Positions 1-45,606 of a stretch of DNA of 45,606 nt are shown here, in pieces. The stretch spans positions 1 through 45,606 of the forward strand of contig QHUS01000098.1 of the NCBI GenBank assembly GCA_003222035.1, in the 5' to 3' direction. Below the pieces are notes generated by a model, which worked only from the letters and a program-made list of their open reading frames with translations, searched no databases and was not told where the DNA came from. The stretch comes from Gemmatimonadota bacterium (GTDB lineage: Bacteria; Gemmatimonadota; Gemmatimonadetes; Gemmatimonadales; GWC2-71-9). Position 1 is the first letter of the stretch. Each line of letters opens with the position of its first letter. A program made the position numbers and the translations under genes.

Positions 1-1
1 C

Positions 2-910
2 ACGATTCCCTCTGGCGGAATCACCAACGCGATCGTGAACGGCGGCGAGCTATCGAACATCGGCGTAGAACTGGGATTGAGTGCCAATGCGGTGCAGAGC
101 CACGACGTGGACCTGCACTTGCGGGCGACCTTCACGAAGAACAAGCAAGAGATCAAGAGCCTGCCGGCGAACGTGGCGCGTTTTCCCGCGCCGGGCTCCT
201 TCGGCGCGGCGTTCGGGCGCAACTTCATCACCCCCGGTGGGCGGACGACCTGGATCTGGGGCAACGTGCCGTTCGGCGCCGACTCGAACCCGCTGCCGAT
301 CGGCATCCTGGTCACGGATCCGAGCGCGGTAGCGTACACGCGCGACACGGTCGCGGGGGATGCGAACCCGGACTTCGTGATGACATTCTCGAGCACCCTC
401 CGGTGGAAGCGGCTCACCCTGGCCCTGACCGCTGACTGGCGCCAAGGCGGCATGGTAGCCGACATGACGCGGGACCTGTTCGACGAGGGCGGGACGTCGC
501 GGGATTACGACGACCCGATCACCCGTGAGACGATGGGCGACGGGTGGGATCTCAACGCGCCCGCCAGCTATACCCAGGGCTCGGTCACCTATCCCTACAC
601 GCAGGGCTCGTTCCGCTATAACTCGTGGGCGGGCGGCGGTGACGTCCGCGCCTACCTCCAGAGCGGGACCTACGTCAAGCTTCGGGACATCTCGCTGAGC
701 TATGAGGCGCCGGCCAGCTGGCTCCAGCAGTTCGGCGCTCGCTCGATGCGTCTCACGTTCCAGGCCCGCAACCCGTTCGTGTTCACGCATTATTGGAGCT
801 TCGATCCGGAGTACAACAACTTCGGCGCGACGAACCTGAACCGCTTCATCGACCTGGCGCCGTACCCCTCGAACCGTCAGTTCTTCCTGTCCGTGGACGT
901 GGGTTGGTGA
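2..910 (+). CDS. TonB-dependent outer membrane receptor, SusC/RagA type (3' part)
   Basis: C-terminal part of an outer-membrane beta-barrel importer; the frame is open from the first bases of the window, so the start and plug domain lie upstream. The residues alternate polar and hydrophobic in barrel fashion. The end has the family pattern: YVKLRDISLSYEAP, then a strand with ARNPFVFTHYWSFDPEYNN, and a final aromatic residue (VDVGW) of the kind used for outer-membrane insertion. A SusD-like lipoprotein gene follows 57 bases downstream on the same strand, as expected for a SusCD nutrient-uptake pair. The substrate cannot be inferred. An internal GTG at 35 is not taken as the start because homology-like sequence continues upstream of it. 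Confidence 0.9.
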   Translation, partial: TIPSGGITNAIVNGGELSNIGVELGLSANAVQSHDVDLHLRATFTKNKQEIKSLPANVARFPAPGSFGAAFGRNFITPGGRTTWIWGNVPFGADSNPLPIGILVTDPSAVAYTRDTVAGDANPDFVMTFSSTLRWKRLTLALTADWRQGGMVADMTRDLFDEGGTSRDYDDPITRETMGDGWDLNAPASYTQGSVTYPYTQGSFRYNSWAGGGDVRAYLQSGTYVKLRDISLSYEAPASWLQQFGARSMRLTFQARNPFVFTHYWSFDPEYNNFGATNLNRFIDLAPYPSNRQFFLSVDVGW

Positions 911-967
911 CCGATGAGACTTGGCACACGCCCATCCCAGCCTACTGTCCCCGAGAGGAGACCGACC

Positions 968-2416
968 ATGCGAAGCGCTCTTTTCATCCTGATCGCTGCG
1001 GTTATCGGCACACTCGACGCTTGCAACCTGGATATTACGAATCCGAACGCACCCACTCAGTCCGGCGCTCTCACGGACCCTCGCTCCGCGGCGATCCGTG
1101 AAATCGTCGGGGTGATGGCGACGTACCGGGACAACCGGGCCGACCAGATCCGGGCGCTGGGCAGCTTCGGTCGCGAGACGTACTACATGTTCCTTACCGA
1201 CGCCCGGTTCATCTACGGCCCCTATCGCGACTGGCACAAGAACAACGCCTTCGACGCGGCAACCCAGTGGGCAGGGCGGTATGGTAACTACCGCAACGCC
1301 TACGCGGCCATCAAGCTCGTCAACACCACGCCGGCGCTCACAGCGGGCGAGAAGGCCGGGGCGTTGGGTGTATTGAACACGTTCATTGCACTGGATTTGC
1401 TCCACGTCATCGAGGCCCGCGACTCGATCGGCGCGGTGGTGGACATGACCGACGACGTGAACGCCGTGCTTCCGATCGTCAGCCGGGATTCCGTTTACAC
1501 ATGGATCTCGGCCAAGCTCGATGAAGCCAAGACCGACCTCGACACGCCCGGCGCCACGTTCTTCTTCCCGATGCACCCCGGCTTCAGCGCCTTTGGTGTG
1601 GCCGCAAACACGCCGGCGGGGTTCGGCCAGTTCAACCGCGCCCTCAAGGCACGCGTGGAGGCAAAGCGCGGCTCGCTCGGCTGCGGCGCGGCTTGCTACA
1701 CAACGGCGTTGACGGCCCTCGGAGGCACCTGGGTCGCCGATCTCACGGCCGCGAACCGCGACCAGGGCGTGTACGTAGTCTATACGACCGCGTCGGGCGA
1801 CGTACTGAACGACGCTTCGTTTGGGTCGAACCCGAACTATTACGTCCATCCGCTGATCGACTCTATCGGGGGGGTTGCCACGGACGACCGCTATCGCCGC
1901 AAGGTGGCGCTCAGCGGTTCTGCCTGCGGCACGAACTATCCCTCCCCTCAGGGGGAGGCGGGCGTCACCGCGACGTATCGTGCCTGTACGTATCCCACCA
2001 ATGTGACCCCGGTCCCAGTCATCCGGAACGAAGAGCTGGTGCTGCTCCGGGCCGAAGCGCGGTGGTTCACAGGGGATCAGGCCGGCGCGTCGGCCGACCT
2101 CGCAGCGGTGCGCGCGAATTCGGGCGCTACGAACGGTGGTACGGCGGTCGTCAAGTTCGCTGCGCCCGCCACCGACGACCAGTTCGTGGAAGAGCTGTTG
2201 CTGCAGCGGACACTGTCGTTGTTCCAGGAAGGACACCGCTGGGTGGATTATCGCCGTTTCAACAAGCTTGCCGAGCTCGGCACACTGAGTCAGGATGTGG
2301 CGGCGGGGTTCACCGTCGCCATCTACAGCGTGATGTCGCAGCAGGAGTGCGACGCGCGCAACCATGTCGGAAACCCCGGCGGGATTCCTCGCAGCTGTCC
2401 CGGCGGTCAACCGTGA
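968..2416 (+). CDS. SusD/RagB family nutrient-binding outer membrane lipoprotein
   Basis: Surface lipoprotein partner of the upstream SusC-type receptor, 482 aa. The start at 968 is preferred over an in-frame ATG at 914 because GAGAGGAG lies just upstream (953-960) and because it places a signal peptide at the N-terminus: MRSALFILIAAVIGTL then DAC, with Cys as the likely lipidated residue. The C-terminal half has SusD hallmarks: RNEELVLLRAEARWFTGD, a TPR-like helix pair, and EELLLQRTLSLFQEGHRW followed by YRR. It probably captures a glycan or peptide at the cell surface and feeds the receptor; the substrate is unknown. Transcription ends at the hairpin 13 bases downstream. Confidence 0.9.
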   Translation: MRSALFILIAAVIGTLDACNLDITNPNAPTQSGALTDPRSAAIREIVGVMATYRDNRADQIRALGSFGRETYYMFLTDARFIYGPYRDWHKNNAFDAATQWAGRYGNYRNAYAAIKLVNTTPALTAGEKAGALGVLNTFIALDLLHVIEARDSIGAVVDMTDDVNAVLPIVSRDSVYTWISAKLDEAKTDLDTPGATFFFPMHPGFSAFGVAANTPAGFGQFNRALKARVEAKRGSLGCGAACYTTALTALGGTWVADLTAANRDQGVYVVYTTASGDVLNDASFGSNPNYYVHPLIDSIGGVATDDRYRRKVALSGSACGTNYPSPQGEAGVTATYRACTYPTNVTPVPVIRNEELVLLRAEARWFTGDQAGASADLAAVRANSGATNGGTAVVKFAAPATDDQFVEELLLQRTLSLFQEGHRWVDYRRFNKLAELGTLSQDVAAGFTVAIYSVMSQQECDARNHVGNPGGIPRSCPGGQP

Positions 2417-2428
2417 TGACGACCCACC

Positions 2429-2460
2429 GACAGCGCCCGGGATGATTCCCGGGCGCTGTC
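2429..2460. terminator. Bidirectional intrinsic terminator-like hairpin
   Basis: Perfect 13-bp inverted repeat: GACAGCGCCCGGG at 2429-2441, 6-base loop, CCCGGGCGCTGTC at 2448-2460. It sits between the convergent ends of the SusD gene and the DUF3052 gene. Only a short T stretch follows (GTTTC), so termination efficiency is inferred from stem strength and position. Confidence 0.8.
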
Positions 2461-2463
2461 GTT

Positions 2464-2874
2464 TCACCGGTCCTTCACTCGCCGCACGAATTTGAGCCCC
2501 GACCACACGTCGTCCACCGCCGCCACCTTCACGTCCACCAGACCGTGTGCGAGCCCGATCGCGCGAATCCCGTCTTCTGTGAGATCGGTTGTCACCCCGG
2601 ACGATTTCTTCGGCCAGGAGATCCACAGCATGCCGGCCGGCGCCAGCGCCCGCTCGAGCGTCGGGAATCGACGCTCGAGCTCCCCCTTCCGGTGCGTGAA
2701 GAATTGGATGAAATCGAGCGGGCCGACGACGCTCGGCCGGCGCGCCACGCGCGGCGGCAGCTTCCCCAGGACACGATCATAGCCGCGAGGCGCATTGAGG
2801 ATCGCGATGCGCGTATCCGACTTGATCCCCAGTTTGGCGACCAGCGGCTTGCCCGAGTACCCAGCCACCTCCAC
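2464..2874 (-). CDS. DUF3052 family protein
   Basis: Small cytosolic protein, 136 aa from a GTG start. The N-terminal GYSGKPLVAKLGIK followed by AILNAPRGYD is the hallmark of the DUF3052 family, whose function is not established. The middle has FFTHRKGELERRFP and the C-terminal half has GMLWISWPKKSSGV and DLTEDGIRAIGLAHGLVDVKV, also family-typical. It is the last gene of the minus-strand operon starting with NfeD, 16 bases after the dehydrogenase-like gene. The start codon lies within a 10-bp tandem repeat (2871-2900), so the exact start is uncertain; a second GTG six bases downstream is possible. Confidence 0.8.
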   Translation of the reverse strand: MEVAGYSGKPLVAKLGIKSDTRIAILNAPRGYDRVLGKLPPRVARRPSVVGPLDFIQFFTHRKGELERRFPTLERALAPAGMLWISWPKKSSGVTTDLTEDGIRAIGLAHGLVDVKVAAVDDVWSGLKFVRRVKDR

Positions 2875-2900
2875 CGCCTTCCACCGCCCTTCACCGCCCT
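2871..2900. repeat. 10-bp tandem repeat, three units
   Basis: CCACCGCCTT, CCACCGCCCT and TCACCGCCCT follow each other without a gap. The tract contains the start codon of the DUF3052 gene (2874) and the stop codon of the upstream gene (2891-2893), so the gene junction itself is built from the repeat. Confidence 0.7.
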
Positions 2901-4159
2901 CTATACATCACCCGCCAAATCCTGCCGGCCGCATCATCGGTGATGTAGAGCGAGCCGTCGGGCCCCACCGCGACGCCCACCGGCCGGTGCTGCGGGCCGG
3001 CGCCGTTCTCGTGCCAGAATCCATCGGCAAACGTTTCGTATGTGGTCTCCCCCAAAGGCTTGCCGTCCTTGAACGGCACGAACACCACGCGGTATCCGGC
3101 TTGAGGCAGCGGCGCCCTGTTCCATGAGCCGTGGAACGCGACGAACGCCCCGCCGCGATACCGCTCTGGGAACTGCGTGCCGGCGTAGAACGTCAGGCCG
3201 TCGGGCGCCCAGTGTCCGGGGAACGACACCGCCGGCTCCTTCTTCTGGGCGCAACGCCCGACCTGTTTGCCGTCGCCACCGTACTCGGGGGCGAGTACCA
3301 GGTGGCCGAGCGCGAGGTCGTGGTAGCAGTACGGCCAGCCGAAGTCGTCCTCCGCGTTCACCTGTAACAGCTCCTCTGAGGGCTTCTCGGCGTTCTGCGA
3401 GTCGTTGAAGAACTTCGGCCAGTTCTGCCCGAGTTGGTCGCGACCGTGCTGCGTGGCCCAGACCTGGCCGTCGGGTGCCACGGTGAGCCCCACGGCGTTG
3501 CGGATACCGGTCGCGTACCGCGTGGCGCTCGCTCCCGTCTGGTTCGCCTTTGCGGCGTCGAACCGCCAGATGCCGGAGCGATAGGCCAGCTCGGGGCAGG
3601 GATCCCGCCCGGGCGACTGGAGCGTGCGGTCCACGACCTGGCACGAGTTCGTCGCCGACCCAAAGTTCACGAACAACGTCTTGCCGTCGCTCGAGAGCGC
3701 CAGGTTCTTCGCCGTGTGGTTGCCGTCGCTCGGAAGATCTCGCGCGATCACCTGCGGCTCCCCGATCGGGGTGAGCTGCCCTGGGTGCATCGCGTAGCGG
3801 AGGACGGTCGACTTGGTCGCGAAGTAGAGCGCGCCTGCGGCGAGCGCGACTCCCGTACCGCCTGCCGTGCCGAAGTGCGCTTCGACGTCCGCCCGGCCGT
3901 CGCCGGTCGTGTCGCGGAGGGCGAGGATGCCACCGGGTCCGCCGCGCCGGTTCTCGAGCGCCACAAAGACGTCCCCGTTGGGCGCGATCGCGAGATGCCG
4001 AGGCGCGCCGACCTGATCGGCGACCACGACGGCGCAGAACCCCGCCGGGAGTGAGATGCCGCCGCTGTCGGCGTCACAGGCGGGTAGACGGGTAGACGGG
4101 TAGGCGGATAGGGACAGCCCCGCCAGCACAGCGACCACGCTGCTCTTCCACCTCATCAC
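2891..4159 (-). CDS. Secreted PQQ-type sugar (sorbosone) dehydrogenase-like beta-propeller protein
   Basis: Exported protein of 422 aa with an N-terminal signal (MMRWKSSVVAVLAGLSLSAY) and a six-bladed propeller of the glucose/sorbosone dehydrogenase family. Visible blade motifs are PRHLAIAPNGDVFVAL, KNLALSSDGKTLFVNFGS, GLTVAPDGQVWATQHGRD, DDFGWPYCYHD, PAVSFPGHWAPDGLTFY and PVGVAVGPDGSLYITDD. It probably oxidises a sugar or aldose in the periplasm, but the cofactor is inferred from family. It overlaps the SPFH gene by ATGA (4156-4159), so translation is likely coupled. Its export signal contains a region encoded by an 8-bp tandem repeat (4081-4112). A Cys at the signal end (RLPAC) could be a lipidation site. 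Confidence 0.82.
   Translation of the reverse strand: MMRWKSSVVAVLAGLSLSAYPSTRLPACDADSGGISLPAGFCAVVVADQVGAPRHLAIAPNGDVFVALENRRGGPGGILALRDTTGDGRADVEAHFGTAGGTGVALAAGALYFATKSTVLRYAMHPGQLTPIGEPQVIARDLPSDGNHTAKNLALSSDGKTLFVNFGSATNSCQVVDRTLQSPGRDPCPELAYRSGIWRFDAAKANQTGASATRYATGIRNAVGLTVAPDGQVWATQHGRDQLGQNWPKFFNDSQNAEKPSEELLQVNAEDDFGWPYCYHDLALGHLVLAPEYGGDGKQVGRCAQKKEPAVSFPGHWAPDGLTFYAGTQFPERYRGGAFVAFHGSWNRAPLPQAGYRVVFVPFKDGKPLGETTYETFADGFWHENGAGPQHRPVGVAVGPDGSLYITDDAAGRIWRVMYRGR
4081..4112. repeat. 8-bp tandem repeat inside a signal-peptide region
   Basis: Four consecutive units CGGGTAGA, CGGGTAGA, CGGGTAGG and CGGATAGG. On the minus strand they encode the YPSTRLP stretch at the end of the export signal of the dehydrogenase-like protein. 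Confidence 0.75.
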
Positions 4160-5169
4160 CGCTTGTCTCCTTTGTCTGTCGGCCCTGCCAGCATCTCACG
4201 GATGCCGCCGAGCGACGCCAGCACGCCCGTTGCTTCGTAAGGTAAGTAAATGACTTTGTTGCTCTGCGGGCTCGTGACCATTTCCTTGAGTGCCTCGATG
4301 TACCGGATGGCGATCAAGTAGCGTGCCGGATCACCGCCGGTTCCCTTGATGGCGGCGGTGATCCGCTCGATCGCCTGGGCCTCCGCTTCGGCCACCTTGA
4401 GGCGGGCGTTGGCCTCCGCCTCGGCCGCGAGGATCCTCGCCTGTTTTTGACCCTCGGCCTGATTGATCTCCGACTGCCGGATACCTTCCGACTGCAAGGT
4501 GCGCGACTGCTTCTCGGCCTCGGCGGTGAGGATCGCCGCGCGCCGGTCGCGCTCGGCGCGCATCTGCTTCTCCATCGCGTCCCGGATGTCGCGCGGCGGG
4601 TTGATGTCCTTGAGCTCCACCCGGCTCACCTTGGCGCCCCATTTGTGCGTGGCTTCGTCCAGGATCTCGCGCAGCTTGGCGTTGATCGTATCGCGCGACG
4701 AGAGCACGTGGTCCAGCTCCATCTCGCCGATCACGTTGCGGAGCGTGGTCTGCGTGAGCTTTTCGATCGCGTCGGGGAGATTGGCGATCTCGTACGTGGC
4801 GCGGACGGGGTCCGTGATCTGTGAATAGATCAGGGCGTCGATCTCGACGACGACGTTGTCCTTGGTGATCACATTCTGCCGCGGGAACACGTACACCGTT
4901 TCCCGCAGGTCGATCTTGTCGGTGCGGAAATGGCGCGCGAACGAGTCCCCCGCGGGCGTAACGATCACCTGATGCCAGTCGATGGCGCGCGGCTTGTCGA
5001 TGATCGGGATGATGAGGTTCACCCCGGACGACAAGGTGCGGTGGTACTTGCCCAGGCGCTCGATGATCATCGTCTGCGCCTGTTGCACGATGCGGATCCC
5101 GCGCGCCACGATCGAGATCGCGAACAGCGCGATCGCCGCGGGGACGATTAACGCGCCGATGTTGTCCAT
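4156..5169 (-). CDS. SPFH/band-7 membrane protein (stomatin/paraslipin type)
   Basis: 337 aa membrane-anchored scaffold protein of the stomatin branch. An N-terminal membrane segment (IGALIVPAAIALFAISIVARGI) is followed by the band-7 domain: ERLGKYHRTLSSGVNLIIP, VITKDNVVVEIDALIY, TTLRNVIGEMELDHVLSSRD and WGAKVSRVELKDI. A long charged coiled coil then carries repeated EAEA and EGIRQSEINQAEG blocks, as in QmcA/HflC relatives. AAGGAG lies 9 bases before ATG 5169. The NfeD gene lies immediately upstream, the standard stomatin-NfeD pairing. The likely role is assembly of membrane microdomains or control of membrane proteases, known for the family and not shown here. Confidence 0.93.
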   Translation of the reverse strand: MDNIGALIVPAAIALFAISIVARGIRIVQQAQTMIIERLGKYHRTLSSGVNLIIPIIDKPRAIDWHQVIVTPAGDSFARHFRTDKIDLRETVYVFPRQNVITKDNVVVEIDALIYSQITDPVRATYEIANLPDAIEKLTQTTLRNVIGEMELDHVLSSRDTINAKLREILDEATHKWGAKVSRVELKDINPPRDIRDAMEKQMRAERDRRAAILTAEAEKQSRTLQSEGIRQSEINQAEGQKQARILAAEAEANARLKVAEAEAQAIERITAAIKGTGGDPARYLIAIRYIEALKEMVTSPQSNKVIYLPYEATGVLASLGGIREMLAGPTDKGDKR

Positions 5170-5172
5170 CGC

Positions 5173-5610
5173 TCACATCTCCTTATCGACGTACAGGGTG
5201 GTCCCTTCCACGCGCACGATCATCACCCGCGTGCCGGGCTCGAGCGCCGCATCCATGAGCGACGCGGCCCGCCAGTCCTCCCCCTCCACCACCACGCGCC
5301 CCTTCCCGGTGGACGGATCGACGCGCTCCGACACCACCCCAACCTTGCCCGCCAGCGCGTCCACGTTGGTCTTGAGGTCCGATCCCCTCGCGTGCAGGTG
5401 CTTCAGCAGGAAGGGACGGATGCCCACGAGGGACAGGAGGGTTCCGGCGGCGAAGCTCAGCGCCGGCACGACGGCCCCCGGGATGACCAGCGACACGAGG
5501 CCGGCCGCGAGGCAGCCGACGGCCACCGAGAGCAGCCAGAAGCCCGGCGCCAGCATTTCGGCGACGAACAGGAGCAGGGCGGCGACGAGCCAGACTTGCC
5601 ACTCGTGCAT
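5173..5610 (-). CDS. NfeD family membrane protein
   Basis: 145 aa short-form NfeD. Three or four hydrophobic segments fill residues 1-75 (WLVAALLLFVAEMLAPGFWL and VAVGCLAAGLVSLVIPGAVV), followed by a C-terminal OB-fold: LAGKVGVVSERVDPSTGKGR, VEGEDWRAASL and PGTRVMIVRVEGTTLYV. NfeD proteins pair with stomatins, and the SPFH gene starts three bases after this stop. It is the first gene of the four-gene minus-strand operon. There is no Shine-Dalgarno before ATG 5610, but TAACTT ends 7 bases upstream, suggesting a leaderless start. Confidence 0.92.
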   Translation of the reverse strand: MHEWQVWLVAALLLFVAEMLAPGFWLLSVAVGCLAAGLVSLVIPGAVVPALSFAAGTLLSLVGIRPFLLKHLHARGSDLKTNVDALAGKVGVVSERVDPSTGKGRVVVEGEDWRAASLMDAALEPGTRVMIVRVEGTTLYVDKEM

Positions 5611-5617
5611 GGAGGAG

Positions 5618-5623
5618 AAGTTA
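5618..5623 (-). promoter_or_regulatory. Leaderless -10 element for NfeD operon
   Basis: TAACTT on the minus strand, 7 bases (CTCCTCC) before ATG 5610. The same TAnnnT plus 5-7 base geometry recurs at seven other starts in the window. The -35 region shows no clear TTGACA. Confidence 0.5.
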
Positions 5624-5674
5624 GCGCGGGTGGACTACCCTTGAAACCCGCCCGGCGCCCCGGGGTCAACCCAC

Positions 5675-8600
5675 TCAATCTGCTGGCGCTGGAACCGGCG
5701 TCTGCTGCTCCCCTGCCACCGCCCGACCCATCTTCGCGCGGCTGAGCCATTGCTGCAGCTCATCCAGATAGGTGTAGATCACCGGCGTCACGTACAGCGT
5801 GACGAACTGCGAGAACGCGAGCCCACCCACCACCGCGATGCCCAGCGGCCGGCGCGACTCCGAGCCCTGGCCCACGCCGAGCGCGATCGGCAACGTCCCC
5901 ATGAGCGCGGCCATCGTGGTCATCATGATCGGCCGGAAGCGGATGCTGCACGCCTGCAGGATCGCCTCGCGTGCCGACTTGCCTTCCGCGCGCTGCGCCT
6001 CGAGCGCGAAGTCGATCATCATGATCCCGTTCTTCTTGACGAGCCCCACCAACATGATCACACCCACGAAGGCGTACACGGTCAGCTCCACCCGGAAGAG
6101 CATCAGCGTCACGAGAGCGCCGAACCCCGCGAACGGCAGCGCCGACAGGATAGTGAGCGGGTGGATGAAGCTCTCATACAGGATTCCCAGCACCATGTAG
6201 ATCACGAACACGGCGAGGATCAGCAGCACGAGCAGTCCCGACTGACTCGACTGGAAGGCCTGCGCGGTGCCGGAGAAGCTCGTCGTGATGCTCGACGGCA
6301 GGGTCTGCTGCGCGACGCGCTGGACCTGGGCGACCGCCGTGCCGATGGCCACGCCGTCGCGCAGGTCGAACGAGATGGTGACCGACGGCAGCTGCCCGGA
6401 GTGGCTCACGGTGAGCGGGCCCACGCTCGACGTGATCGTCGCGAGCGATGCCAGCGGCACGAGCGTGGCGTTCTGGGAGCGGATATACAGGAGGCTCAAC
6501 GCCGAGAGGTCCTGTTGGAACTCGGGCAGAAGCTCCATGACTACCCAGTACTGGTTGGTGGCCGTGTAGATGGTAGAGACCTGGGCGGAGCCGTACGCAT
6601 CGTACAGCGCTTCCTCGATCTGCTGGGCCGTCACCCCGAGCGCCGCGGCCCGGTCCCGATTGATCGTCACGCTCGCTTGCGGGTTCGAGATCTGTAGGTC
6701 ACTCGTGACGTTCACCAGGTCCGACATCTGGCGGAGCTGGTTGGTCAGCCGAGTCGCGCTGTCGTACAGGGCGATACGATCGGGGCTCTGCAGTGTGAAC
6801 TGATACAGGCTCTTGGTGCGGCGGCCGCCGATCTGGATTGGCGGGGGGTTCTGGAGGAACACCTGGACCCCGGGGATCCCCGCGAGCTTGCGATTGAAGT
6901 AGCGGATCAGCTCGTCCACGCTCATGTCCCGTTGAGAGCGGGGCTTGAGTTGCATGAACACGCGACCCTGGTTGATCTGACCGCCGCCGCCGAGGAACGA
7001 CATCGTCGCATCGACGTTCGGGTCTTGCTGGAGGACGGCCATCACCTGGAGCTGATGTTGCACCAGGTCGTCGAACGAGCTGCCCTGCACCGTCTCCGTG
7101 GTGCCGAAGATCTGGGAGTTGTCCTCGCTGGGCAGGAATCCCTTCGGGACCGCCACGAACAGCGCCACCGTGGCGATCAGGATCGCGACGGAAAACCCCA
7201 GTGCCGCGGGCCGCCGCTGCATCACCCAGTTCAGGCTGCCCTCGTACCAACCCAGCACGCGCTCGTACACGCGCTCCGACCTGGCGTAGAACGCGCCGTG
7301 CGCCGTCTCGCTAGGCGGCCGGAGGAACCGGCTGCACAACATCGGCGTCAGAGTGAGCGAGACCACGCCCGACACGAGAATGGCGGCGCCGATGGTCACG
7401 GCGAACTCGTGGAACAGCCGGCCGACGATCCCACCCATGAACAGCACCGGGATGAACACCGCGGCGAGCGAGAGGGTCATGGAGAGGATCGTGAACCCCA
7501 CCTCGCGCGACCCGAGGAGCGCCGCCTGGAGCGGGCGCGTCCCCTTCTCCATGTGCCGCACGATGTTCTCCAGCATGACGATGGCGTCGTCCACCACGAA
7601 CCCGACCGACAACGTGAGCGCCATCATCGAGAGGTTGTCGAGGCTGTAGTCCAGCGCGTACATCACCGCAAATGTGCCCACGAGCGAGAACGGCAGGGCC
7701 AGGCTCGGAATCACGGTCGCGGACAGGTTCCGCAGGAACAGGAAGATGACCAGGACCACCAGGGCCAGGGTCAGGAATAGCGTGAATCGCACGTCGGCGA
7801 GCGACGCGCGGATCGACTCCGAGAGGTCGGAGCGCAGCTGGAGGTCCACGGAGGCGGGCAAGAACTGCTTAAGGCTCGCCATGACCGTCCGCACGCGGCC
7901 TGCCACCTCCACGGTGTTCGCCCCCGGCTGCCGCTGCACGGCCAGCACGATCGCCCGGTCGCCGTTGAACCAGGCGGCGCTCTTGTTGTCCTGCACGTCG
8001 TCGAGCACGCGCCCGATGTCTCCGAGCCGGACCGGGGCGCCGTTGCGGTACGCGACCACCAGCGGCCGGAACGCGTCGGCGTCTTCGAGCTGTCCGTTCG
8101 CCTGGACCGTGAAGGCGCGGTGCGGCCCCCACAGGATGCCCGTCGGCAGGTTCACGTTGCCCGCGGCGACGGCGTTCGAGACCTCGTCGATGCCGAGGGA
8201 GCGCGACGCGAGCGCCTTGGGGTCGAGTTGGATGCGCACCGCATACTTGGCCGCGCCATACACGTTGACCTGCGCCACGCCGTCGATCGTGGACAGGCGC
8301 TGCGCGATGAACGTCTCGGCGTACTCGTCCAGGTCCGGCAACGACAGCGTGGCCGAGCTCATGGCGTAGTAGATGATCGGCCGGTCCGCTGGATTCACCT
8401 TTTGGTACGAAGGCGGCACGATGCCGGTGGGGAGCTGGCGCAGCGTCTTGGAGATCGCCGCCTGCACGTCCTGCGCGGCCGCGTCGATGTTGCGCTCCAG
8501 GGTGAACTGGAGCGTGATGCTCGTGCTCCCAAGGCTCGACGACGAGGTCATCTGGTCGATGCCCGCGATCGTCGAGAACTGCTTCTCGAGCGGCGTCGCC

Positions 8601-8788
8601 ACGGCGGAGGCCATGGTCTCCGGGCTCGCGCCGGGAAGGCTCGCGCTCACCGTGATGGTGGGGAAATCCACGTTCGGGAGATTGCTCACCGCCAGCAGCC
8701 GGTACGCCATCAGGCCGAACACGAGGATGCCCAGCATGACGAGCGTCGTCATGACGGGACGCTTGATGAACAGCTCGGAGATGTTCAT
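5675..8788 (-). CDS. RND efflux transporter, HAE1/AcrB type
   Basis: Inner-membrane proton-driven drug exporter, 1037 aa, the usual size. The start MNISELFIKRPVMTTLVMLG is taken at 8788, where ATGA overlaps the adaptor stop; a longer open frame upstream is only overlap with the adaptor gene. It has 12 predicted membrane helices in the 1+5+1+5 pattern, with TM4 GFVVDDAIVMLEN (paired Asp of the proton relay) and TM10 GVIMLVGLVKKNGIMMIDF. Porter-domain strands include PGASPETMASAVATPLE and GTTETVQGSSFDDL. It is the third gene of the TolC-HlyD-RND operon. Substrate range is not evident; the closest familiar types are MdtB/AcrB-like. Confidence 0.95.
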   Translation of the reverse strand: MNISELFIKRPVMTTLVMLGILVFGLMAYRLLAVSNLPNVDFPTITVSASLPGASPETMASAVATPLEKQFSTIAGIDQMTSSSSLGSTSITLQFTLERNIDAAAQDVQAAISKTLRQLPTGIVPPSYQKVNPADRPIIYYAMSSATLSLPDLDEYAETFIAQRLSTIDGVAQVNVYGAAKYAVRIQLDPKALASRSLGIDEVSNAVAAGNVNLPTGILWGPHRAFTVQANGQLEDADAFRPLVVAYRNGAPVRLGDIGRVLDDVQDNKSAAWFNGDRAIVLAVQRQPGANTVEVAGRVRTVMASLKQFLPASVDLQLRSDLSESIRASLADVRFTLFLTLALVVLVIFLFLRNLSATVIPSLALPFSLVGTFAVMYALDYSLDNLSMMALTLSVGFVVDDAIVMLENIVRHMEKGTRPLQAALLGSREVGFTILSMTLSLAAVFIPVLFMGGIVGRLFHEFAVTIGAAILVSGVVSLTLTPMLCSRFLRPPSETAHGAFYARSERVYERVLGWYEGSLNWVMQRRPAALGFSVAILIATVALFVAVPKGFLPSEDNSQIFGTTETVQGSSFDDLVQHQLQVMAVLQQDPNVDATMSFLGGGGQINQGRVFMQLKPRSQRDMSVDELIRYFNRKLAGIPGVQVFLQNPPPIQIGGRRTKSLYQFTLQSPDRIALYDSATRLTNQLRQMSDLVNVTSDLQISNPQASVTINRDRAAALGVTAQQIEEALYDAYGSAQVSTIYTATNQYWVVMELLPEFQQDLSALSLLYIRSQNATLVPLASLATITSSVGPLTVSHSGQLPSVTISFDLRDGVAIGTAVAQVQRVAQQTLPSSITTSFSGTAQAFQSSQSGLLVLLILAVFVIYMVLGILYESFIHPLTILSALPFAGFGALVTLMLFRVELTVYAFVGVIMLVGLVKKNGIMMIDFALEAQRAEGKSAREAILQACSIRFRPIMMTTMAALMGTLPIALGVGQGSESRRPLGIAVVGGLAFSQFVTLYVTPVIYTYLDELQQWLSRAKMGRAVAGEQQTPVPAPAD

Positions 8789-9909
8789 TTGTCGCCTGCC
8801 ATTTCGTGTGCCGGATCCGCCAGGCCCTTCACCTCCACCGGCGCTCCCGTCGTGAGTCGCAGTTGCCCGTCGGTCACCACCTGGTCCCCGGCCTGCACGC
8901 CCTGCGCGATGACCGCGAACGTGCCGGCGGTGCGCTCGACCGCGACGGGCTGCGACCGGGCGGTCCCGTCCTGGGTGACGACGAACACATACGTGCCCTG
9001 CTGCCCGGTCATCACCGCCTGCGCGGGGACTACGAGGGCCTTGTCGTCCACGTAGAGCTGCAACCGGACGTTCAGGAACTCGCCCGGCCACAAGAGGTTG
9101 TCGCGATTCGGGAATTCCGCCTTGAGGAGCACCGTGCCGGTCGCCGTGTCGACGGCGTTGTCGACGAAGGTCAACACCCCTTCCGTGAACACCGTGTCGG
9201 TCTTGGACGGGCTGACGAGCACCGGCAAGCGGTTCTTGCGATAGCGCTGGAGGTCGCCGAGGCTCTGTTGCGGCACGGCAAAGCGCACCAGGATGGGATG
9301 GATCTGGTTGATGACGACGAGCGGATCGGCCGAGTTCGCCCGTACCAGGTTCCCCGCGCGGAGCAGCAGCCGACCGGTGCGGCCGGGGATCGGGGCGCGG
9401 ATCGCCGCCCACTCGAGATTGAGCTGCGCGTTCGTGACCGCGGCGGAGTCGGCCCGCACACTGGCCCGGAGCGCGTCGGCGTTGGCGCGCCTTTCGTCGT
9501 AGTCCTGCTTCGTCACGTAATCCTGCTTCACGAGCTCGCCGTAGCGATCCGCCTCGAGCTGGGCGTTCTGCGCCTGCGCCACATCACGCCCGAGCATCCC
9601 CCGCGCCTGCGCGAGCGCCGCCTGGAACGGCCGCGGATCGATCTGAAAGAGCAGCTGCCCCGCCGCGACGTCGTCCCCCTCGTGGAACGCCACGGCCGTG
9701 AGAATCCCCGTCACCTGCGCCTGGACCGACGCCGTCTGGAGCGGCTCGACCGTGCCCGTCGCCGTGATCTCGAAGGGAATGGGCCGCTGCTCGGCGCGGG
9801 CGATCGTCACCGGCACGCGCGGCGGGCCCCCGGGGCCCTTACGGGAGCAGCCAGCGGCCAGCAGGGCGGCGGCGAGGACGGTGGTGGCGACGACGGGTCG
9901 GTGGGTCAT
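8785..9909 (-). CDS. RND efflux periplasmic adaptor (HlyD/AcrA family)
   Basis: 374 aa periplasmic lipoprotein linking the RND pump to TolC. The N-terminus MTHRPVVATTVLAAALLAAGC is a lipoprotein signal with lipobox LAAGC. It then shows the barrel-sandwich half-motif GTVEPLQTASVQAQVTGIL, the VAAGQLLFQIDPRPF turn, an alpha hairpin (residues about 95-150) and RAPIPGRTGRLLLRAGNLV. Beta-barrel and membrane-proximal domains follow, with FPNRDNLLWPGEFLNVRL and VVTDGQLRLTTGAPVEV. It starts directly after the TolC stop and overlaps the RND start by four bases, so all three parts are co-translated. Confidence 0.95.
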   Translation of the reverse strand: MTHRPVVATTVLAAALLAAGCSRKGPGGPPRVPVTIARAEQRPIPFEITATGTVEPLQTASVQAQVTGILTAVAFHEGDDVAAGQLLFQIDPRPFQAALAQARGMLGRDVAQAQNAQLEADRYGELVKQDYVTKQDYDERRANADALRASVRADSAAVTNAQLNLEWAAIRAPIPGRTGRLLLRAGNLVRANSADPLVVINQIHPILVRFAVPQQSLGDLQRYRKNRLPVLVSPSKTDTVFTEGVLTFVDNAVDTATGTVLLKAEFPNRDNLLWPGEFLNVRLQLYVDDKALVVPAQAVMTGQQGTYVFVVTQDGTARSQPVAVERTAGTFAVIAQGVQAGDQVVTDGQLRLTTGAPVEVKGLADPAHEMAGDK

Positions 9910-11427
9910 CTAGTGATTCGTGTCGGTCGTGTCGGCCTTGATGTGGAGCGAGGTCCCGCCATCGAGCCCCAGGATCCCTGTGTCGTGCGCCAGCTGGGCG
10001 AGGGCCGCGTACCAGGAGACGCGCGATTGAATCGACTGCGCTCGCGCGCCTGCAAGCGATGCCTGGGCGGCGAGGAGGTCGAGCAAGCTGCCGGCGCCGG
10101 CGCGGTAGCGTCCCAGCGTCGCCTGCTCGGCGAGCGCAGCGCTCGCCAGCAGATCGGCGCTCGTGCGGACCTGTTCGGTCGCGGTCCGCAGCGCATAAAA
10201 AGCGTTGAACACCTCGAACACGACCTGCTGTTCGAAGCCGACCGTGCGCTGCTCCGCCGCCTCGGCGGCCGCCGACGCGGCGCGCACGTCGTAGATCTGC
10301 GACCCGCCGGAGAACAGCGGGATCGAGAGCGTGAGTGTCGCAGCGTAATTGTTGCTGAGAGTGGGATTCCCCGCGAACGAGGTCTGCCCCGTCGAGCCGC
10401 CCACGCTGAGTGAAGGCAGCGCGGCCGCTCGGGCCACGCTCACCCGGGCGCGTGCGGCGCGCGCGTCCGCCCGCTGCGCCGCGAGGTCGGGGCGCTCCTG
10501 CACCGCGCGGTCGATCAGCGTCTCCACGCTGTCCGTGATCCCGAGCGGCGGCAGCGTGTCGGCCGGCGGCGCGATATCGTACGGCACGTTGGCGGGGAGT
10601 CCCATCGATAGCGCGAGCGCGCCCCTGGTGGTCTGGAGCTGCCCTTCAGTGGCTTGGAACGCGAGGCGGGCCTGGGACACGGCGGTCCGCGCCTGCAACA
10701 CGTCCGCGATCGTGGCGAGCCCCACATTGTGCCGTTGCTCGGCTGCCGCGAGGCTCGTCTGGGCTCCATCGAGACTCGTGCGTTGAGCCGCGAGCAGCGC
10801 CCGCGTCCCCACGTAGCCGAGGTACGACCGTTCGACGGTGAGCACGACGGCCTGGAGCGTCGCGTTGTGCGTCCAGTCGGCGGCCAGCAGCCCTTCCCGC
10901 GCCTCGCCGATCGACCCGCTGCGGCCACCGAAGTCCAGCAACAGCCACGACAGGTTCAGCGTCCCGCGGTAGTAATCCTGCTTGACCGCCGTCTGTCCGC
11001 CGGCACCGACGGTCTTGACGCTCGTCGCGCTACCGGCGAGGTCGATGGTGGGGTAGTATTGCCCCTTCGCCGCGCCGTAGGTCGCGGCGGCGGCGCGCGC
11101 GTCCGCCCACGCGGCGCTCGTCGCCGAATTGTTGCGCAGCGCGATGTCGATCACGTCGGCGAGCGTGAGTTGCGCGATCCGCTCCGCGAGATCGGCGGGC
11201 AGGTTCGGCGGCAACGCCGGCGCGGCGCGCGGGGCGGTTGCGTCGCGGGGGGGCGTCCAGAGTGCGTTCGGCGCCGGCGCCGTACCGGGCACCCCGCGCA
11301 CCCCGGGCGTCCCGCAGCTCGCGAGCAGCCACGCCAGGGCGGCGAGGTGCGTTGCCGGTCGAAACGCGGCGCGCGCCCGGACATGGAAGGGGACAGGTCG
11401 CTGACGGGTCGGCATCCGAGCGTGCAT
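9910..11427 (-). CDS. TolC-family outer membrane efflux lipoprotein
   Basis: Outer-membrane channel of the tripartite pump, about 505 aa. Two OEP repeats are visible: LADVIDIALRNNSATSAAWADA and later VETLIDRAVQERPDLAAQRADA, with GTLNLSWLLLDFGGRSG and ATLTLSIPLFSGG strands. The open frame extends upstream to 11625, but that part overlaps the divergent S4 gene. ATG 11427 or ATG 11415 is therefore likely, giving a lipoprotein signal ending LAWLLASC. A low-complexity Gly/Pro/Ala linker (GTPGVRGVPGTAPAP) follows the Cys and is encoded by a roughly 9-bp repeat. It is the first gene of the efflux operon; a TATAAT hexamer lies about 44 bases upstream. Confidence 0.92.
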   Translation of the reverse strand: MHARMPTRQRPVPFHVRARAAFRPATHLAALAWLLASCGTPGVRGVPGTAPAPNALWTPPRDATAPRAAPALPPNLPADLAERIAQLTLADVIDIALRNNSATSAAWADARAAAATYGAAKGQYYPTIDLAGSATSVKTVGAGGQTAVKQDYYRGTLNLSWLLLDFGGRSGSIGEAREGLLAADWTHNATLQAVVLTVERSYLGYVGTRALLAAQRTSLDGAQTSLAAAEQRHNVGLATIADVLQARTAVSQARLAFQATEGQLQTTRGALALSMGLPANVPYDIAPPADTLPPLGITDSVETLIDRAVQERPDLAAQRADARAARARVSVARAAALPSLSVGGSTGQTSFAGNPTLSNNYAATLTLSIPLFSGGSQIYDVRAASAAAEAAEQRTVGFEQQVVFEVFNAFYALRTATEQVRTSADLLASAALAEQATLGRYRAGAGSLLDLLAAQASLAGARAQSIQSRVSWYAALAQLAHDTGILGLDGGTSLHIKADTTDTNH

Positions 11428-11470
11428 GCGGCTCTGGGTTAAGGAGTCAGGGCGGGACTGGGGTTCCCGG

Positions 11471-11476
11471 ATTATA
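11471..11476 (-). promoter_or_regulatory. -10 hexamer (TATAAT) for the efflux operon
   Basis: An exact TATAAT on the minus strand in the divergent gap between tolC and the S4 gene. It would start a leader of roughly 37 bases before ATG 11427. The plus-strand reading of the same bases (ATTATA) could help the S4 gene. No convincing -35 was seen. Confidence 0.45.
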
Positions 11477-11512
11477 CGCACGACGTGCCCCGGGCGTGGA
11501 GGCTCTTCTATT

Positions 11513-11887
11513 ATGAGGGTGCGGCTCGACCGCTGGCTATGGGCCGCCCGGTTCTTCAAGACCCGGGCGCTGGCCGCGGCGGCGATCGGGGGCGGCAAGG
11601 TGGAAGTGGGCGGCGCGCGCGTCAAGCCCGCGAAGCTGCTCGCGGTCGGCGACCGGCTGCGGATCCGGCGCGGTCCGTTAGAGTACGTCGTGACGGTGCG
11701 CGTCCTGTCGGAGCACCGCGGCTCACCGGCGGCGGCCGCCGCGCTCTACGCGGAGGACCCCGACGCAAAGCGCGCGCGGGAACGCCTCACCGAACAGCTG
11801 CGCCTCGCCCCCTCCCTCCGCTATGAAGGAAAGGGCAGACCGACCAAGCGCGAGCGACGCGCGATCGAGCGGCTCAAGGGCGAGTGA
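11513..11887 (+). CDS. S4-domain RNA-binding protein (HslR/Hsp15-like)
   Basis: 124 aa. MRVRLDRWLWAARFFKTRALA with GGGKVEVGGARVKPAKLL is the classic S4 fold of the Hsp15 group, which in E. coli rescues 50S subunits carrying nascent chains after heat shock. The basic C-terminal tail (RYEGKGRPTKRERRAIERL) also matches the family. ATG 11513 is chosen over ATG 11426 because GGAGG sits 10 bases upstream and the family N-terminus starts here. The gene is divergent from tolC, and its last 14 bases overlap the end of the convergent DinB gene. Confidence 0.9.
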   Translation: MRVRLDRWLWAARFFKTRALAAAAIGGGKVEVGGARVKPAKLLAVGDRLRIRRGPLEYVVTVRVLSEHRGSPAAAAALYAEDPDAKRARERLTEQLRLAPSLRYEGKGRPTKRERRAIERLKGE

Positions 11888-12440
11888 CACGTCGACGCAA
11901 GGCTTTGATCAATTGAATCTGTCCCGCATGATAAAGATCATGCGACGCAATCCCGTACACGTGAGCGACATTGCTCCATGACGAACGCCAGCCCTTGGCG
12001 TTGAGCCGGGCCGCGGGGAAGCGGGCGATGGCTGCGCGCAGCAACCGATGCTGCTCTTTCAGCAGCGCGACGTCGCGTCGCCACGCAGCGGCGTCGGGTT
12101 TGGCCGGTAACGCCGGCCAGTTGCTTCCCGGCCGCGGGAATGCGAGCGCCGGATCGCGGGTCAGCCGCCGGCGCACGATGTACTTCCAGTACGCCGTGTG
12201 CAGCACGACGTCCCAGATGTTGTGGCGTCTCCGACCCGGCCGCCACAGCGCGTCGCGGTGTGTGAGACCGCGGACGGAGCCCCACAGGCCCGTCCCGTGC
12301 CAGGCCCGGCGATCGAACGCCTGATCGAGCAGGTCGAGCAGCAGCGAACGAGGCGTACGCGCGCTCAGACGATCTCGGCGCCGTCGAGGTGGCGAGACAT
12401 CGCTAGGGCAGGAACTCCTTGGGAATCGGATGCGTCGCAT
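11874..12440 (-). CDS. DinB-like four-helix metal-dependent protein
   Basis: About 188 aa from ATG 12440, which overlaps the upstream gene by 38 bases; the frame is open further to 12515. The residues AFDRRAWHGTGLWGSVRGLT, then RHNIWDVVLHTAYWKYIV, and at the end VAHVYGIASHDLYHAGQI place His residues at the helix positions used for metal binding in DinB/YfiT proteins (HxxYW..., SHDLYHAGQ). Such proteins act as thiol-dependent transferases or have unknown roles. The first 30 residues are rich in Arg and Ser and do not look like the family, so translation may begin later at a non-ATG codon. Confidence 0.75.
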   Translation of the reverse strand: MRRIRFPRSSCPSDVSPPRRRRDRLSARTPRSLLLDLLDQAFDRRAWHGTGLWGSVRGLTHRDALWRPGRRRHNIWDVVLHTAYWKYIVRRRLTRDPALAFPRPGSNWPALPAKPDAAAWRRDVALLKEQHRLLRAAIARFPAARLNAKGWRSSWSNVAHVYGIASHDLYHAGQIQLIKALRRRVTRP

Positions 12441-12951
12441 CCTCGTCGAACCAGATGGCCGAGGCGACCCACCAGCGCGTCCCGTCCCAGTAGAGCTGCA
12501 CGGCGTTGATGCCACGCCCCTCGACGGGGCCGTCCGCCGTGCGATGCTCTTCGTAGGTACTGAATACTTGCGCGATGTTGCCGTAGGTCTGCGTCACGCG
12601 GTGGATCTCCCGCTCGAAGAAGCCGTTGTGGACCATCTCGGAATCGGACGCGTCCACGAAATCCTGATGTGTCATCACGCGCGCGTAGGGGCGTCCCTTG
12701 GCGAAGCCCGTGGCGACGAACCGGAGATCGGGAATGTAGAGCGAGCGGTCGCGCGACCACTGACGCGGCTGCCCGGCAGGCCCGGTGATCACGTCATAGT
12801 AAGCCTTAATCACCCCGGCCAGAGTGGCCACGTCCTCGGCACGGGGAGCCATGGTTGGGACGGGCACGTGCCGCGCCGGTGCCTGGGCGGCGAGCCCGGG
12901 CGGTGCGACGAGAGCGGTCACGAGGCAAAGGGTTAGGCGGTGTGCACGCAT
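12403..12951 (-). CDS. Exported SnoaL/NTF2-like protein of unknown function
   Basis: 182 aa with a cleavable signal (RLTLCLVTALVAPPGLAAQA) and GGAGG five bases before the ATG. The mature part has an NTF2-like pattern: a first helix TLAGVIKAYYDVI, DFVDASDSEMVHNGFFEREIHR in the middle, and paired strands with VFSTYEEHR, INAVQLYWDGTRWWVASAIWFDE. Similar domains are annotated as nuclear-transport-factor-2/SnoaL-like in many secreted proteins. No catalytic function is claimed. It heads a two-gene unit with the DinB-like gene. The 133 bases upstream, to the YfcC stop, show no clear gene. Confidence 0.75.
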   Translation of the reverse strand: MRAHRLTLCLVTALVAPPGLAAQAPARHVPVPTMAPRAEDVATLAGVIKAYYDVITGPAGQPRQWSRDRSLYIPDLRFVATGFAKGRPYARVMTHQDFVDASDSEMVHNGFFEREIHRVTQTYGNIAQVFSTYEEHRTADGPVEGRGINAVQLYWDGTRWWVASAIWFDEDATHPIPKEFLP

Positions 12952-13084
12952 GACGCCTCCGGGTCGTGTCGTGAGGGTGGTGGGACACTAACCTACTGGA
13001 GACACACCACGATGCCCAGCCGATCGCGGTGGCCTTGGTGACGTCGTGGGGGGTTGGAATGACACTGGTCGCGAGCAGCCGGAC

Positions 13085-14425
13085 TTACTGGAGCCCGATC
13101 GCCACCCCGACCCCGATGGCACTCGCGCCCAGTGCCAGGAGCCCAAGCAGCAGGGGCAGCGCGAACCGCAGCCAGTCTTCGTAGCGGACCTGCGCGGCCG
13201 CGAGAATCGCCACGAGAGCGCCGTTGGTGGGCGTGAACAGCTCGCACAGCCCGCCGCCGTATTGATAAGCGAGCACGGTCACCTGGCGCGACAGGCCGAG
13301 CAGGTCGGCGATGGGAACGAGGATCGGGAGCGTCAGCACGGCGTGACCGGTCGGGCTCGGCACCGGCACGTGGACGAGTGCGTGCACGAGCATCATGCCG
13401 AGCGCTGCCAGCGCGAGCGGCAGGTGCGCCACCGGGGTGAACAGCCCGTGCACGATCGTATCCACGATCCGCCCCTGGTCGAGCGTGACGTAGATCGCGC
13501 GCGCAAAACCGATGAGCAGAGCGGCGTAGGCCATGGACCGAAAGCCTATGACGAATGCCTCCGCGGTCCCCCCTACCCCCAGCCCTCCCACGAGGCCCGC
13601 CATCACGCCCATGACGAAGAACAGCGCGGCCATCTCGTTGAATCCCCAACCCGCACGCAGGACACCGAGCACGAGCGCGCCGAATGCGGCGAGCACGAGA
13701 ACGAGCACGGAGCTGCGCCGGGAGTCGAGCGTGCCCGTCGGGGGGCCGGCCTCGCCGGTCGGGGCGGTACGCGTGCGGACGCAGTAGCGCACGGTGCCCC
13801 AGATCCACATCGCGAGCGCAGCCGCCAGAAACGCAAGCCGGAAGACCGAGCCCGAGAGGACCTGCAGTTGGGCGAGTTGTTGCGCGATGCCGACCTGGAA
13901 CGGGTTGATCGGGCTGAACGCCGCTCCCACCGCGGCGGCCCCGAGGCTCATCGCGACCGCGATCACGGGCCGGTAGCCGAGCCGGCGCGCCAGGAGCAGC
14001 ATCACGGGGATGAGCGCGATGATCTCTTCTTTCATGTTGTCGAGCACGCCGCCCAGCGCGAACGCCAGGGACGCTGCGGGGATCACGAGGGCTTCGGTCC
14101 GTCCGAGCCGTCGCACCAGCCAGTCCACCCCCTGCCGGAGCGCCCCCGTTTCGTCGACCACGGTAAACGCGCCACCGATCAGAAACACGAAGAAGATGAC
14201 CGAGGCCGCGTCGGCCATCCCCCGCGGGATCGCCACCAGAGCCTGGAACGGCCCGACCGGCCTCGGCGGCACAGCATGATAAGTGCCGGCGACTACGAGC
14301 CTGCGCCCAGTGGCGGGATCGTCGCGGCGGTCGTACTCGCCCGGTGGGAGCACGTGGCTCGCCAGGGCGGCGAGCAGCACGCCCGCGCACATGAGCGTCA
14401 AGGGGTGGGGGGGGGGGAAGCGCAC
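13085..14425 (-). CDS. YfcC-family membrane transporter (C4-dicarboxylate/arginine-ornithine type)
   Basis: 446 aa with about 11-12 hydrophobic segments. The family signature is clear: SHVLPPGEYDRR near the N-terminus, VIFFVFLIGGAFTVVDETGAL, ALGGVLDNMKEEIIALIPVM, AAVGAAFSPINPFQVGIAQQ, and near the end VPVPSPTGHAVLTLPIL and YGGGLCELFTPTNGALVAIL. These are the two re-entrant-loop regions of the ion-transporter superfamily. YfcC relatives are linked to amino acid or acetate flux; the substrate here is not known. The GTG start at 14425 runs straight into a C10 run coding for PPPH, so the start could be misread; ATG in LTLMCAG is an alternative. Confidence 0.85.
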   Translation of the reverse strand: MRFPPPHPLTLMCAGVLLAALASHVLPPGEYDRRDDPATGRRLVVAGTYHAVPPRPVGPFQALVAIPRGMADAASVIFFVFLIGGAFTVVDETGALRQGVDWLVRRLGRTEALVIPAASLAFALGGVLDNMKEEIIALIPVMLLLARRLGYRPVIAVAMSLGAAAVGAAFSPINPFQVGIAQQLAQLQVLSGSVFRLAFLAAALAMWIWGTVRYCVRTRTAPTGEAGPPTGTLDSRRSSVLVLVLAAFGALVLGVLRAGWGFNEMAALFFVMGVMAGLVGGLGVGGTAEAFVIGFRSMAYAALLIGFARAIYVTLDQGRIVDTIVHGLFTPVAHLPLALAALGMMLVHALVHVPVPSPTGHAVLTLPILVPIADLLGLSRQVTVLAYQYGGGLCELFTPTNGALVAILAAAQVRYEDWLRFALPLLLGLLALGASAIGVGVAIGLQ

Positions 14426-14430
14426 GGGCC

Positions 14431-14436
14431 ACAGTA
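14431..14436 (-). promoter_or_regulatory. Possible leaderless -10 element for YfcC gene
   Basis: TACTGT on the minus strand with 5 bases (GGCCC) before GTG 14425. No Shine-Dalgarno is present. It is a weaker member of the TAnnnT set because the spacing is shorter. Confidence 0.3.
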
Positions 14437-14482
14437 TGCGACCGCTCCCGCGCGGCGGTTAGCCCCCGCCTCGCAGCCAACC

Positions 14483-14665
14483 GTGGTGTACGTGCCTCGC
14501 CGCTCGAACTTGAAGGTGGATACCTACAACGGCCCGATCGGCGTGCGCGAGGTCAAGGATCGGATGGCCCTGACGGCCTACAACGGTCCCGTTTTGCTGG
14601 ACGGCGTGGGTGGCGACGTGCACGCCCGGACGACCAACGGGCCGGCGGACATTCGCCGCAACTAG
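14483..14665 (+). pseudogene. Remnant of a DUF4097-type beta-helix (adhesin-like) gene
   Basis: An open stretch of about 60 codons ending at TAG 14663-14665. The reading LKVDTYNGPIGVREVKD, MALTAYNGPVLLDGVGGDV and HARTTNGPADI has the repeating T-x-NGP...V rungs of DUF4097 beta-strand-repeat proteins, which are normally 250-350 aa with a signal peptide. Here only about three rungs remain: there is no signal peptide or credible start, and the frame stops right after the last rung. Upstream the frame is only antisense shadow of the YfcC gene. It is therefore a decayed fragment, or a gene truncated by a rearrangement at about 14480 and 14660. Confidence 0.6.
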
Positions 14666-15324
14666 CGGCGGCCGAGCCGCCGGATCTCATCCGACTCGTA
14701 GACCCGCACGCCGCGCCCTCCCTCGCGGGCGACCCGGACCATGGCGCGCGCCACGACCAGTGCTTTGATCGGTCGGTAGCGGGCGAGGGAGCCCATGAAC
14801 GCCCAGGAGATGAGCGGGCTGAGCATCATGGCCATCCACTCGGCGGGCCGGCGCTCGGCGCGCCGGCCGAGCAGCAGTGAGGGGCGGAAGAGGTGGATCC
14901 CTTCGAACGAGAGGCGCCGCAACGCCTCCTCGGCTTCTCCCTTCACGCGGTTATAGAACACCCGGGAGCGCGGGTCGGCGCCGATCGCCGTGACCGCGAG
15001 GAATTGCGACGCCCGGTGACGCACCGCGACTCGCGCCAGCTCGACGACGTATGCGTAATCGACCTTTCGGAACGCTTCCTGCGAGCCGGCGCGCCTGATG
15101 GTGGTGCCGAGGCAGCAGAATACGTCGTGCACGCGCGGGAAGTCCGCCATCTGGGCCAGGCCGTCCAATGCAAGGATGCGCTGCTCCAATCGCTTGTGTG
15201 TCGTCGGCAGCGCGCGCCGGGCGAGGACGGTCACACGCTGGTATTCGGGATCCTCGAGCAACAAGTGCAGGACGTGGCTCCCGACGAGCCCCGACGCGCC
15301 GGCGACGAGCGCGGTGCGGGCCAC
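14662..15324 (-). CDS. NAD(P)-binding oxidoreductase, atypical SDR (HTATIP2/TIP30-like)
   Basis: 220 aa Rossmann protein. ALVAGASGLVGSHVLHLLL is the GxxGxxG dinucleotide loop; FCCLGTTIRRAGSQEAFRKVDY and FLAVTAIGADPRSRVFYNRVKGEAE (YxxxK) are characteristic of the HTATIP2 group of atypical short-chain dehydrogenases. Tyr and Lys of the catalytic pair are present. The substrate is unknown; bacterial members are generally annotated only as NAD(P)H-binding. It follows the DUF1761 gene by four bases, so the two are probably co-transcribed, and its stop overlaps the DUF4097 remnant. Confidence 0.85.
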   Translation of the reverse strand: MARTALVAGASGLVGSHVLHLLLEDPEYQRVTVLARRALPTTHKRLEQRILALDGLAQMADFPRVHDVFCCLGTTIRRAGSQEAFRKVDYAYVVELARVAVRHRASQFLAVTAIGADPRSRVFYNRVKGEAEEALRRLSFEGIHLFRPSLLLGRRAERRPAEWMAMMLSPLISWAFMGSLARYRPIKALVVARAMVRVAREGGRGVRVYESDEIRRLGRR

Positions 15325-15328
15325 GCGC

Positions 15329-15748
15329 TCAGCGCCACAGGGAGAGGAGCACGCCCATGAACAGCAAGTGCGCGAGCTGATACCCAGCGTCGATCACCCA
15401 CGCGGCGATCGGTTTCTCAGAGAACATGTTCGCGGTGAGCCCGATCGGGGCCGTGAAGCCGAGCCACGAGAGGAATCCCAGCCACAACCCCTGGGCCAGG
15501 GTGGTGGCGTTCGTGTAGGAGACGAGCAGCGCGACCACGTACGCCATCACCAGATAGCAGAGCAACGAGACCAGGTACGCCCGCGTCACGCCTTTCTGCC
15601 GCATCGCCTCCACCTTCTCGGGCGTGTACCCCTGGGCCGCCATCCACTGCTTGGCGAACAGGATCGGCGAGTACCAGACGCCACCGAGGACGAGGGTCAG
15701 GACGCCGGCGACGAGGACGGCGAGGATGTTGACGTTGGCGGTCGGCAT
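15329..15748 (-). CDS. DUF1761 family membrane protein
   Basis: 139 aa, four predicted membrane helices. The family signature VLGGVWYSPILFAKQWMAAQ in the first helix-loop region and GFTAPIGLTANMFSEKP in the third identify DUF1761, a small integral membrane family of unknown function. The end, VIDAGYQLAHLLFMGVLLSLW, is the fourth helix. It is likely the first gene of a unit with the NAD(P)-binding protein. No Shine-Dalgarno is evident directly before the ATG. Confidence 0.85.
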   Translation of the reverse strand: MPTANVNILAVLVAGVLTLVLGGVWYSPILFAKQWMAAQGYTPEKVEAMRQKGVTRAYLVSLLCYLVMAYVVALLVSYTNATTLAQGLWLGFLSWLGFTAPIGLTANMFSEKPIAAWVIDAGYQLAHLLFMGVLLSLWR

Positions 15749-15832
15749 GAGGCGGGCTCCGAGTCAGGGTCGTGAGGCAACAAGCTACGGTGGGCTCAGG
15801 GGAGGCGTGAGAGCCCCGCGTGGTGGTCCCCA

Positions 15833-16330
15833 CTACGGCTCCCGGGACATCGCGGAGGCGTACGTCCACCCCCGCAGGCACGACCAGGCGTACACCAGTA
15901 TGCCGGCGAGGCGAACTCCGCCGCCGATGAGCTGGTCCTGGTTCAAGAGCCCGAGCCGGCCGAGGATATAGTTCCAGTCGTGCTCGCCGCCGCCCACGAG
16001 CGGGAGCAGCTCGGCGCGCGCGTCCTGAACGTAGACCGAGATGTTCCAGAGGTTTTGGGCCACCCACCAGAGCGCCACGGTGGCTGCGTGGCGGTCGCCC
16101 TGGCGCCAGAAATACGCCACAAAGATCGCGGGCATGAGGAGCTGCATCAGCGTCCCACCGAGGAAACCGATGAACTCCCCAAACAGGCCGAACAAGGGAT
16201 GCCCGAACTCGTGGATGGCCAGATCGAGACTGTCGAGCCAGCCGTAATGGTTCGGATGAAAGATCAGGTACGCGCCGTAGACAGCGAGCAGCCCGGTGAG
16301 CGCGAGCCGCGCTCGCCGCTCGGCTATGAT
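15833..16330 (-). CDS. Membrane protein with HEFGH motif; start codon unclear
   Basis: The reading frame continues upstream of the first standard start (TTG 16195) to the stop of the preceding gene. That extra part is clearly protein-like: LALTGLLAVYGAYLIF (membrane helix), then HPNHYGWLDSL and DLAIHEFGHPLFGLFGEF. HEFGH fits the HExxH zinc-protease signature at the edge of a second helix. Later parts are LMQLLMPAIFVAYFW, WWVAQNLWNISVYVQDA, GGGEHDWNYIL and a final helix GGGVRLAGILVYAW. The only in-frame start candidates before the first helix are ATC 16330 or ATA 16327, next to the upstream TAG. Either a rare start codon is used or one base is missing. I do not recognise a named family; a membrane metallopeptidase (M50-like) is possible but unproven. 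Confidence 0.6.
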   Translation of the reverse strand: MIAERRARLALTGLLAVYGAYLIFHPNHYGWLDSLDLAIHEFGHPLFGLFGEFIGFLGGTLMQLLMPAIFVAYFWRQGDRHAATVALWWVAQNLWNISVYVQDARAELLPLVGGGEHDWNYILGRLGLLNQDQLIGGGVRLAGILVYAWSCLRGWTYASAMSREP

Positions 16331-16755
16331 GCCACCCGTTTCGATCGGAACGTCCCGCTCATGAGCGGCTTGCCGCCGCCGGCCGGTCGCATCTCGAAGG
16401 TGCCGTTGAGCGAGTCACCGCGCACCTTGCCGATGGTCGTCGTGATGACGTCTGCATCTGCGGTGAGGCTGTGGTAGGGCCCGAGCTCGTTGACGAGCGC
16501 GGTGTCGCTCACCTCACGCGTGCGGATGGGCACGGGGGAAGCGGTGACGGATGTGTAGGTCAGGGTTCCGCGGAGCGACCCGTCCTGCGTCACGGCGGTC
16601 ACGATGCGCCAGGGGATCCCGGAATCCGAGGCGCTTCGGAACGACCGACCTTCCCACGTGCCGGCATACTTCGCTCCCGGCCCGGCTGCCGCGCGCGACC
16701 TGTCTCCGGGCGCACACGCGCCCGCGACCAACACTGCGCAAAGCAGTGTCCGCAT
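16324..16755 (-). CDS. Small lipoprotein, hypothetical
   Basis: 143 aa. MRTLLCAVLVAGAC is a lipoprotein signal with lipobox VAGAC, and GGGGGGAG lies 6 bases before ATG 16755. The mature part is a probable eight-stranded beta structure: AKYAGTWEGRSF, DGSLRGTLTYTS, ITTTIGKVRGDSLNGTFEMR and KPLMSGTFRSKR, a pattern of strands each ending in GT-x-F or GT-x-T. This resembles secreted lipocalin-like or DUF-type envelope proteins, but no family is assigned. Its stop abuts the HEFGH gene. Confidence 0.7.
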   Translation of the reverse strand: MRTLLCAVLVAGACAPGDRSRAAAGPGAKYAGTWEGRSFRSASDSGIPWRIVTAVTQDGSLRGTLTYTSVTASPVPIRTREVSDTALVNELGPYHSLTADADVITTTIGKVRGDSLNGTFEMRPAGGGKPLMSGTFRSKRVAS

Positions 16756-16823
16756 ATCGAATCTCCCCCCTGTGAAGCAGTTGAGTATGAACGCCCGGGC
16801 CGCCCGGCACAAGCAAGCCGGCT

Positions 16824-19562
16824 CTACCCCGTGCCGTGCAGGCCCTGGGCAATCCCTCGGACCGTGGTCAGCAGCGCTCCGAACAGCTCCCCCTCCGGCC
16901 GACCGGCTGCCCGCCAACGAGTCAGCAGGTCCACCTGCAGCAGGCTCATCGGATCCACGTAGGGATTCCGGAGCCGGATCGAGCGCTGCAGGGCCGGATC
17001 CTCGTCGAGCAGTGCGGATGTGCCCTTGAGCCGCAGGACCACCGAGACCGTGCGATCGAACTCGGCCTGGATGACGGCGAAGAAGCGCGCCGCGAGGGGG
17101 GAGCCCGCCAGCCGGGCGTAACGCGCGGCGATGCCCATGTCGGCCGTGCCGAGGACCAGCTCGACGTCGTCCACTAGGGCCTTGAGGAACGGCCAGTCGC
17201 GCGCCATCTCGCGCACCACGGTTTCGCCGTGCGCGCGCACGGCCGTTTCGACCGCCGTACCGAAGCCGTACCAGCCCGGCAGCATGTGGCGGCTCTGGGT
17301 CCAGGCGAACACCCAGGGTATGGCGCGCAGCTGCTCGAGCCCACCCGTGCTCTCCGGGCCGGCACGGCGCGCGGGCGGGCGTGAGCCGATCGGCATGCAC
17401 TCGATCACATCGATCGGTGTCGCCAGCCTGAAATACTCGACGAATCGCGGGTCGTCGTGCACCAACCCCCGGTACGTCGCCCGGCTGGTCGCAGCGATCT
17501 CGTCCATCAGCGCGTGCCACCGTGGAATGCGGTGGTCCGCTGACGGCGGGAGCGCCGTCGCGAGCGCGACGGCGCCCACCGCCTGCTCGAGCGTACGGAG
17601 TGCGATCCCGCGCAGCCCGTAACTCGCGCTGATCACCTCGCCCTGCTCGGTGACGCGCAGGTGTCCGCGCACCGTGCCAGGCGGCGCGCCCAGCACGGCG
17701 CGCGTGATCTTGCCGCCACCGCGGCTCACGCTGCCACCCCGGCCGTGGAACAGGGTGAGGTCGATGCCGTGCGGCTCGAGCGTCGCGACCAGCGCCGCCT
17801 GCGCGCGCTGCAACGCCCAGCGCGACGCCGCGATCCCGACGTCCTTGTTACTGTCCGAGTAGCCGAGCATGACGAACTGGCGGCGACCACGGACCTCGAC
17901 GTGAGCGCGGTACAGGTCGTCGGCGAGAAGCGAAGCCATCACCTGAGGCGCGGCCGCGAGATCGTCGCCGGTCTCGAACAGGGGGGCGATGTCGAGGGCG
18001 TCGAGCCCTGCCCACCGCGCCAGCAACAGCACCGTGAGCGCGTCGTCCGGTCCCTGCGCCATGCTGACGATGTACGGGCCGATGGCGCGTGGTCCGTAAC
18101 GCGTCTGGCATTCCGCGATCGTCTTGAACACGGCGAGCGTGCGCTCGGCCTCCGCGTCCGGCGGGGCGGTGGGCGGTTCCCCGGCTGCGAGGGTGCGGTG
18201 CAACCGGGCCGTGCGCTCCGCGCTCGAGCGCTCGAGCCAACCGGAATCGTCGAGCAGACGACCCGCCACGGAACGGTGCACCAGCGCGTTCTGGCGCACG
18301 TCGAGCGTGGCCAGATGGAAGCCGAACGTTTCGACACGTCGCTGGAGGCGCCGCACGCCGAATAGCCCGGCATGCACGCCCCCGTGGCGGGCGAGGCTCT
18401 GGCTCGCGAGCTCCAGGTCGGCGGCAAACTCGGCCGCGCTCCCGTAGCCGGTTGGGTCGTCTCGTTGCGTCGCGGTGAGGCGCGCCGCGACGAGTCGGAG
18501 CAATACGCGATACGGCATGTCGCGATACCGAGGCGGCACGGCGTCGCTGGCTGCCGGGAATCGGGTCGCGTACTCGGCCCCGCGTTGAATGACGGCGTCG
18601 TCCACGCCGACCCGCGACAGCGTCTGAGTGAGCCGCTGCGACAGCTGGAGCGCCTCCCGCTGATAGCGTTCCAGGGCGAGCACGCGATGGCGGGCCAGAG
18701 CGGCGCGTATCGTGTCGGCGGAGACGTTGGGATTGCCGTCCATATCCCCGCCTACCCAGGAGCCGAACCGCAGGACCGGCGGGACGGCGATGCCGGCGCC
18801 GGCAGGTCCATAGACGTGCGCGAGCGCGTCGGCCAGCTCTTCGTAGAGGGGCGGCACCACGCGATAGACGACGTCCGCCAGAAAAAACAACACATGCTCG
18901 AGCTCGTCGAGCACCGTGGGGCGGCCGGGATGCGGCTCCGTCTGCCAGGCGACGGTGATCTCTTCGCGGATGCGGCCGAGCAGGGCGCGTTCCTCGGCGG
19001 GGGTGGTGGACTGGTCAAGACGGCGCACCAGCAACCGGCCGATGACCTGCTGCTTCTCGAGCAGCGTCCGGCGCGTCGCTTCGGTGGGATGGGCGGTGAA
19101 AACAGGCTCGAACACCAGGCGCTGGAGCACGTCGTTCACGGCGGCGAGCCCGAAGCCGGCGGCGGCAAGGCGACGCAGCGCGTCTTCCAGACCTCCTTCC
19201 TGGGGCGCGGCCCCCGTTCCCTCGGCACGCAGGTAGTCGCGGCGCCGACGGACGCGGTGCACCCGCTCGGCGAGGTTCACGACGTCGAAGTACGCCGCGA
19301 AGCCGTGCACCAGCTCGGCTACGTCCCGGGGCCCCAGCCCCCCGACGGCGGCTTCGAGCTCGGCGTCTCCCGCTCCCCCCACTTCCCCCTCCTCGCGCCG
19401 GCGGATCGCCGCGATGCGCGCTGTCTCGACTCGTTGAAACAAGGTCTCACCGCCCTGCTCCCTGATCACCTCGCCAACGAGCGCACCGAGGGTGTGAACG
19501 TCGTCGCGCAGGGCGGCGTCCTTCTCGCTGAAGCGGATTTCGCGGCGGGCGCTCGGGTTCAT
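16824..19562 (-). CDS. ppc: Phosphoenolpyruvate carboxylase
   Basis: Carboxylates phosphoenolpyruvate to oxaloacetate, refilling the TCA cycle. 912 aa from ATG 19562, chosen because GGAG lies 5 bases upstream; the frame is open to 19622. Diagnostic motifs are all present: [15 protein letters not shown] (catalytic His), [23 protein letters not shown] (active-site Arg loop), [27 protein letters not shown] and a C-terminal [13 protein letters not shown]. The N-terminal region carries an unusual Glu/Gly-rich insertion ([12 protein letters not shown]) encoded by a G-rich tract near 19370-19400. A single gene; the hydrolase gene lies divergently upstream. Confidence 0.97.
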
Positions 19563-19722
19563 CGATCTCCAGACGCGGGCGTGCGGCGTCGCAACACTCC
19601 GCTGATGGCAGACGGTTTGCACGGTCCCGAACCCAACGGCGGCTGGGGGTAGCAGTCGTCATCGCCGCGGCGGACGCCGGTCGCGGTCGTCCCGTTCGAC
19701 ATTCCGAGTGAAGGATATCGCC

Positions 19723-20429
19723 ATGCGGCACCTTTCAGAATTCCTCCGAATCGTCCGCGCCTGCGCGTGCTTCGCGCTCATCGGTTCGACCGCCTGTTCG
19801 GATGTGTCCGTCCAGCCCGACCGGCCTCCCGCACGGGCGCTGGTGCTGCAGTCCGACGGACTGTATTGCACGGAGGCAGACGCCAGACTCAGCTCGGGGG
19901 CGCCCTACCAGGTTTGCGTGCACCCCGATCGCTGGAACCGTGACCTCGTCGTCTTCATCCCAGGTTACGGCGATCCCGCTCGCACCCCGAGTCTTCCCGA
20001 CCTCTTCGGCGAGACACCGGCCGTGGGGCTCTTCACCGAGCTCGGCTACGCGTTCGCGACGACCGGCTTTCGCGGCTCGGGCCTCATCGAGCCCGACACC
20101 TGGATCGGAGGCGATTTGCTCGAGCTCGTCGGCACCGCCAAAACGCTGCTCTCCAACACGACAGGTCGCTCGAGTCGTTTCGTATATCAGACCGGGGGCT
20201 CTCAGGGCGGACTGGGGACGGTGATGGCGGTCGAGCGGTACCCCGGCACGTTCAGCGGGGGCCTCGCGGCGTGCGGTCCGATCGGCGATTACCGCAGGCA
20301 GGTCGCCTACGTCGCCGATTTCCGAGCGGTGTTCGATTACGCCTTTGCGCCCGTGATTCCTGCGTGGCCGGTGTGGAGGCAGGATCTGACGGCCAACAAT
20401 CCCGGGACCATCGATCCGACTCATGGGGA
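19723..20429 (+). CDS. Exported alpha/beta hydrolase, N-terminal part (frame broken)
   Basis: First part of a roughly 445-residue lipoprotein hydrolase. The start at ATG 19723 has AAGGA 7 bases upstream; the signal ends ALIGSTAC with a lipid-type Cys. YQVCVHPDRWNRDLVVFIPGYG, AFATTGFRGSGL and the nucleophile elbow QTGGSQGGLGTVMAVERYP (Ser in GGSQGG) are visible. After THG at about 20427 this frame turns into low-complexity sequence and stops at 20505, while the clear continuation is in another frame. One base appears to be missing in or near the GGGG at 20425-20428. Whether this is a real mutation or an assembly error cannot be told from sequence. Confidence 0.75.
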
Positions 20430-21062
20430 GCGGCCGAGCAGGCCAGCGGTGCGGCTCTCGACGACCCGAGCAACGCCGACAGGATCCGAGAGGTCCTGGC
20501 GGTGACCCACGCGCCGACCGACGCGGGTGATCCCGCGACCATCAAGGGGACGACGCTGGGGATCCTCTGGTACAGCTTCCGTGGCACGAACGACGCCATT
20601 GAGAAGACGGGAGGCATGCCGTTCGACAACGTGGACCGTTCATATGCCGGGTCGCACGACGATGCGGCGCTGAACGCCGGCGTCGCGCGGTTCCGATTCA
20701 CGGCCGACCCGGCATTGGTGGCCCAGCTGCAGACTTCCGGGCGCCTCGCCCGGCCGTTGGTGACGATTCACACCACGGGCGATCCGATCGTCCCGATCTG
20801 GCACGAGCCCTTGTATCGCAAGAAGCTGTCGTTCTTTGGCCGGCTGTTGCACACGCCGATCACCGTCAACCGGTACGGGCACTGCAACCTCACCGACGCC
20901 GAAGTGGTGGCGGCGTTTGCGGTGCTGGTGCTCAAGGTGACGGGCTTCAATCTGCTCGTGTCCGACCGGGTGCTGCCGAGCCTGGGTGCACAGGCGGAGT
21001 TCATGCGTCTGTCGCAGGCGTATGGAGCGAGCCCGACCCTGACGCACGAGCCTCCGCCGTGA
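20430..21062 (+). CDS. Exported alpha/beta hydrolase, C-terminal part (frame broken)
   Basis: Continuation of the hydrolase after the frame change: AAEQASGAALDDPSNADRI, then KGTTLGILWYSFRGTNDAIE. It carries the rest of the catalytic set: TIHTTGDPIVPIWHE (acidic residue in TTGDP) and TVNRYGHCNLTDAEV (catalytic His). No start codon or ribosome site makes this an independent gene. With the first part restored it would be a complete serine esterase or peptidase of unknown substrate. It ends directly against the convergent deaminase stop. Confidence 0.72.
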   Translation, partial: AAEQASGAALDDPSNADRIREVLAVTHAPTDAGDPATIKGTTLGILWYSFRGTNDAIEKTGGMPFDNVDRSYAGSHDDAALNAGVARFRFTADPALVAQLQTSGRLARPLVTIHTTGDPIVPIWHEPLYRKKLSFFGRLLHTPITVNRYGHCNLTDAEVVAAFAVLVLKVTGFNLLVSDRVLPSLGAQAEFMRLSQAYGASPTLTHEPPP

Positions 21063-21506
21063 CTACTCGCCTATGTCTTCGTTCCAGAGCGCCGGTTGAG
21101 TCGCCACGAACTGCTCCATGAGGCGAATACACGTCGGGTCTTGCAGCACCGTGAGGGTCACGCCGCGCGAGCGGAGCAGCTCCTCCTCTCCTGTGAACGA
21201 GCGGTGCTCGCCGATGACGACGCGCGGGATGCCGTACAGGAGGATCGCTCCGCTGCACATGGCGCACGGGGACAGCGTCGTATACAGCGTTGACTCGCGA
21301 TAGACGGCCGCCGACTGCCGCCCGGCGTTCTCGAGTGCGTCCATTTCGCCATGGAGCACGACGCTCCCCCGCTGCACACGGCGGTTGTGGCCCCGGCCGA
21401 TGATGCGGTCACGGTGGACCAAGACCGAGCCGATGGGGATGCCGCCCTCACGCAGGCCCTGCTCGGCCTCGGCGATCGCGGCCTCGAGGAACTCGTCCGC
21501 CTTCAT
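21063..21506 (-). CDS. Cytosine deaminase, fungal Fcy1-like zinc enzyme
   Basis: 147 aa CDA-fold deaminase. EGGIPIGSVLVHRD, the zinc motif HGEMDALENAG (His and catalytic Glu) and TLYTTLSPCAMCSGAILLYG (PCxxC) are complete. From memory of yeast Fcy1, the match extends beyond the motifs: GIPRVVIGEHRSF, a conserved RGVTLTVL strand, and a C-terminus reading WNEDIGE, where Fcy1 has WFEDIGE. This points to cytosine-to-uracil deamination rather than tRNA adenosine or guanine deamination. It lies four bases after the YitJ gene, so it is probably translated with it. Confidence 0.85.
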   Translation of the reverse strand: MKADEFLEAAIAEAEQGLREGGIPIGSVLVHRDRIIGRGHNRRVQRGSVVLHGEMDALENAGRQSAAVYRESTLYTTLSPCAMCSGAILLYGIPRVVIGEHRSFTGEEELLRSRGVTLTVLQDPTCIRLMEQFVATQPALWNEDIGE

Positions 21507-21510
21507 CCGC

Positions 21511-23346
21511 CTACCCGAACACCTCCAGCGCCACCTCCACCCGCCCGAACGGCGCGCTCACCTGCACGCCCTGCACCATCCCCTTCACCCGCTGGAACAT
21601 CTCCCGCGCGATCTTCACCCCCTCGGCCAGCGCCGCTTCCTTTCCCTTCTCCTGCGCCTTCCGCATCCGCGCCAGCACCGACTCCGGCACGGACACGCCC
21701 GGGACCTCGTTCGCGAGAAACTCGGCGTTGCGGAGCGAGATCAAGGGCCATATCCCGGCGACGATCGGGATCTTGAACTGCTCCGCCCGCTTCAAGAACT
21801 CCTCGAGCTGCTCGGGATCGAACACGGGCTGGGTGACCGCGAATTCGGCCCCGGCATCCACCTTCCAGGCGTAGCGCGACAGCTCGCGGTCCAGGTCCAC
21901 CGCACCCGGATTCACTCCCACGCCGATCGCCCACTCAGTTGGCTTGCCGATCGGATTGTTCCCGGGGTCGAGGCCATGGTTCAGCCGGTAGACGAGGTTC
22001 GTGAGACCGATGGAGTCGATATCGAAGACGGCGGTCGCCTCGGGGTAAGGACCCATCTTCGGCGGATCGCCGGTAATGATGAGGATGTTGCGCAGCCCGG
22101 CGGCGTGCGCACCGAGAATGTCCGACAGCATGCCGAGCAGATTGCGGTCCCGGCAGCAATAGTGGATCACTGTCTCGATCCCCACTTCGCGCTGAATCAG
22201 GATCGCGGACGGTAAAACTCCCATGCGGCTCTGAGCCCGGGGTCCATCCGGCACGTTCACCGCGTCCACGCCCGCGGCCTTGAGGGCGCGGGATTGCTCC
22301 AGCATCGGCGTCGCGTCCACGCCCTTGGGGGGGACGATCTCGACGCTCGTCACGAGCTCGCCGCGCGCCAGCTTCGCGCCCCAAGCGGAGCGACGGGCGA
22401 GCGGCACCTCCTCCACACCCGCCGGGGCGGCGATGACGTCCCGCGACACGACTATCGGCTGATGGCGCGGCACTACGCTCGCGACGTAGTCGCGGATCTT
22501 CTTGATGTGCTCGGGCGTGGTCCCGCAGCACCCGCCCACGAGGCGGGCGCCCGCTTCGATCATGCGGCGCGCGTAGCTCGCCATGTATTCTGGGGAGGCG
22601 AGATAAATCTTCCGATCGCCTACGTCCTTCGGAAGACCGGCATTGGGTACCGCGGAGATCGGGCGGTCCGTCGCCTTCACGAGCTTCTCGACCGCTTCGA
22701 GCACGCCCGCGGGACCCACGGAGCAGTTCACGCCGACGGCGTCCGCGCCCCATACGGTGAGCTGCTTGGCGAACGTCTCGGGAGCGGTGCCGTAATGCGT
22801 GAGCCCGTCGTCCCCGACGGTCATCTGCGCGATGACCGGGAGGTCGGACACGCCGCGGACGGCGCGGAGCGCCTCGTGGATCTCGTCCAGGTCCGAAAAG
22901 GTCTCGAGAATGAATCCGTCCACCCCGCCCGCCAGCAGCCCCCGCGCCTGGCGCTGGAAGTGCGCATACGCCTCCTCGCGCGACGTCGGGCCGAATGGCT
23001 CGATGCGGACGCCCAGCGGGCCGATCGCGCCGACCACGCTCGCATGTCCCGCCGCCGCGCCGCGGGCCAGCTCGGCCGCGGCCTTGTTGATGGTCTCGGT
23101 GTCGTCGGCCAGGCCGTAGCTGCCGAGCTTCACGGGGTTCGCCCCGAAGGTGTTCGTCTCGATGATCTCGGCCCCGGCCCGCACGTACGCCTCGTGGACG
23201 TCCTTGACGAGCTTGGGCTGCTTCACGTTCAGCTCATCGTAGCAAACGTTGAGGAAGAAGCCCTTGGAATAGAGCATCGTCCCCATCGCGCCGTCGAGCA
23301 CGTGGACTTTGCCATCATCGAGTAATTCGCGGAGGGTTATCGGCAT
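21511..23346 (-). CDS. yitJ: Bifunctional homocysteine S-methyltransferase / methylenetetrahydrofolate reductase
   Basis: 611 aa fusion of two methionine-cycle enzymes. Residues 1-300 are a homocysteine methyltransferase barrel: LDGAMGTMLYSKGF, ETNTFGANPVKLGSYGL, GVNCSVGPAGVLE and RLVGGCCGTTPEHI, giving the three zinc Cys. Residues about 330-611 are MTHFR: VTSVEIVPPKGVDATPML, THYCCRDRN-like VIHYCCRDRNLLGML, NILIITGDPPKMGPYPEA and EFAVTQPVFDPEQLEEFL. It supplies and uses methyl groups in one chain, as in Bacillus YitJ. There is no Shine-Dalgarno; TAAAAA ends 6 bases before ATG 23346. The cytosine deaminase gene follows in the same unit. Confidence 0.94.
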   Translation of the reverse strand: MPITLRELLDDGKVHVLDGAMGTMLYSKGFFLNVCYDELNVKQPKLVKDVHEAYVRAGAEIIETNTFGANPVKLGSYGLADDTETINKAAAELARGAAAGHASVVGAIGPLGVRIEPFGPTSREEAYAHFQRQARGLLAGGVDGFILETFSDLDEIHEALRAVRGVSDLPVIAQMTVGDDGLTHYGTAPETFAKQLTVWGADAVGVNCSVGPAGVLEAVEKLVKATDRPISAVPNAGLPKDVGDRKIYLASPEYMASYARRMIEAGARLVGGCCGTTPEHIKKIRDYVASVVPRHQPIVVSRDVIAAPAGVEEVPLARRSAWGAKLARGELVTSVEIVPPKGVDATPMLEQSRALKAAGVDAVNVPDGPRAQSRMGVLPSAILIQREVGIETVIHYCCRDRNLLGMLSDILGAHAAGLRNILIITGDPPKMGPYPEATAVFDIDSIGLTNLVYRLNHGLDPGNNPIGKPTEWAIGVGVNPGAVDLDRELSRYAWKVDAGAEFAVTQPVFDPEQLEEFLKRAEQFKIPIVAGIWPLISLRNAEFLANEVPGVSVPESVLARMRKAQEKGKEAALAEGVKIAREMFQRVKGMVQGVQVSAPFGRVEVALEVFG

Positions 23347-23517
23347 TCTGGCTTTTTAGCTGGTTGTTTTACGTGGCCGCAATACGCCGCAAATCACCAC
23401 GGAAATCGCATGTTGTTCGGGGGAATCTAGACCGATGGCGCGGCACCGCAACCCTTGCTGCTTCTCGGGCGCATGGAGCGTATGTTTCCGGGCCCGTTCA
23501 CCAAGGGGAGCCCGACC

Positions 23518-23940
23518 GTGTCCCTCGCCGCACTGCATCCAGCAATCGTGCACTTCGCGATCGCGCTGCTGTTCGCGGGAGTGCTGTTCCGGTGGGTATC
23601 CCTCACCGGCCGGGCGGCGTTCACAGCGCCCGCGGCCGCCGTGCTCCTGTTCGCCGGAACGCTCGGCGCGGTGTTGGCCGTGCGGTCCGGGACGGACGCC
23701 CATGGGCCCGTCGAGCGCGTGCCCGGCGCGCGTGCCGCGGTCGGCGAGCACGAGGAGTGGGGCGAGCGCACGCGCAACATCTTCCTCGTGGTCGCGGCGC
23801 TCGAGGCTGTGGCGCTCGTTCCCGCGGCACGCCGGTGGCGGAAAGGCACCCTGGTGACGTCCGCGGTCGTCGGGCTCGTGGGTGCCGTGGCACTGTACGA
23901 AGCGGGAGCGCATGGCGGCGAGCTCGTGTACTCCTACGGC
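23518..23940 (+). CDS. DUF2231-like membrane protein, N-terminal part (frame broken)
   Basis: GTG 23518 with AAGGGGAG 7 bases upstream. The family opening LAALHPAIVHFAIALLFAG is followed by about four membrane helices and the DUF2231 closing motif AGAHGGELVYSYG. At 23938-23942 the frame must move by one base to continue: as read, the protein runs on as Arg/Gly-rich nonsense to 24093. One surplus base in GGCCGGCGG would explain this. The function of DUF2231 proteins is unknown. Confidence 0.72.
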
Positions 23941-23941
23941 C

Positions 23942-24346
23942 GGCGGCGTGGGCATCCGCAGCGGCGACACCGCGGACGTGGGCCGGCTGCTCGTCGCGGG
24001 TCTCTACCACCAGGCGATGGTCGATCGAAAGGCGGGCAAGGGAGCAGAAGCCGCTCGCCTCATCGAGCAGCTGGTGCAGCGCGCTCCGGGTGACACGAGC
24101 GCCCAGCTGCTCGCCATCGAGTCGTTGATCGTGGACAAGCAGGATGGCAAGGCGGCACTGGCAGCCCTGGCGCGCTTCCCGGCCCGGCCCGACAGCCGCT
24201 TCGTCCGGTTCCGCGTGGGGATACTCCGTGCCGACGCGTTCGCGCTCGCCGGCATGCGGGACAGCGCCCGGGCGATTCTGGAGACGCTGGCGGGAGAGTT
24301 CGCGAACAATCGGGCGGTTCAGGAGCGAATGGCTAAAATCAAGTAA
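23942..24346 (+). CDS. DUF2231-like protein, C-terminal helical part (frame broken)
   Basis: Continuation in the shifted frame: GGVGIRSGDTADVGRLL completes the DUF2231 end. A soluble helical region follows, AGLYHQAMVDRKAGKGAEA, LIEQLVQRAPGDTSAQLLA, GKAALAALARFPARPD and MRDSARAILETLAGEFANN, with the helix-turn-helix spacing of TPR repeats. A TPR extension on DUF2231 may form a periplasmic or cytosolic interaction surface. No independent start with a ribosome site was found, so the two parts are taken as one gene. Confidence 0.68.
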   Translation, partial: GGVGIRSGDTADVGRLLVAGLYHQAMVDRKAGKGAEAARLIEQLVQRAPGDTSAQLLAIESLIVDKQDGKAALAALARFPARPDSRFVRFRVGILRADAFALAGMRDSARAILETLAGEFANNRAVQERMAKIK

Positions 24347-24350
24347 CAGC

Positions 24351-24428
24351 GTGGTGAGTGGTACGTGGTTGCCGGCGGATCGGGGGAAACCGCCGCTCGC
24401 GGGTGCCACCACGCACCACTCACCACGC
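24351..24428. repeat. Inverted repeat of 7-bp words upstream of cydA
   Basis: Left arm GTGGTGA-GTGGTAC-GTGGTTG (24351-24371), right arm ACCACGC-ACCACTC-ACCACGC (24408-24428). The arms pair over 21 bases with one mismatch (24349-24369 with 24408-24428). The spacer is 36 bases. It lies between the DUF2231 gene and cydA. Confidence 0.8.
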
Positions 24429-24431
24429 CGT

Positions 24432-24437
24432 TAGTTT
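24432..24437 (+). promoter_or_regulatory. Leaderless -10 element for cydA
   Basis: TAGTTT followed by 7 bases (CTAGGCC) and ATG 24445. No Shine-Dalgarno is present. The heptad inverted repeat ends four bases upstream, where a -35 or a regulator would bind. Confidence 0.5.
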
Positions 24438-24444
24438 CTAGGCC

Positions 24445-24945
24445 ATGCCCGACTTGTTGGCGGCCCGCTCCCAGATGGGTATCTCGCTCGCCTTCCATAT
24501 CGTTTTCGCCGTCATCGGCATCGCCATGCCGGTCCTCATGGTCGTGGCGGAGCGGCGCTGGCAGGTGACCGGACACGCGATCTATCTCGACCTCGCCAAG
24601 CTGTGGGCGAAGGGGACCGCCATCCTGTTCGCGGTCGGTGCCGTCTCGGGAACGGTGTTGTCGTTCGAGTTGGGCCTCCTGTGGCCGCGCTTCATGGAGC
24701 TCGCCGGGCCGATCATCGGCATGCCGTTCTCCCTCGAGGGGTTCGCGTTCTTCACCGAAGCGATCTTCCTGGGCATTTATCTATACGGGTGGGACCGGAT
24801 CTCGTCGCGGGCGCACCTCTGGGCCGGGGTGGCCGTGGCGGTGAGCGGGACCGCGTCGGGCGTATTCGTCGTCATCGCGAACGCCTGGATGAACGCGCCC
24901 ACGGGGTTCGAGCTGGTGAACGGGCAGGCAGTGAACGTCGACCCG
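24445..24945 (+). CDS. cydA: Cytochrome bd-type oxidase subunit I, N-terminal part (frame broken)
   Basis: Start MPDLLAARSQMGISLAFHIVF; the His in LAFHIVF is the heme ligand of helix 1. TM2-TM4 follow with SGTVLSFELGLLWPRF (conserved Glu), GMPFSLEGFAFFTEAIFLGIYLYGW and GTASGVFVVIANAWMNAPTGF. The frame is good to VNVDP. At about 24946 one surplus base (A) shifts it; as written, the frame runs to a stop at 25329 through unrelated residues. It reduces oxygen using quinol or a related donor in the inner membrane. Confidence 0.85.
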
Positions 24946-24946
24946 A

Positions 24947-25735
24947 GTCGCCGGGATCCACGCGTGGCTGCTGCTCAAGGATCCCGCCAACGCGTTTCAT
25001 CGCCGGGCGCTCGAGATCGCCCTGCTCGTAGGCGCGCCGGCAGCGGTGCTCCAGCCGATCTCAGGCGACTTCTCGGCGCGCCACATCGCCGGCCATCAAC
25101 CCGTGAAGCTCGCCGCGGCCGAGGCGCTGTTCCACACGCGAGAGGGGGGCGGGGGGGGAGCGGGGGGAGGGGGGGGAACGCCGATCAGCATCATCGGCTG
25201 GCCCGATGTCGCGGCGCGGCAGAATCGGTTCGCCATCGAGATCCCGTACGGGCTATCGCTGCTCGCCTTCCACGACCCGAACGCCGTCGTGCAGGGCCTC
25301 GACGCGGTTCCCGAGAGCGAATGGCCTAACGTCCCGGCCGTGTACTTCTCGTTCCGCCTCATGGTCGCTCTCGGCGCCTACCTCGCGCTGGTCGCGCTCT
25401 GGGCCGGGTGGCTCGCGTGGCGGGGGAGGGACCTGGCGCACAATCGCTGGCTCATGCGCGCGATCGCGCTCGCCACCCCGATGGGATTCATCGCCATAGA
25501 AGCGGGCTGGATGGTGACCGAGCTGGGCAGGCAGCCGTGGGTGATTTACGGCGTTCTGAAAACCCGCGACGCGGTGACCCCCATGCCCGGGCTGGTCGTG
25601 CCGTTCGTGGCCTTCACGCTGCTTTACTGCTTCCTGGGCGTGATCGTCGCCTGGCTCTTGTACCGGCACGTCGTCCGCAGTCCCGCGGTTCCGGAGTGGC
25701 GGGGGTTTTACATGCCGAGAGGGGAGAGCCGGTGA
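24947..25735 (+). CDS. cydA: Cytochrome bd-type oxidase subunit I, C-terminal part (frame broken)
   Basis: Continuation: VAGIHAWLLLKDPANAFHRRALEIALLV, then the H-x-x-G-H-Q turn ARHIAGHQPVKLAAAEALF. The loop after this helix (residues near REGGGGGAGGGGGTPIS) holds a run of glycines coded by a pure G-rich tract (25144-25176). Later helices: QNRFAIEIPYGLSLLAFHD, AVYFSFRLMVALGAYLALVAL, GFIAIEAGWMVTELGRQPWV. With the frame restored the protein is about 430 aa with a short Q-loop, unlike the long E. coli form. cydB follows. Confidence 0.85.
   Translation, partial: VAGIHAWLLLKDPANAFHRRALEIALLVGAPAAVLQPISGDFSARHIAGHQPVKLAAAEALFHTREGGGGGAGGGGGTPISIIGWPDVAARQNRFAIEIPYGLSLLAFHDPNAVVQGLDAVPESEWPNVPAVYFSFRLMVALGAYLALVALWAGWLAWRGRDLAHNRWLMRAIALATPMGFIAIEAGWMVTELGRQPWVIYGVLKTRDAVTPMPGLVVPFVAFTLLYCFLGVIVAWLLYRHVVRSPAVPEWRGFYMPRGESR
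25144..25176 (+). repeat. G-rich low-complexity tract inside cydA
   Basis: Runs of six to eight G separated by C, AGC or A. They encode a Gly/Ala-rich stretch in the periplasmic loop between helices. Four G runs lie close enough to allow G-quadruplex formation in DNA or mRNA. Confidence 0.7.
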
Positions 25736-25742
25736 CGGACGA

Positions 25743-25829
25743 GTGCGTGGCGCGTGGTGCGTGGGAGCCGACGCTGCAAGCCGCGCGTCCGGTCCACACC
25801 GTCAGCAACCACGTACCACGCACCACGTA
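25743..25829. repeat. Inverted repeat of 7-bp words between cydA and cydB
   Basis: Left arm GTGCGTG-GCGCGTG-GTGCGTG (25743-25763), right arm CCACGTA-CCACGCA-CCACGTA (25809-25829). About 19 of 22 bases pair; the spacer is 45 bases. The word is related to that of the repeat upstream of cydA, so cydA is flanked by two copies. Confidence 0.78.
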
Positions 25830-25841
25830 CCGGTCTGTTCC

Positions 25842-26873
25842 ATGACCCTTCCTGACCTCCTCGCGGGCACGATCTTCCTTGCTCTCAACGCATACGCGGT
25901 GCTCGGCGGCGCCGACTTCGGCGGCGGCGTGTGGGATCTGCTCGCCTTCGGGCCCCGCAAGGAGCGCCAGCGGGAGCTCATCGCCGAGGCGATCGGCCCC
26001 GTGTGGGAAGCGAATCATGTCTGGCTGATCCTCGCGATCGTGCTGCTCTTCACCTGCTTTCCGCCCGCGTTCGCGCGGCTCGGCACGCTGCTGCACATCC
26101 CCCTCTCGCTCGTGCTGATCGGGATCGTGCTGCGGGGCTCCGCGTTCACGTTCTGGCGGTACGGTAACCCGGGAGACGAGGCGGAGCGTCACTGGGGCGT
26201 GACGTTCGCCGTCGCGAGTCTCATCACTCCGCTCTTGCTGGGAACGACAGCGGGTGCGATCGCAGCGGGGGCGCTCGGGGAAGCGGGAACGGGGACGGGG
26301 AAAGAGTTCTACGCGACCTACGTCGCGCCGTGGTTGAATCCGTTCACACTCTCGGTGGGGCTGTTCGCGCTGGTAGCGTTCGCGTTTCTCGCAGCCGTCT
26401 ATCTCACACTCGAGGCGCGCGAGCGGGAGGTGCAGGAGGACTTCCGCCGGCGCGCCCTGGCCTCGGGAGTGGGATTGTTCCTCGCCGCGGCGGTGGCGCT
26501 GCTGTTGTCACACCGCTACGCGCCGGTGGTGCGCGAAGCGCTGATCTTCGCGTCGTGGGCGATCCCGCTGCATCTCCTCACGGCGGCGACCGCCGTCACG
26601 GCCCTCGCCGCCCTGTGGGTCCGCCGGTGGCGCGCGGCGCGCGTGGCCGCCGTGGCGCAGGTGTCGCTGATCCTGTGGGGCTGGGCGCTGAGTCAGTATC
26701 CCTACATTCTGCCGCCCGACCTGTCGATCGCCGATGCGGCGGCGCCGCCGGTCACCCTGCGCCTCGTACTCGCCGCACTCGCTCTCGGAGCGGTGCTGTT
26801 ATTCCCTTCGCTGTACTACCTGTTTCGGGTATTCAAGAGCGGTCGTCCGTCGTCCGTTATGCGTCATCCGTAG
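25842..26873 (+). CDS. cydB: Cytochrome bd-type oxidase subunit II
   Basis: 343 aa membrane partner of subunit I. MTLPDLLAGTIFLALNAYAVLGGADFGGGVWDLLA is the classic CydB start, followed by EAIGPVWEANHVWLILAIVLLF and LHIPLSLVLIGIVLRGSAFTFW. Later helices include EALIFASWAIPLHLLTAATAV and SQYPYILPPDLSIADAA. ATG 25842 is the first methionine that gives the family N-terminus. A heptad-like tract (26276-26303) encodes a Gly/Thr insert GEAGTGTGKE. The last residues (SGRPSSVMRHP) are encoded by the left arm of a repeat that also contains the stop codon. Confidence 0.93.
   Translation: MTLPDLLAGTIFLALNAYAVLGGADFGGGVWDLLAFGPRKERQRELIAEAIGPVWEANHVWLILAIVLLFTCFPPAFARLGTLLHIPLSLVLIGIVLRGSAFTFWRYGNPGDEAERHWGVTFAVASLITPLLLGTTAGAIAAGALGEAGTGTGKEFYATYVAPWLNPFTLSVGLFALVAFAFLAAVYLTLEAREREVQEDFRRRALASGVGLFLAAAVALLLSHRYAPVVREALIFASWAIPLHLLTAATAVTALAALWVRRWRAARVAAVAQVSLILWGWALSQYPYILPPDLSIADAAAPPVTLRLVLAALALGAVLLFPSLYYLFRVFKSGRPSSVMRHP
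26276..26303 (+). repeat. Heptad G-rich tract inside cydB
   Basis: CGGGGAA, GCGGGAA, CGGGGAC and GGGGAAA in direct succession. They encode a low-complexity Gly/Thr insert in an inter-helix loop. Confidence 0.6.
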
Positions 26874-26903
26874 TGACGCACGGCGGATTACGGATAACGG
26901 ATG
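26840..26903. repeat. Inverted repeat of 7-bp words at the cydB/cupin junction
   Basis: Left arm CGGTCGT-CCGTCGT-CCGTTAT-GCGTCAT-CCGTAGT (26840-26874), right arm GCGGATT-ACGGATA-ACGGATG (26883-26903). Bases 26852-26870 pair with 26884-26902 at 16 of 19 positions. The cydB stop (TAG 26871) is inside the left arm. Between convergent genes it may also act as a terminator, though no T-run follows. Confidence 0.75.
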
Positions 26904-26906
26904 CCC

Positions 26907-27260
26907 TTACTTCGCGTACGCATCCGCCCCCAGGAAATGGAGCGACACGTAGGGTTCCGTCCCTTCCACCCAGCTGTCGTGTCCGGGGGCGATGTGGAAC
27001 AGGTCGCCCGGCCCGAGCGAAAACGCCTTGCCGTCATCCATGACGACGCGGCACCGCCCTGACACCACGAGCCCGATGTGCTCCACCTGGCAGGTCTTCG
27101 TTCCGACACTGGGGGCCACGTGCGTGGACCACTTCCAGCCGGGGTCGTAGCTGGCGCGTCCCACCACGAGGTTTCCGATCTTCACCACCTCGAACGTTCC
27201 TTTTTCGAAGCGGCGCGTTTCGTCTGGGCGGTCGAAGCGCCGGAGGATCGCGTCTTTCAC
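26907..27260 (-). CDS. Small cupin-domain protein
   Basis: 117 aa from GTG 27260, chosen because AAGGAG lies 7 bases upstream; the open frame extends much further but only as overlap with YggT. One cupin barrel: RRFEKGTFEVVKIGNLVVG, CQVEHIGLVVSGRCRVVMDDGKAF (motif 1 with HIGLVVSGR) and LGPGDLFHIAPGHDSWVEG (motif 2 with PGHDSW), giving His residues for a metal. Cupins of this size may bind small ligands or act as sensors; no substrate is evident. It lies 14 bases after the YggT gene and may share its transcript. Confidence 0.85.
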   Translation of the reverse strand: MKDAILRRFDRPDETRRFEKGTFEVVKIGNLVVGRASYDPGWKWSTHVAPSVGTKTCQVEHIGLVVSGRCRVVMDDGKAFSLGPGDLFHIAPGHDSWVEGTEPYVSLHFLGADAYAK

Positions 27261-27274
27261 GGTACGTCTCCTTA

Positions 27275-27850
27275 TCAGCCGCCGACGATGGTGAGCAGTA
27301 TTTTTTGCAGCACCACGAGCACGAGCCAGGCGGCGAGCGGGCTCCAATCGAACGCCCCCATCGGTGGTAGCACGCGGCGAATCGGCTCGACCAACCAATC
27401 GGTCAGGAAGTACGCCGGCCGCAACCACTTCGTGTATCGGTGGAACCCGAACCAGCTGGCGAACACGCGCACGAACAGCGCGATCACGATCACCTTGTAC
27501 ACCAACCTGATCAGCAGCACGATGGTCCCGTGCGGACCCAGCGACAGGCTCGCGGCCACTTCGTACGCCGTCTCCAGCGCCCACTGCCAGACTGTCACAA
27601 GCACCACCCCGGCCGCCGCCACCCCGACGACCAGCCACCACCCCGCGTGAACAGGGTTGCCGCCGGCCCGCACGACGCGTGTCTCCACCGGACGGAGCAG
27701 CGGGTCGCTCGCGGCTCGGAGCGCCCGGCCGAGCGCGCTGAACGGCGAGACGCGCCGGGTGCGCACCAGCCACCCTGCGACGGCGGCGAGTACGCTCACG
27801 GCGAACGCGGCGAACACGACGTAGCGGACACCATTGTAGAGCTCGGGCAT
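27275..27850 (-). CDS. YggT family membrane protein
   Basis: 191 aa, four to five membrane helices in two YggT-like units. The first has ALGRALRAASDPLLRPVETRV and the second YTKWLRPAYFLTDWLVEPIRRVLPP, the family motif (dPLL.P.R.vlPP). YggT proteins are implicated in osmotic tolerance or, in plastids, thylakoid organisation; the bacterial role is unsettled. No Shine-Dalgarno is present before ATG 27850. TAAACT lies 6 bases upstream and overlaps the -10 of the divergent deacetylase gene. Confidence 0.88.
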   Translation of the reverse strand: MPELYNGVRYVVFAAFAVSVLAAVAGWLVRTRRVSPFSALGRALRAASDPLLRPVETRVVRAGGNPVHAGWWLVVGVAAAGVVLVTVWQWALETAYEVAASLSLGPHGTIVLLIRLVYKVIVIALFVRVFASWFGFHRYTKWLRPAYFLTDWLVEPIRRVLPPMGAFDWSPLAAWLVLVVLQKILLTIVGG

Positions 27851-27854
27851 ACCT

Positions 27855-27862
27855 TAAGTTTA
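27855..27862. promoter_or_regulatory. Back-to-back leaderless -10 elements for YggT and deacetylase genes
   Basis: The 17-base gap 27851-27867 contains TAAGTT on the plus strand (27855-27860, 7 bases before ATG 27868) and TAAACT on the minus strand (27857-27862, 6 bases before ATG 27850). The hexamers overlap by four bases. No Shine-Dalgarno fits either start. It suggests one AT-rich island read in both directions. Confidence 0.55.
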
Positions 27863-27867
27863 GCCCG

Positions 27868-28877
27868 ATGCGCCGGTTCCTTCAGCGGGTCGCCTTCGTC
27901 TACCACGCGAGCTATGCGCGTACCGTTTCCGGGGTGCCGATCGACCCGTCGCGCGCCGACGAAATCCTCGCCTTCCTGCTCGACCGGAAGCTGATCCGTC
28001 GGCGCGACGTCTACCGTCCCATCCCCGCGTCGTACCAGAACCTGCTGCGGGTCCACACGCCGGCCTACCTCGAGTCGCTGCAGGATCCGGCGACGCTCGC
28101 GGCGATTTTCGGGGCGCCGGTGCCGCCCGACGAGGTGCAGGGCATTCTCGACCTCCAGCGCTTGAGCGTGGGGGGGACGATTCAGGCCACGCGACTGGTC
28201 CTCGGGCGAACGGCCCGGATCGCCGTGAACCTGAAAGGCGGGTTGCATCACGCGTCGCCCGAGCGGGGCATGGGGTTCTGTATGTTCAACGACATCGCCG
28301 TGGCGATCCGGCGGCTGCGCGCCGCGCCCCGGAGCTTCGCTGGTCCCGTGCTCGTGATCGATCTCGATCTGCACGACGGCAACGGCACTCGCATCGCGTT
28401 CGCCGACGATCCGAGTGTGCATACGTTCTCGATCCACAACCGCACCTGGGACGACCGGCCCGCGGCGGCGGCGACGAGCCTCGCGCTGGGCGAGGGCGTG
28501 AGCGACGAGATGTACCTCGCCGCTCTGCGCGACGCGCTGCCGCCAGTGCTCCGGGCCCACAAGCCGGGTCTGGTGTTTTACATCGCTGGGTGCGATCCCG
28601 CCGCCGACGACCACCTCGGAGACTGGCACATCACGGCCACCGCCATGCTCGAGCGCGATCGCTTCGTGGTGGAGACCGTGCGGGCGGCAGGAGCGCCTCC
28701 CCTCGTGATCGTTCCGGGTGGAGGCTACGGCCCGAGTGCGTGGCGTTACTCGGCGCGGTTCCTCGGCTGGCTGGCCTCGGGACGCGTGGTCGAGCCGCCC
28801 GGGGACATGGAGCTGGCGCTCGGACGGTTCCGGCCGATCGCGCAACAGTTCGCCGAACGGGCCGTCGCGTTTGGGGG
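27868..28877 (+). CDS. Histone-deacetylase-fold (acetoin-utilisation type) protein, catalytic part
   Basis: Zinc deacetylase fold, about 337 residues. GGLHHASPERGMGFCMFNDIA has the two catalytic His (H127, H128). VLVIDLDLHDGNGT carries zinc ligands D167 and H169, with Asp where most have a second His. YIAGCDPAADDHLGDW holds the third ligand Asp, and VPGGGYGPSAW the catalytic Tyr. It likely removes acetyl or acyl groups from a protein or polyamine. The reading ends at 28911, but the homology-like continuation is in the -1 frame, from a G6 run at 28873-28878. Confidence 0.82.
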
Positions 28878-29657
28878 GATGGGGCGGATCCGATCAACGA
28901 GTGGAGCCTGAGCGAGGCGGACCTGGTCGGGTTGGCCCACGGCGCCCACTCTGAGCCGCGCGTGCTCGAGCACTATTCGCGGCACGGCCTCGAGCTGCTT
29001 CTGGAGCGGCTCGGGTTTTTCAAGCAGCTGCGCGACCGCGGCTTCTCGCACCCGGTGCTAGATGTCGCGTTCGGCCACGCCGTGGGGGGAGACCACACGA
29101 TCCGCGTATTCGGCGACGCCGAGCGGCGCGAGCTCGTGATGGAGTTGCGGCTCAGCCGCAACCGGCGTGTGGTGCCGGGGATGGATGTGCTCTACGTGGA
29201 ATGGCTGCTACTCCAGAACCCACGCGCCGCGTTCGCCGGCCGGCTCGTCCCGCTCCCCGGGCAGGAGCATCCAGGTCTCGGGATGCTGGGAGAGGTCGCG
29301 GCCTGGCTGATCGTGATGTGCGAAACGTTGGGGCTGGACGGCGTGGTGTTCGAGCCCGCGAACTACTATACGGCCGCTCTCGGCCAGCATCGCCTGCGGT
29401 TCCTCGAGCCCGAAGAGCAGGCACGATTCGAAGCGCTGCATGACGCGGTCGCGGGAATGAGCCTCGCCGATGCCGAGCGAACCATCGGCGAGGGCGGCGT
29501 GATCGACAAGGCAACCGGCGAACCGGTGCGCTGGCGTCCGGCGCCGATGGTCGTCCCTGTGAGCGGCCGGCTGCAGGTCCTCGTCACGGGTCCGAGCTAC
29601 GAGCGGGCGCTCGCCGTCGCGCGGGGCGGGGTGCGATTTGGGAGAGTTACGGCGTGA
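28875..29657 (+). CDS. C-terminal domain of the deacetylase-fold protein (frame broken)
   Basis: The open frame continues from GDGADPINEWSLSEADLVGLA through LLLERLGFFKQLRDRGF, RELVMELRLSRNRRVVPGMDV, HPGLGMLGEVAAWLIVMCETLGLDG and VVFEPANYYTAALGQHRLRF to a stop at 29657. The first internal ATG is more than 75 codons in, and no GTG or TTG fits the domain start. It is therefore read as the same gene with a one-base loss in the G6 run. I do not recognise the domain; the beta-beta-helix-strand pattern around HPGLGML and VFEPANYYTAAL vaguely recalls GNAT acetyltransferases. Its stop overlaps the kelch stop by 11 bases. Confidence 0.6.
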   Translation, partial: GDGADPINEWSLSEADLVGLAHGAHSEPRVLEHYSRHGLELLLERLGFFKQLRDRGFSHPVLDVAFGHAVGGDHTIRVFGDAERRELVMELRLSRNRRVVPGMDVLYVEWLLLQNPRAAFAGRLVPLPGQEHPGLGMLGEVAAWLIVMCETLGLDGVVFEPANYYTAALGQHRLRFLEPEEQARFEALHDAVAGMSLADAERTIGEGGVIDKATGEPVRWRPAPMVVPVSGRLQVLVTGPSYERALAVARGGVRFGRVTA

Positions 29658-30567
29658 AGACGTCGACGGCGCTTGTCTGCGCGAACCCGGCCTTGGGGCC
29701 ACCCCCGATTACGTAGAGTTTCCCGCCGAGCGCGGCAGCCGCCAAACCATGGCGCGCCTCGGGGAGGGGGAGCGCGGAGCTCCAACGGTCGGTTGCAGGG
29801 TCGTACACTTCATGGCTCGCGAACACCGAGTTGCGCGTCTCCCCGCCGACCACGTGGACCTTTCCGTCGAGCACCGCCGCAGCCAGCCCGCCGCGCCGGC
29901 TCGGCATCGGTGCGCGCACGCTCCAGCGGTCGGTTGCGGGGTCGTAGGCCTCCACCACGTCGTAGTTGCGGTCGGGGTCGAGCGGACGCCCACCGATCGC
30001 ATACACCAGGCCGCCGACGACCGCGCCGGTAAGGTGGTCACGCGGTGTCGGGATGGGCGCGGCGTCGCGCCAATGGTCGGTCGCCGGCTCGTAGATCGCC
30101 GTCCCCGCCACGAGTCGACGGCCGGGACCCCAGCCTCCCACGACCACGAGCGTGCCACTCACTACGCCGACGCCCGATGCTCCACGCGGTGTCGGAAGTG
30201 GAGCGCGCGGCTCCCAGCGGTTTTGCGCCTCGCGATAGAGCCAGAGCGTGTTCTCGGGCACGAAGTTCTGCCCGGCGAGTCCGCCCACTGCGTAGAGCGT
30301 GTCGCCCACGACGGCGAGGGGCATGTGATGCCGCGCTGCCGGAAGGTCGGCGATCCGCTCCCAACGATTCAGCGCTGGATCGTAGCGGAAGGCCGACGCG
30401 GTGGGTCGTCCCGCCCCGTCGATGCCGCCGGCGACGTAGATCTTGCCGTGCAGGACGGCGGCGGAGAGCTCCTGGGTGGGTTCGGGGAGCGGTGCGGCGG
30501 TGGTCCAGCGGCCGTCGGCGGCGCCGACGAGGGCGGCCGCCGCGAACGCTAGCCCTCGACGACCCAG
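29647..30567 (-). CDS. Exported kelch-repeat beta-propeller protein
   Basis: About 306 aa with five to six kelch units: GKIYVAGGIDGAGRPT, DTLYAVGGLAGQNFVPENT, GTLVVVGGWGPGRRLVAG, LVYAIGGRPLDPDRNYD, GKVHVVGGETRNSVFASHE and GKLYVIGGGPKAGFAQTS, each followed by the W of NRWEP, DHWRD or DRWSS. The first ATG in frame is 30324, but the kelch pattern and a signal-like LAFAAAALVGAADG extend upstream into the end of korB. The best start is CTG 30565-30567, with GAGGGA just before it. The function of secreted kelch proteins is usually protein binding or glycan oxidation; no catalytic motif is seen. Confidence 0.75.
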   Translation of the reverse strand: MGRRGLAFAAAALVGAADGRWTTAAPLPEPTQELSAAVLHGKIYVAGGIDGAGRPTASAFRYDPALNRWERIADLPAARHHMPLAVVGDTLYAVGGLAGQNFVPENTLWLYREAQNRWEPRAPLPTPRGASGVGVVSGTLVVVGGWGPGRRLVAGTAIYEPATDHWRDAAPIPTPRDHLTGAVVGGLVYAIGGRPLDPDRNYDVVEAYDPATDRWSVRAPMPSRRGGLAAAVLDGKVHVVGGETRNSVFASHEVYDPATDRWSSALPLPEARHGLAAAALGGKLYVIGGGPKAGFAQTSAVDVFTP

Positions 30568-31580
30568 GTTCCCTCGCGACGGAGCAGCGCGTCGAGGTCG
30601 GCGGGTTGCCGCCCGAAGCCCGCGGCGCGGGCTTGCGCGTAGACCTCGGCATCGTACGAGGGCGCGGGGTTGCAGTACAGCACGCCCAGCGCGACGGGAA
30701 ACTCGGGGGGTTCGAGCGCGACCAGCAGCTGCGCCAGGGCACGATTGGTCTCGTCGTGCACCAGGATGTCCTGGGGCCGCGCGCCGCCGTCACCGACTTC
30801 CACAACTTCGAGCGCCAGGGTCCCCGGCTTGAGCCGCAGCCCGCGGTCCCCGTTCCGGCCGAACATCAAGGGCCGGCCGTGCTCCACGTGGATCTGCGCG
30901 TCGGGGGCGGCATCCTTCGCGGTGAACTGGTCGAACACCCCATCGTTGAAGACGACGCAATTCTGAAAGACTTCGACGAATGACGCGCCGTGGTGCGCGT
31001 GGGCGCGCTGCAGTAGCTCCACGAGCTCCGCCTGTTGCGTGTCCACCGCCCGGGCGACGAACCGCGCCCCGGCACCCAGGGCGAAGGCGCACGCCGACAC
31101 CGGGTACTCAACCGATCCCTGGGGCGTCGAAGGCGACTGCGTCCCGCGGCGCGACGTCGGCGAATACTGTCCCTTCGTCAGCCCGTAGATCTCGTTGTTG
31201 AACAACACGATCTGGAGATCGACGTTGCGGCGCAGCACGTGCAGCATGTGGTTGCCGCCGATCGAGAGACCGTCGCCATCCCCCGTGATGACCCACACGT
31301 CGAGCTCGGGATTGGCGAGCTTGATCCCGGTAGCGATCGCGGGCGCCCGGCCGTGGATCGTGTGGAAGCCGTAGGTGGACAGGTAATACGGGAAGCGCGC
31401 GGCGCACCCGATCCCAGAGACGAACACCGTCCGCTCGCGTCGCGCGCCGAGCTCCGCCAGCGCCTTCTGCACGGCCTTGAGAATCGCGTAGTCCCCGCAC
31501 CCCGGGCACCACCGGACCTCCTGATCGGAGCCGTAGTCCTTGGGTGCGAGCACGGCATCGGTGATCGTCGTGATCGTCAT
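30549..31580 (-). CDS. korB: 2-oxoglutarate:ferredoxin oxidoreductase, beta subunit
   Basis: 343 aa TPP-binding subunit. VRWCPGCGDYAILKAVQKAL has the CPGCG motif, SGIGCAARFPYYLSTYGFHTIHGRAPA the substrate region, and DVWVITGDGDGLSIGGNHMLH the GDGD TPP/Mg motif, then NNEIYGLTKGQYSPTSRRG. It forms the oxygen-tolerant KorAB type without separate ferredoxin-like subunits. With KorA it converts 2-oxoglutarate to succinyl-CoA and reduced ferredoxin. ATG 31580 overlaps the korA stop (ATGA). The 3' end overlaps the kelch reading frame by 19 bases. Confidence 0.92.
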   Translation of the reverse strand: MTITTITDAVLAPKDYGSDQEVRWCPGCGDYAILKAVQKALAELGARRERTVFVSGIGCAARFPYYLSTYGFHTIHGRAPAIATGIKLANPELDVWVITGDGDGLSIGGNHMLHVLRRNVDLQIVLFNNEIYGLTKGQYSPTSRRGTQSPSTPQGSVEYPVSACAFALGAGARFVARAVDTQQAELVELLQRAHAHHGASFVEVFQNCVVFNDGVFDQFTAKDAAPDAQIHVEHGRPLMFGRNGDRGLRLKPGTLALEVVEVGDGGARPQDILVHDETNRALAQLLVALEPPEFPVALGVLYCNPAPSYDAEVYAQARAAGFGRQPADLDALLRREGTWVVEG

Positions 31581-33430
31581 GTGCGCTTCGCTTCGATGGC
31601 GTGCACGATCTCCGCCACCTTGAACGGTTTCCCTTCGACCTTGCTGAGCCCTTCCGCGGGCACGAGGTACGCGGCTCGCAGCAGCTGCACGAGCTGCCCG
31701 TTGTTCATCTCCGGAACAATGACCCGGTCGAACCGTTTCAACAGGTCGCCGAGGTTGCGCGGGAACGGGTTCAGGTAACGGAGATGGATGTGCGAAACGT
31801 CGAGCCCGTCCTCCCGCGCTTCGTCGACGGCCCGGTGGATCGCGCCATAGGTCGACCCCCACCCCACGACGGCGACCGCGCCGTGATCTTCTCCCAGGGC
31901 CGGCTGCTGAAGCGGGATGTCGTTCGCGATCCCAGCGATCTTCGCCACTCGGGTCCGGGTCATGCGTGCGTGGTTCTCCGGGTCGTACGAGATGTGTCCG
32001 GTGTCGTAATCCTTCTCGAGCCCGCCGATGCGATGCTCCAGCCCCGGCGTTCCCGGCACGGCCCACGCCCGCGCCAACGTGCCCGGGTTGCGGAGGAACG
32101 GATGGAACCCGTCCGGATCCGTGTGGAAGCGGACCGGGAAGCGGGGCAGCGCTGCCGCGTCGGGGAGGCGCCACGGTTCGGCGGCGTGGGCCAGGTATGC
32201 ATCGCTGAGCAGAATCACCGGCGTCATGTACTTGGTCGCGATCCGCACCGCCTCGATCGCGACCGCGAAGCCATCGCTCGCCGACGCCGCGGCGAGCACG
32301 GCGAGCGGGGCGTCCGCGTTGCGGCCGTGCACCGCCTGGAACAGGTCGGACTGCTCGGTCTTGGTAGGCATCCCGGTCGAGGGACCGGCCCGCTGGGAGT
32401 CGACGACCACGATCGGGAGCTCCGTGGCGATGGCGAGACCGAGCATCTCGGTCTTGAGGGCGATGCCGGGACCGGAGCTCGAGGTCACGCCGAGGGCACC
32501 GGCGTAGGCCGCGCCGATGGCGGCACCGATTGCGGCGATCTCGTCCTCCGCCTGGAACGTGATCACGCCGTGGCTCTTGAGATTCGCCAGGGTATGCAGC
32601 AGGAGCGACGCGGGGGTGATCGGATAGCCCGCGAAGACCATCTTCTCGAGTCCCGCGGCGCGCATCCCGGCGATCAGCCCCCACGCGATGGCCTCGGTCC
32701 CGCTCACGGTGCGGTAGCGACCCGGCTCGACCGGCGCGCTCGGCACCGTGTATCCCACCAGATGCTCCGACATCTCGGCGGTTTCGCCGAACGCGTGGCC
32801 CGCGTTCAGCACCGCGACGTTGGCCCGGGCGAGATCCGCGTGGTCGGCGAATTTGCGGCGCAGCCAGTCGATCGTTGCCTGCCGATCGCGCCCGTACATC
32901 CACAGCATCAGGCCGAGCGCCCACATGTTGCGGCAGCGGTGCGCCTCCCGGGTCGACAGCCCGAAGTCCTTGACCGCGTCCGTGGTGAGTCGTGTGATGT
33001 CGAAGGTGAGCACTTGGTAGGGAGCGAGCGACCGGTCTTCCAGGGGATTCGCCGGGAAGCCCGCCTTGGCGAGATTGCGCTCGGTAAACGCGCCCGCGTC
33101 CGCCACTATCGTCCCACCGACTCGCAGGTCCTTGAGCTCGACCTTGAGCGCCGCGGGGTTCATCGCGACGAGCACGTCCACGGCGTCGCCCGGAGTCATG
33201 ACGTCGCGGGCGCCGAACTGAATCTGGAATGCCGACACGCCATACGTCGTGCCCGCCGGTGCTCGAATCTCGGCCGGGAAATCGGGGAACGTGGTGAGGT
33301 CGTTACCGGCGAGGGCCGTTTCCACCGTGAAACGCGAGCCCGTCACCTGCATGCCGTCGCCGGAGTCTCCGGCAAAGCGGATGACGACGGAGTCGCGGGA
33401 TTGGCGGGCTGGGGGGGTGCTGAGCGTCAT
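31577..33430 (-). CDS. korA: 2-oxoglutarate:ferredoxin oxidoreductase, alpha subunit (fused gamma)
   Basis: 617 aa. Residues about 10-200 are the gamma domain: VVIRFAGDSGDGMQVTGSRF, LTTFPDFPAEIRAPAGTTYG and DVLVAMNPAALKVELKDL. Residues 230-500 are the pyrimidine domain: GTEAIAWGLIAGMRAAGL, FAGYPITPASLLLHTLA, EDEIAAIGAAIGAAYAGA, TSSSGPGIALKTEMLGLA and VDSQRAGPSTGMPTKTEQSD. The C-terminal domain ends with IHLRYLNPFPRNLGDLL and VPEMNNGQLVQLLR. This layout matches mycobacterial KorA. A leaderless TAGTTT precedes ATG 33430. The kgd gene lies 66 bases upstream, so the region may be one unit with a second start here. Confidence 0.93.
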   Translation of the reverse strand: MTLSTPPARQSRDSVVIRFAGDSGDGMQVTGSRFTVETALAGNDLTTFPDFPAEIRAPAGTTYGVSAFQIQFGARDVMTPGDAVDVLVAMNPAALKVELKDLRVGGTIVADAGAFTERNLAKAGFPANPLEDRSLAPYQVLTFDITRLTTDAVKDFGLSTREAHRCRNMWALGLMLWMYGRDRQATIDWLRRKFADHADLARANVAVLNAGHAFGETAEMSEHLVGYTVPSAPVEPGRYRTVSGTEAIAWGLIAGMRAAGLEKMVFAGYPITPASLLLHTLANLKSHGVITFQAEDEIAAIGAAIGAAYAGALGVTSSSGPGIALKTEMLGLAIATELPIVVVDSQRAGPSTGMPTKTEQSDLFQAVHGRNADAPLAVLAAASASDGFAVAIEAVRIATKYMTPVILLSDAYLAHAAEPWRLPDAAALPRFPVRFHTDPDGFHPFLRNPGTLARAWAVPGTPGLEHRIGGLEKDYDTGHISYDPENHARMTRTRVAKIAGIANDIPLQQPALGEDHGAVAVVGWGSTYGAIHRAVDEAREDGLDVSHIHLRYLNPFPRNLGDLLKRFDRVIVPEMNNGQLVQLLRAAYLVPAEGLSKVEGKPFKVAEIVHAIEAKRT

Positions 33431-33437
33431 AACCGAA

Positions 33438-33443
33438 AAACTA
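33438..33443 (-). promoter_or_regulatory. Leaderless -10 element for korAB
   Basis: TAGTTT on the minus strand, 7 bases (TTCGGTT) before ATG 33430, with no Shine-Dalgarno. It allows korAB expression independent of kgd. Confidence 0.5.
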
Positions 33444-33496
33444 GTACGGCGACGCTAGGAGGGTAGGGCCTGCCGGTAAACCGGCGGCGCTGCGGG

Positions 33497-36400
33497 CTAG
33501 GACGCGAACGCCTCCGCCACGATCCGAGCCTGTTCCGCCTGGTGCGCCGCCGGGTACCCCTCCGCCGGGCTCGACCGCTCGGGCCGCCCGATGTCGCGCA
33601 CGGTAACGCCCGGACCAACGAGCTCGCGCAGCTGCGGCAGCATGAATTTCTGCGGGCCCATGTTGCGCGGTTCCTCCTGGACCCAGACGATCTCCGTGAT
33701 CGCGGGGTACCGCTTGATCAACTCCGCGAGCTCGGCGGCGGGGAACGGGTAGAGCAGCTCGACGCGGCCGATCGCCACGTGCGTCGCCCGGGCGCGTTGC
33801 GGCGAGAGGAGCAGGTCGTAGTAGACCTTGCCGCTGCACAACACCAGCCGTGTCGCAGTGGCCCGCGTGCCGCCCTCGGGGTCGTCGAGCACGGGCCGGA
33901 ACCGGCCCGCCGTGAGGTCCTCGAGCCGTGACGTGGCCTGGGGCAGGCGCAACAGGCTCTTCGGCGTGAACAGCACGAGGGGCCGCAACTCCGGGTGGCG
34001 CGCCTGGCGCCGCAGCAGGTGGAAGTACTGGGACGGCGTCGTGCAGTTGGCGATCCGGATGTTGCGGTCGGCGCCGAGCGCGAGGAAGCGCTCGATGCGG
34101 GCGCTCGAATGCTCGGGCCCCTGACCCTCGTAGCCGTGCGGCAGCAGCAACGTCAGCCGAGAGGTCTGTCCCCACTTCGCGAGGCCGGCGATGATGAACT
34201 GGTCGATGATCACCTCACCGCCGTTCGTGAAGTCGCCGTACTGCGCTTCCCACAACACCAGCGTTTCGGGCGCCGCGGCCGCGTAGCCGTACTCGAATCC
34301 GAGGCAGGCGAATTCCGAGAGGGGGCTGTTGTGCAGCTCGAACGGTGCTCTGGCCCCGGGTAGGTTCTGGATCGGCGCGTAGCGGCGACCGTCCTTCGCA
34401 TCGTGCAGGACCAGGTGGCGCTGGCTGAACGTGCCGCGTTCCGTGTCCTGCCCGGTGAGGCGGATCGCGGTACCCTCGGCCAACAGCGAGGCAAAAGCCA
34501 GGGCTTCCGCGTGCGCCCACTCGATCTGCCCGCCGCCTTCGGCGAGCGCCGGGCGCCGCCGCTCCAGCTGCTTCATCAGCTTGGGAATGACGGAAAAGCC
34601 GCCGGGCACGGTGAGTAGCTGCTCGTTCAACGTGGTCAACAGGGGCGCACCGACGGCCGTGTCGGGCTCGGTGACCGCTGGGTAGGCGCCGGAGATGCGT
34701 TGCGGCTCTTCGCCTTTCCCGCCGCCCCCCTCGCGCAGGTTCGCCTTGAGCGACTGCTGGATGTCGGCGAGTCGCTGGTACATCTGCTCGGATTCCGAGG
34801 TCGCGTCGGCGGCGGGAACGACGCCGTCGCGCGCGAGCTGATCGGCGTAGCGCTGGCGCACCGGAGGCGTCTGCTTGATCCGCTCGTACATCACCGGCTG
34901 CGTGTATGCCGGCTCGTCACCTTCGTTGTGGCCGTGGCGCCGGTAGCCAACGACGTCGATGACCACGTCGCCGTGGAACTTGTCGCGGTACAGCATCGCG
35001 AGCCGCGCCGCCGCGACGCACGCTTCCGGGTCGTCCGCGTTGACGTGGATGATCGGTGCGTCGAATCCCTTGGCGAGATCGCTGGAGTAGTCGGTCGAGC
35101 GCCCTTCCTTCGGATCGGTGGTGAAGCCGAGCTGGTTGTTCGCGATCAGGTGGATCGTTCCGCCCGTGGTGTAGCCTTTGAGCCGGGCGAGGTTGAACGT
35201 CTCGGCGACCACTCCCTGCGCCGCGAACGACGCGTCGCCGTGGATCAGCACCGGGAGCGCGACCGTCCCATCGTGGATGGGTTCCTTGCCGCGGCGGTTC
35301 GTCTGGTTCGCGCGGGCGCGTCCTTCCACCACCGGGTTCACCGCCTCGAGATGGCTCGGGTTGGGCGTGAGAGTGATGTTGACGGGCTTCCCCGCGGCGG
35401 TCTGGTACACGCCGTCGGCGCCGTGGTGATACTTGACGTCGCCGGTGCCGCCTTCCGGCGTGAGCGTTTCCTCGACATTCCGGCCGCCCTCGAATTCCGC
35501 GAAGATCGTCTCGTACGGCAGGCCGACGATGTGGGCGAGCACGTTTAGCCGGCCGCGGTGCGCCATGCCGAGCACGACGCGCCGGGCCCCGCCCGCGCCG
35601 GCCAGCTCGATGGTCTGATCGAGCATCGGAACCAGCACGTCGAGGCCTTCGATCGAGAAGCGCTTCTGGCCGAGGTACGCCTTATGAAGGAAGCGCTCGA
35701 GTGTTTCGACGGCGGTGAGGCGACCGAGCAGCTTGCGCTGCTGCTCCGGTGCAAGCGGCTTCCGATGCTCGCCCGACTCGATCACCTGCCGCAGCCACAG
35801 GCGCTCCTGATGACTCCCGATGTGCTCCACCTCGTAGGCGATCGTCCCGCAGTACGTCTCCTGGAGCTTCGGGTACGCCTCCGCGAGGGTGCGGCCGGGG
35901 ACGTAGATGCGCAGCACCTCGGCCGGGATCCGGGCCATGATCTCCGGGGTGAGGCCGAGCGGGCCGGGATCGAGCGCGGGATCGCCGGGCGGTTCCGAGC
36001 CGAGCGGGTCGAGGCGCGCGGCCATGTGCCCGAAGTTCCGGAACGCCTTGACCAAGGCCATGGCGGCGGCGACGTGCTTCAACTCGTCGGGGCTCGGGGT
36101 TCGGGGCTCGGGACTCGGAAGTGCCCGTGCTGGAGCCGGTCCGAGCCCCGAGTCCCGAGCCCCGAGCCCCGTGATTGCCAGAGTCTCCGCCACCTGCTCG
36201 TAGAAACGGTCCTCTCCCTGGAGCAGGGAGTCCAGTTTGCGAAGGAAAAGTCCCGATTCCGCCCCCTGAATGATCCGGTGATCGTAGGTCGAGGTGATCG
36301 TCATGATCTTGGCCGGCCCGATCTGGCGGATCGCGCCGGTCGCGATGATCGAGCCCTGACCCTTCAACAGGCGCGGTACCGAGGCGACCGTGCCGATGGT

Positions 36401-36571
36401 GCCCGGATTCGTGAGCGTGATCGTCGCACCCGCGAAGTCGTCGGGAAGAAGCTTGTTGCCGCGCGCCTTCTCCACGAGTGTCTCGTACGTCGTGTGGAAC
36501 GTCGCGAAGTCCATGCCCTCGGCGTGCTTGATGACGGGCACGACCAGGGCGCGGCTGCCGTCCTTCTTATC
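33497..36571 (-). CDS. kgd: Kgd-type 2-oxoglutarate dehydrogenase/decarboxylase, E2 remainder plus E1 (frame broken)
   Basis: Carries the end of the E2-like acyltransferase domain (KKDGSRALVVPVIKHAEGMD, TITLTNPGTIGTVASVPRL, TSTYDHRIIQGAESGLFLR with the catalytic His) and the whole E1: NFGHMAARLDPLG, GMAHRGRLNVLAHIVGLPYE, VNADDPEACVAAARLAMLYR, VVGYRRHGHNEGDEPAYTQP, LLPHGYEGQGPEHSSARIER and VQEEPRNMGPQKFMLPQL. It follows the mycobacterial multifunctional form, producing succinyl-CoA or semialdehyde. Its linker between E2 and E1 is encoded by a heptad inverted repeat (36088-36168). Continuity with the N-terminal part is lost at about 36568-36572. Confidence 0.88.
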   Translation of the reverse strand, partial: DKKDGSRALVVPVIKHAEGMDFATFHTTYETLVEKARGNKLLPDDFAGATITLTNPGTIGTVASVPRLLKGQGSIIATGAIRQIGPAKIMTITSTYDHRIIQGAESGLFLRKLDSLLQGEDRFYEQVAETLAITGLGARDSGLGPAPARALPSPEPRTPSPDELKHVAAAMALVKAFRNFGHMAARLDPLGSEPPGDPALDPGPLGLTPEIMARIPAEVLRIYVPGRTLAEAYPKLQETYCGTIAYEVEHIGSHQERLWLRQVIESGEHRKPLAPEQQRKLLGRLTAVETLERFLHKAYLGQKRFSIEGLDVLVPMLDQTIELAGAGGARRVVLGMAHRGRLNVLAHIVGLPYETIFAEFEGGRNVEETLTPEGGTGDVKYHHGADGVYQTAAGKPVNITLTPNPSHLEAVNPVVEGRARANQTNRRGKEPIHDGTVALPVLIHGDASFAAQGVVAETFNLARLKGYTTGGTIHLIANNQLGFTTDPKEGRSTDYSSDLAKGFDAPIIHVNADDPEACVAAARLAMLYRDKFHGDVVIDVVGYRRHGHNEGDEPAYTQPVMYERIKQTPPVRQRYADQLARDGVVPAADATSESEQMYQRLADIQQSLKANLREGGGGKGEEPQRISGAYPAVTEPDTAVGAPLLTTLNEQLLTVPGGFSVIPKLMKQLERRRPALAEGGGQIEWAHAEALAFASLLAEGTAIRLTGQDTERGTFSQRHLVLHDAKDGRRYAPIQNLPGARAPFELHNSPLSEFACLGFEYGYAAAAPETLVLWEAQYGDFTNGGEVIIDQFIIAGLAKWGQTSRLTLLLPHGYEGQGPEHSSARIERFLALGADRNIRIANCTTPSQYFHLLRRQARHPELRPLVLFTPKSLLRLPQATSRLEDLTAGRFRPVLDDPEGGTRATATRLVLCSGKVYYDLLLSPQRARATHVAIGRVELLYPFPAAELAELIKRYPAITEIVWVQEEPRNMGPQKFMLPQLRELVGPGVTVRDIGRPERSSPAEGYPAAHQAEQARIVAEAFAS
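36088..36168. repeat. Inverted heptad repeat within kgd (E2-E1 linker)
   Basis: Left arm CGGGGCT-CGGGGTT-CGGGGCT-CGGGACT (36088-36115), right arm CCGAGCC-CCGAGTC-CCGAGCC-CCGAGCC (36141-36168). With three flanking bases, 28 of 31 pair; the spacer is about 25 bases. In the protein the tract reads GLGARDSGLGPAPARALPSP and further Pro/Ser-rich residues, a plausible flexible linker. Confidence 0.85.
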
Positions 36572-37020
36572 GCGAAGCCGATCAGATGCGTGAACGAGAT
36601 CTTCTTGCCGGACTGGGCGAGCTGCGCGTTGAGCTCACGGCGCCGGACATCGAGCACGTCCACAGCGATTTCGCGGAACGAAGTGGCAGTGGGGACCGAC
36701 AGGCTGTCGGTCATGTTCTGCGCGAGACGGGCCGCGGGGCCGGTGATCGGGGTCAGATGCTCGGGAGGGGGGAGGGGGGGGGGAACGCGAGACGGGGGCC
36801 GGGTGCCTTCAGTGGAGGCGATCGACCCGTCCCTCGTTCCCCGTCCCTCGTCCCGCAGGACTTCGGCGCGGTCCGTCGGAATCACCGGCAGCTCGGCAAG
36901 CTTCCCGTTGTCAAACAGCTGCCGCCACTCCTCGCCGACCGAGGCAGGATCCCGCAGGTACTGCTCGTACATCACCTGCACGAACGCGGCGTTGTGCGTG
37001 CCGAACACGAACTCGCTCAC
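36568..37020 (-). CDS. kgd: Kgd-type 2-oxoglutarate dehydrogenase, N-terminal part (frame broken)
   Basis: GTG start at 37020. MSEFVFGTHNAAFVQVMYEQ with YLRDPASVGEEWRQLFDNG is the N-terminal E1-type segment of Kgd. A low-complexity linker (DEGRGTRDG, TRPPSRVPPPLPPPE) encoded by repeat 36780-36856 follows. Then comes the start of the E2-like domain: LTPITGPAARLAQNMTDSLS, ELNAQLAQSGKKISFTHLIG. After FAI the family has about 38 further residues before the next recognisable motif, and they are missing here. As read, the frame continues as nonsense to 36364. No Shine-Dalgarno is present; TAAATT lies 6 bases upstream. Confidence 0.85.
36780..36856. repeat. Inverted heptad repeat within kgd (N-terminal linker)
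   Basis: Right arm CCCGTCC-CTCGTTC-CCCGTCC-CTCGTCC (36826-36853), a nearly perfect 14-bp doublet. The left arm at 36780-36798 (GGGGAACGCGAGACGGG) pairs with it at about 16 of 18 positions. A G12 run precedes it. It encodes the Pro/Arg-rich linker of Kgd. Confidence 0.72.
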
Positions 37021-37025
37021 GGCTC

Positions 37026-37032
37026 TAATTTA
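37026..37032. promoter_or_regulatory. Back-to-back leaderless -10 elements for kgd and the beta-lactamase-like gene
   Basis: The 17-base gap 37021-37037 holds TAATTT on the plus strand (37026-37031, 6 bases before ATG 37038) and TAAATT on the minus strand (37027-37032, 6 bases before GTG 37020). The two hexamers overlap by five bases. No ribosome site is present on either side. Confidence 0.55.
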
Positions 37033-37037
37033 ATCAA

Positions 37038-37931
37038 ATGAAGCGACTTTTCCTTGTCAGCCTGCTCGTCGCGATGGGCCGCACGGCGCACGCACAGGAT
37101 CCAACGGCCCTGGCGCAGCGCCTCGCTGAGCGGATCGCCCGAGCCCCGGCCCGTGCCGTGGGTCTGTACTACCGCAGTCTCGCGGGTTCCGACTCCCTCC
37201 TGATCGGCGCGAATCTGCGCTTCCACGCCGCGAGTACGATGAAGGTCCCGGTGATGATTCAGATCTTTCGGGACGCGGACGCGGGATTGCTGCGACTGGA
37301 CGACTCACTCACGGTCCACACCGCTTTTCCATCGCTGGTACCCGCTGAGGCGTTCATCGTCGGCAAAGAGGACGATTCGGACTCGACACTGTACGAGTCG
37401 GTGGGACGGAATCGGTCGGTGCGGGAGCTGCTCGAGCTGATGATCACGCGATCGTCGAACCTCGCGACCAACATTCTGATCGAGCGGGTCGGGGCGGTGC
37501 GCGCCCAGGCGTCAGCGCGGGCCCTGGGCGCCTGGTCGATTCAAGTGCTGCGCGGCGTGGAGGACGGCCAGGCCTACCGCGCCGGACTCAACAACACCAC
37601 GACGGCGCGCGACCTCGGCGTGCTGCTCATCGCGATCGTCCAGGGTCGCGCGGCGAGCCGCCCGTCGTGCGATTCCATGCTCGCCATCCTGGGCCGCCAG
37701 GAGTTCAACGAAGGGATCCCCGTGGGCGTGCCGCCGGGGACGCGCGTGGCGCACAAGACGGGCTGGATCGGGGAGGTCGTCTACCACGACGCCGCTGTCG
37801 TGTATCCGGCGCGCGGCGGCCCCTACGTGCTCACAGTGCTGACGGGTGGGATAAAGGAGGACAGCGTCGCGCACAACCTGGTCGCCGATCTGTCGCGGCT
37901 GGTGTACGGAACAGCCCAGCCTCGTCCTTGA
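37038..37931 (+). CDS. Exported class A beta-lactamase-like serine hydrolase
   Basis: 297 aa, with signal MKRLFLVSLLVAMGRTAHAQ. The serine penicilloyl-transferase set is complete: STMK at 66-69 (nucleophile and Lys), RSSNLATN at 138-145 (SDN-like SSN), and HKTGWIGE at 239-246 (KTG). GVEDGQAYRAGLNNTTTA in the omega region offers an acidic residue (VED) where class A enzymes use Glu166. It may be a lactamase, or a D-Ala-D-Ala/peptidoglycan hydrolase of the wide COG2367 group; resistance is not claimed. The start has no Shine-Dalgarno and is separated from kgd by 17 bases. Confidence 0.85.
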   Translation: MKRLFLVSLLVAMGRTAHAQDPTALAQRLAERIARAPARAVGLYYRSLAGSDSLLIGANLRFHAASTMKVPVMIQIFRDADAGLLRLDDSLTVHTAFPSLVPAEAFIVGKEDDSDSTLYESVGRNRSVRELLELMITRSSNLATNILIERVGAVRAQASARALGAWSIQVLRGVEDGQAYRAGLNNTTTARDLGVLLIAIVQGRAASRPSCDSMLAILGRQEFNEGIPVGVPPGTRVAHKTGWIGEVVYHDAAVVYPARGGPYVLTVLTGGIKEDSVAHNLVADLSRLVYGTAQPRP

Positions 37932-37965
37932 CTGGTGCCTGACTGACTGAAGGAGAGACCACGAG

Positions 37966-38694
37966 ATGCTCGCTGAACGATTCCTCAACCCCCGGGTCGC
38001 CGTCTTCGCACTGGCCGTCGTCGCATGCCAGGTGTACGCGGAGCAGGCAGGAACTCCCGCATGGATCGATGCCACCGCGACACTCGATTCCGCGACCACG
38101 CCGGTGTACGAGGGGGACGCGCCCATGCGGTTCGCCTTCCTCAAGGACATGCGGCGCGGCGATCCCCTCACGCTTTCGGTCTTTTCGCTGGGAGCGCACA
38201 GCGGAACGCACGTCGACGCCCCGATGCACTTCCTGGTCGATGGCGCGCCGGTCGACCGGATCGCGCTCGATGCGCTCATTGGACCTGCGCGCGTGATCCA
38301 AATTGCCGACAGCGTGCAGGCGATCGATGCCGTCGAGCTCAACCGGCATCAATGGAGAGGCGCAGAGCGTCTGCTGTTCCGCACCAGGAGCACCGCGCGC
38401 CGGTGGATGAGTTCCGCCGTGTTTCACCGCGACTTCGCCTACATCGCGCCCGACGCCGCTCAGCTCCTTGTCGACGCGGGTGTCAAGCTCGTGGGCATCG
38501 ATTACATCTCCGCCGAGCAGTTCGGCGCCCCGGCGCCGCGCACGCATCGGATCATTCTCGGGCGAGGAACGCCGATCGTCGAAGGGTTGGACCTGAGCGA
38601 CGCCCCGGGCGGCGACTACGACCTGATCGTCTTGCCCATGAAGGTACGCGGCCACGAGGGGGCGCCGGCACGAGCGATTCTCCGCCGGCGGTAG
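37966..38694 (+). CDS. Exported cyclase-family (kynurenine formamidase-like) metal hydrolase
   Basis: 242 aa. AAGGAGAG precedes the ATG. An N-terminal segment VAVFALAVVACQVYAEQ looks like an export signal. The family motif SLGAHSGTHVDAPMHFLVDG (HxGTHxDxPxHF) with later AAQLLVDAGVKLVGIDYISAEQ marks the cyclase/formamidase fold, which binds a divalent metal through the His and Asp of the motif. IVEGLDLSDAPGGDYDLIVLPMKV is the typical end. A role in tryptophan catabolism is not supported, since no kyn genes are nearby. It follows the lactamase-like gene by 34 bases and may share its transcript. Confidence 0.85.
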   Translation: MLAERFLNPRVAVFALAVVACQVYAEQAGTPAWIDATATLDSATTPVYEGDAPMRFAFLKDMRRGDPLTLSVFSLGAHSGTHVDAPMHFLVDGAPVDRIALDALIGPARVIQIADSVQAIDAVELNRHQWRGAERLLFRTRSTARRWMSSAVFHRDFAYIAPDAAQLLVDAGVKLVGIDYISAEQFGAPAPRTHRIILGRGTPIVEGLDLSDAPGGDYDLIVLPMKVRGHEGAPARAILRRR

Positions 38695-38729
38695 CGGCTA
38701 TTCCCTGACAGACCGCCTCCGCTCGAGGA

Positions 38730-39254
38730 TCAGAAGCCGCGTGGCGAAGACGCGCCGGCGGACGCTGGTGCGGTCGGCCCGCTGCGGAACCCCCGCAGCG
38801 CGGCACGGCCGAGCCAGACGAACAGCACCAGCACGAGGAGCTGCGTCAGCGCGAAGGGCGGCTCGTTTTGCTTCGGGGCGAGGACGATCAGCGCGGGGAT
38901 CCGGAGGAACAGCTGCGCCACCAGCACGAAGACGTTCAAGTAGAGGGCGAACACCGTCCCCACGACGTAAACCTTGCGCCAGAGTCCCATGAGATGTTTC
39001 CAATAGCGCGCGGCGATGACGACCGGGAGCACGACCAGGGAGATGATGGCGACAGCGTGAGACGGGAGGAAGGTCACGAAAGGGAAACCGAACCCGGTGA
39101 TGTTGGTCAAGACAGTCGTAGTCAGGAAAACCCCGGTCCAGCCATCGAGCCGTTTGCCGGCCACGAGTCCGCCCGCGACCACGAGCCCGGCGACGATCCC
39201 GAGGAGACTCAGCACAACGTGAATCAGGGTGAACGTCGTGAGGCTGAAGATCAT
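38730..39254 (-). CDS. Integral membrane protein, hypothetical
   Basis: 174 aa, four hydrophobic helices: TLIHVVLSLLGIVAGLVVAG, DGWTGVFLTTTVLTNITGFG, SHAVAIISLVVLPVVIAARY, VYVVGTVFALYLNVFVLVAQ, with a fifth segment LTQLLVLVLFVWLGRAAL. GGGGAG lies about 8 bases before ATG 39254. It is short and without polar active-site residues; relatives exist as uncharacterised proteins in other bacteria (from memory). The C-terminal tail (SGPTAPASAGASSPRGF) is cytosolic or periplasmic low complexity. It lies 15 bases after the kinase stop on the same strand, so a shared transcript is possible. Confidence 0.7.
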   Translation of the reverse strand: MIFSLTTFTLIHVVLSLLGIVAGLVVAGGLVAGKRLDGWTGVFLTTTVLTNITGFGFPFVTFLPSHAVAIISLVVLPVVIAARYWKHLMGLWRKVYVVGTVFALYLNVFVLVAQLFLRIPALIVLAPKQNEPPFALTQLLVLVLFVWLGRAALRGFRSGPTAPASAGASSPRGF

Positions 39255-39269
39255 GGTCGCGTCTCCCCG

Positions 39270-40499
39270 TTATCGCCTGGTCCGACGCCGCGCCTTGGTG
39301 CGCGCGACGAGCTTCCAGAACAACGCCTCTCCAATGATGGTGATCCGGTGCCCCCTGGCCGCCAGCCGTCTGATCTCCATCAGCTTCAGCCCGCCGCTCT
39401 TCCCGGCCACCTGCAGAGCGTTGGGGCGCCCGCGCACGAGAATGTCGGTGGACGGTCCCGGGCTCGACTGGACCAGGGCGCCCGAGCGCTTGGCGGCGGC
39501 AATCGCTTCACGCCGCGGCCGGCTCAAGAATCCGGTGAACGACAAGTGACGTCCCTTGAGGCTCTGGACGCGGCCGGTGTGGAGGCGCGTGGGACGCTTG
39601 CGGAGGGCAGCGATCAGCTCGCCCGCCGATTCGTAGCGTTTCTCGCGCGCGCCCAGGCAGCGATGAATGACCTCTTTCAGGTGGTCGCTGCAGGGCAGCC
39701 GTCGGACGTCGCGGCTCCGCATGGGGCTGTGGACGTCGCCCCGGAGCAGCATCGCGATCAGCTGGCCCACCTGATAGATGTCATCGCGCTGCTGCCATTT
39801 CCGTACCTTCCCCCAGGCGATCTCGGTCGGCGCGCCCATGAGGTTGAAGGCATCGGCGGTCACGCCGTGACGGCTCGCCTGGTGCGTCGCGATCCCGAAA
39901 TCCCCCAGCTTCAGACGCTCGTTCTCGCACACGAATACGTTGAACGGCGTCAGGTCGCGGTGCAGGGCCTGGCCGCGATGCAGGACGTCCAGCGTTTCCA
40001 GGATGCCGGCGATCTCCTGCCGCACGTATTTCTCGGGCTGCGCCCCCTTCGCGTCCAGCCAGGCGCCGAGATCGCCGTGCTCGGCGTACTCCATGACAAG
40101 GCAGTAGCGGGTGCCGGTGGCTTCGGGCTGCACGAACGTGTCGTACACCCGCAGCGCGCGGGCCTGTCGGCCGAGGAGCTGCGCAAAGTAGGCCTCGCGG
40201 AGCCAGCCGGTGATCCGGTGGCTGATCTTGACGCACACCCGCGGCGGGAGCGATGCCGCCGGCGTCGGCGTCGCGAGGTAGATCTCTCCGAAGCCACCTT
40301 TGCCAATGAGACGGTCCAGCCGGTATCCCCGACCGGTTTCGTTGCTGTAGAGGGTGGGGAGAGCCGGACGTGGGACAGGTGGGTCGGCCGTCCCGGCGGC
40401 GGGCGTCGCGCTACGGGCCTTGCCGGCGCGCGTGACCAGTCGGGTCAGCGCGAGCAGCGACGCTCTGGAGCGCGCACGGGTGCGTGTCTTGGGATTCAC
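39270..40499 (-). CDS. Ser/Thr protein kinase fused to a BRCT domain
   Basis: 409 aa from GTG 40499. The kinase domain (about 58-300) has LIGKGGFGEIYLA (66-71 glycine loop), VCVKIS (Lys91), CLVMEYAEHGDL, ALHRDLTPFNVFV (HRD 180-182, Asn187) and LGDFGIAT (DFG 200-202). The APE triad is replaced by MGAPTEIAW, and there is no C-terminal membrane helix or PASTA domain. Residues about 314-399 (LKGRHLSFTGFLSRPRREA, ALVQSSPGPSTDILVRGR, KSGGLKLMEIRRLAARGHRI, ALFWKLV) follow the BRCT pattern seen in NAD-dependent DNA ligase. This fusion may link DNA-related binding to phosphorylation. A leaderless TACAAT precedes the start. Confidence 0.85.
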   Translation of the reverse strand: MNPKTRTRARSRASLLALTRLVTRAGKARSATPAAGTADPPVPRPALPTLYSNETGRGYRLDRLIGKGGFGEIYLATPTPAASLPPRVCVKISHRITGWLREAYFAQLLGRQARALRVYDTFVQPEATGTRYCLVMEYAEHGDLGAWLDAKGAQPEKYVRQEIAGILETLDVLHRGQALHRDLTPFNVFVCENERLKLGDFGIATHQASRHGVTADAFNLMGAPTEIAWGKVRKWQQRDDIYQVGQLIAMLLRGDVHSPMRSRDVRRLPCSDHLKEVIHRCLGAREKRYESAGELIAALRKRPTRLHTGRVQSLKGRHLSFTGFLSRPRREAIAAAKRSGALVQSSPGPSTDILVRGRPNALQVAGKSGGLKLMEIRRLAARGHRITIIGEALFWKLVARTKARRRTRR

Positions 40500-40506
40500 A
40501 ACCGCA

Positions 40507-40512
40507 ATTGTA
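40507..40512 (-). promoter_or_regulatory. Leaderless -10 element for the kinase gene
   Basis: TACAAT on the minus strand, 7 bases (TGCGGTT) before GTG 40499. It is the best match to the -10 consensus among the leaderless set. Confidence 0.55.
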
Positions 40513-40617
40513 CCACTGGCCCGGCCCGCTTGTTAGGCCTCAGCCAGCCGGCCAAACTGGTGTGAGAACCAACAGGGACCTCTCATGCGCAAGCAATACT
40601 ATTTTCGACAATAAGGC

Positions 40618-40638
40618 GGCTCGGCTTAACCCCGAGCC
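40618..40638 (-). terminator. Hairpin over the stop of the small membrane protein gene
   Basis: Stem GGCTCGG (minus-strand sense) with loop GGTTAAG and CCGAGCC; a 7-bp perfect stem that includes the stop codon, followed on the minus strand by GCCTTATTGTCG. It is a moderate candidate for an intrinsic terminator. Confidence 0.5.
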
Positions 40639-40898
40639 TTCGTCTCCGGTTGGTCTCTCTCCCCCGGTAGCGCGCGGTCGGTGTGCTCTTTCTGAGTCGC
40701 GAGCACACGCTCGATGAAGTCGAGCCGTTCCTGTAAGGCCTCGAGCTCCTGGCGTAGCTCCCCGACCGCGGGGTCGGGAGGCGCGGCTTCGCGAGGGGGA
40801 TGCTCGAGTCGCTTCGCAAAGGCGCTCGCAAATCGGCCAAGGATCGCAAAGACCGCGACCACCGCAACGACCGCGATGACAGGGACAGCACCGTCCAT
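40626..40898 (-). CDS. Small membrane-anchored coiled-coil protein, hypothetical
   Basis: 90 aa. One N-terminal membrane helix (AVPVIAVVAVVAVFAILGRFA), then a helical region ELRQELEALQERLDFIERVLATQ with heptad hydrophobics, then a charged tail. GGGGAG lies 6 bases before ATG 40898. The layout (helix followed by RLDFIERVLATQ) recalls PspB/PspC-like regulators, but the match is only in architecture. A membrane-tethered oligomerisation role is inferred. Confidence 0.65.
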   Translation of the reverse strand: MDGAVPVIAVVAVVAVFAILGRFASAFAKRLEHPPREAAPPDPAVGELRQELEALQERLDFIERVLATQKEHTDRALPGERDQPETKARG

Positions 40899-41015
40899 TC
40901 CGAGCTCCCCACCGATCTGTGTTAAGCTGCGAGCGACGTGCCCGCAGCCGCAAGAGACTCACTGGACCGGCCACTCACCCAAACCTACCTTGGCTGACCG
41001 ATGGGAGTTTCCGGG

Positions 41016-41525
41016 ATGCCGCACCGCGTCTGCGTGATGGGAGTCTCGGGCGCCGGAAAGACGGTGGTCGGGGCTCTCCTGGCCGCCGCTCTCGGCGTCC
41101 CGTTCTTGGACGGCGACGACCTGCATCCCGCCGAGAACGTGCGACGCATGGCGCAAGGGATTCCGCTTACGGACGACGATCGCCGGGACTGGCTCGCCGC
41201 CATCGCTTCGCGGCTCGCCCAGGCCAGGCGCACGGGCAGCGGCCTCGTGATCGCGTGCTCGGCGCTCAAACACGCGTATCGCGACATCCTGCGACGCGCG
41301 GACGCCGAGCTGCGGTTCGTGCACCTGGCCGGAGATCGCGCGCTCATCGCTCAGCGCCTGTCGCATCGGCTCGGGCACTACATGCCGGGAACCCTGCTCG
41401 ACAGCCAGCTCGCGACCCTCGAAGCGCCCACGCCCGACGAGCGGGCGTGGACATTCGACCTGGCTGAGCAACCGGAATCGATCGTGGCGCAGATCGTGGT
41501 GCGGCTCGAGCGAGCGCGAGCCTGA
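41016..41525 (+). CDS. gntK: Gluconokinase
   Basis: 169 aa from ATG 41016, chosen because GGGAG lies about 8 bases upstream; ATG 41001 is possible. Phosphorylates D-gluconate to 6-phosphogluconate. P-loop GVSGAGKTVVGALLA, substrate region FLDGDDLHPAENVRRMAQG, PLTDDDRRDWLAAI, ACSALKHAYRDILR and HYMPGTLLDSQLATLE are the family motifs. It is followed three bases later by a gluconate permease gene, forming a complete gluconate-uptake unit. Confidence 0.95.
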   Translation: MPHRVCVMGVSGAGKTVVGALLAAALGVPFLDGDDLHPAENVRRMAQGIPLTDDDRRDWLAAIASRLAQARRTGSGLVIACSALKHAYRDILRRADAELRFVHLAGDRALIAQRLSHRLGHYMPGTLLDSQLATLEAPTPDERAWTFDLAEQPESIVAQIVVRLERARA

Positions 41526-41528
41526 CGC

Positions 41529-42869
41529 GTGTCGCTCAACCTGTGGTACGCCCTGCTCGCGGTCGTCCTGCTGATCCTGCTGATCGCACGCTTCAAAGTC
41601 CATCCTTTCGTGGCCCTCGTCGTGGTGTCGTTTGGGATGGGCGCCGCGGCGGGCATGTCCCCGGCCGGTCTGGTGAAGGCATTTCAGGACGGCGTCGGGG
41701 CGACGTTGGGATCGATCGCGGTCGTCGTGGGATTGGGCACGATTTTGGGCAAGATGATGGCCGAGTCGGGCGGGGCCGCCCGGATCGCGACGACGCTCAT
41801 CGCGCGGTTCGGCGAGCGCCGGGTGCACTGGGCGCTCATGGTCGTCGCGTTCATCGTCGGCATTCCGGTGTTCTTCCAGGTCGGCTTCGTGCTGCTCATC
41901 CCCCTGGTCTTCACCATCGCGCGCCGCACCGGCGCGTCTCTCGTCAAGATCGGGATTCCGTTGGTAGCGGGACTGTCGGTCGTGCACGGCATGGTGCCGC
42001 CGCATCCCGCCGCGTTGCTCGCGGTGACGACCTACGGCGCGGACCTGGGACGCACGATCTTCTACGCGTTACTCGTCGGCTTCCCGACGGCCGCCCTCGC
42101 CGGCCCGATCTTCGCCGTGTGGATCGCGCCCCGGGTCAGGCTGCCGGGCACCAACCCGATGGCCGCACAGCTGGAAGGAGGTGCCGCAAGCGCCACTCGG
42201 TCGCTGCCCGGCTTCGGTCTGTCGCTGTTCACGATCCTCGTTCCCGTGCTGCTGATGCTCGGCGCCAGCGCGGCGGACGTGACCCTCGTCGCCGGAAGCC
42301 CCCTGCGCACCGCGCTCGATCTCGTGGGCAGCCCGATCGTGGCGCTGCTCCTCTCCCTGCTGTTCTCGTTCTGGTCCTTCGGGATCGCTCGTGGAATGAC
42401 GGCGGCCAGAATGCTGGCCATTGCCAACGACTGCCTCGCACCGACCGCCGCGATCATCCTGGTGATCGGGGCCGGCGGCGGGTTCAATCGCGTCCTCATC
42501 GAGAGCGGCGTCGGCCAGGCGATCGCCGATGTCGCGATCCGGACTCAGGTCTCGCCCCTGCTGCTCGCGTGGATCGTGGCGACCCTGGTGCGCGTGGCAA
42601 CCGGCTCGGCGACCGTGGCCATCACGACGGCGGCGGGAATCGTGGCGCCGATCGCCGCCGCGACGCCGCACGTGAACGCCGAGCTGCTGGTCCTGGCGAC
42701 CGGGGCCGGCTCGTTGATGCTGTCACACGTGAACGACGCCGGCTTCTGGCTGATCAAGGAATACTTCAACATGACGGTGCCGCAGACCCTGGCCACCTGG
42801 ACCGTCGCCGAGACGATCATTGGAGTGACGGGGTTGCTGCTCACACTGGCATTGAGCGCGGTGATCTGA
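41529..42869 (+). CDS. Gluconate:H+ symporter, GntP family
   Basis: 446 aa, about 12-14 membrane segments. VVGLGTILGKMMAESGGAAR and HWALMVVAFIVGIPVFFQVGFVLLIP are GntP signatures, as are GMVPPHPAALLAVTTYGAD, GAGGGFNRVLIESGVGQAI and GAGSLMLSHVNDAGFWLIKEYF. It imports gluconate with protons, supplying the adjacent kinase. GTG 41529 starts three bases after the gntK stop. A hairpin (42871-42889) follows. Confidence 0.93.
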   Translation: MSLNLWYALLAVVLLILLIARFKVHPFVALVVVSFGMGAAAGMSPAGLVKAFQDGVGATLGSIAVVVGLGTILGKMMAESGGAARIATTLIARFGERRVHWALMVVAFIVGIPVFFQVGFVLLIPLVFTIARRTGASLVKIGIPLVAGLSVVHGMVPPHPAALLAVTTYGADLGRTIFYALLVGFPTAALAGPIFAVWIAPRVRLPGTNPMAAQLEGGAASATRSLPGFGLSLFTILVPVLLMLGASAADVTLVAGSPLRTALDLVGSPIVALLLSLLFSFWSFGIARGMTAARMLAIANDCLAPTAAIILVIGAGGGFNRVLIESGVGQAIADVAIRTQVSPLLLAWIVATLVRVATGSATVAITTAAGIVAPIAAATPHVNAELLVLATGAGSLMLSHVNDAGFWLIKEYFNMTVPQTLATWTVAETIIGVTGLLLTLALSAVI

Positions 42870-42870
42870 C

Positions 42871-42889
42871 GGGCGGTGTCGGACCGCCC
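42871..42889 (+). terminator. Short hairpin after the gluconate permease gene
   Basis: GGGCGGT, 5-base loop, ACCGCCC, directly after the TGA stop. No T-run follows, so it is only a possible terminator or mRNA-end hairpin. The remaining bases to 42945 show no gene. Confidence 0.4.
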
Positions 42890-42945
42890 CTACCGAAACT
42901 AATCGTCGAGCTCCACGCACACTTCCATTCGCGCAGGATTCAGCG

Positions 42946-43500
42946 TCATCCGGCAAGGTTCTGAACGCGGTAATGCAGTTGAACCAGACCGTCCTCGAAG
43001 CGCTCAACGGACTGCAGGCCCAATGGCACGTGGCGGTGACGCCGCGCTATCAGTGGAATGCCATCCCCAATGAACACTGGGACCACACTGATGACGAACT
43101 CGTCGATCGCCTGCTCGTCGAGAAAGGAGGCGATGAGCTCGCCGCCGCCCATCAACCAGATGTTCTTGCCAGGCTGCTCGCGCAGACGGCGCACGAATGG
43201 GCCGATGGGACCGTTCACGAACTCCACGCCTGACGGAGGGGGGGGATCGGCCGGTGGCGCATGACGGGAGAAGACGATGGTCCGGCTCTTCGAGTCGAAC
43301 TTCCCCCCCAGGCGCAGGCCCGCCTCGTAGGTCTTCCGGCCAAGTACCTCAGTGTCGATCGATCTCATGAACGCGTTCATGCCGTAGAACCCCTTGGGGG
43401 CGGGGCGGGACGTGAGCCATTCGAGATCACCGTCAGGACGCGCGATGAAACCGTCCGCACTGGTTGCGATGTGCACGATGACGTTGCGCCGCTTCGTCAC
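42946..43500 (-). CDS. Dihydrofolate reductase-fold protein (RibD C-terminal type)
   Basis: 184 aa from GTG 43500; the frame is open to 43536 (GTG) and the true start is uncertain. KRRNVIVHIATSADGFIARPDGDLEW is the family N-terminus. GFYGMNAFMRSIDTEVLGRKTYEAG, TIVFSRHAPPADPP, NIWLMGGGELIASFLDEQAIDEF and VPVFIGDGIPLI complete the DHFR-like set. The family uses NADPH on an unknown substrate; trimethoprim-type DHFR is not implied. It lies 48 bases after the VOC gene, and the two could be co-transcribed. Confidence 0.88.
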   Translation of the reverse strand: MTKRRNVIVHIATSADGFIARPDGDLEWLTSRPAPKGFYGMNAFMRSIDTEVLGRKTYEAGLRLGGKFDSKSRTIVFSRHAPPADPPPPSGVEFVNGPIGPFVRRLREQPGKNIWLMGGGELIASFLDEQAIDEFVISVVPVFIGDGIPLIARRHRHVPLGLQSVERFEDGLVQLHYRVQNLAG

Positions 43501-43548
43501 GAGTGCCCGGCTCCGTTGGCGACGGTCAAGGAACACTTCCTGCGCTGG

Positions 43549-43920
43549 TTAGACGGCTTCGGAGAAGCACAGGATATAGCCATCGGGATCCTGGACGTAG
43601 AAGTCGCGCGTGCCCCACGGCCTTTGCTCGAGCGGTTTGGTGATGGGTGCTCGACGCGCGATGAACTCCTGGTGCAACTCAGCGACTCCGGAGACGGCGA
43701 GATACGCGTCGAGATGCTCTCCCGACCTGCGGTGCGTGCGCTCCGCCTCAAGCTTCGGCGCGCACTTCAGGTGGATGACGGCGCGATCGCGTGACACGCT
43801 GGCGTAGAAATTTTCGTAAACAAAGTCGCGTGAGAAGCCGAGGCGCTGCTCGTAGAAGGTCAGTGAGTCGTCCAGGTTCTGGACAAGGAACTGGGGAGCC
43901 GCAGCGGTTATCGAAGGCAT
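43549..43920 (-). CDS. VOC-family (glyoxalase/bleomycin-resistance fold) protein
   Basis: 123 aa from ATG 43920. APQFLVQNLDDSLTFYEQRLGF, DRAVIHLKCAPK, SGEHLDAYLAVSGVAELHQEF and PWGTRDFYVQDPDGYILCFSE follow the two-module VOC fold, with His and Glu positions that could hold a metal. The function may be antibiotic binding, dioxygenation or other; not determinable. It is on the same strand as the DHFR-fold gene downstream. Confidence 0.88.
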   Translation of the reverse strand: MPSITAAAPQFLVQNLDDSLTFYEQRLGFSRDFVYENFYASVSRDRAVIHLKCAPKLEAERTHRRSGEHLDAYLAVSGVAELHQEFIARRAPITKPLEQRPWGTRDFYVQDPDGYILCFSEAV

Positions 43921-43994
43921 CGGGGACGCGTTAAAGGTTCTTGCGTGCTTGCTCGATGACAAGACCGCTGGGAGCTGCGGCGGACCTGAGGGTG

Positions 43995-44780
43995 CTAGCG
44001 CTTGCCCACGGCGAGCCAAGGCATGCCACGGTAGGAATCCGCCACCACCCAAGCGCCGGCCGTCAACGCCCAAGAGACAACGATCTCGCTCCAGTCGGAC
44101 GCGGTAGGGCCTGCCGCCACGACGGGTCCCCACACAAGCAGCGTGAACAGGCCCAGCTGCAACGCCGAGAGCGTGGCTGCCAGCCGCGCATACACACCGA
44201 TGAGCACCGTTACGCCCGCCACGATGAAGGCGCAGCCGGTGAAGTACGCCCAGGCCAGGTGCCCAGGCAGCCATCCAGGCACCATCGCAACGGTCCTTTC
44301 GAGATAGGTGAAGTGGGCTACGCCGAAGGGGATCAAGCCGAGGCCGTAGAATACCGTCGCGATGCGCACGCCCTTGTCGCCGGTAGCGAAGGTGAGACGC
44401 TGCCCATTCCGGTCACCGGTGAACCAGACGTAGAGAATCCAGGCGGCCGCCACCATCACTGCGGCCTCTCCGCCGGCCCACCAAGAGTTTGTCGCCGTGG
44501 GAGCGAGGAAGATGTAGGGCACCCTGAAGAGCAACAGCCAAACCAGGAGGTAGGCCAGCAGTACGCGGGAAGCGACGACGGCGGTACGCTGCCAGAGTAG
44601 GCCTAGGCCCGTCACCACAGAGACGAAAGCGCAGAGATAGGCCAGCACCGCGCGCGCGGGCATACCTTTGGGCACCCCCGTCCAAATCGGGGTGAAACCG
44701 CCTTGGATCAGGCCCAAGATTCCGAGGCTGATCATGGTCAGAGCAAAGACCGCATGGCCCAAGCTTCCGATGCGCCGCAT
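43995..44780 (-). CDS. Integral membrane protein, DoxX-like, hypothetical
   Basis: 261 aa, eight hydrophobic helices in two similar halves. [21 protein letters not shown] and [20 protein letters not shown] lie in the first, [19 protein letters not shown] and [20 protein letters not shown] in the second, reminiscent of a DoxX-type duplicated four-helix bundle. [23 protein letters not shown] closes the protein. Its start lies one base after the YjdF stop, so the two are translated together. The role is unknown. Confidence 0.78.
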
Positions 44781-44781
44781 G

Positions 44782-45408
44782 CTAGGCAGCGGCGTGTGGT
44801 TGCGGCCGCCGCAACTGGGCTAGACTGCGGTCGTGGGTGCGGGCCAGCGTCAATTGTGCTAGGAGGGCGCCCACGAGGGCAGAGAACATGTCCCACTGCG
44901 TGTCCCAGACGTCGCCTTGCGTGCCGAGGAAGGCGTCTGCGGCATGGCCGCCTGCGAGCGCCGCCCACCATTCGAAGAGCTCATAGAATGCGCTGAAGGC
45001 GAGGCAAGTCGCCGTCACGAGAGCGAAAAGCCAACGGCCAGGTCGCAACGGCGAAGTGCGCAGGAGGATCTCGCGCACGAAGATGGCGGGGACGAAGCCC
45101 TGGGCGAAGTGACCGAGGCGGTCGTAATCGTTACGAGCGAGGCCAAGGAGGTCCTGAACCCAGAAGCCGAGGGGCACCCGCGCGTAGCTGTAGTGCCCGC
45201 CCACGATGAGGATGAGCGCATGAACGGCGAGCAGGGTGTAGGTCAGCGGAGTCAAGGGGAAGCGACGAGCGGTGAGTAGAAGCAGCGGAGCTCCGATCAG
45301 CACCGGAAAGATCTCGAGCCACCAAGTGGTACGATCGTACGGGGCGATCCCTGAAAGGAGGAGCGCAAGGCCGACGATCATCAAGAGGATAGGGAGGTAG
45401 GCCTTCAC
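44782..45408 (-). CDS. DUF2238 (YjdF-like) membrane protein
   Basis: 208 aa from GTG 45408 with GGAG about 6 bases upstream. Five to six membrane helices. The DUF2238 signature [23 protein letters not shown] is clear, with [20 protein letters not shown] and [21 protein letters not shown]; these conserved acidic and Trp residues define the family, whose function is unknown. It is the first gene of a pair with the DoxX-like protein. A palindrome GACCGTT-C-AACGGTC lies upstream over the probable -35. Confidence 0.88.
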
Positions 45409-45449
45409 TGGTGCTCCGAGTGCAGTACATCAGCTGATGACAAACTGTT

Positions 45450-45478
45450 ACCTATCACTTGGACCGTTCAACGGTCAA
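45450..45478 (-). promoter_or_regulatory. Promoter with overlapping palindromic operator for the YjdF-like gene
   Basis: TTGACC on the minus strand (45473-45478) is followed 17 bases later by ATAGGT (45450-45455). A perfect 7-1-7 palindrome GACCGTT C AACGGTC (45462-45476) overlaps the -35 and spacer, as expected for a dimeric repressor. The -10 is weak. Confidence 0.4.
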
Positions 45479-45525
45479 CACAACGGCACCCGGATAATCA
45501 TCACAGCACATCGCCGGACGCCACC

Positions 45526-45606
45526 TCACTTGTGCTGCGCCCCGGTCTGCGCCTCTCGAAGCCGATGCGCACGAAAGAACGCCCACATCAGGCTCGATGC
45601 GTCGAT
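45526..45606 (-). CDS. Polyhydroxybutyrate depolymerase/feruloyl-esterase-like hydrolase, 3' end
   Basis: Last 26 residues before a TGA, open to the window edge. IDASSLMWAFFRAHRL resembles the end of the LpqC/PHB-depolymerase alpha/beta hydrolases, where the final helix reads DAS..(I/M)W.FF..H. Too short for certainty; the rest lies beyond the window. Confidence 0.5.
   Translation of the reverse strand: MDASSLMWAFFRAHRLREAQTGAQHK

Follow-up and report, generated by a model that had tools for sequence, protein, structure and literature searches.

Palindromes built from tandem 7-base words, five of which lie in the window (the whole stretch of 45,606 nucleotides analysed here), form part of a system that is dispersed in the genomes of a Gemmatimonadota genus. 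At the same site the words differ between species in both arms, and from the sequences compared, which are assemblies and mostly MAGs, we give about an even chance to the explanation that this arose through out-of-register template switching together with copying between elements, the rewriting process being in that case associated with replication.

Period-7 palindromes in the window and its genome

The five palindromes are found where the original prediction had placed them (Table 1). It had assigned a different word to each, which is incorrect: loci 1 and 2 contain two rotations of one heptad (GTGGTGC, listed as CGTGGTG), so that there are four words at five loci. Palindrome 1 begins 1 base past the stop codon of a TPR-repeat gene (the stop ends at 24346) and ends 15 bases before cydA, and its loop-edge GTTGC...GCAAC is found again in further F1 copies. 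Palindrome 2 lies 5 bases past the cydA stop and 8 ahead of the cydB start, while the left arm of palindrome 3 overlaps the 3' end of cydB (which runs to 26873), a correction to its earlier description as lying around cydAB. The G-rich arm of palindrome 5 (36762-36805) starts in a G-homopolymer-like stretch (36763-36783) and may partly be sequencing error. Where the window has its single-arm tract inside cydB, the congener G009 has (GGGGGAC)n, as judged by eye. At the Rfam gathering threshold the elements have no match, the sole match in the window being a SAM_alpha riboswitch (23335-23410).

Table 1. Coordinates of the period-7 features of the window
Feature	Position	Strand	Word	Location and remarks
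Palindrome 1	24348..24429	.	CGTGGTG	family F1
Palindrome 2	25741..25833	.	CGTGGTG	fills cydA-cydB junction
Palindrome 3	26841..26906	.	CCGTNNT	between convergent cydB and cupin gene
Palindrome 4	36084..36176	.	GGGGCTC/GGGACTC	kgd linker 2, after acyltransferase domain
Palindrome 5	36762..36856	.	GGGACGA/GGGACGG	kgd linker 1, after N-terminal segment
Single-arm heptad tract	26276..26302	+	CGGGGAA-like	inside cydB; TRF

In this assembly cydA and kgd are each split across two frames, and for that reason the claim that the kgd elements encode in-frame linkers was judged from relatives. In nine of them the kgd frame is open over 1207-1294 aa, a length sufficient to cover both linkers.

The palindrome scan asked for 21-base, reverse-complementary arms, each of period 7, with a gap of at most 60 bases. 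It recovered four of the window's five loci in the base setting, three in a stricter one and all five with up to 6 mismatches. In the setting that recovers four, period 7 gives 4 loci in the window, periods 4, 5, 6, 8 and 10 give 0 and periods 9 and 11 give 1; the 6-14 loci at periods 12-14 arise because the scan there asks too few matches. A larger scan, with thresholds set per period to similar chance levels, covered 699,831 bases of the window's genome, a non-random sample in that several contigs were chosen for matching the locus-1 region, and yielded 22 palindromic arrays of period 7, 8 of period 8, 5 of period 10, 4 of period 4 and 2 of period 9, with 0 at periods 3, 5, 6, 11 and 12. By eye, the locus-1 word is present in 9 of the 22 period-7 arrays and absent from 13. 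Three Markov-1 resamplings of the sample gave 0 period-7 arrays; paired period-7 arms are thus enriched, as had been expected, and the outcome named beforehand as a refutation, no enrichment over shuffled sequence, did not occur. Exact heptad doublets are only 1.6-fold over resampled sequence, as against 2.0, 6.8, 4.3 and 5.0 for 6-, 9-, 10- and 12-mers, and the 7-base step is therefore clear only in longer or inverted arrays.

Pattern matches across ten same-genus genomes range from 0 to 102 for family F2, from 0 to 26 for F1 and from 2 to 83 for F3. F2 has 102 matches in G009, 80 in G002, 61 in the window's genome (G000) and 0 in G003, F3 has 83 in G003, 7 in G000 and 4 in G009, and F1 has 26 in G000 and 0 in both G009 and G001. 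The copying process that had been raised as one possibility gains support, because the families are dispersed and their counts differ many-fold between genomes. In G003 the arm and the start of the loop are the same in the two kgd linkers and at L218:18265, which lies on another contig. Several word families per genome take the form of opposite-strand pairs of 3-5 units, as in the Geobacter elements discussed below, and the words CGTGGTG, GGAACGC, CCGTNNT and GGATTGC lack GGG, which sets them apart from a G-quadruplex-capable, GGGNATC-like single word.

Word turnover at orthologous sites

For the window and 12 relatives the sequence of both kgd linkers was read, with tblastn anchors to locate the orthologous tracts. 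Site, 7-base period and inverted arms are kept in the relatives, and the words differ: linker 1 has other words in the 12 relatives, except for L034, where none is periodic, and at linker 2 most of the 12 have other words, G009 and L029 having the window's GGGGCTC. By eye, 9 of the 13 sequences have the right edge of linker 2 directly beside one and the same conserved codon. The arms are not conserved as codons, the other result that was to count against the original prediction, because the linker DNA changes along with the word.

The k-mer cosine between linker 1 and linker 2 is 0.303 within species and 0.065 between them (p=0.0007, n=12); the corresponding values are 0.365 and 0.052 for linker 2 and the cyd junction (p=0.0026, n=6) and 0.232 and 0.063 for linker 1 and the cyd junction (p=0.04, n=6), and one site compared across species gives 0.041-0.088. 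With a softer word measure the three site pairs (linkers/cyd) gave p=0.03, 0.18 and 0.003, and a smaller 8-species set, lacking 4 of the 13 kgd and 6 of the 11 cyd loci, gave p=0.026. Only 2 of the 12 species have the same commonest word at linker 1 and linker 2; if the two commonest words of each linker are counted, 6 of 12 share one. The linkers are less than 1 kb apart, so that their likeness may be local exchange.

Site C, located between two Mur-ligase genes, carries an element in 7 of the 9 same-genus genomes with a match, spelled GGATTGC in G000, G001 and G002, GGARTGC in G007, GGAATGC in G006, GGAACGC in G009 and GGAGTGC in G005. Its loop and flanks can be aligned while most units of both arms carry a changed word. 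A unit test on word positions 4-5 (53 units, 6 species, with G002 omitted as a near twin of G000) gave an agreement of 0.79 within and 0.48 between species, reached by 0 of 2000 permutations; left and right arms agree at 0.79 in the same species and at 0.47 in different ones. Between species, too, period and fold are preserved under a changing word at the kgd linkers and the Mur site, as claimed earlier for the loci of the window.

The proposed comparison of syntenic loci found other sites occupied in only part of the congeners: site A is full in 4, a remnant in 1 and empty in 4, and site B is full in 3 and empty in 7. The arms of site A have one orientation in G000 and G001 and the opposite one in G002 and G009, with flanks alike (by eye). 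A TGA on both sides of site A looked like a possible target duplication in three genomes (G009, G002 and G000) though not in G001, and none of the elements showed a convincing one. Words are constant across species at some sites, namely CCGTCAT after cydB and F1 at site B. CCGTNNT stands at the same place after cydB in G002 and G008, and as a single arm in G006. At the cydA-cydB junction G004 has a degenerate palindrome with the window's word, seven relatives have single-arm tracts with other words, and G009 and G001 have no tract.

Genomic placement

A crude gene caller placed 60 elements, 35 of them between co-directional genes, 16 in coding sequence, 5 between convergent and 3 between divergent genes and 1 at an edge; one of the three "divergent" ones is the window's kgd linker 1, miscalled. 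On the whole the elements either adjoin a stop codon or fall in coding sequence. Among the 35 co-directional elements, 28 have one end no more than 10 bases from the upstream stop, the median distance is 0 on the stop side and 13 on the start side, and 26 are nearer the stop (binomial p=0.003). The tandem heptads thereby appear, as in Xanthomonas, as convergent inverted pairs that are mostly intergenic and near an upstream stop. A general terminator role was rejected, with TTTT on the 3' side in just 3 of 40 co-directional or convergent elements, site B among the three. RNAalifold found both-sided changes in 5 of 34 pairs, with a slightly unfavourable covariation term, a point against the mechanism proposed below. 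Loss of the hairpin nuclease SbcD was considered as a candidate cause; its profile (TIGR00619) has a weak match in 61 of 61 genomes, 3 of them above the cut-off.

Proposed mechanism

In the mechanism that we favour, a DNA polymerase would change templates, passing from a unit of one arm to an out-of-register unit of the other and, more rarely, from one copy to another at a different site. When the fold-back is in register, one arm would serve as template for repairing the other; with a shift of 7 or 14 bases the sequence of one unit would also spread along the arms, and a point change would therefore be either lost or spread through the element. Whole elements would also be copied into old and new sites, for which the common arm and loop start of G003 is a possible example, and they are predicted to persist mostly where insertion is harmless, directly past stop codons and in loose protein linkers. 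Published cases of template switching are marked by arm homogenisation and spacer inversion (PMC8604942). Between the relatives compared here, the arms are homogenised at site C, and an inversion is found at site A only, and by eye.

The arms can be paired in a register shifted by a multiple of 7 bases (score of at least 12) in 47 of 60 elements, and with another shift in 1 of 60; the former pairing is possible in any palindromic tandem array. Two first versions of a toy model lost the period in every mode. With 5-base anchors the corrected version kept pairing at 0.90 and period at 0.85, but only when there were 200 switches per mutation; with 7-base anchors the period was 0.42. It thus lends weak support to template switching, at high switching rates only.

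A wider form of this proposal, which we put forward tentatively, is a genome-wide concerted evolution with a fixed 7-base step and without RAYT or reverse transcriptase, in which the heptad dialect of each genome would overwrite old hairpin sites in place, in both arms and even inside a central enzyme, and which would extend to Acidobacteriota, with words of their own.

Alternative explanations

MITE-like palindromic families of one word each, reinserting at few harmless sites with the most active family winning in each genome, would account for families that are dispersed and strongly different in abundance, for the full and empty states of sites A and B and for the likeness of the three G003 loci. 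We consider them a possible but doubtful explanation, since loop and flanks of site C are orthologous though the word differs, kgd carries its elements in the same two linkers throughout, in the window as in relatives, target duplications are not convincing, and a search for two families (Y1_Tnp and RVT_1) identified no mobilising enzyme.

Heptads are oddly favoured among bacterial tandem repeats and over-represented among the long simple ones, for which polymerase slippage has been proposed, as a hypothesis only (PMC4692102; PMC4679880, in the sections cited). Ordinary microsatellite slippage in each arm, with complementarity maintained because an RNA or DNA hairpin is selected for, would agree with this and with the single-arm tracts at the cyd junction, yet it is unlikely, as it needs two processes and a hairpin selected both in protein linkers and at junctions that are without it in congeners. 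Slippage toy models lost both period and pairing, an unfair test in that overwriting was of fixed length and one version could import loop bases.

Selected binding sites or RNA signals, whose word would be read by a regulator or nucleoid protein and change with it, find a parallel in the Geobacter pairs, interpreted as global regulator sites (PMC2700814, in the sections cited), and in the position of most co-directional elements at the 3' end of the upstream gene; we hold this to be quite improbable in view of four words within one 12-kb segment, of sites that change individually, of elements inside kgd and of orthologous sites that are empty in congeners. REPINs moved by RAYT (Y1 transposase) are likewise inverted doublets with loops, intergenic and in many copies, and Y1_Tnp has a match in 11 of 26 genomes, 6 of the 10 same-genus ones among them. 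They are nevertheless a very unlikely source: there is no fixed REP sequence, the word differing between elements and between orthologous sites, and mobility by RAYT was rejected with 0 Y1_Tnp matches in G000 and G002 (94% and 93% complete) despite their 61 and 80 F2 matches; this profile search also gave 0 in G004 and G007 (65% and 73% complete). Tandem G-rich words of fixed length and genome-specific spelling resemble telomerase products, but a template-copying reverse transcriptase (telomerase-like or DRT-like) as their maker is rejected as extremely improbable, a search for RVT_1 (PF00078) giving 0 matches among the 26 genomes and matches in 3 of 14 controls.

Relation to known repeats

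Palindromic in-frame inserts inside proteins resemble the Rickettsia palindromic elements, which are not known to have a heptad structure. Hairpin heptad arrays are already known as a kind, from Xanthomonas and Geobacter, and the earlier suggestion that the present ones are unlike the known STRR is only half right. Of word turnover at orthologous sites our literature searches found no account. Inverted pairs of heptad repeats have been described in Xanthomonas (PMC4692102), where the GGGAATC repeats of Xanthomonas and Nostoc have one word class per genome and are read as G-quadruplexes; here there are several words per genome, some without GGG, whole-word change at orthologous sites and a location inside protein linkers.

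For Geobacter metallireducens the cited sections of PMC2700814 describe multi-word paired 7- and 8-mers, comprising paired "global regulator" sites and GGACCGG heptad elements. They resemble the present system in having several families per genome and heptad elements both within and between genes; in three families, 3-5 tandem 7-, 8- or 9-mers lie on opposite strands, separated by a variable spacer. They differ in being interpreted as binding sites, with binding by a global regulator such as IHF/HU proposed, and in that one class is pentamer-based; a word-by-word comparison at orthologous sites does not appear in those sections, although another conserved sequence is said there to occupy the proBA space of G. 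sulfurreducens, possibly an instance of the same phenomenon.

As far as the cited parts of the respective papers go, REPINs are similar as hairpin-forming inverted doublets and dispersed miniature elements, and differ in their REP sequence groups and RAYT association (PMC3116915), the window's genome being without RAYT. Template-switched short inverted repeats also show arm homogenisation and spacer inversion, in coding DNA too, and are simple inverted repeats, whereas the tandem period here would allow homogenisation along the arm in each event (PMC8604942; PMC8794818). The TAACTGA repeats of Beggiatoaceae are heptads, dispersed and mostly intergenic, but form 169 direct sets and one indirect set of a single word, most of them upstream of start codons (PMC4679880).

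Orthologous sites with block changes of the word provide a natural record of the process, against which one can test whether hairpins are both built and maintained by a replication error with a 7-base step. Covariation in such stems should be read with caution, as it may reflect copying and not selection on RNA. The same sites show how protein linkers can be rewritten wholesale.

Period-7 palindromes in the window and its genome

The five inverted repeats of tandem heptads claimed for the window by the original prediction (loci 1 to 5) were all found in the sequence. Of the further claim that the word differs at each, four distinct words stand, loci 1 and 2 carrying one heptad in two rotations. 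Period-7 palindromic arrays are indeed enriched, with 22 in 699,831 bases of the window's genome versus 0 in three Markov-1 resamplings; in the same bases other periods give 8, 5, 4, 2 and 0, period 8 being second with its 8 arrays, and exact heptad doublets alone are merely 1.6-fold enriched. Period-8 palindromes of that genome (L018:3140, L024:10736, L027:7152, L152:10290, L023:3835 and L146:545; L numbers denote single loci or contigs) have words such as GTCGGACN and TAGCCGGG-like ones.

The window (contig C19 of a 3.58 Mb genome, 130 contigs, 94% complete) harbors, by Pfam, cydB, kgd, a gene for a cupin protein and a cydA that falls into two pieces. On the same evidence kgd encodes a 2-oxoglutarate dehydrogenase that includes both an N-terminal segment and an acyltransferase domain; its top named matches are Gemmatimonadetes MAGs. 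The kgd frame is open in relatives, unlike the window copy, and the two-frame splits of cydA and kgd are likely assembly errors; the G-homopolymer-like runs perhaps reflect sequencing or assembly error.

Features of the window
Feature	Coordinates	Strand	Remark
SAM_alpha riboswitch	23335-23410	-	RF00521, 50.7 bits (gathering 36)
Locus 1	24348-24429
cydA	24445-25735		broken across two frames
G-homopolymer-like run	25140-25177		in cydA
Locus 2	25741-25833
Locus 3	26841-26906
kgd	33497-37020		broken across two frames
Locus 4	36084-36176		kgd linker 2
Locus 5	36762-36856		kgd linker 1
G-homopolymer-like run	36763-36783		in kgd linker 1

A scan of five genomes and two further loci yielded 60 period-7 palindromes, a non-random sample whose scanned stretches include the kgd and cyd contigs. 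According to a crude gene caller, which called 92% coding, 35 of the 60 separate genes that run in the same direction; the median gap is 0 bases to the upstream stop codon (≤10 bases in 28) and 13 bases to the following start. Of 40 elements, 3 have a T-run on the 3' side.

Word families and genome dialects

Dispersed families in the sample include F1 (word GTGGTGC, with GTTGC at the loop edge), F2 (word AACGCGGAAGTSGGAACGCGGAACAG), CCGTCAT, GGATTGC, GGGGCTC and others; a further family, F3 (word GGGAGCGGGGAGCAGGGAGCGGTACC), comes from G003 (G numbers denote genomes, G000 to G009 being of the window's genus and G000 the window's own genome). Counts are pattern matches on both strands, one match being approximately one arm, with a few arms doubly counted; reversed-pattern controls over 61 genomes total 0 for F2, 6 for F1 and 1 for F3. 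F2 is present in 13/61 genomes, with 102 matches in G009, 80 in G002, 61 in the window's genome, 39 in G008, 25 in G006, 23 in G019 of a different genus and 0 in G003. F1, also present in 13/61, has 26 matches in the window's genome, 7 in G002, 6 in G007 and none in G009, G001 or G003, while F3 (21/61) has 83 in G003, 68 in G042, from another family of the same order, 7 in the window's genome and 4 in G009. We call these genome-specific abundances dialects.

Word turnover at orthologous sites

Turnover is clearest at site C, which separates a pair of Mur-ligase genes; the element is found there in 7 of 9 same-genus genomes with a match (absent from G003 and G008). Flanks and loop are alignable, yet the words differ (GGATTGC, GGARTGC, GGAATGC, GGAACGC, GGAGTGC), agreement at word positions 4-5 being 0.79 within and 0.48 between species, with 0/2000 permutations as high, and a long hairpin (-57 to -72 kcal/mol) is predicted for every sequence. 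G009, the genome with most F2 matches, has the F2 word there; the sister species G001 and G009 (support 0.91) have unlike words at site C and at both kgd linkers.

Site A lies between ychF and the peptidyl-tRNA hydrolase gene. Of nine same-genus genomes, four carry a full element there, one keeps a remnant and four have an empty site; by eye, the arms run one way in G000 and G001 and the opposite way in G002 and G009. At the same place upstream of ychF, L264 (G015, another genus) shows by eye a palindrome of GGACGGTA-like 8-base words. Site B follows a VIT-family gene; 3 of 10 genomes have it filled and 7 have it empty. The cydA-cydB junction has a periodic tract in 8 of 11 species by a k-mer measure, a single arm in 7 of those 8; G004 has a degenerate palindrome, and G009 and G001 no periodic tract.

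kgd was matched in all 41 genomes searched (only weakly or partially in G005 and G006), and sequences of both linkers were obtained for the window, ten of these genomes and two named loci.

Commonest words in 13 kgd genes (k-mer/word analysis)
Gene	Linker 1	Linker 2
Window	GGGACGA (G-run there scores higher)	GGGGCTC
G001	GGGAAGA	GGGAAGC
G002	GGGAGAC	GGGAGCC
G003	GGGGAGC	GGGGAGC
G004	weak	weak
G007	GGGGAAA	GGGAGCA
G008	GGGGAGA	GGGAGCA
G009	GGGGGAC	GGGGCTC
G019	GGGGGAT	GGGGGAT
G020	GGGAGCC	GGGGAGA
G024	GGGAGAC	GGGAGGC
L029	GGGGTTC	GGGGCTC
L034	none	GGGGGAC

Compared between species, a given site has a k-mer cosine of 0.041-0.088. Linkers 1 and 2 score 0.303 in the same genome versus 0.065 in other genomes (p=0.0007, n=12); for linker 2 against the cyd junction the figures are 0.365 and 0.052 (p=0.0026, n=6), and linker 1 and the cyd junction are alike within genomes at p=0.04. 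Under a stricter word measure the p-values are 0.03, 0.003 and 0.18, respectively. Both linkers have the same top word in 2/12 species and share one of their two most frequent words in 6/12. Part of this linker likeness may be local, because both sit in one gene. The right edge of linker 2 adjoins one conserved codon in 9/13 (by eye).

No heptads were seen by eye in linker 2 of other-genus G010-G013 and G016-G018. Outside the genus, tandem words seen by eye in the kgd linkers of G014 and G040 (L168 and L183) are of period 9 (GGGGCAGNN) and CCGNNGA/CCGCACA-like. Linker 1 of L030 and L158 has an N run within the hairpin, as if the palindrome had broken the assembly or been masked.

Breadth across phyla

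The 80 named kgd loci were sorted into taxa by their titles. Those of Acidobacteria hold seven period-7 palindromes in 151 kb (L091, L092, L096, L107), several with AT-richer words, e.g. CAACATT, and none of other periods from 4 to 12. Gemmatimonadetes loci hold 4 in 37 kb (the two closest loci) and 2 in the remaining 429 kb, and 720 kb from Chloroflexi, Actinobacteria, Eremiobacterota, Bacteroidota and others hold none.

Known systems and inferred mechanism

The heptad pairs of Xanthomonas (PMC4692102) and the paired sites of Geobacter (PMC2700814) belong to the same class of object. No report of words turning over at orthologous positions was found in the open-access literature, surveyed largely by listings. 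The search for mobile-element enzymes covered PF00078 reverse transcriptase, matched in 0/26 genomes, and Y1 transposase, with none in G000 and G002.

By published accounts, template switching between inverted repeats homogenises arms and inverts spacers (PMC8604942) and maintains stems (PMC8794818); a switch displaced by whole heptads would homogenise along the arms as well. A toy model retains both arm pairing and period solely with frequent switching and short anchors, earlier versions not having kept both, so such a mechanism stands as an inference. Elements may also be copied between sites, as three sites in G003 have arms and loop start in common.
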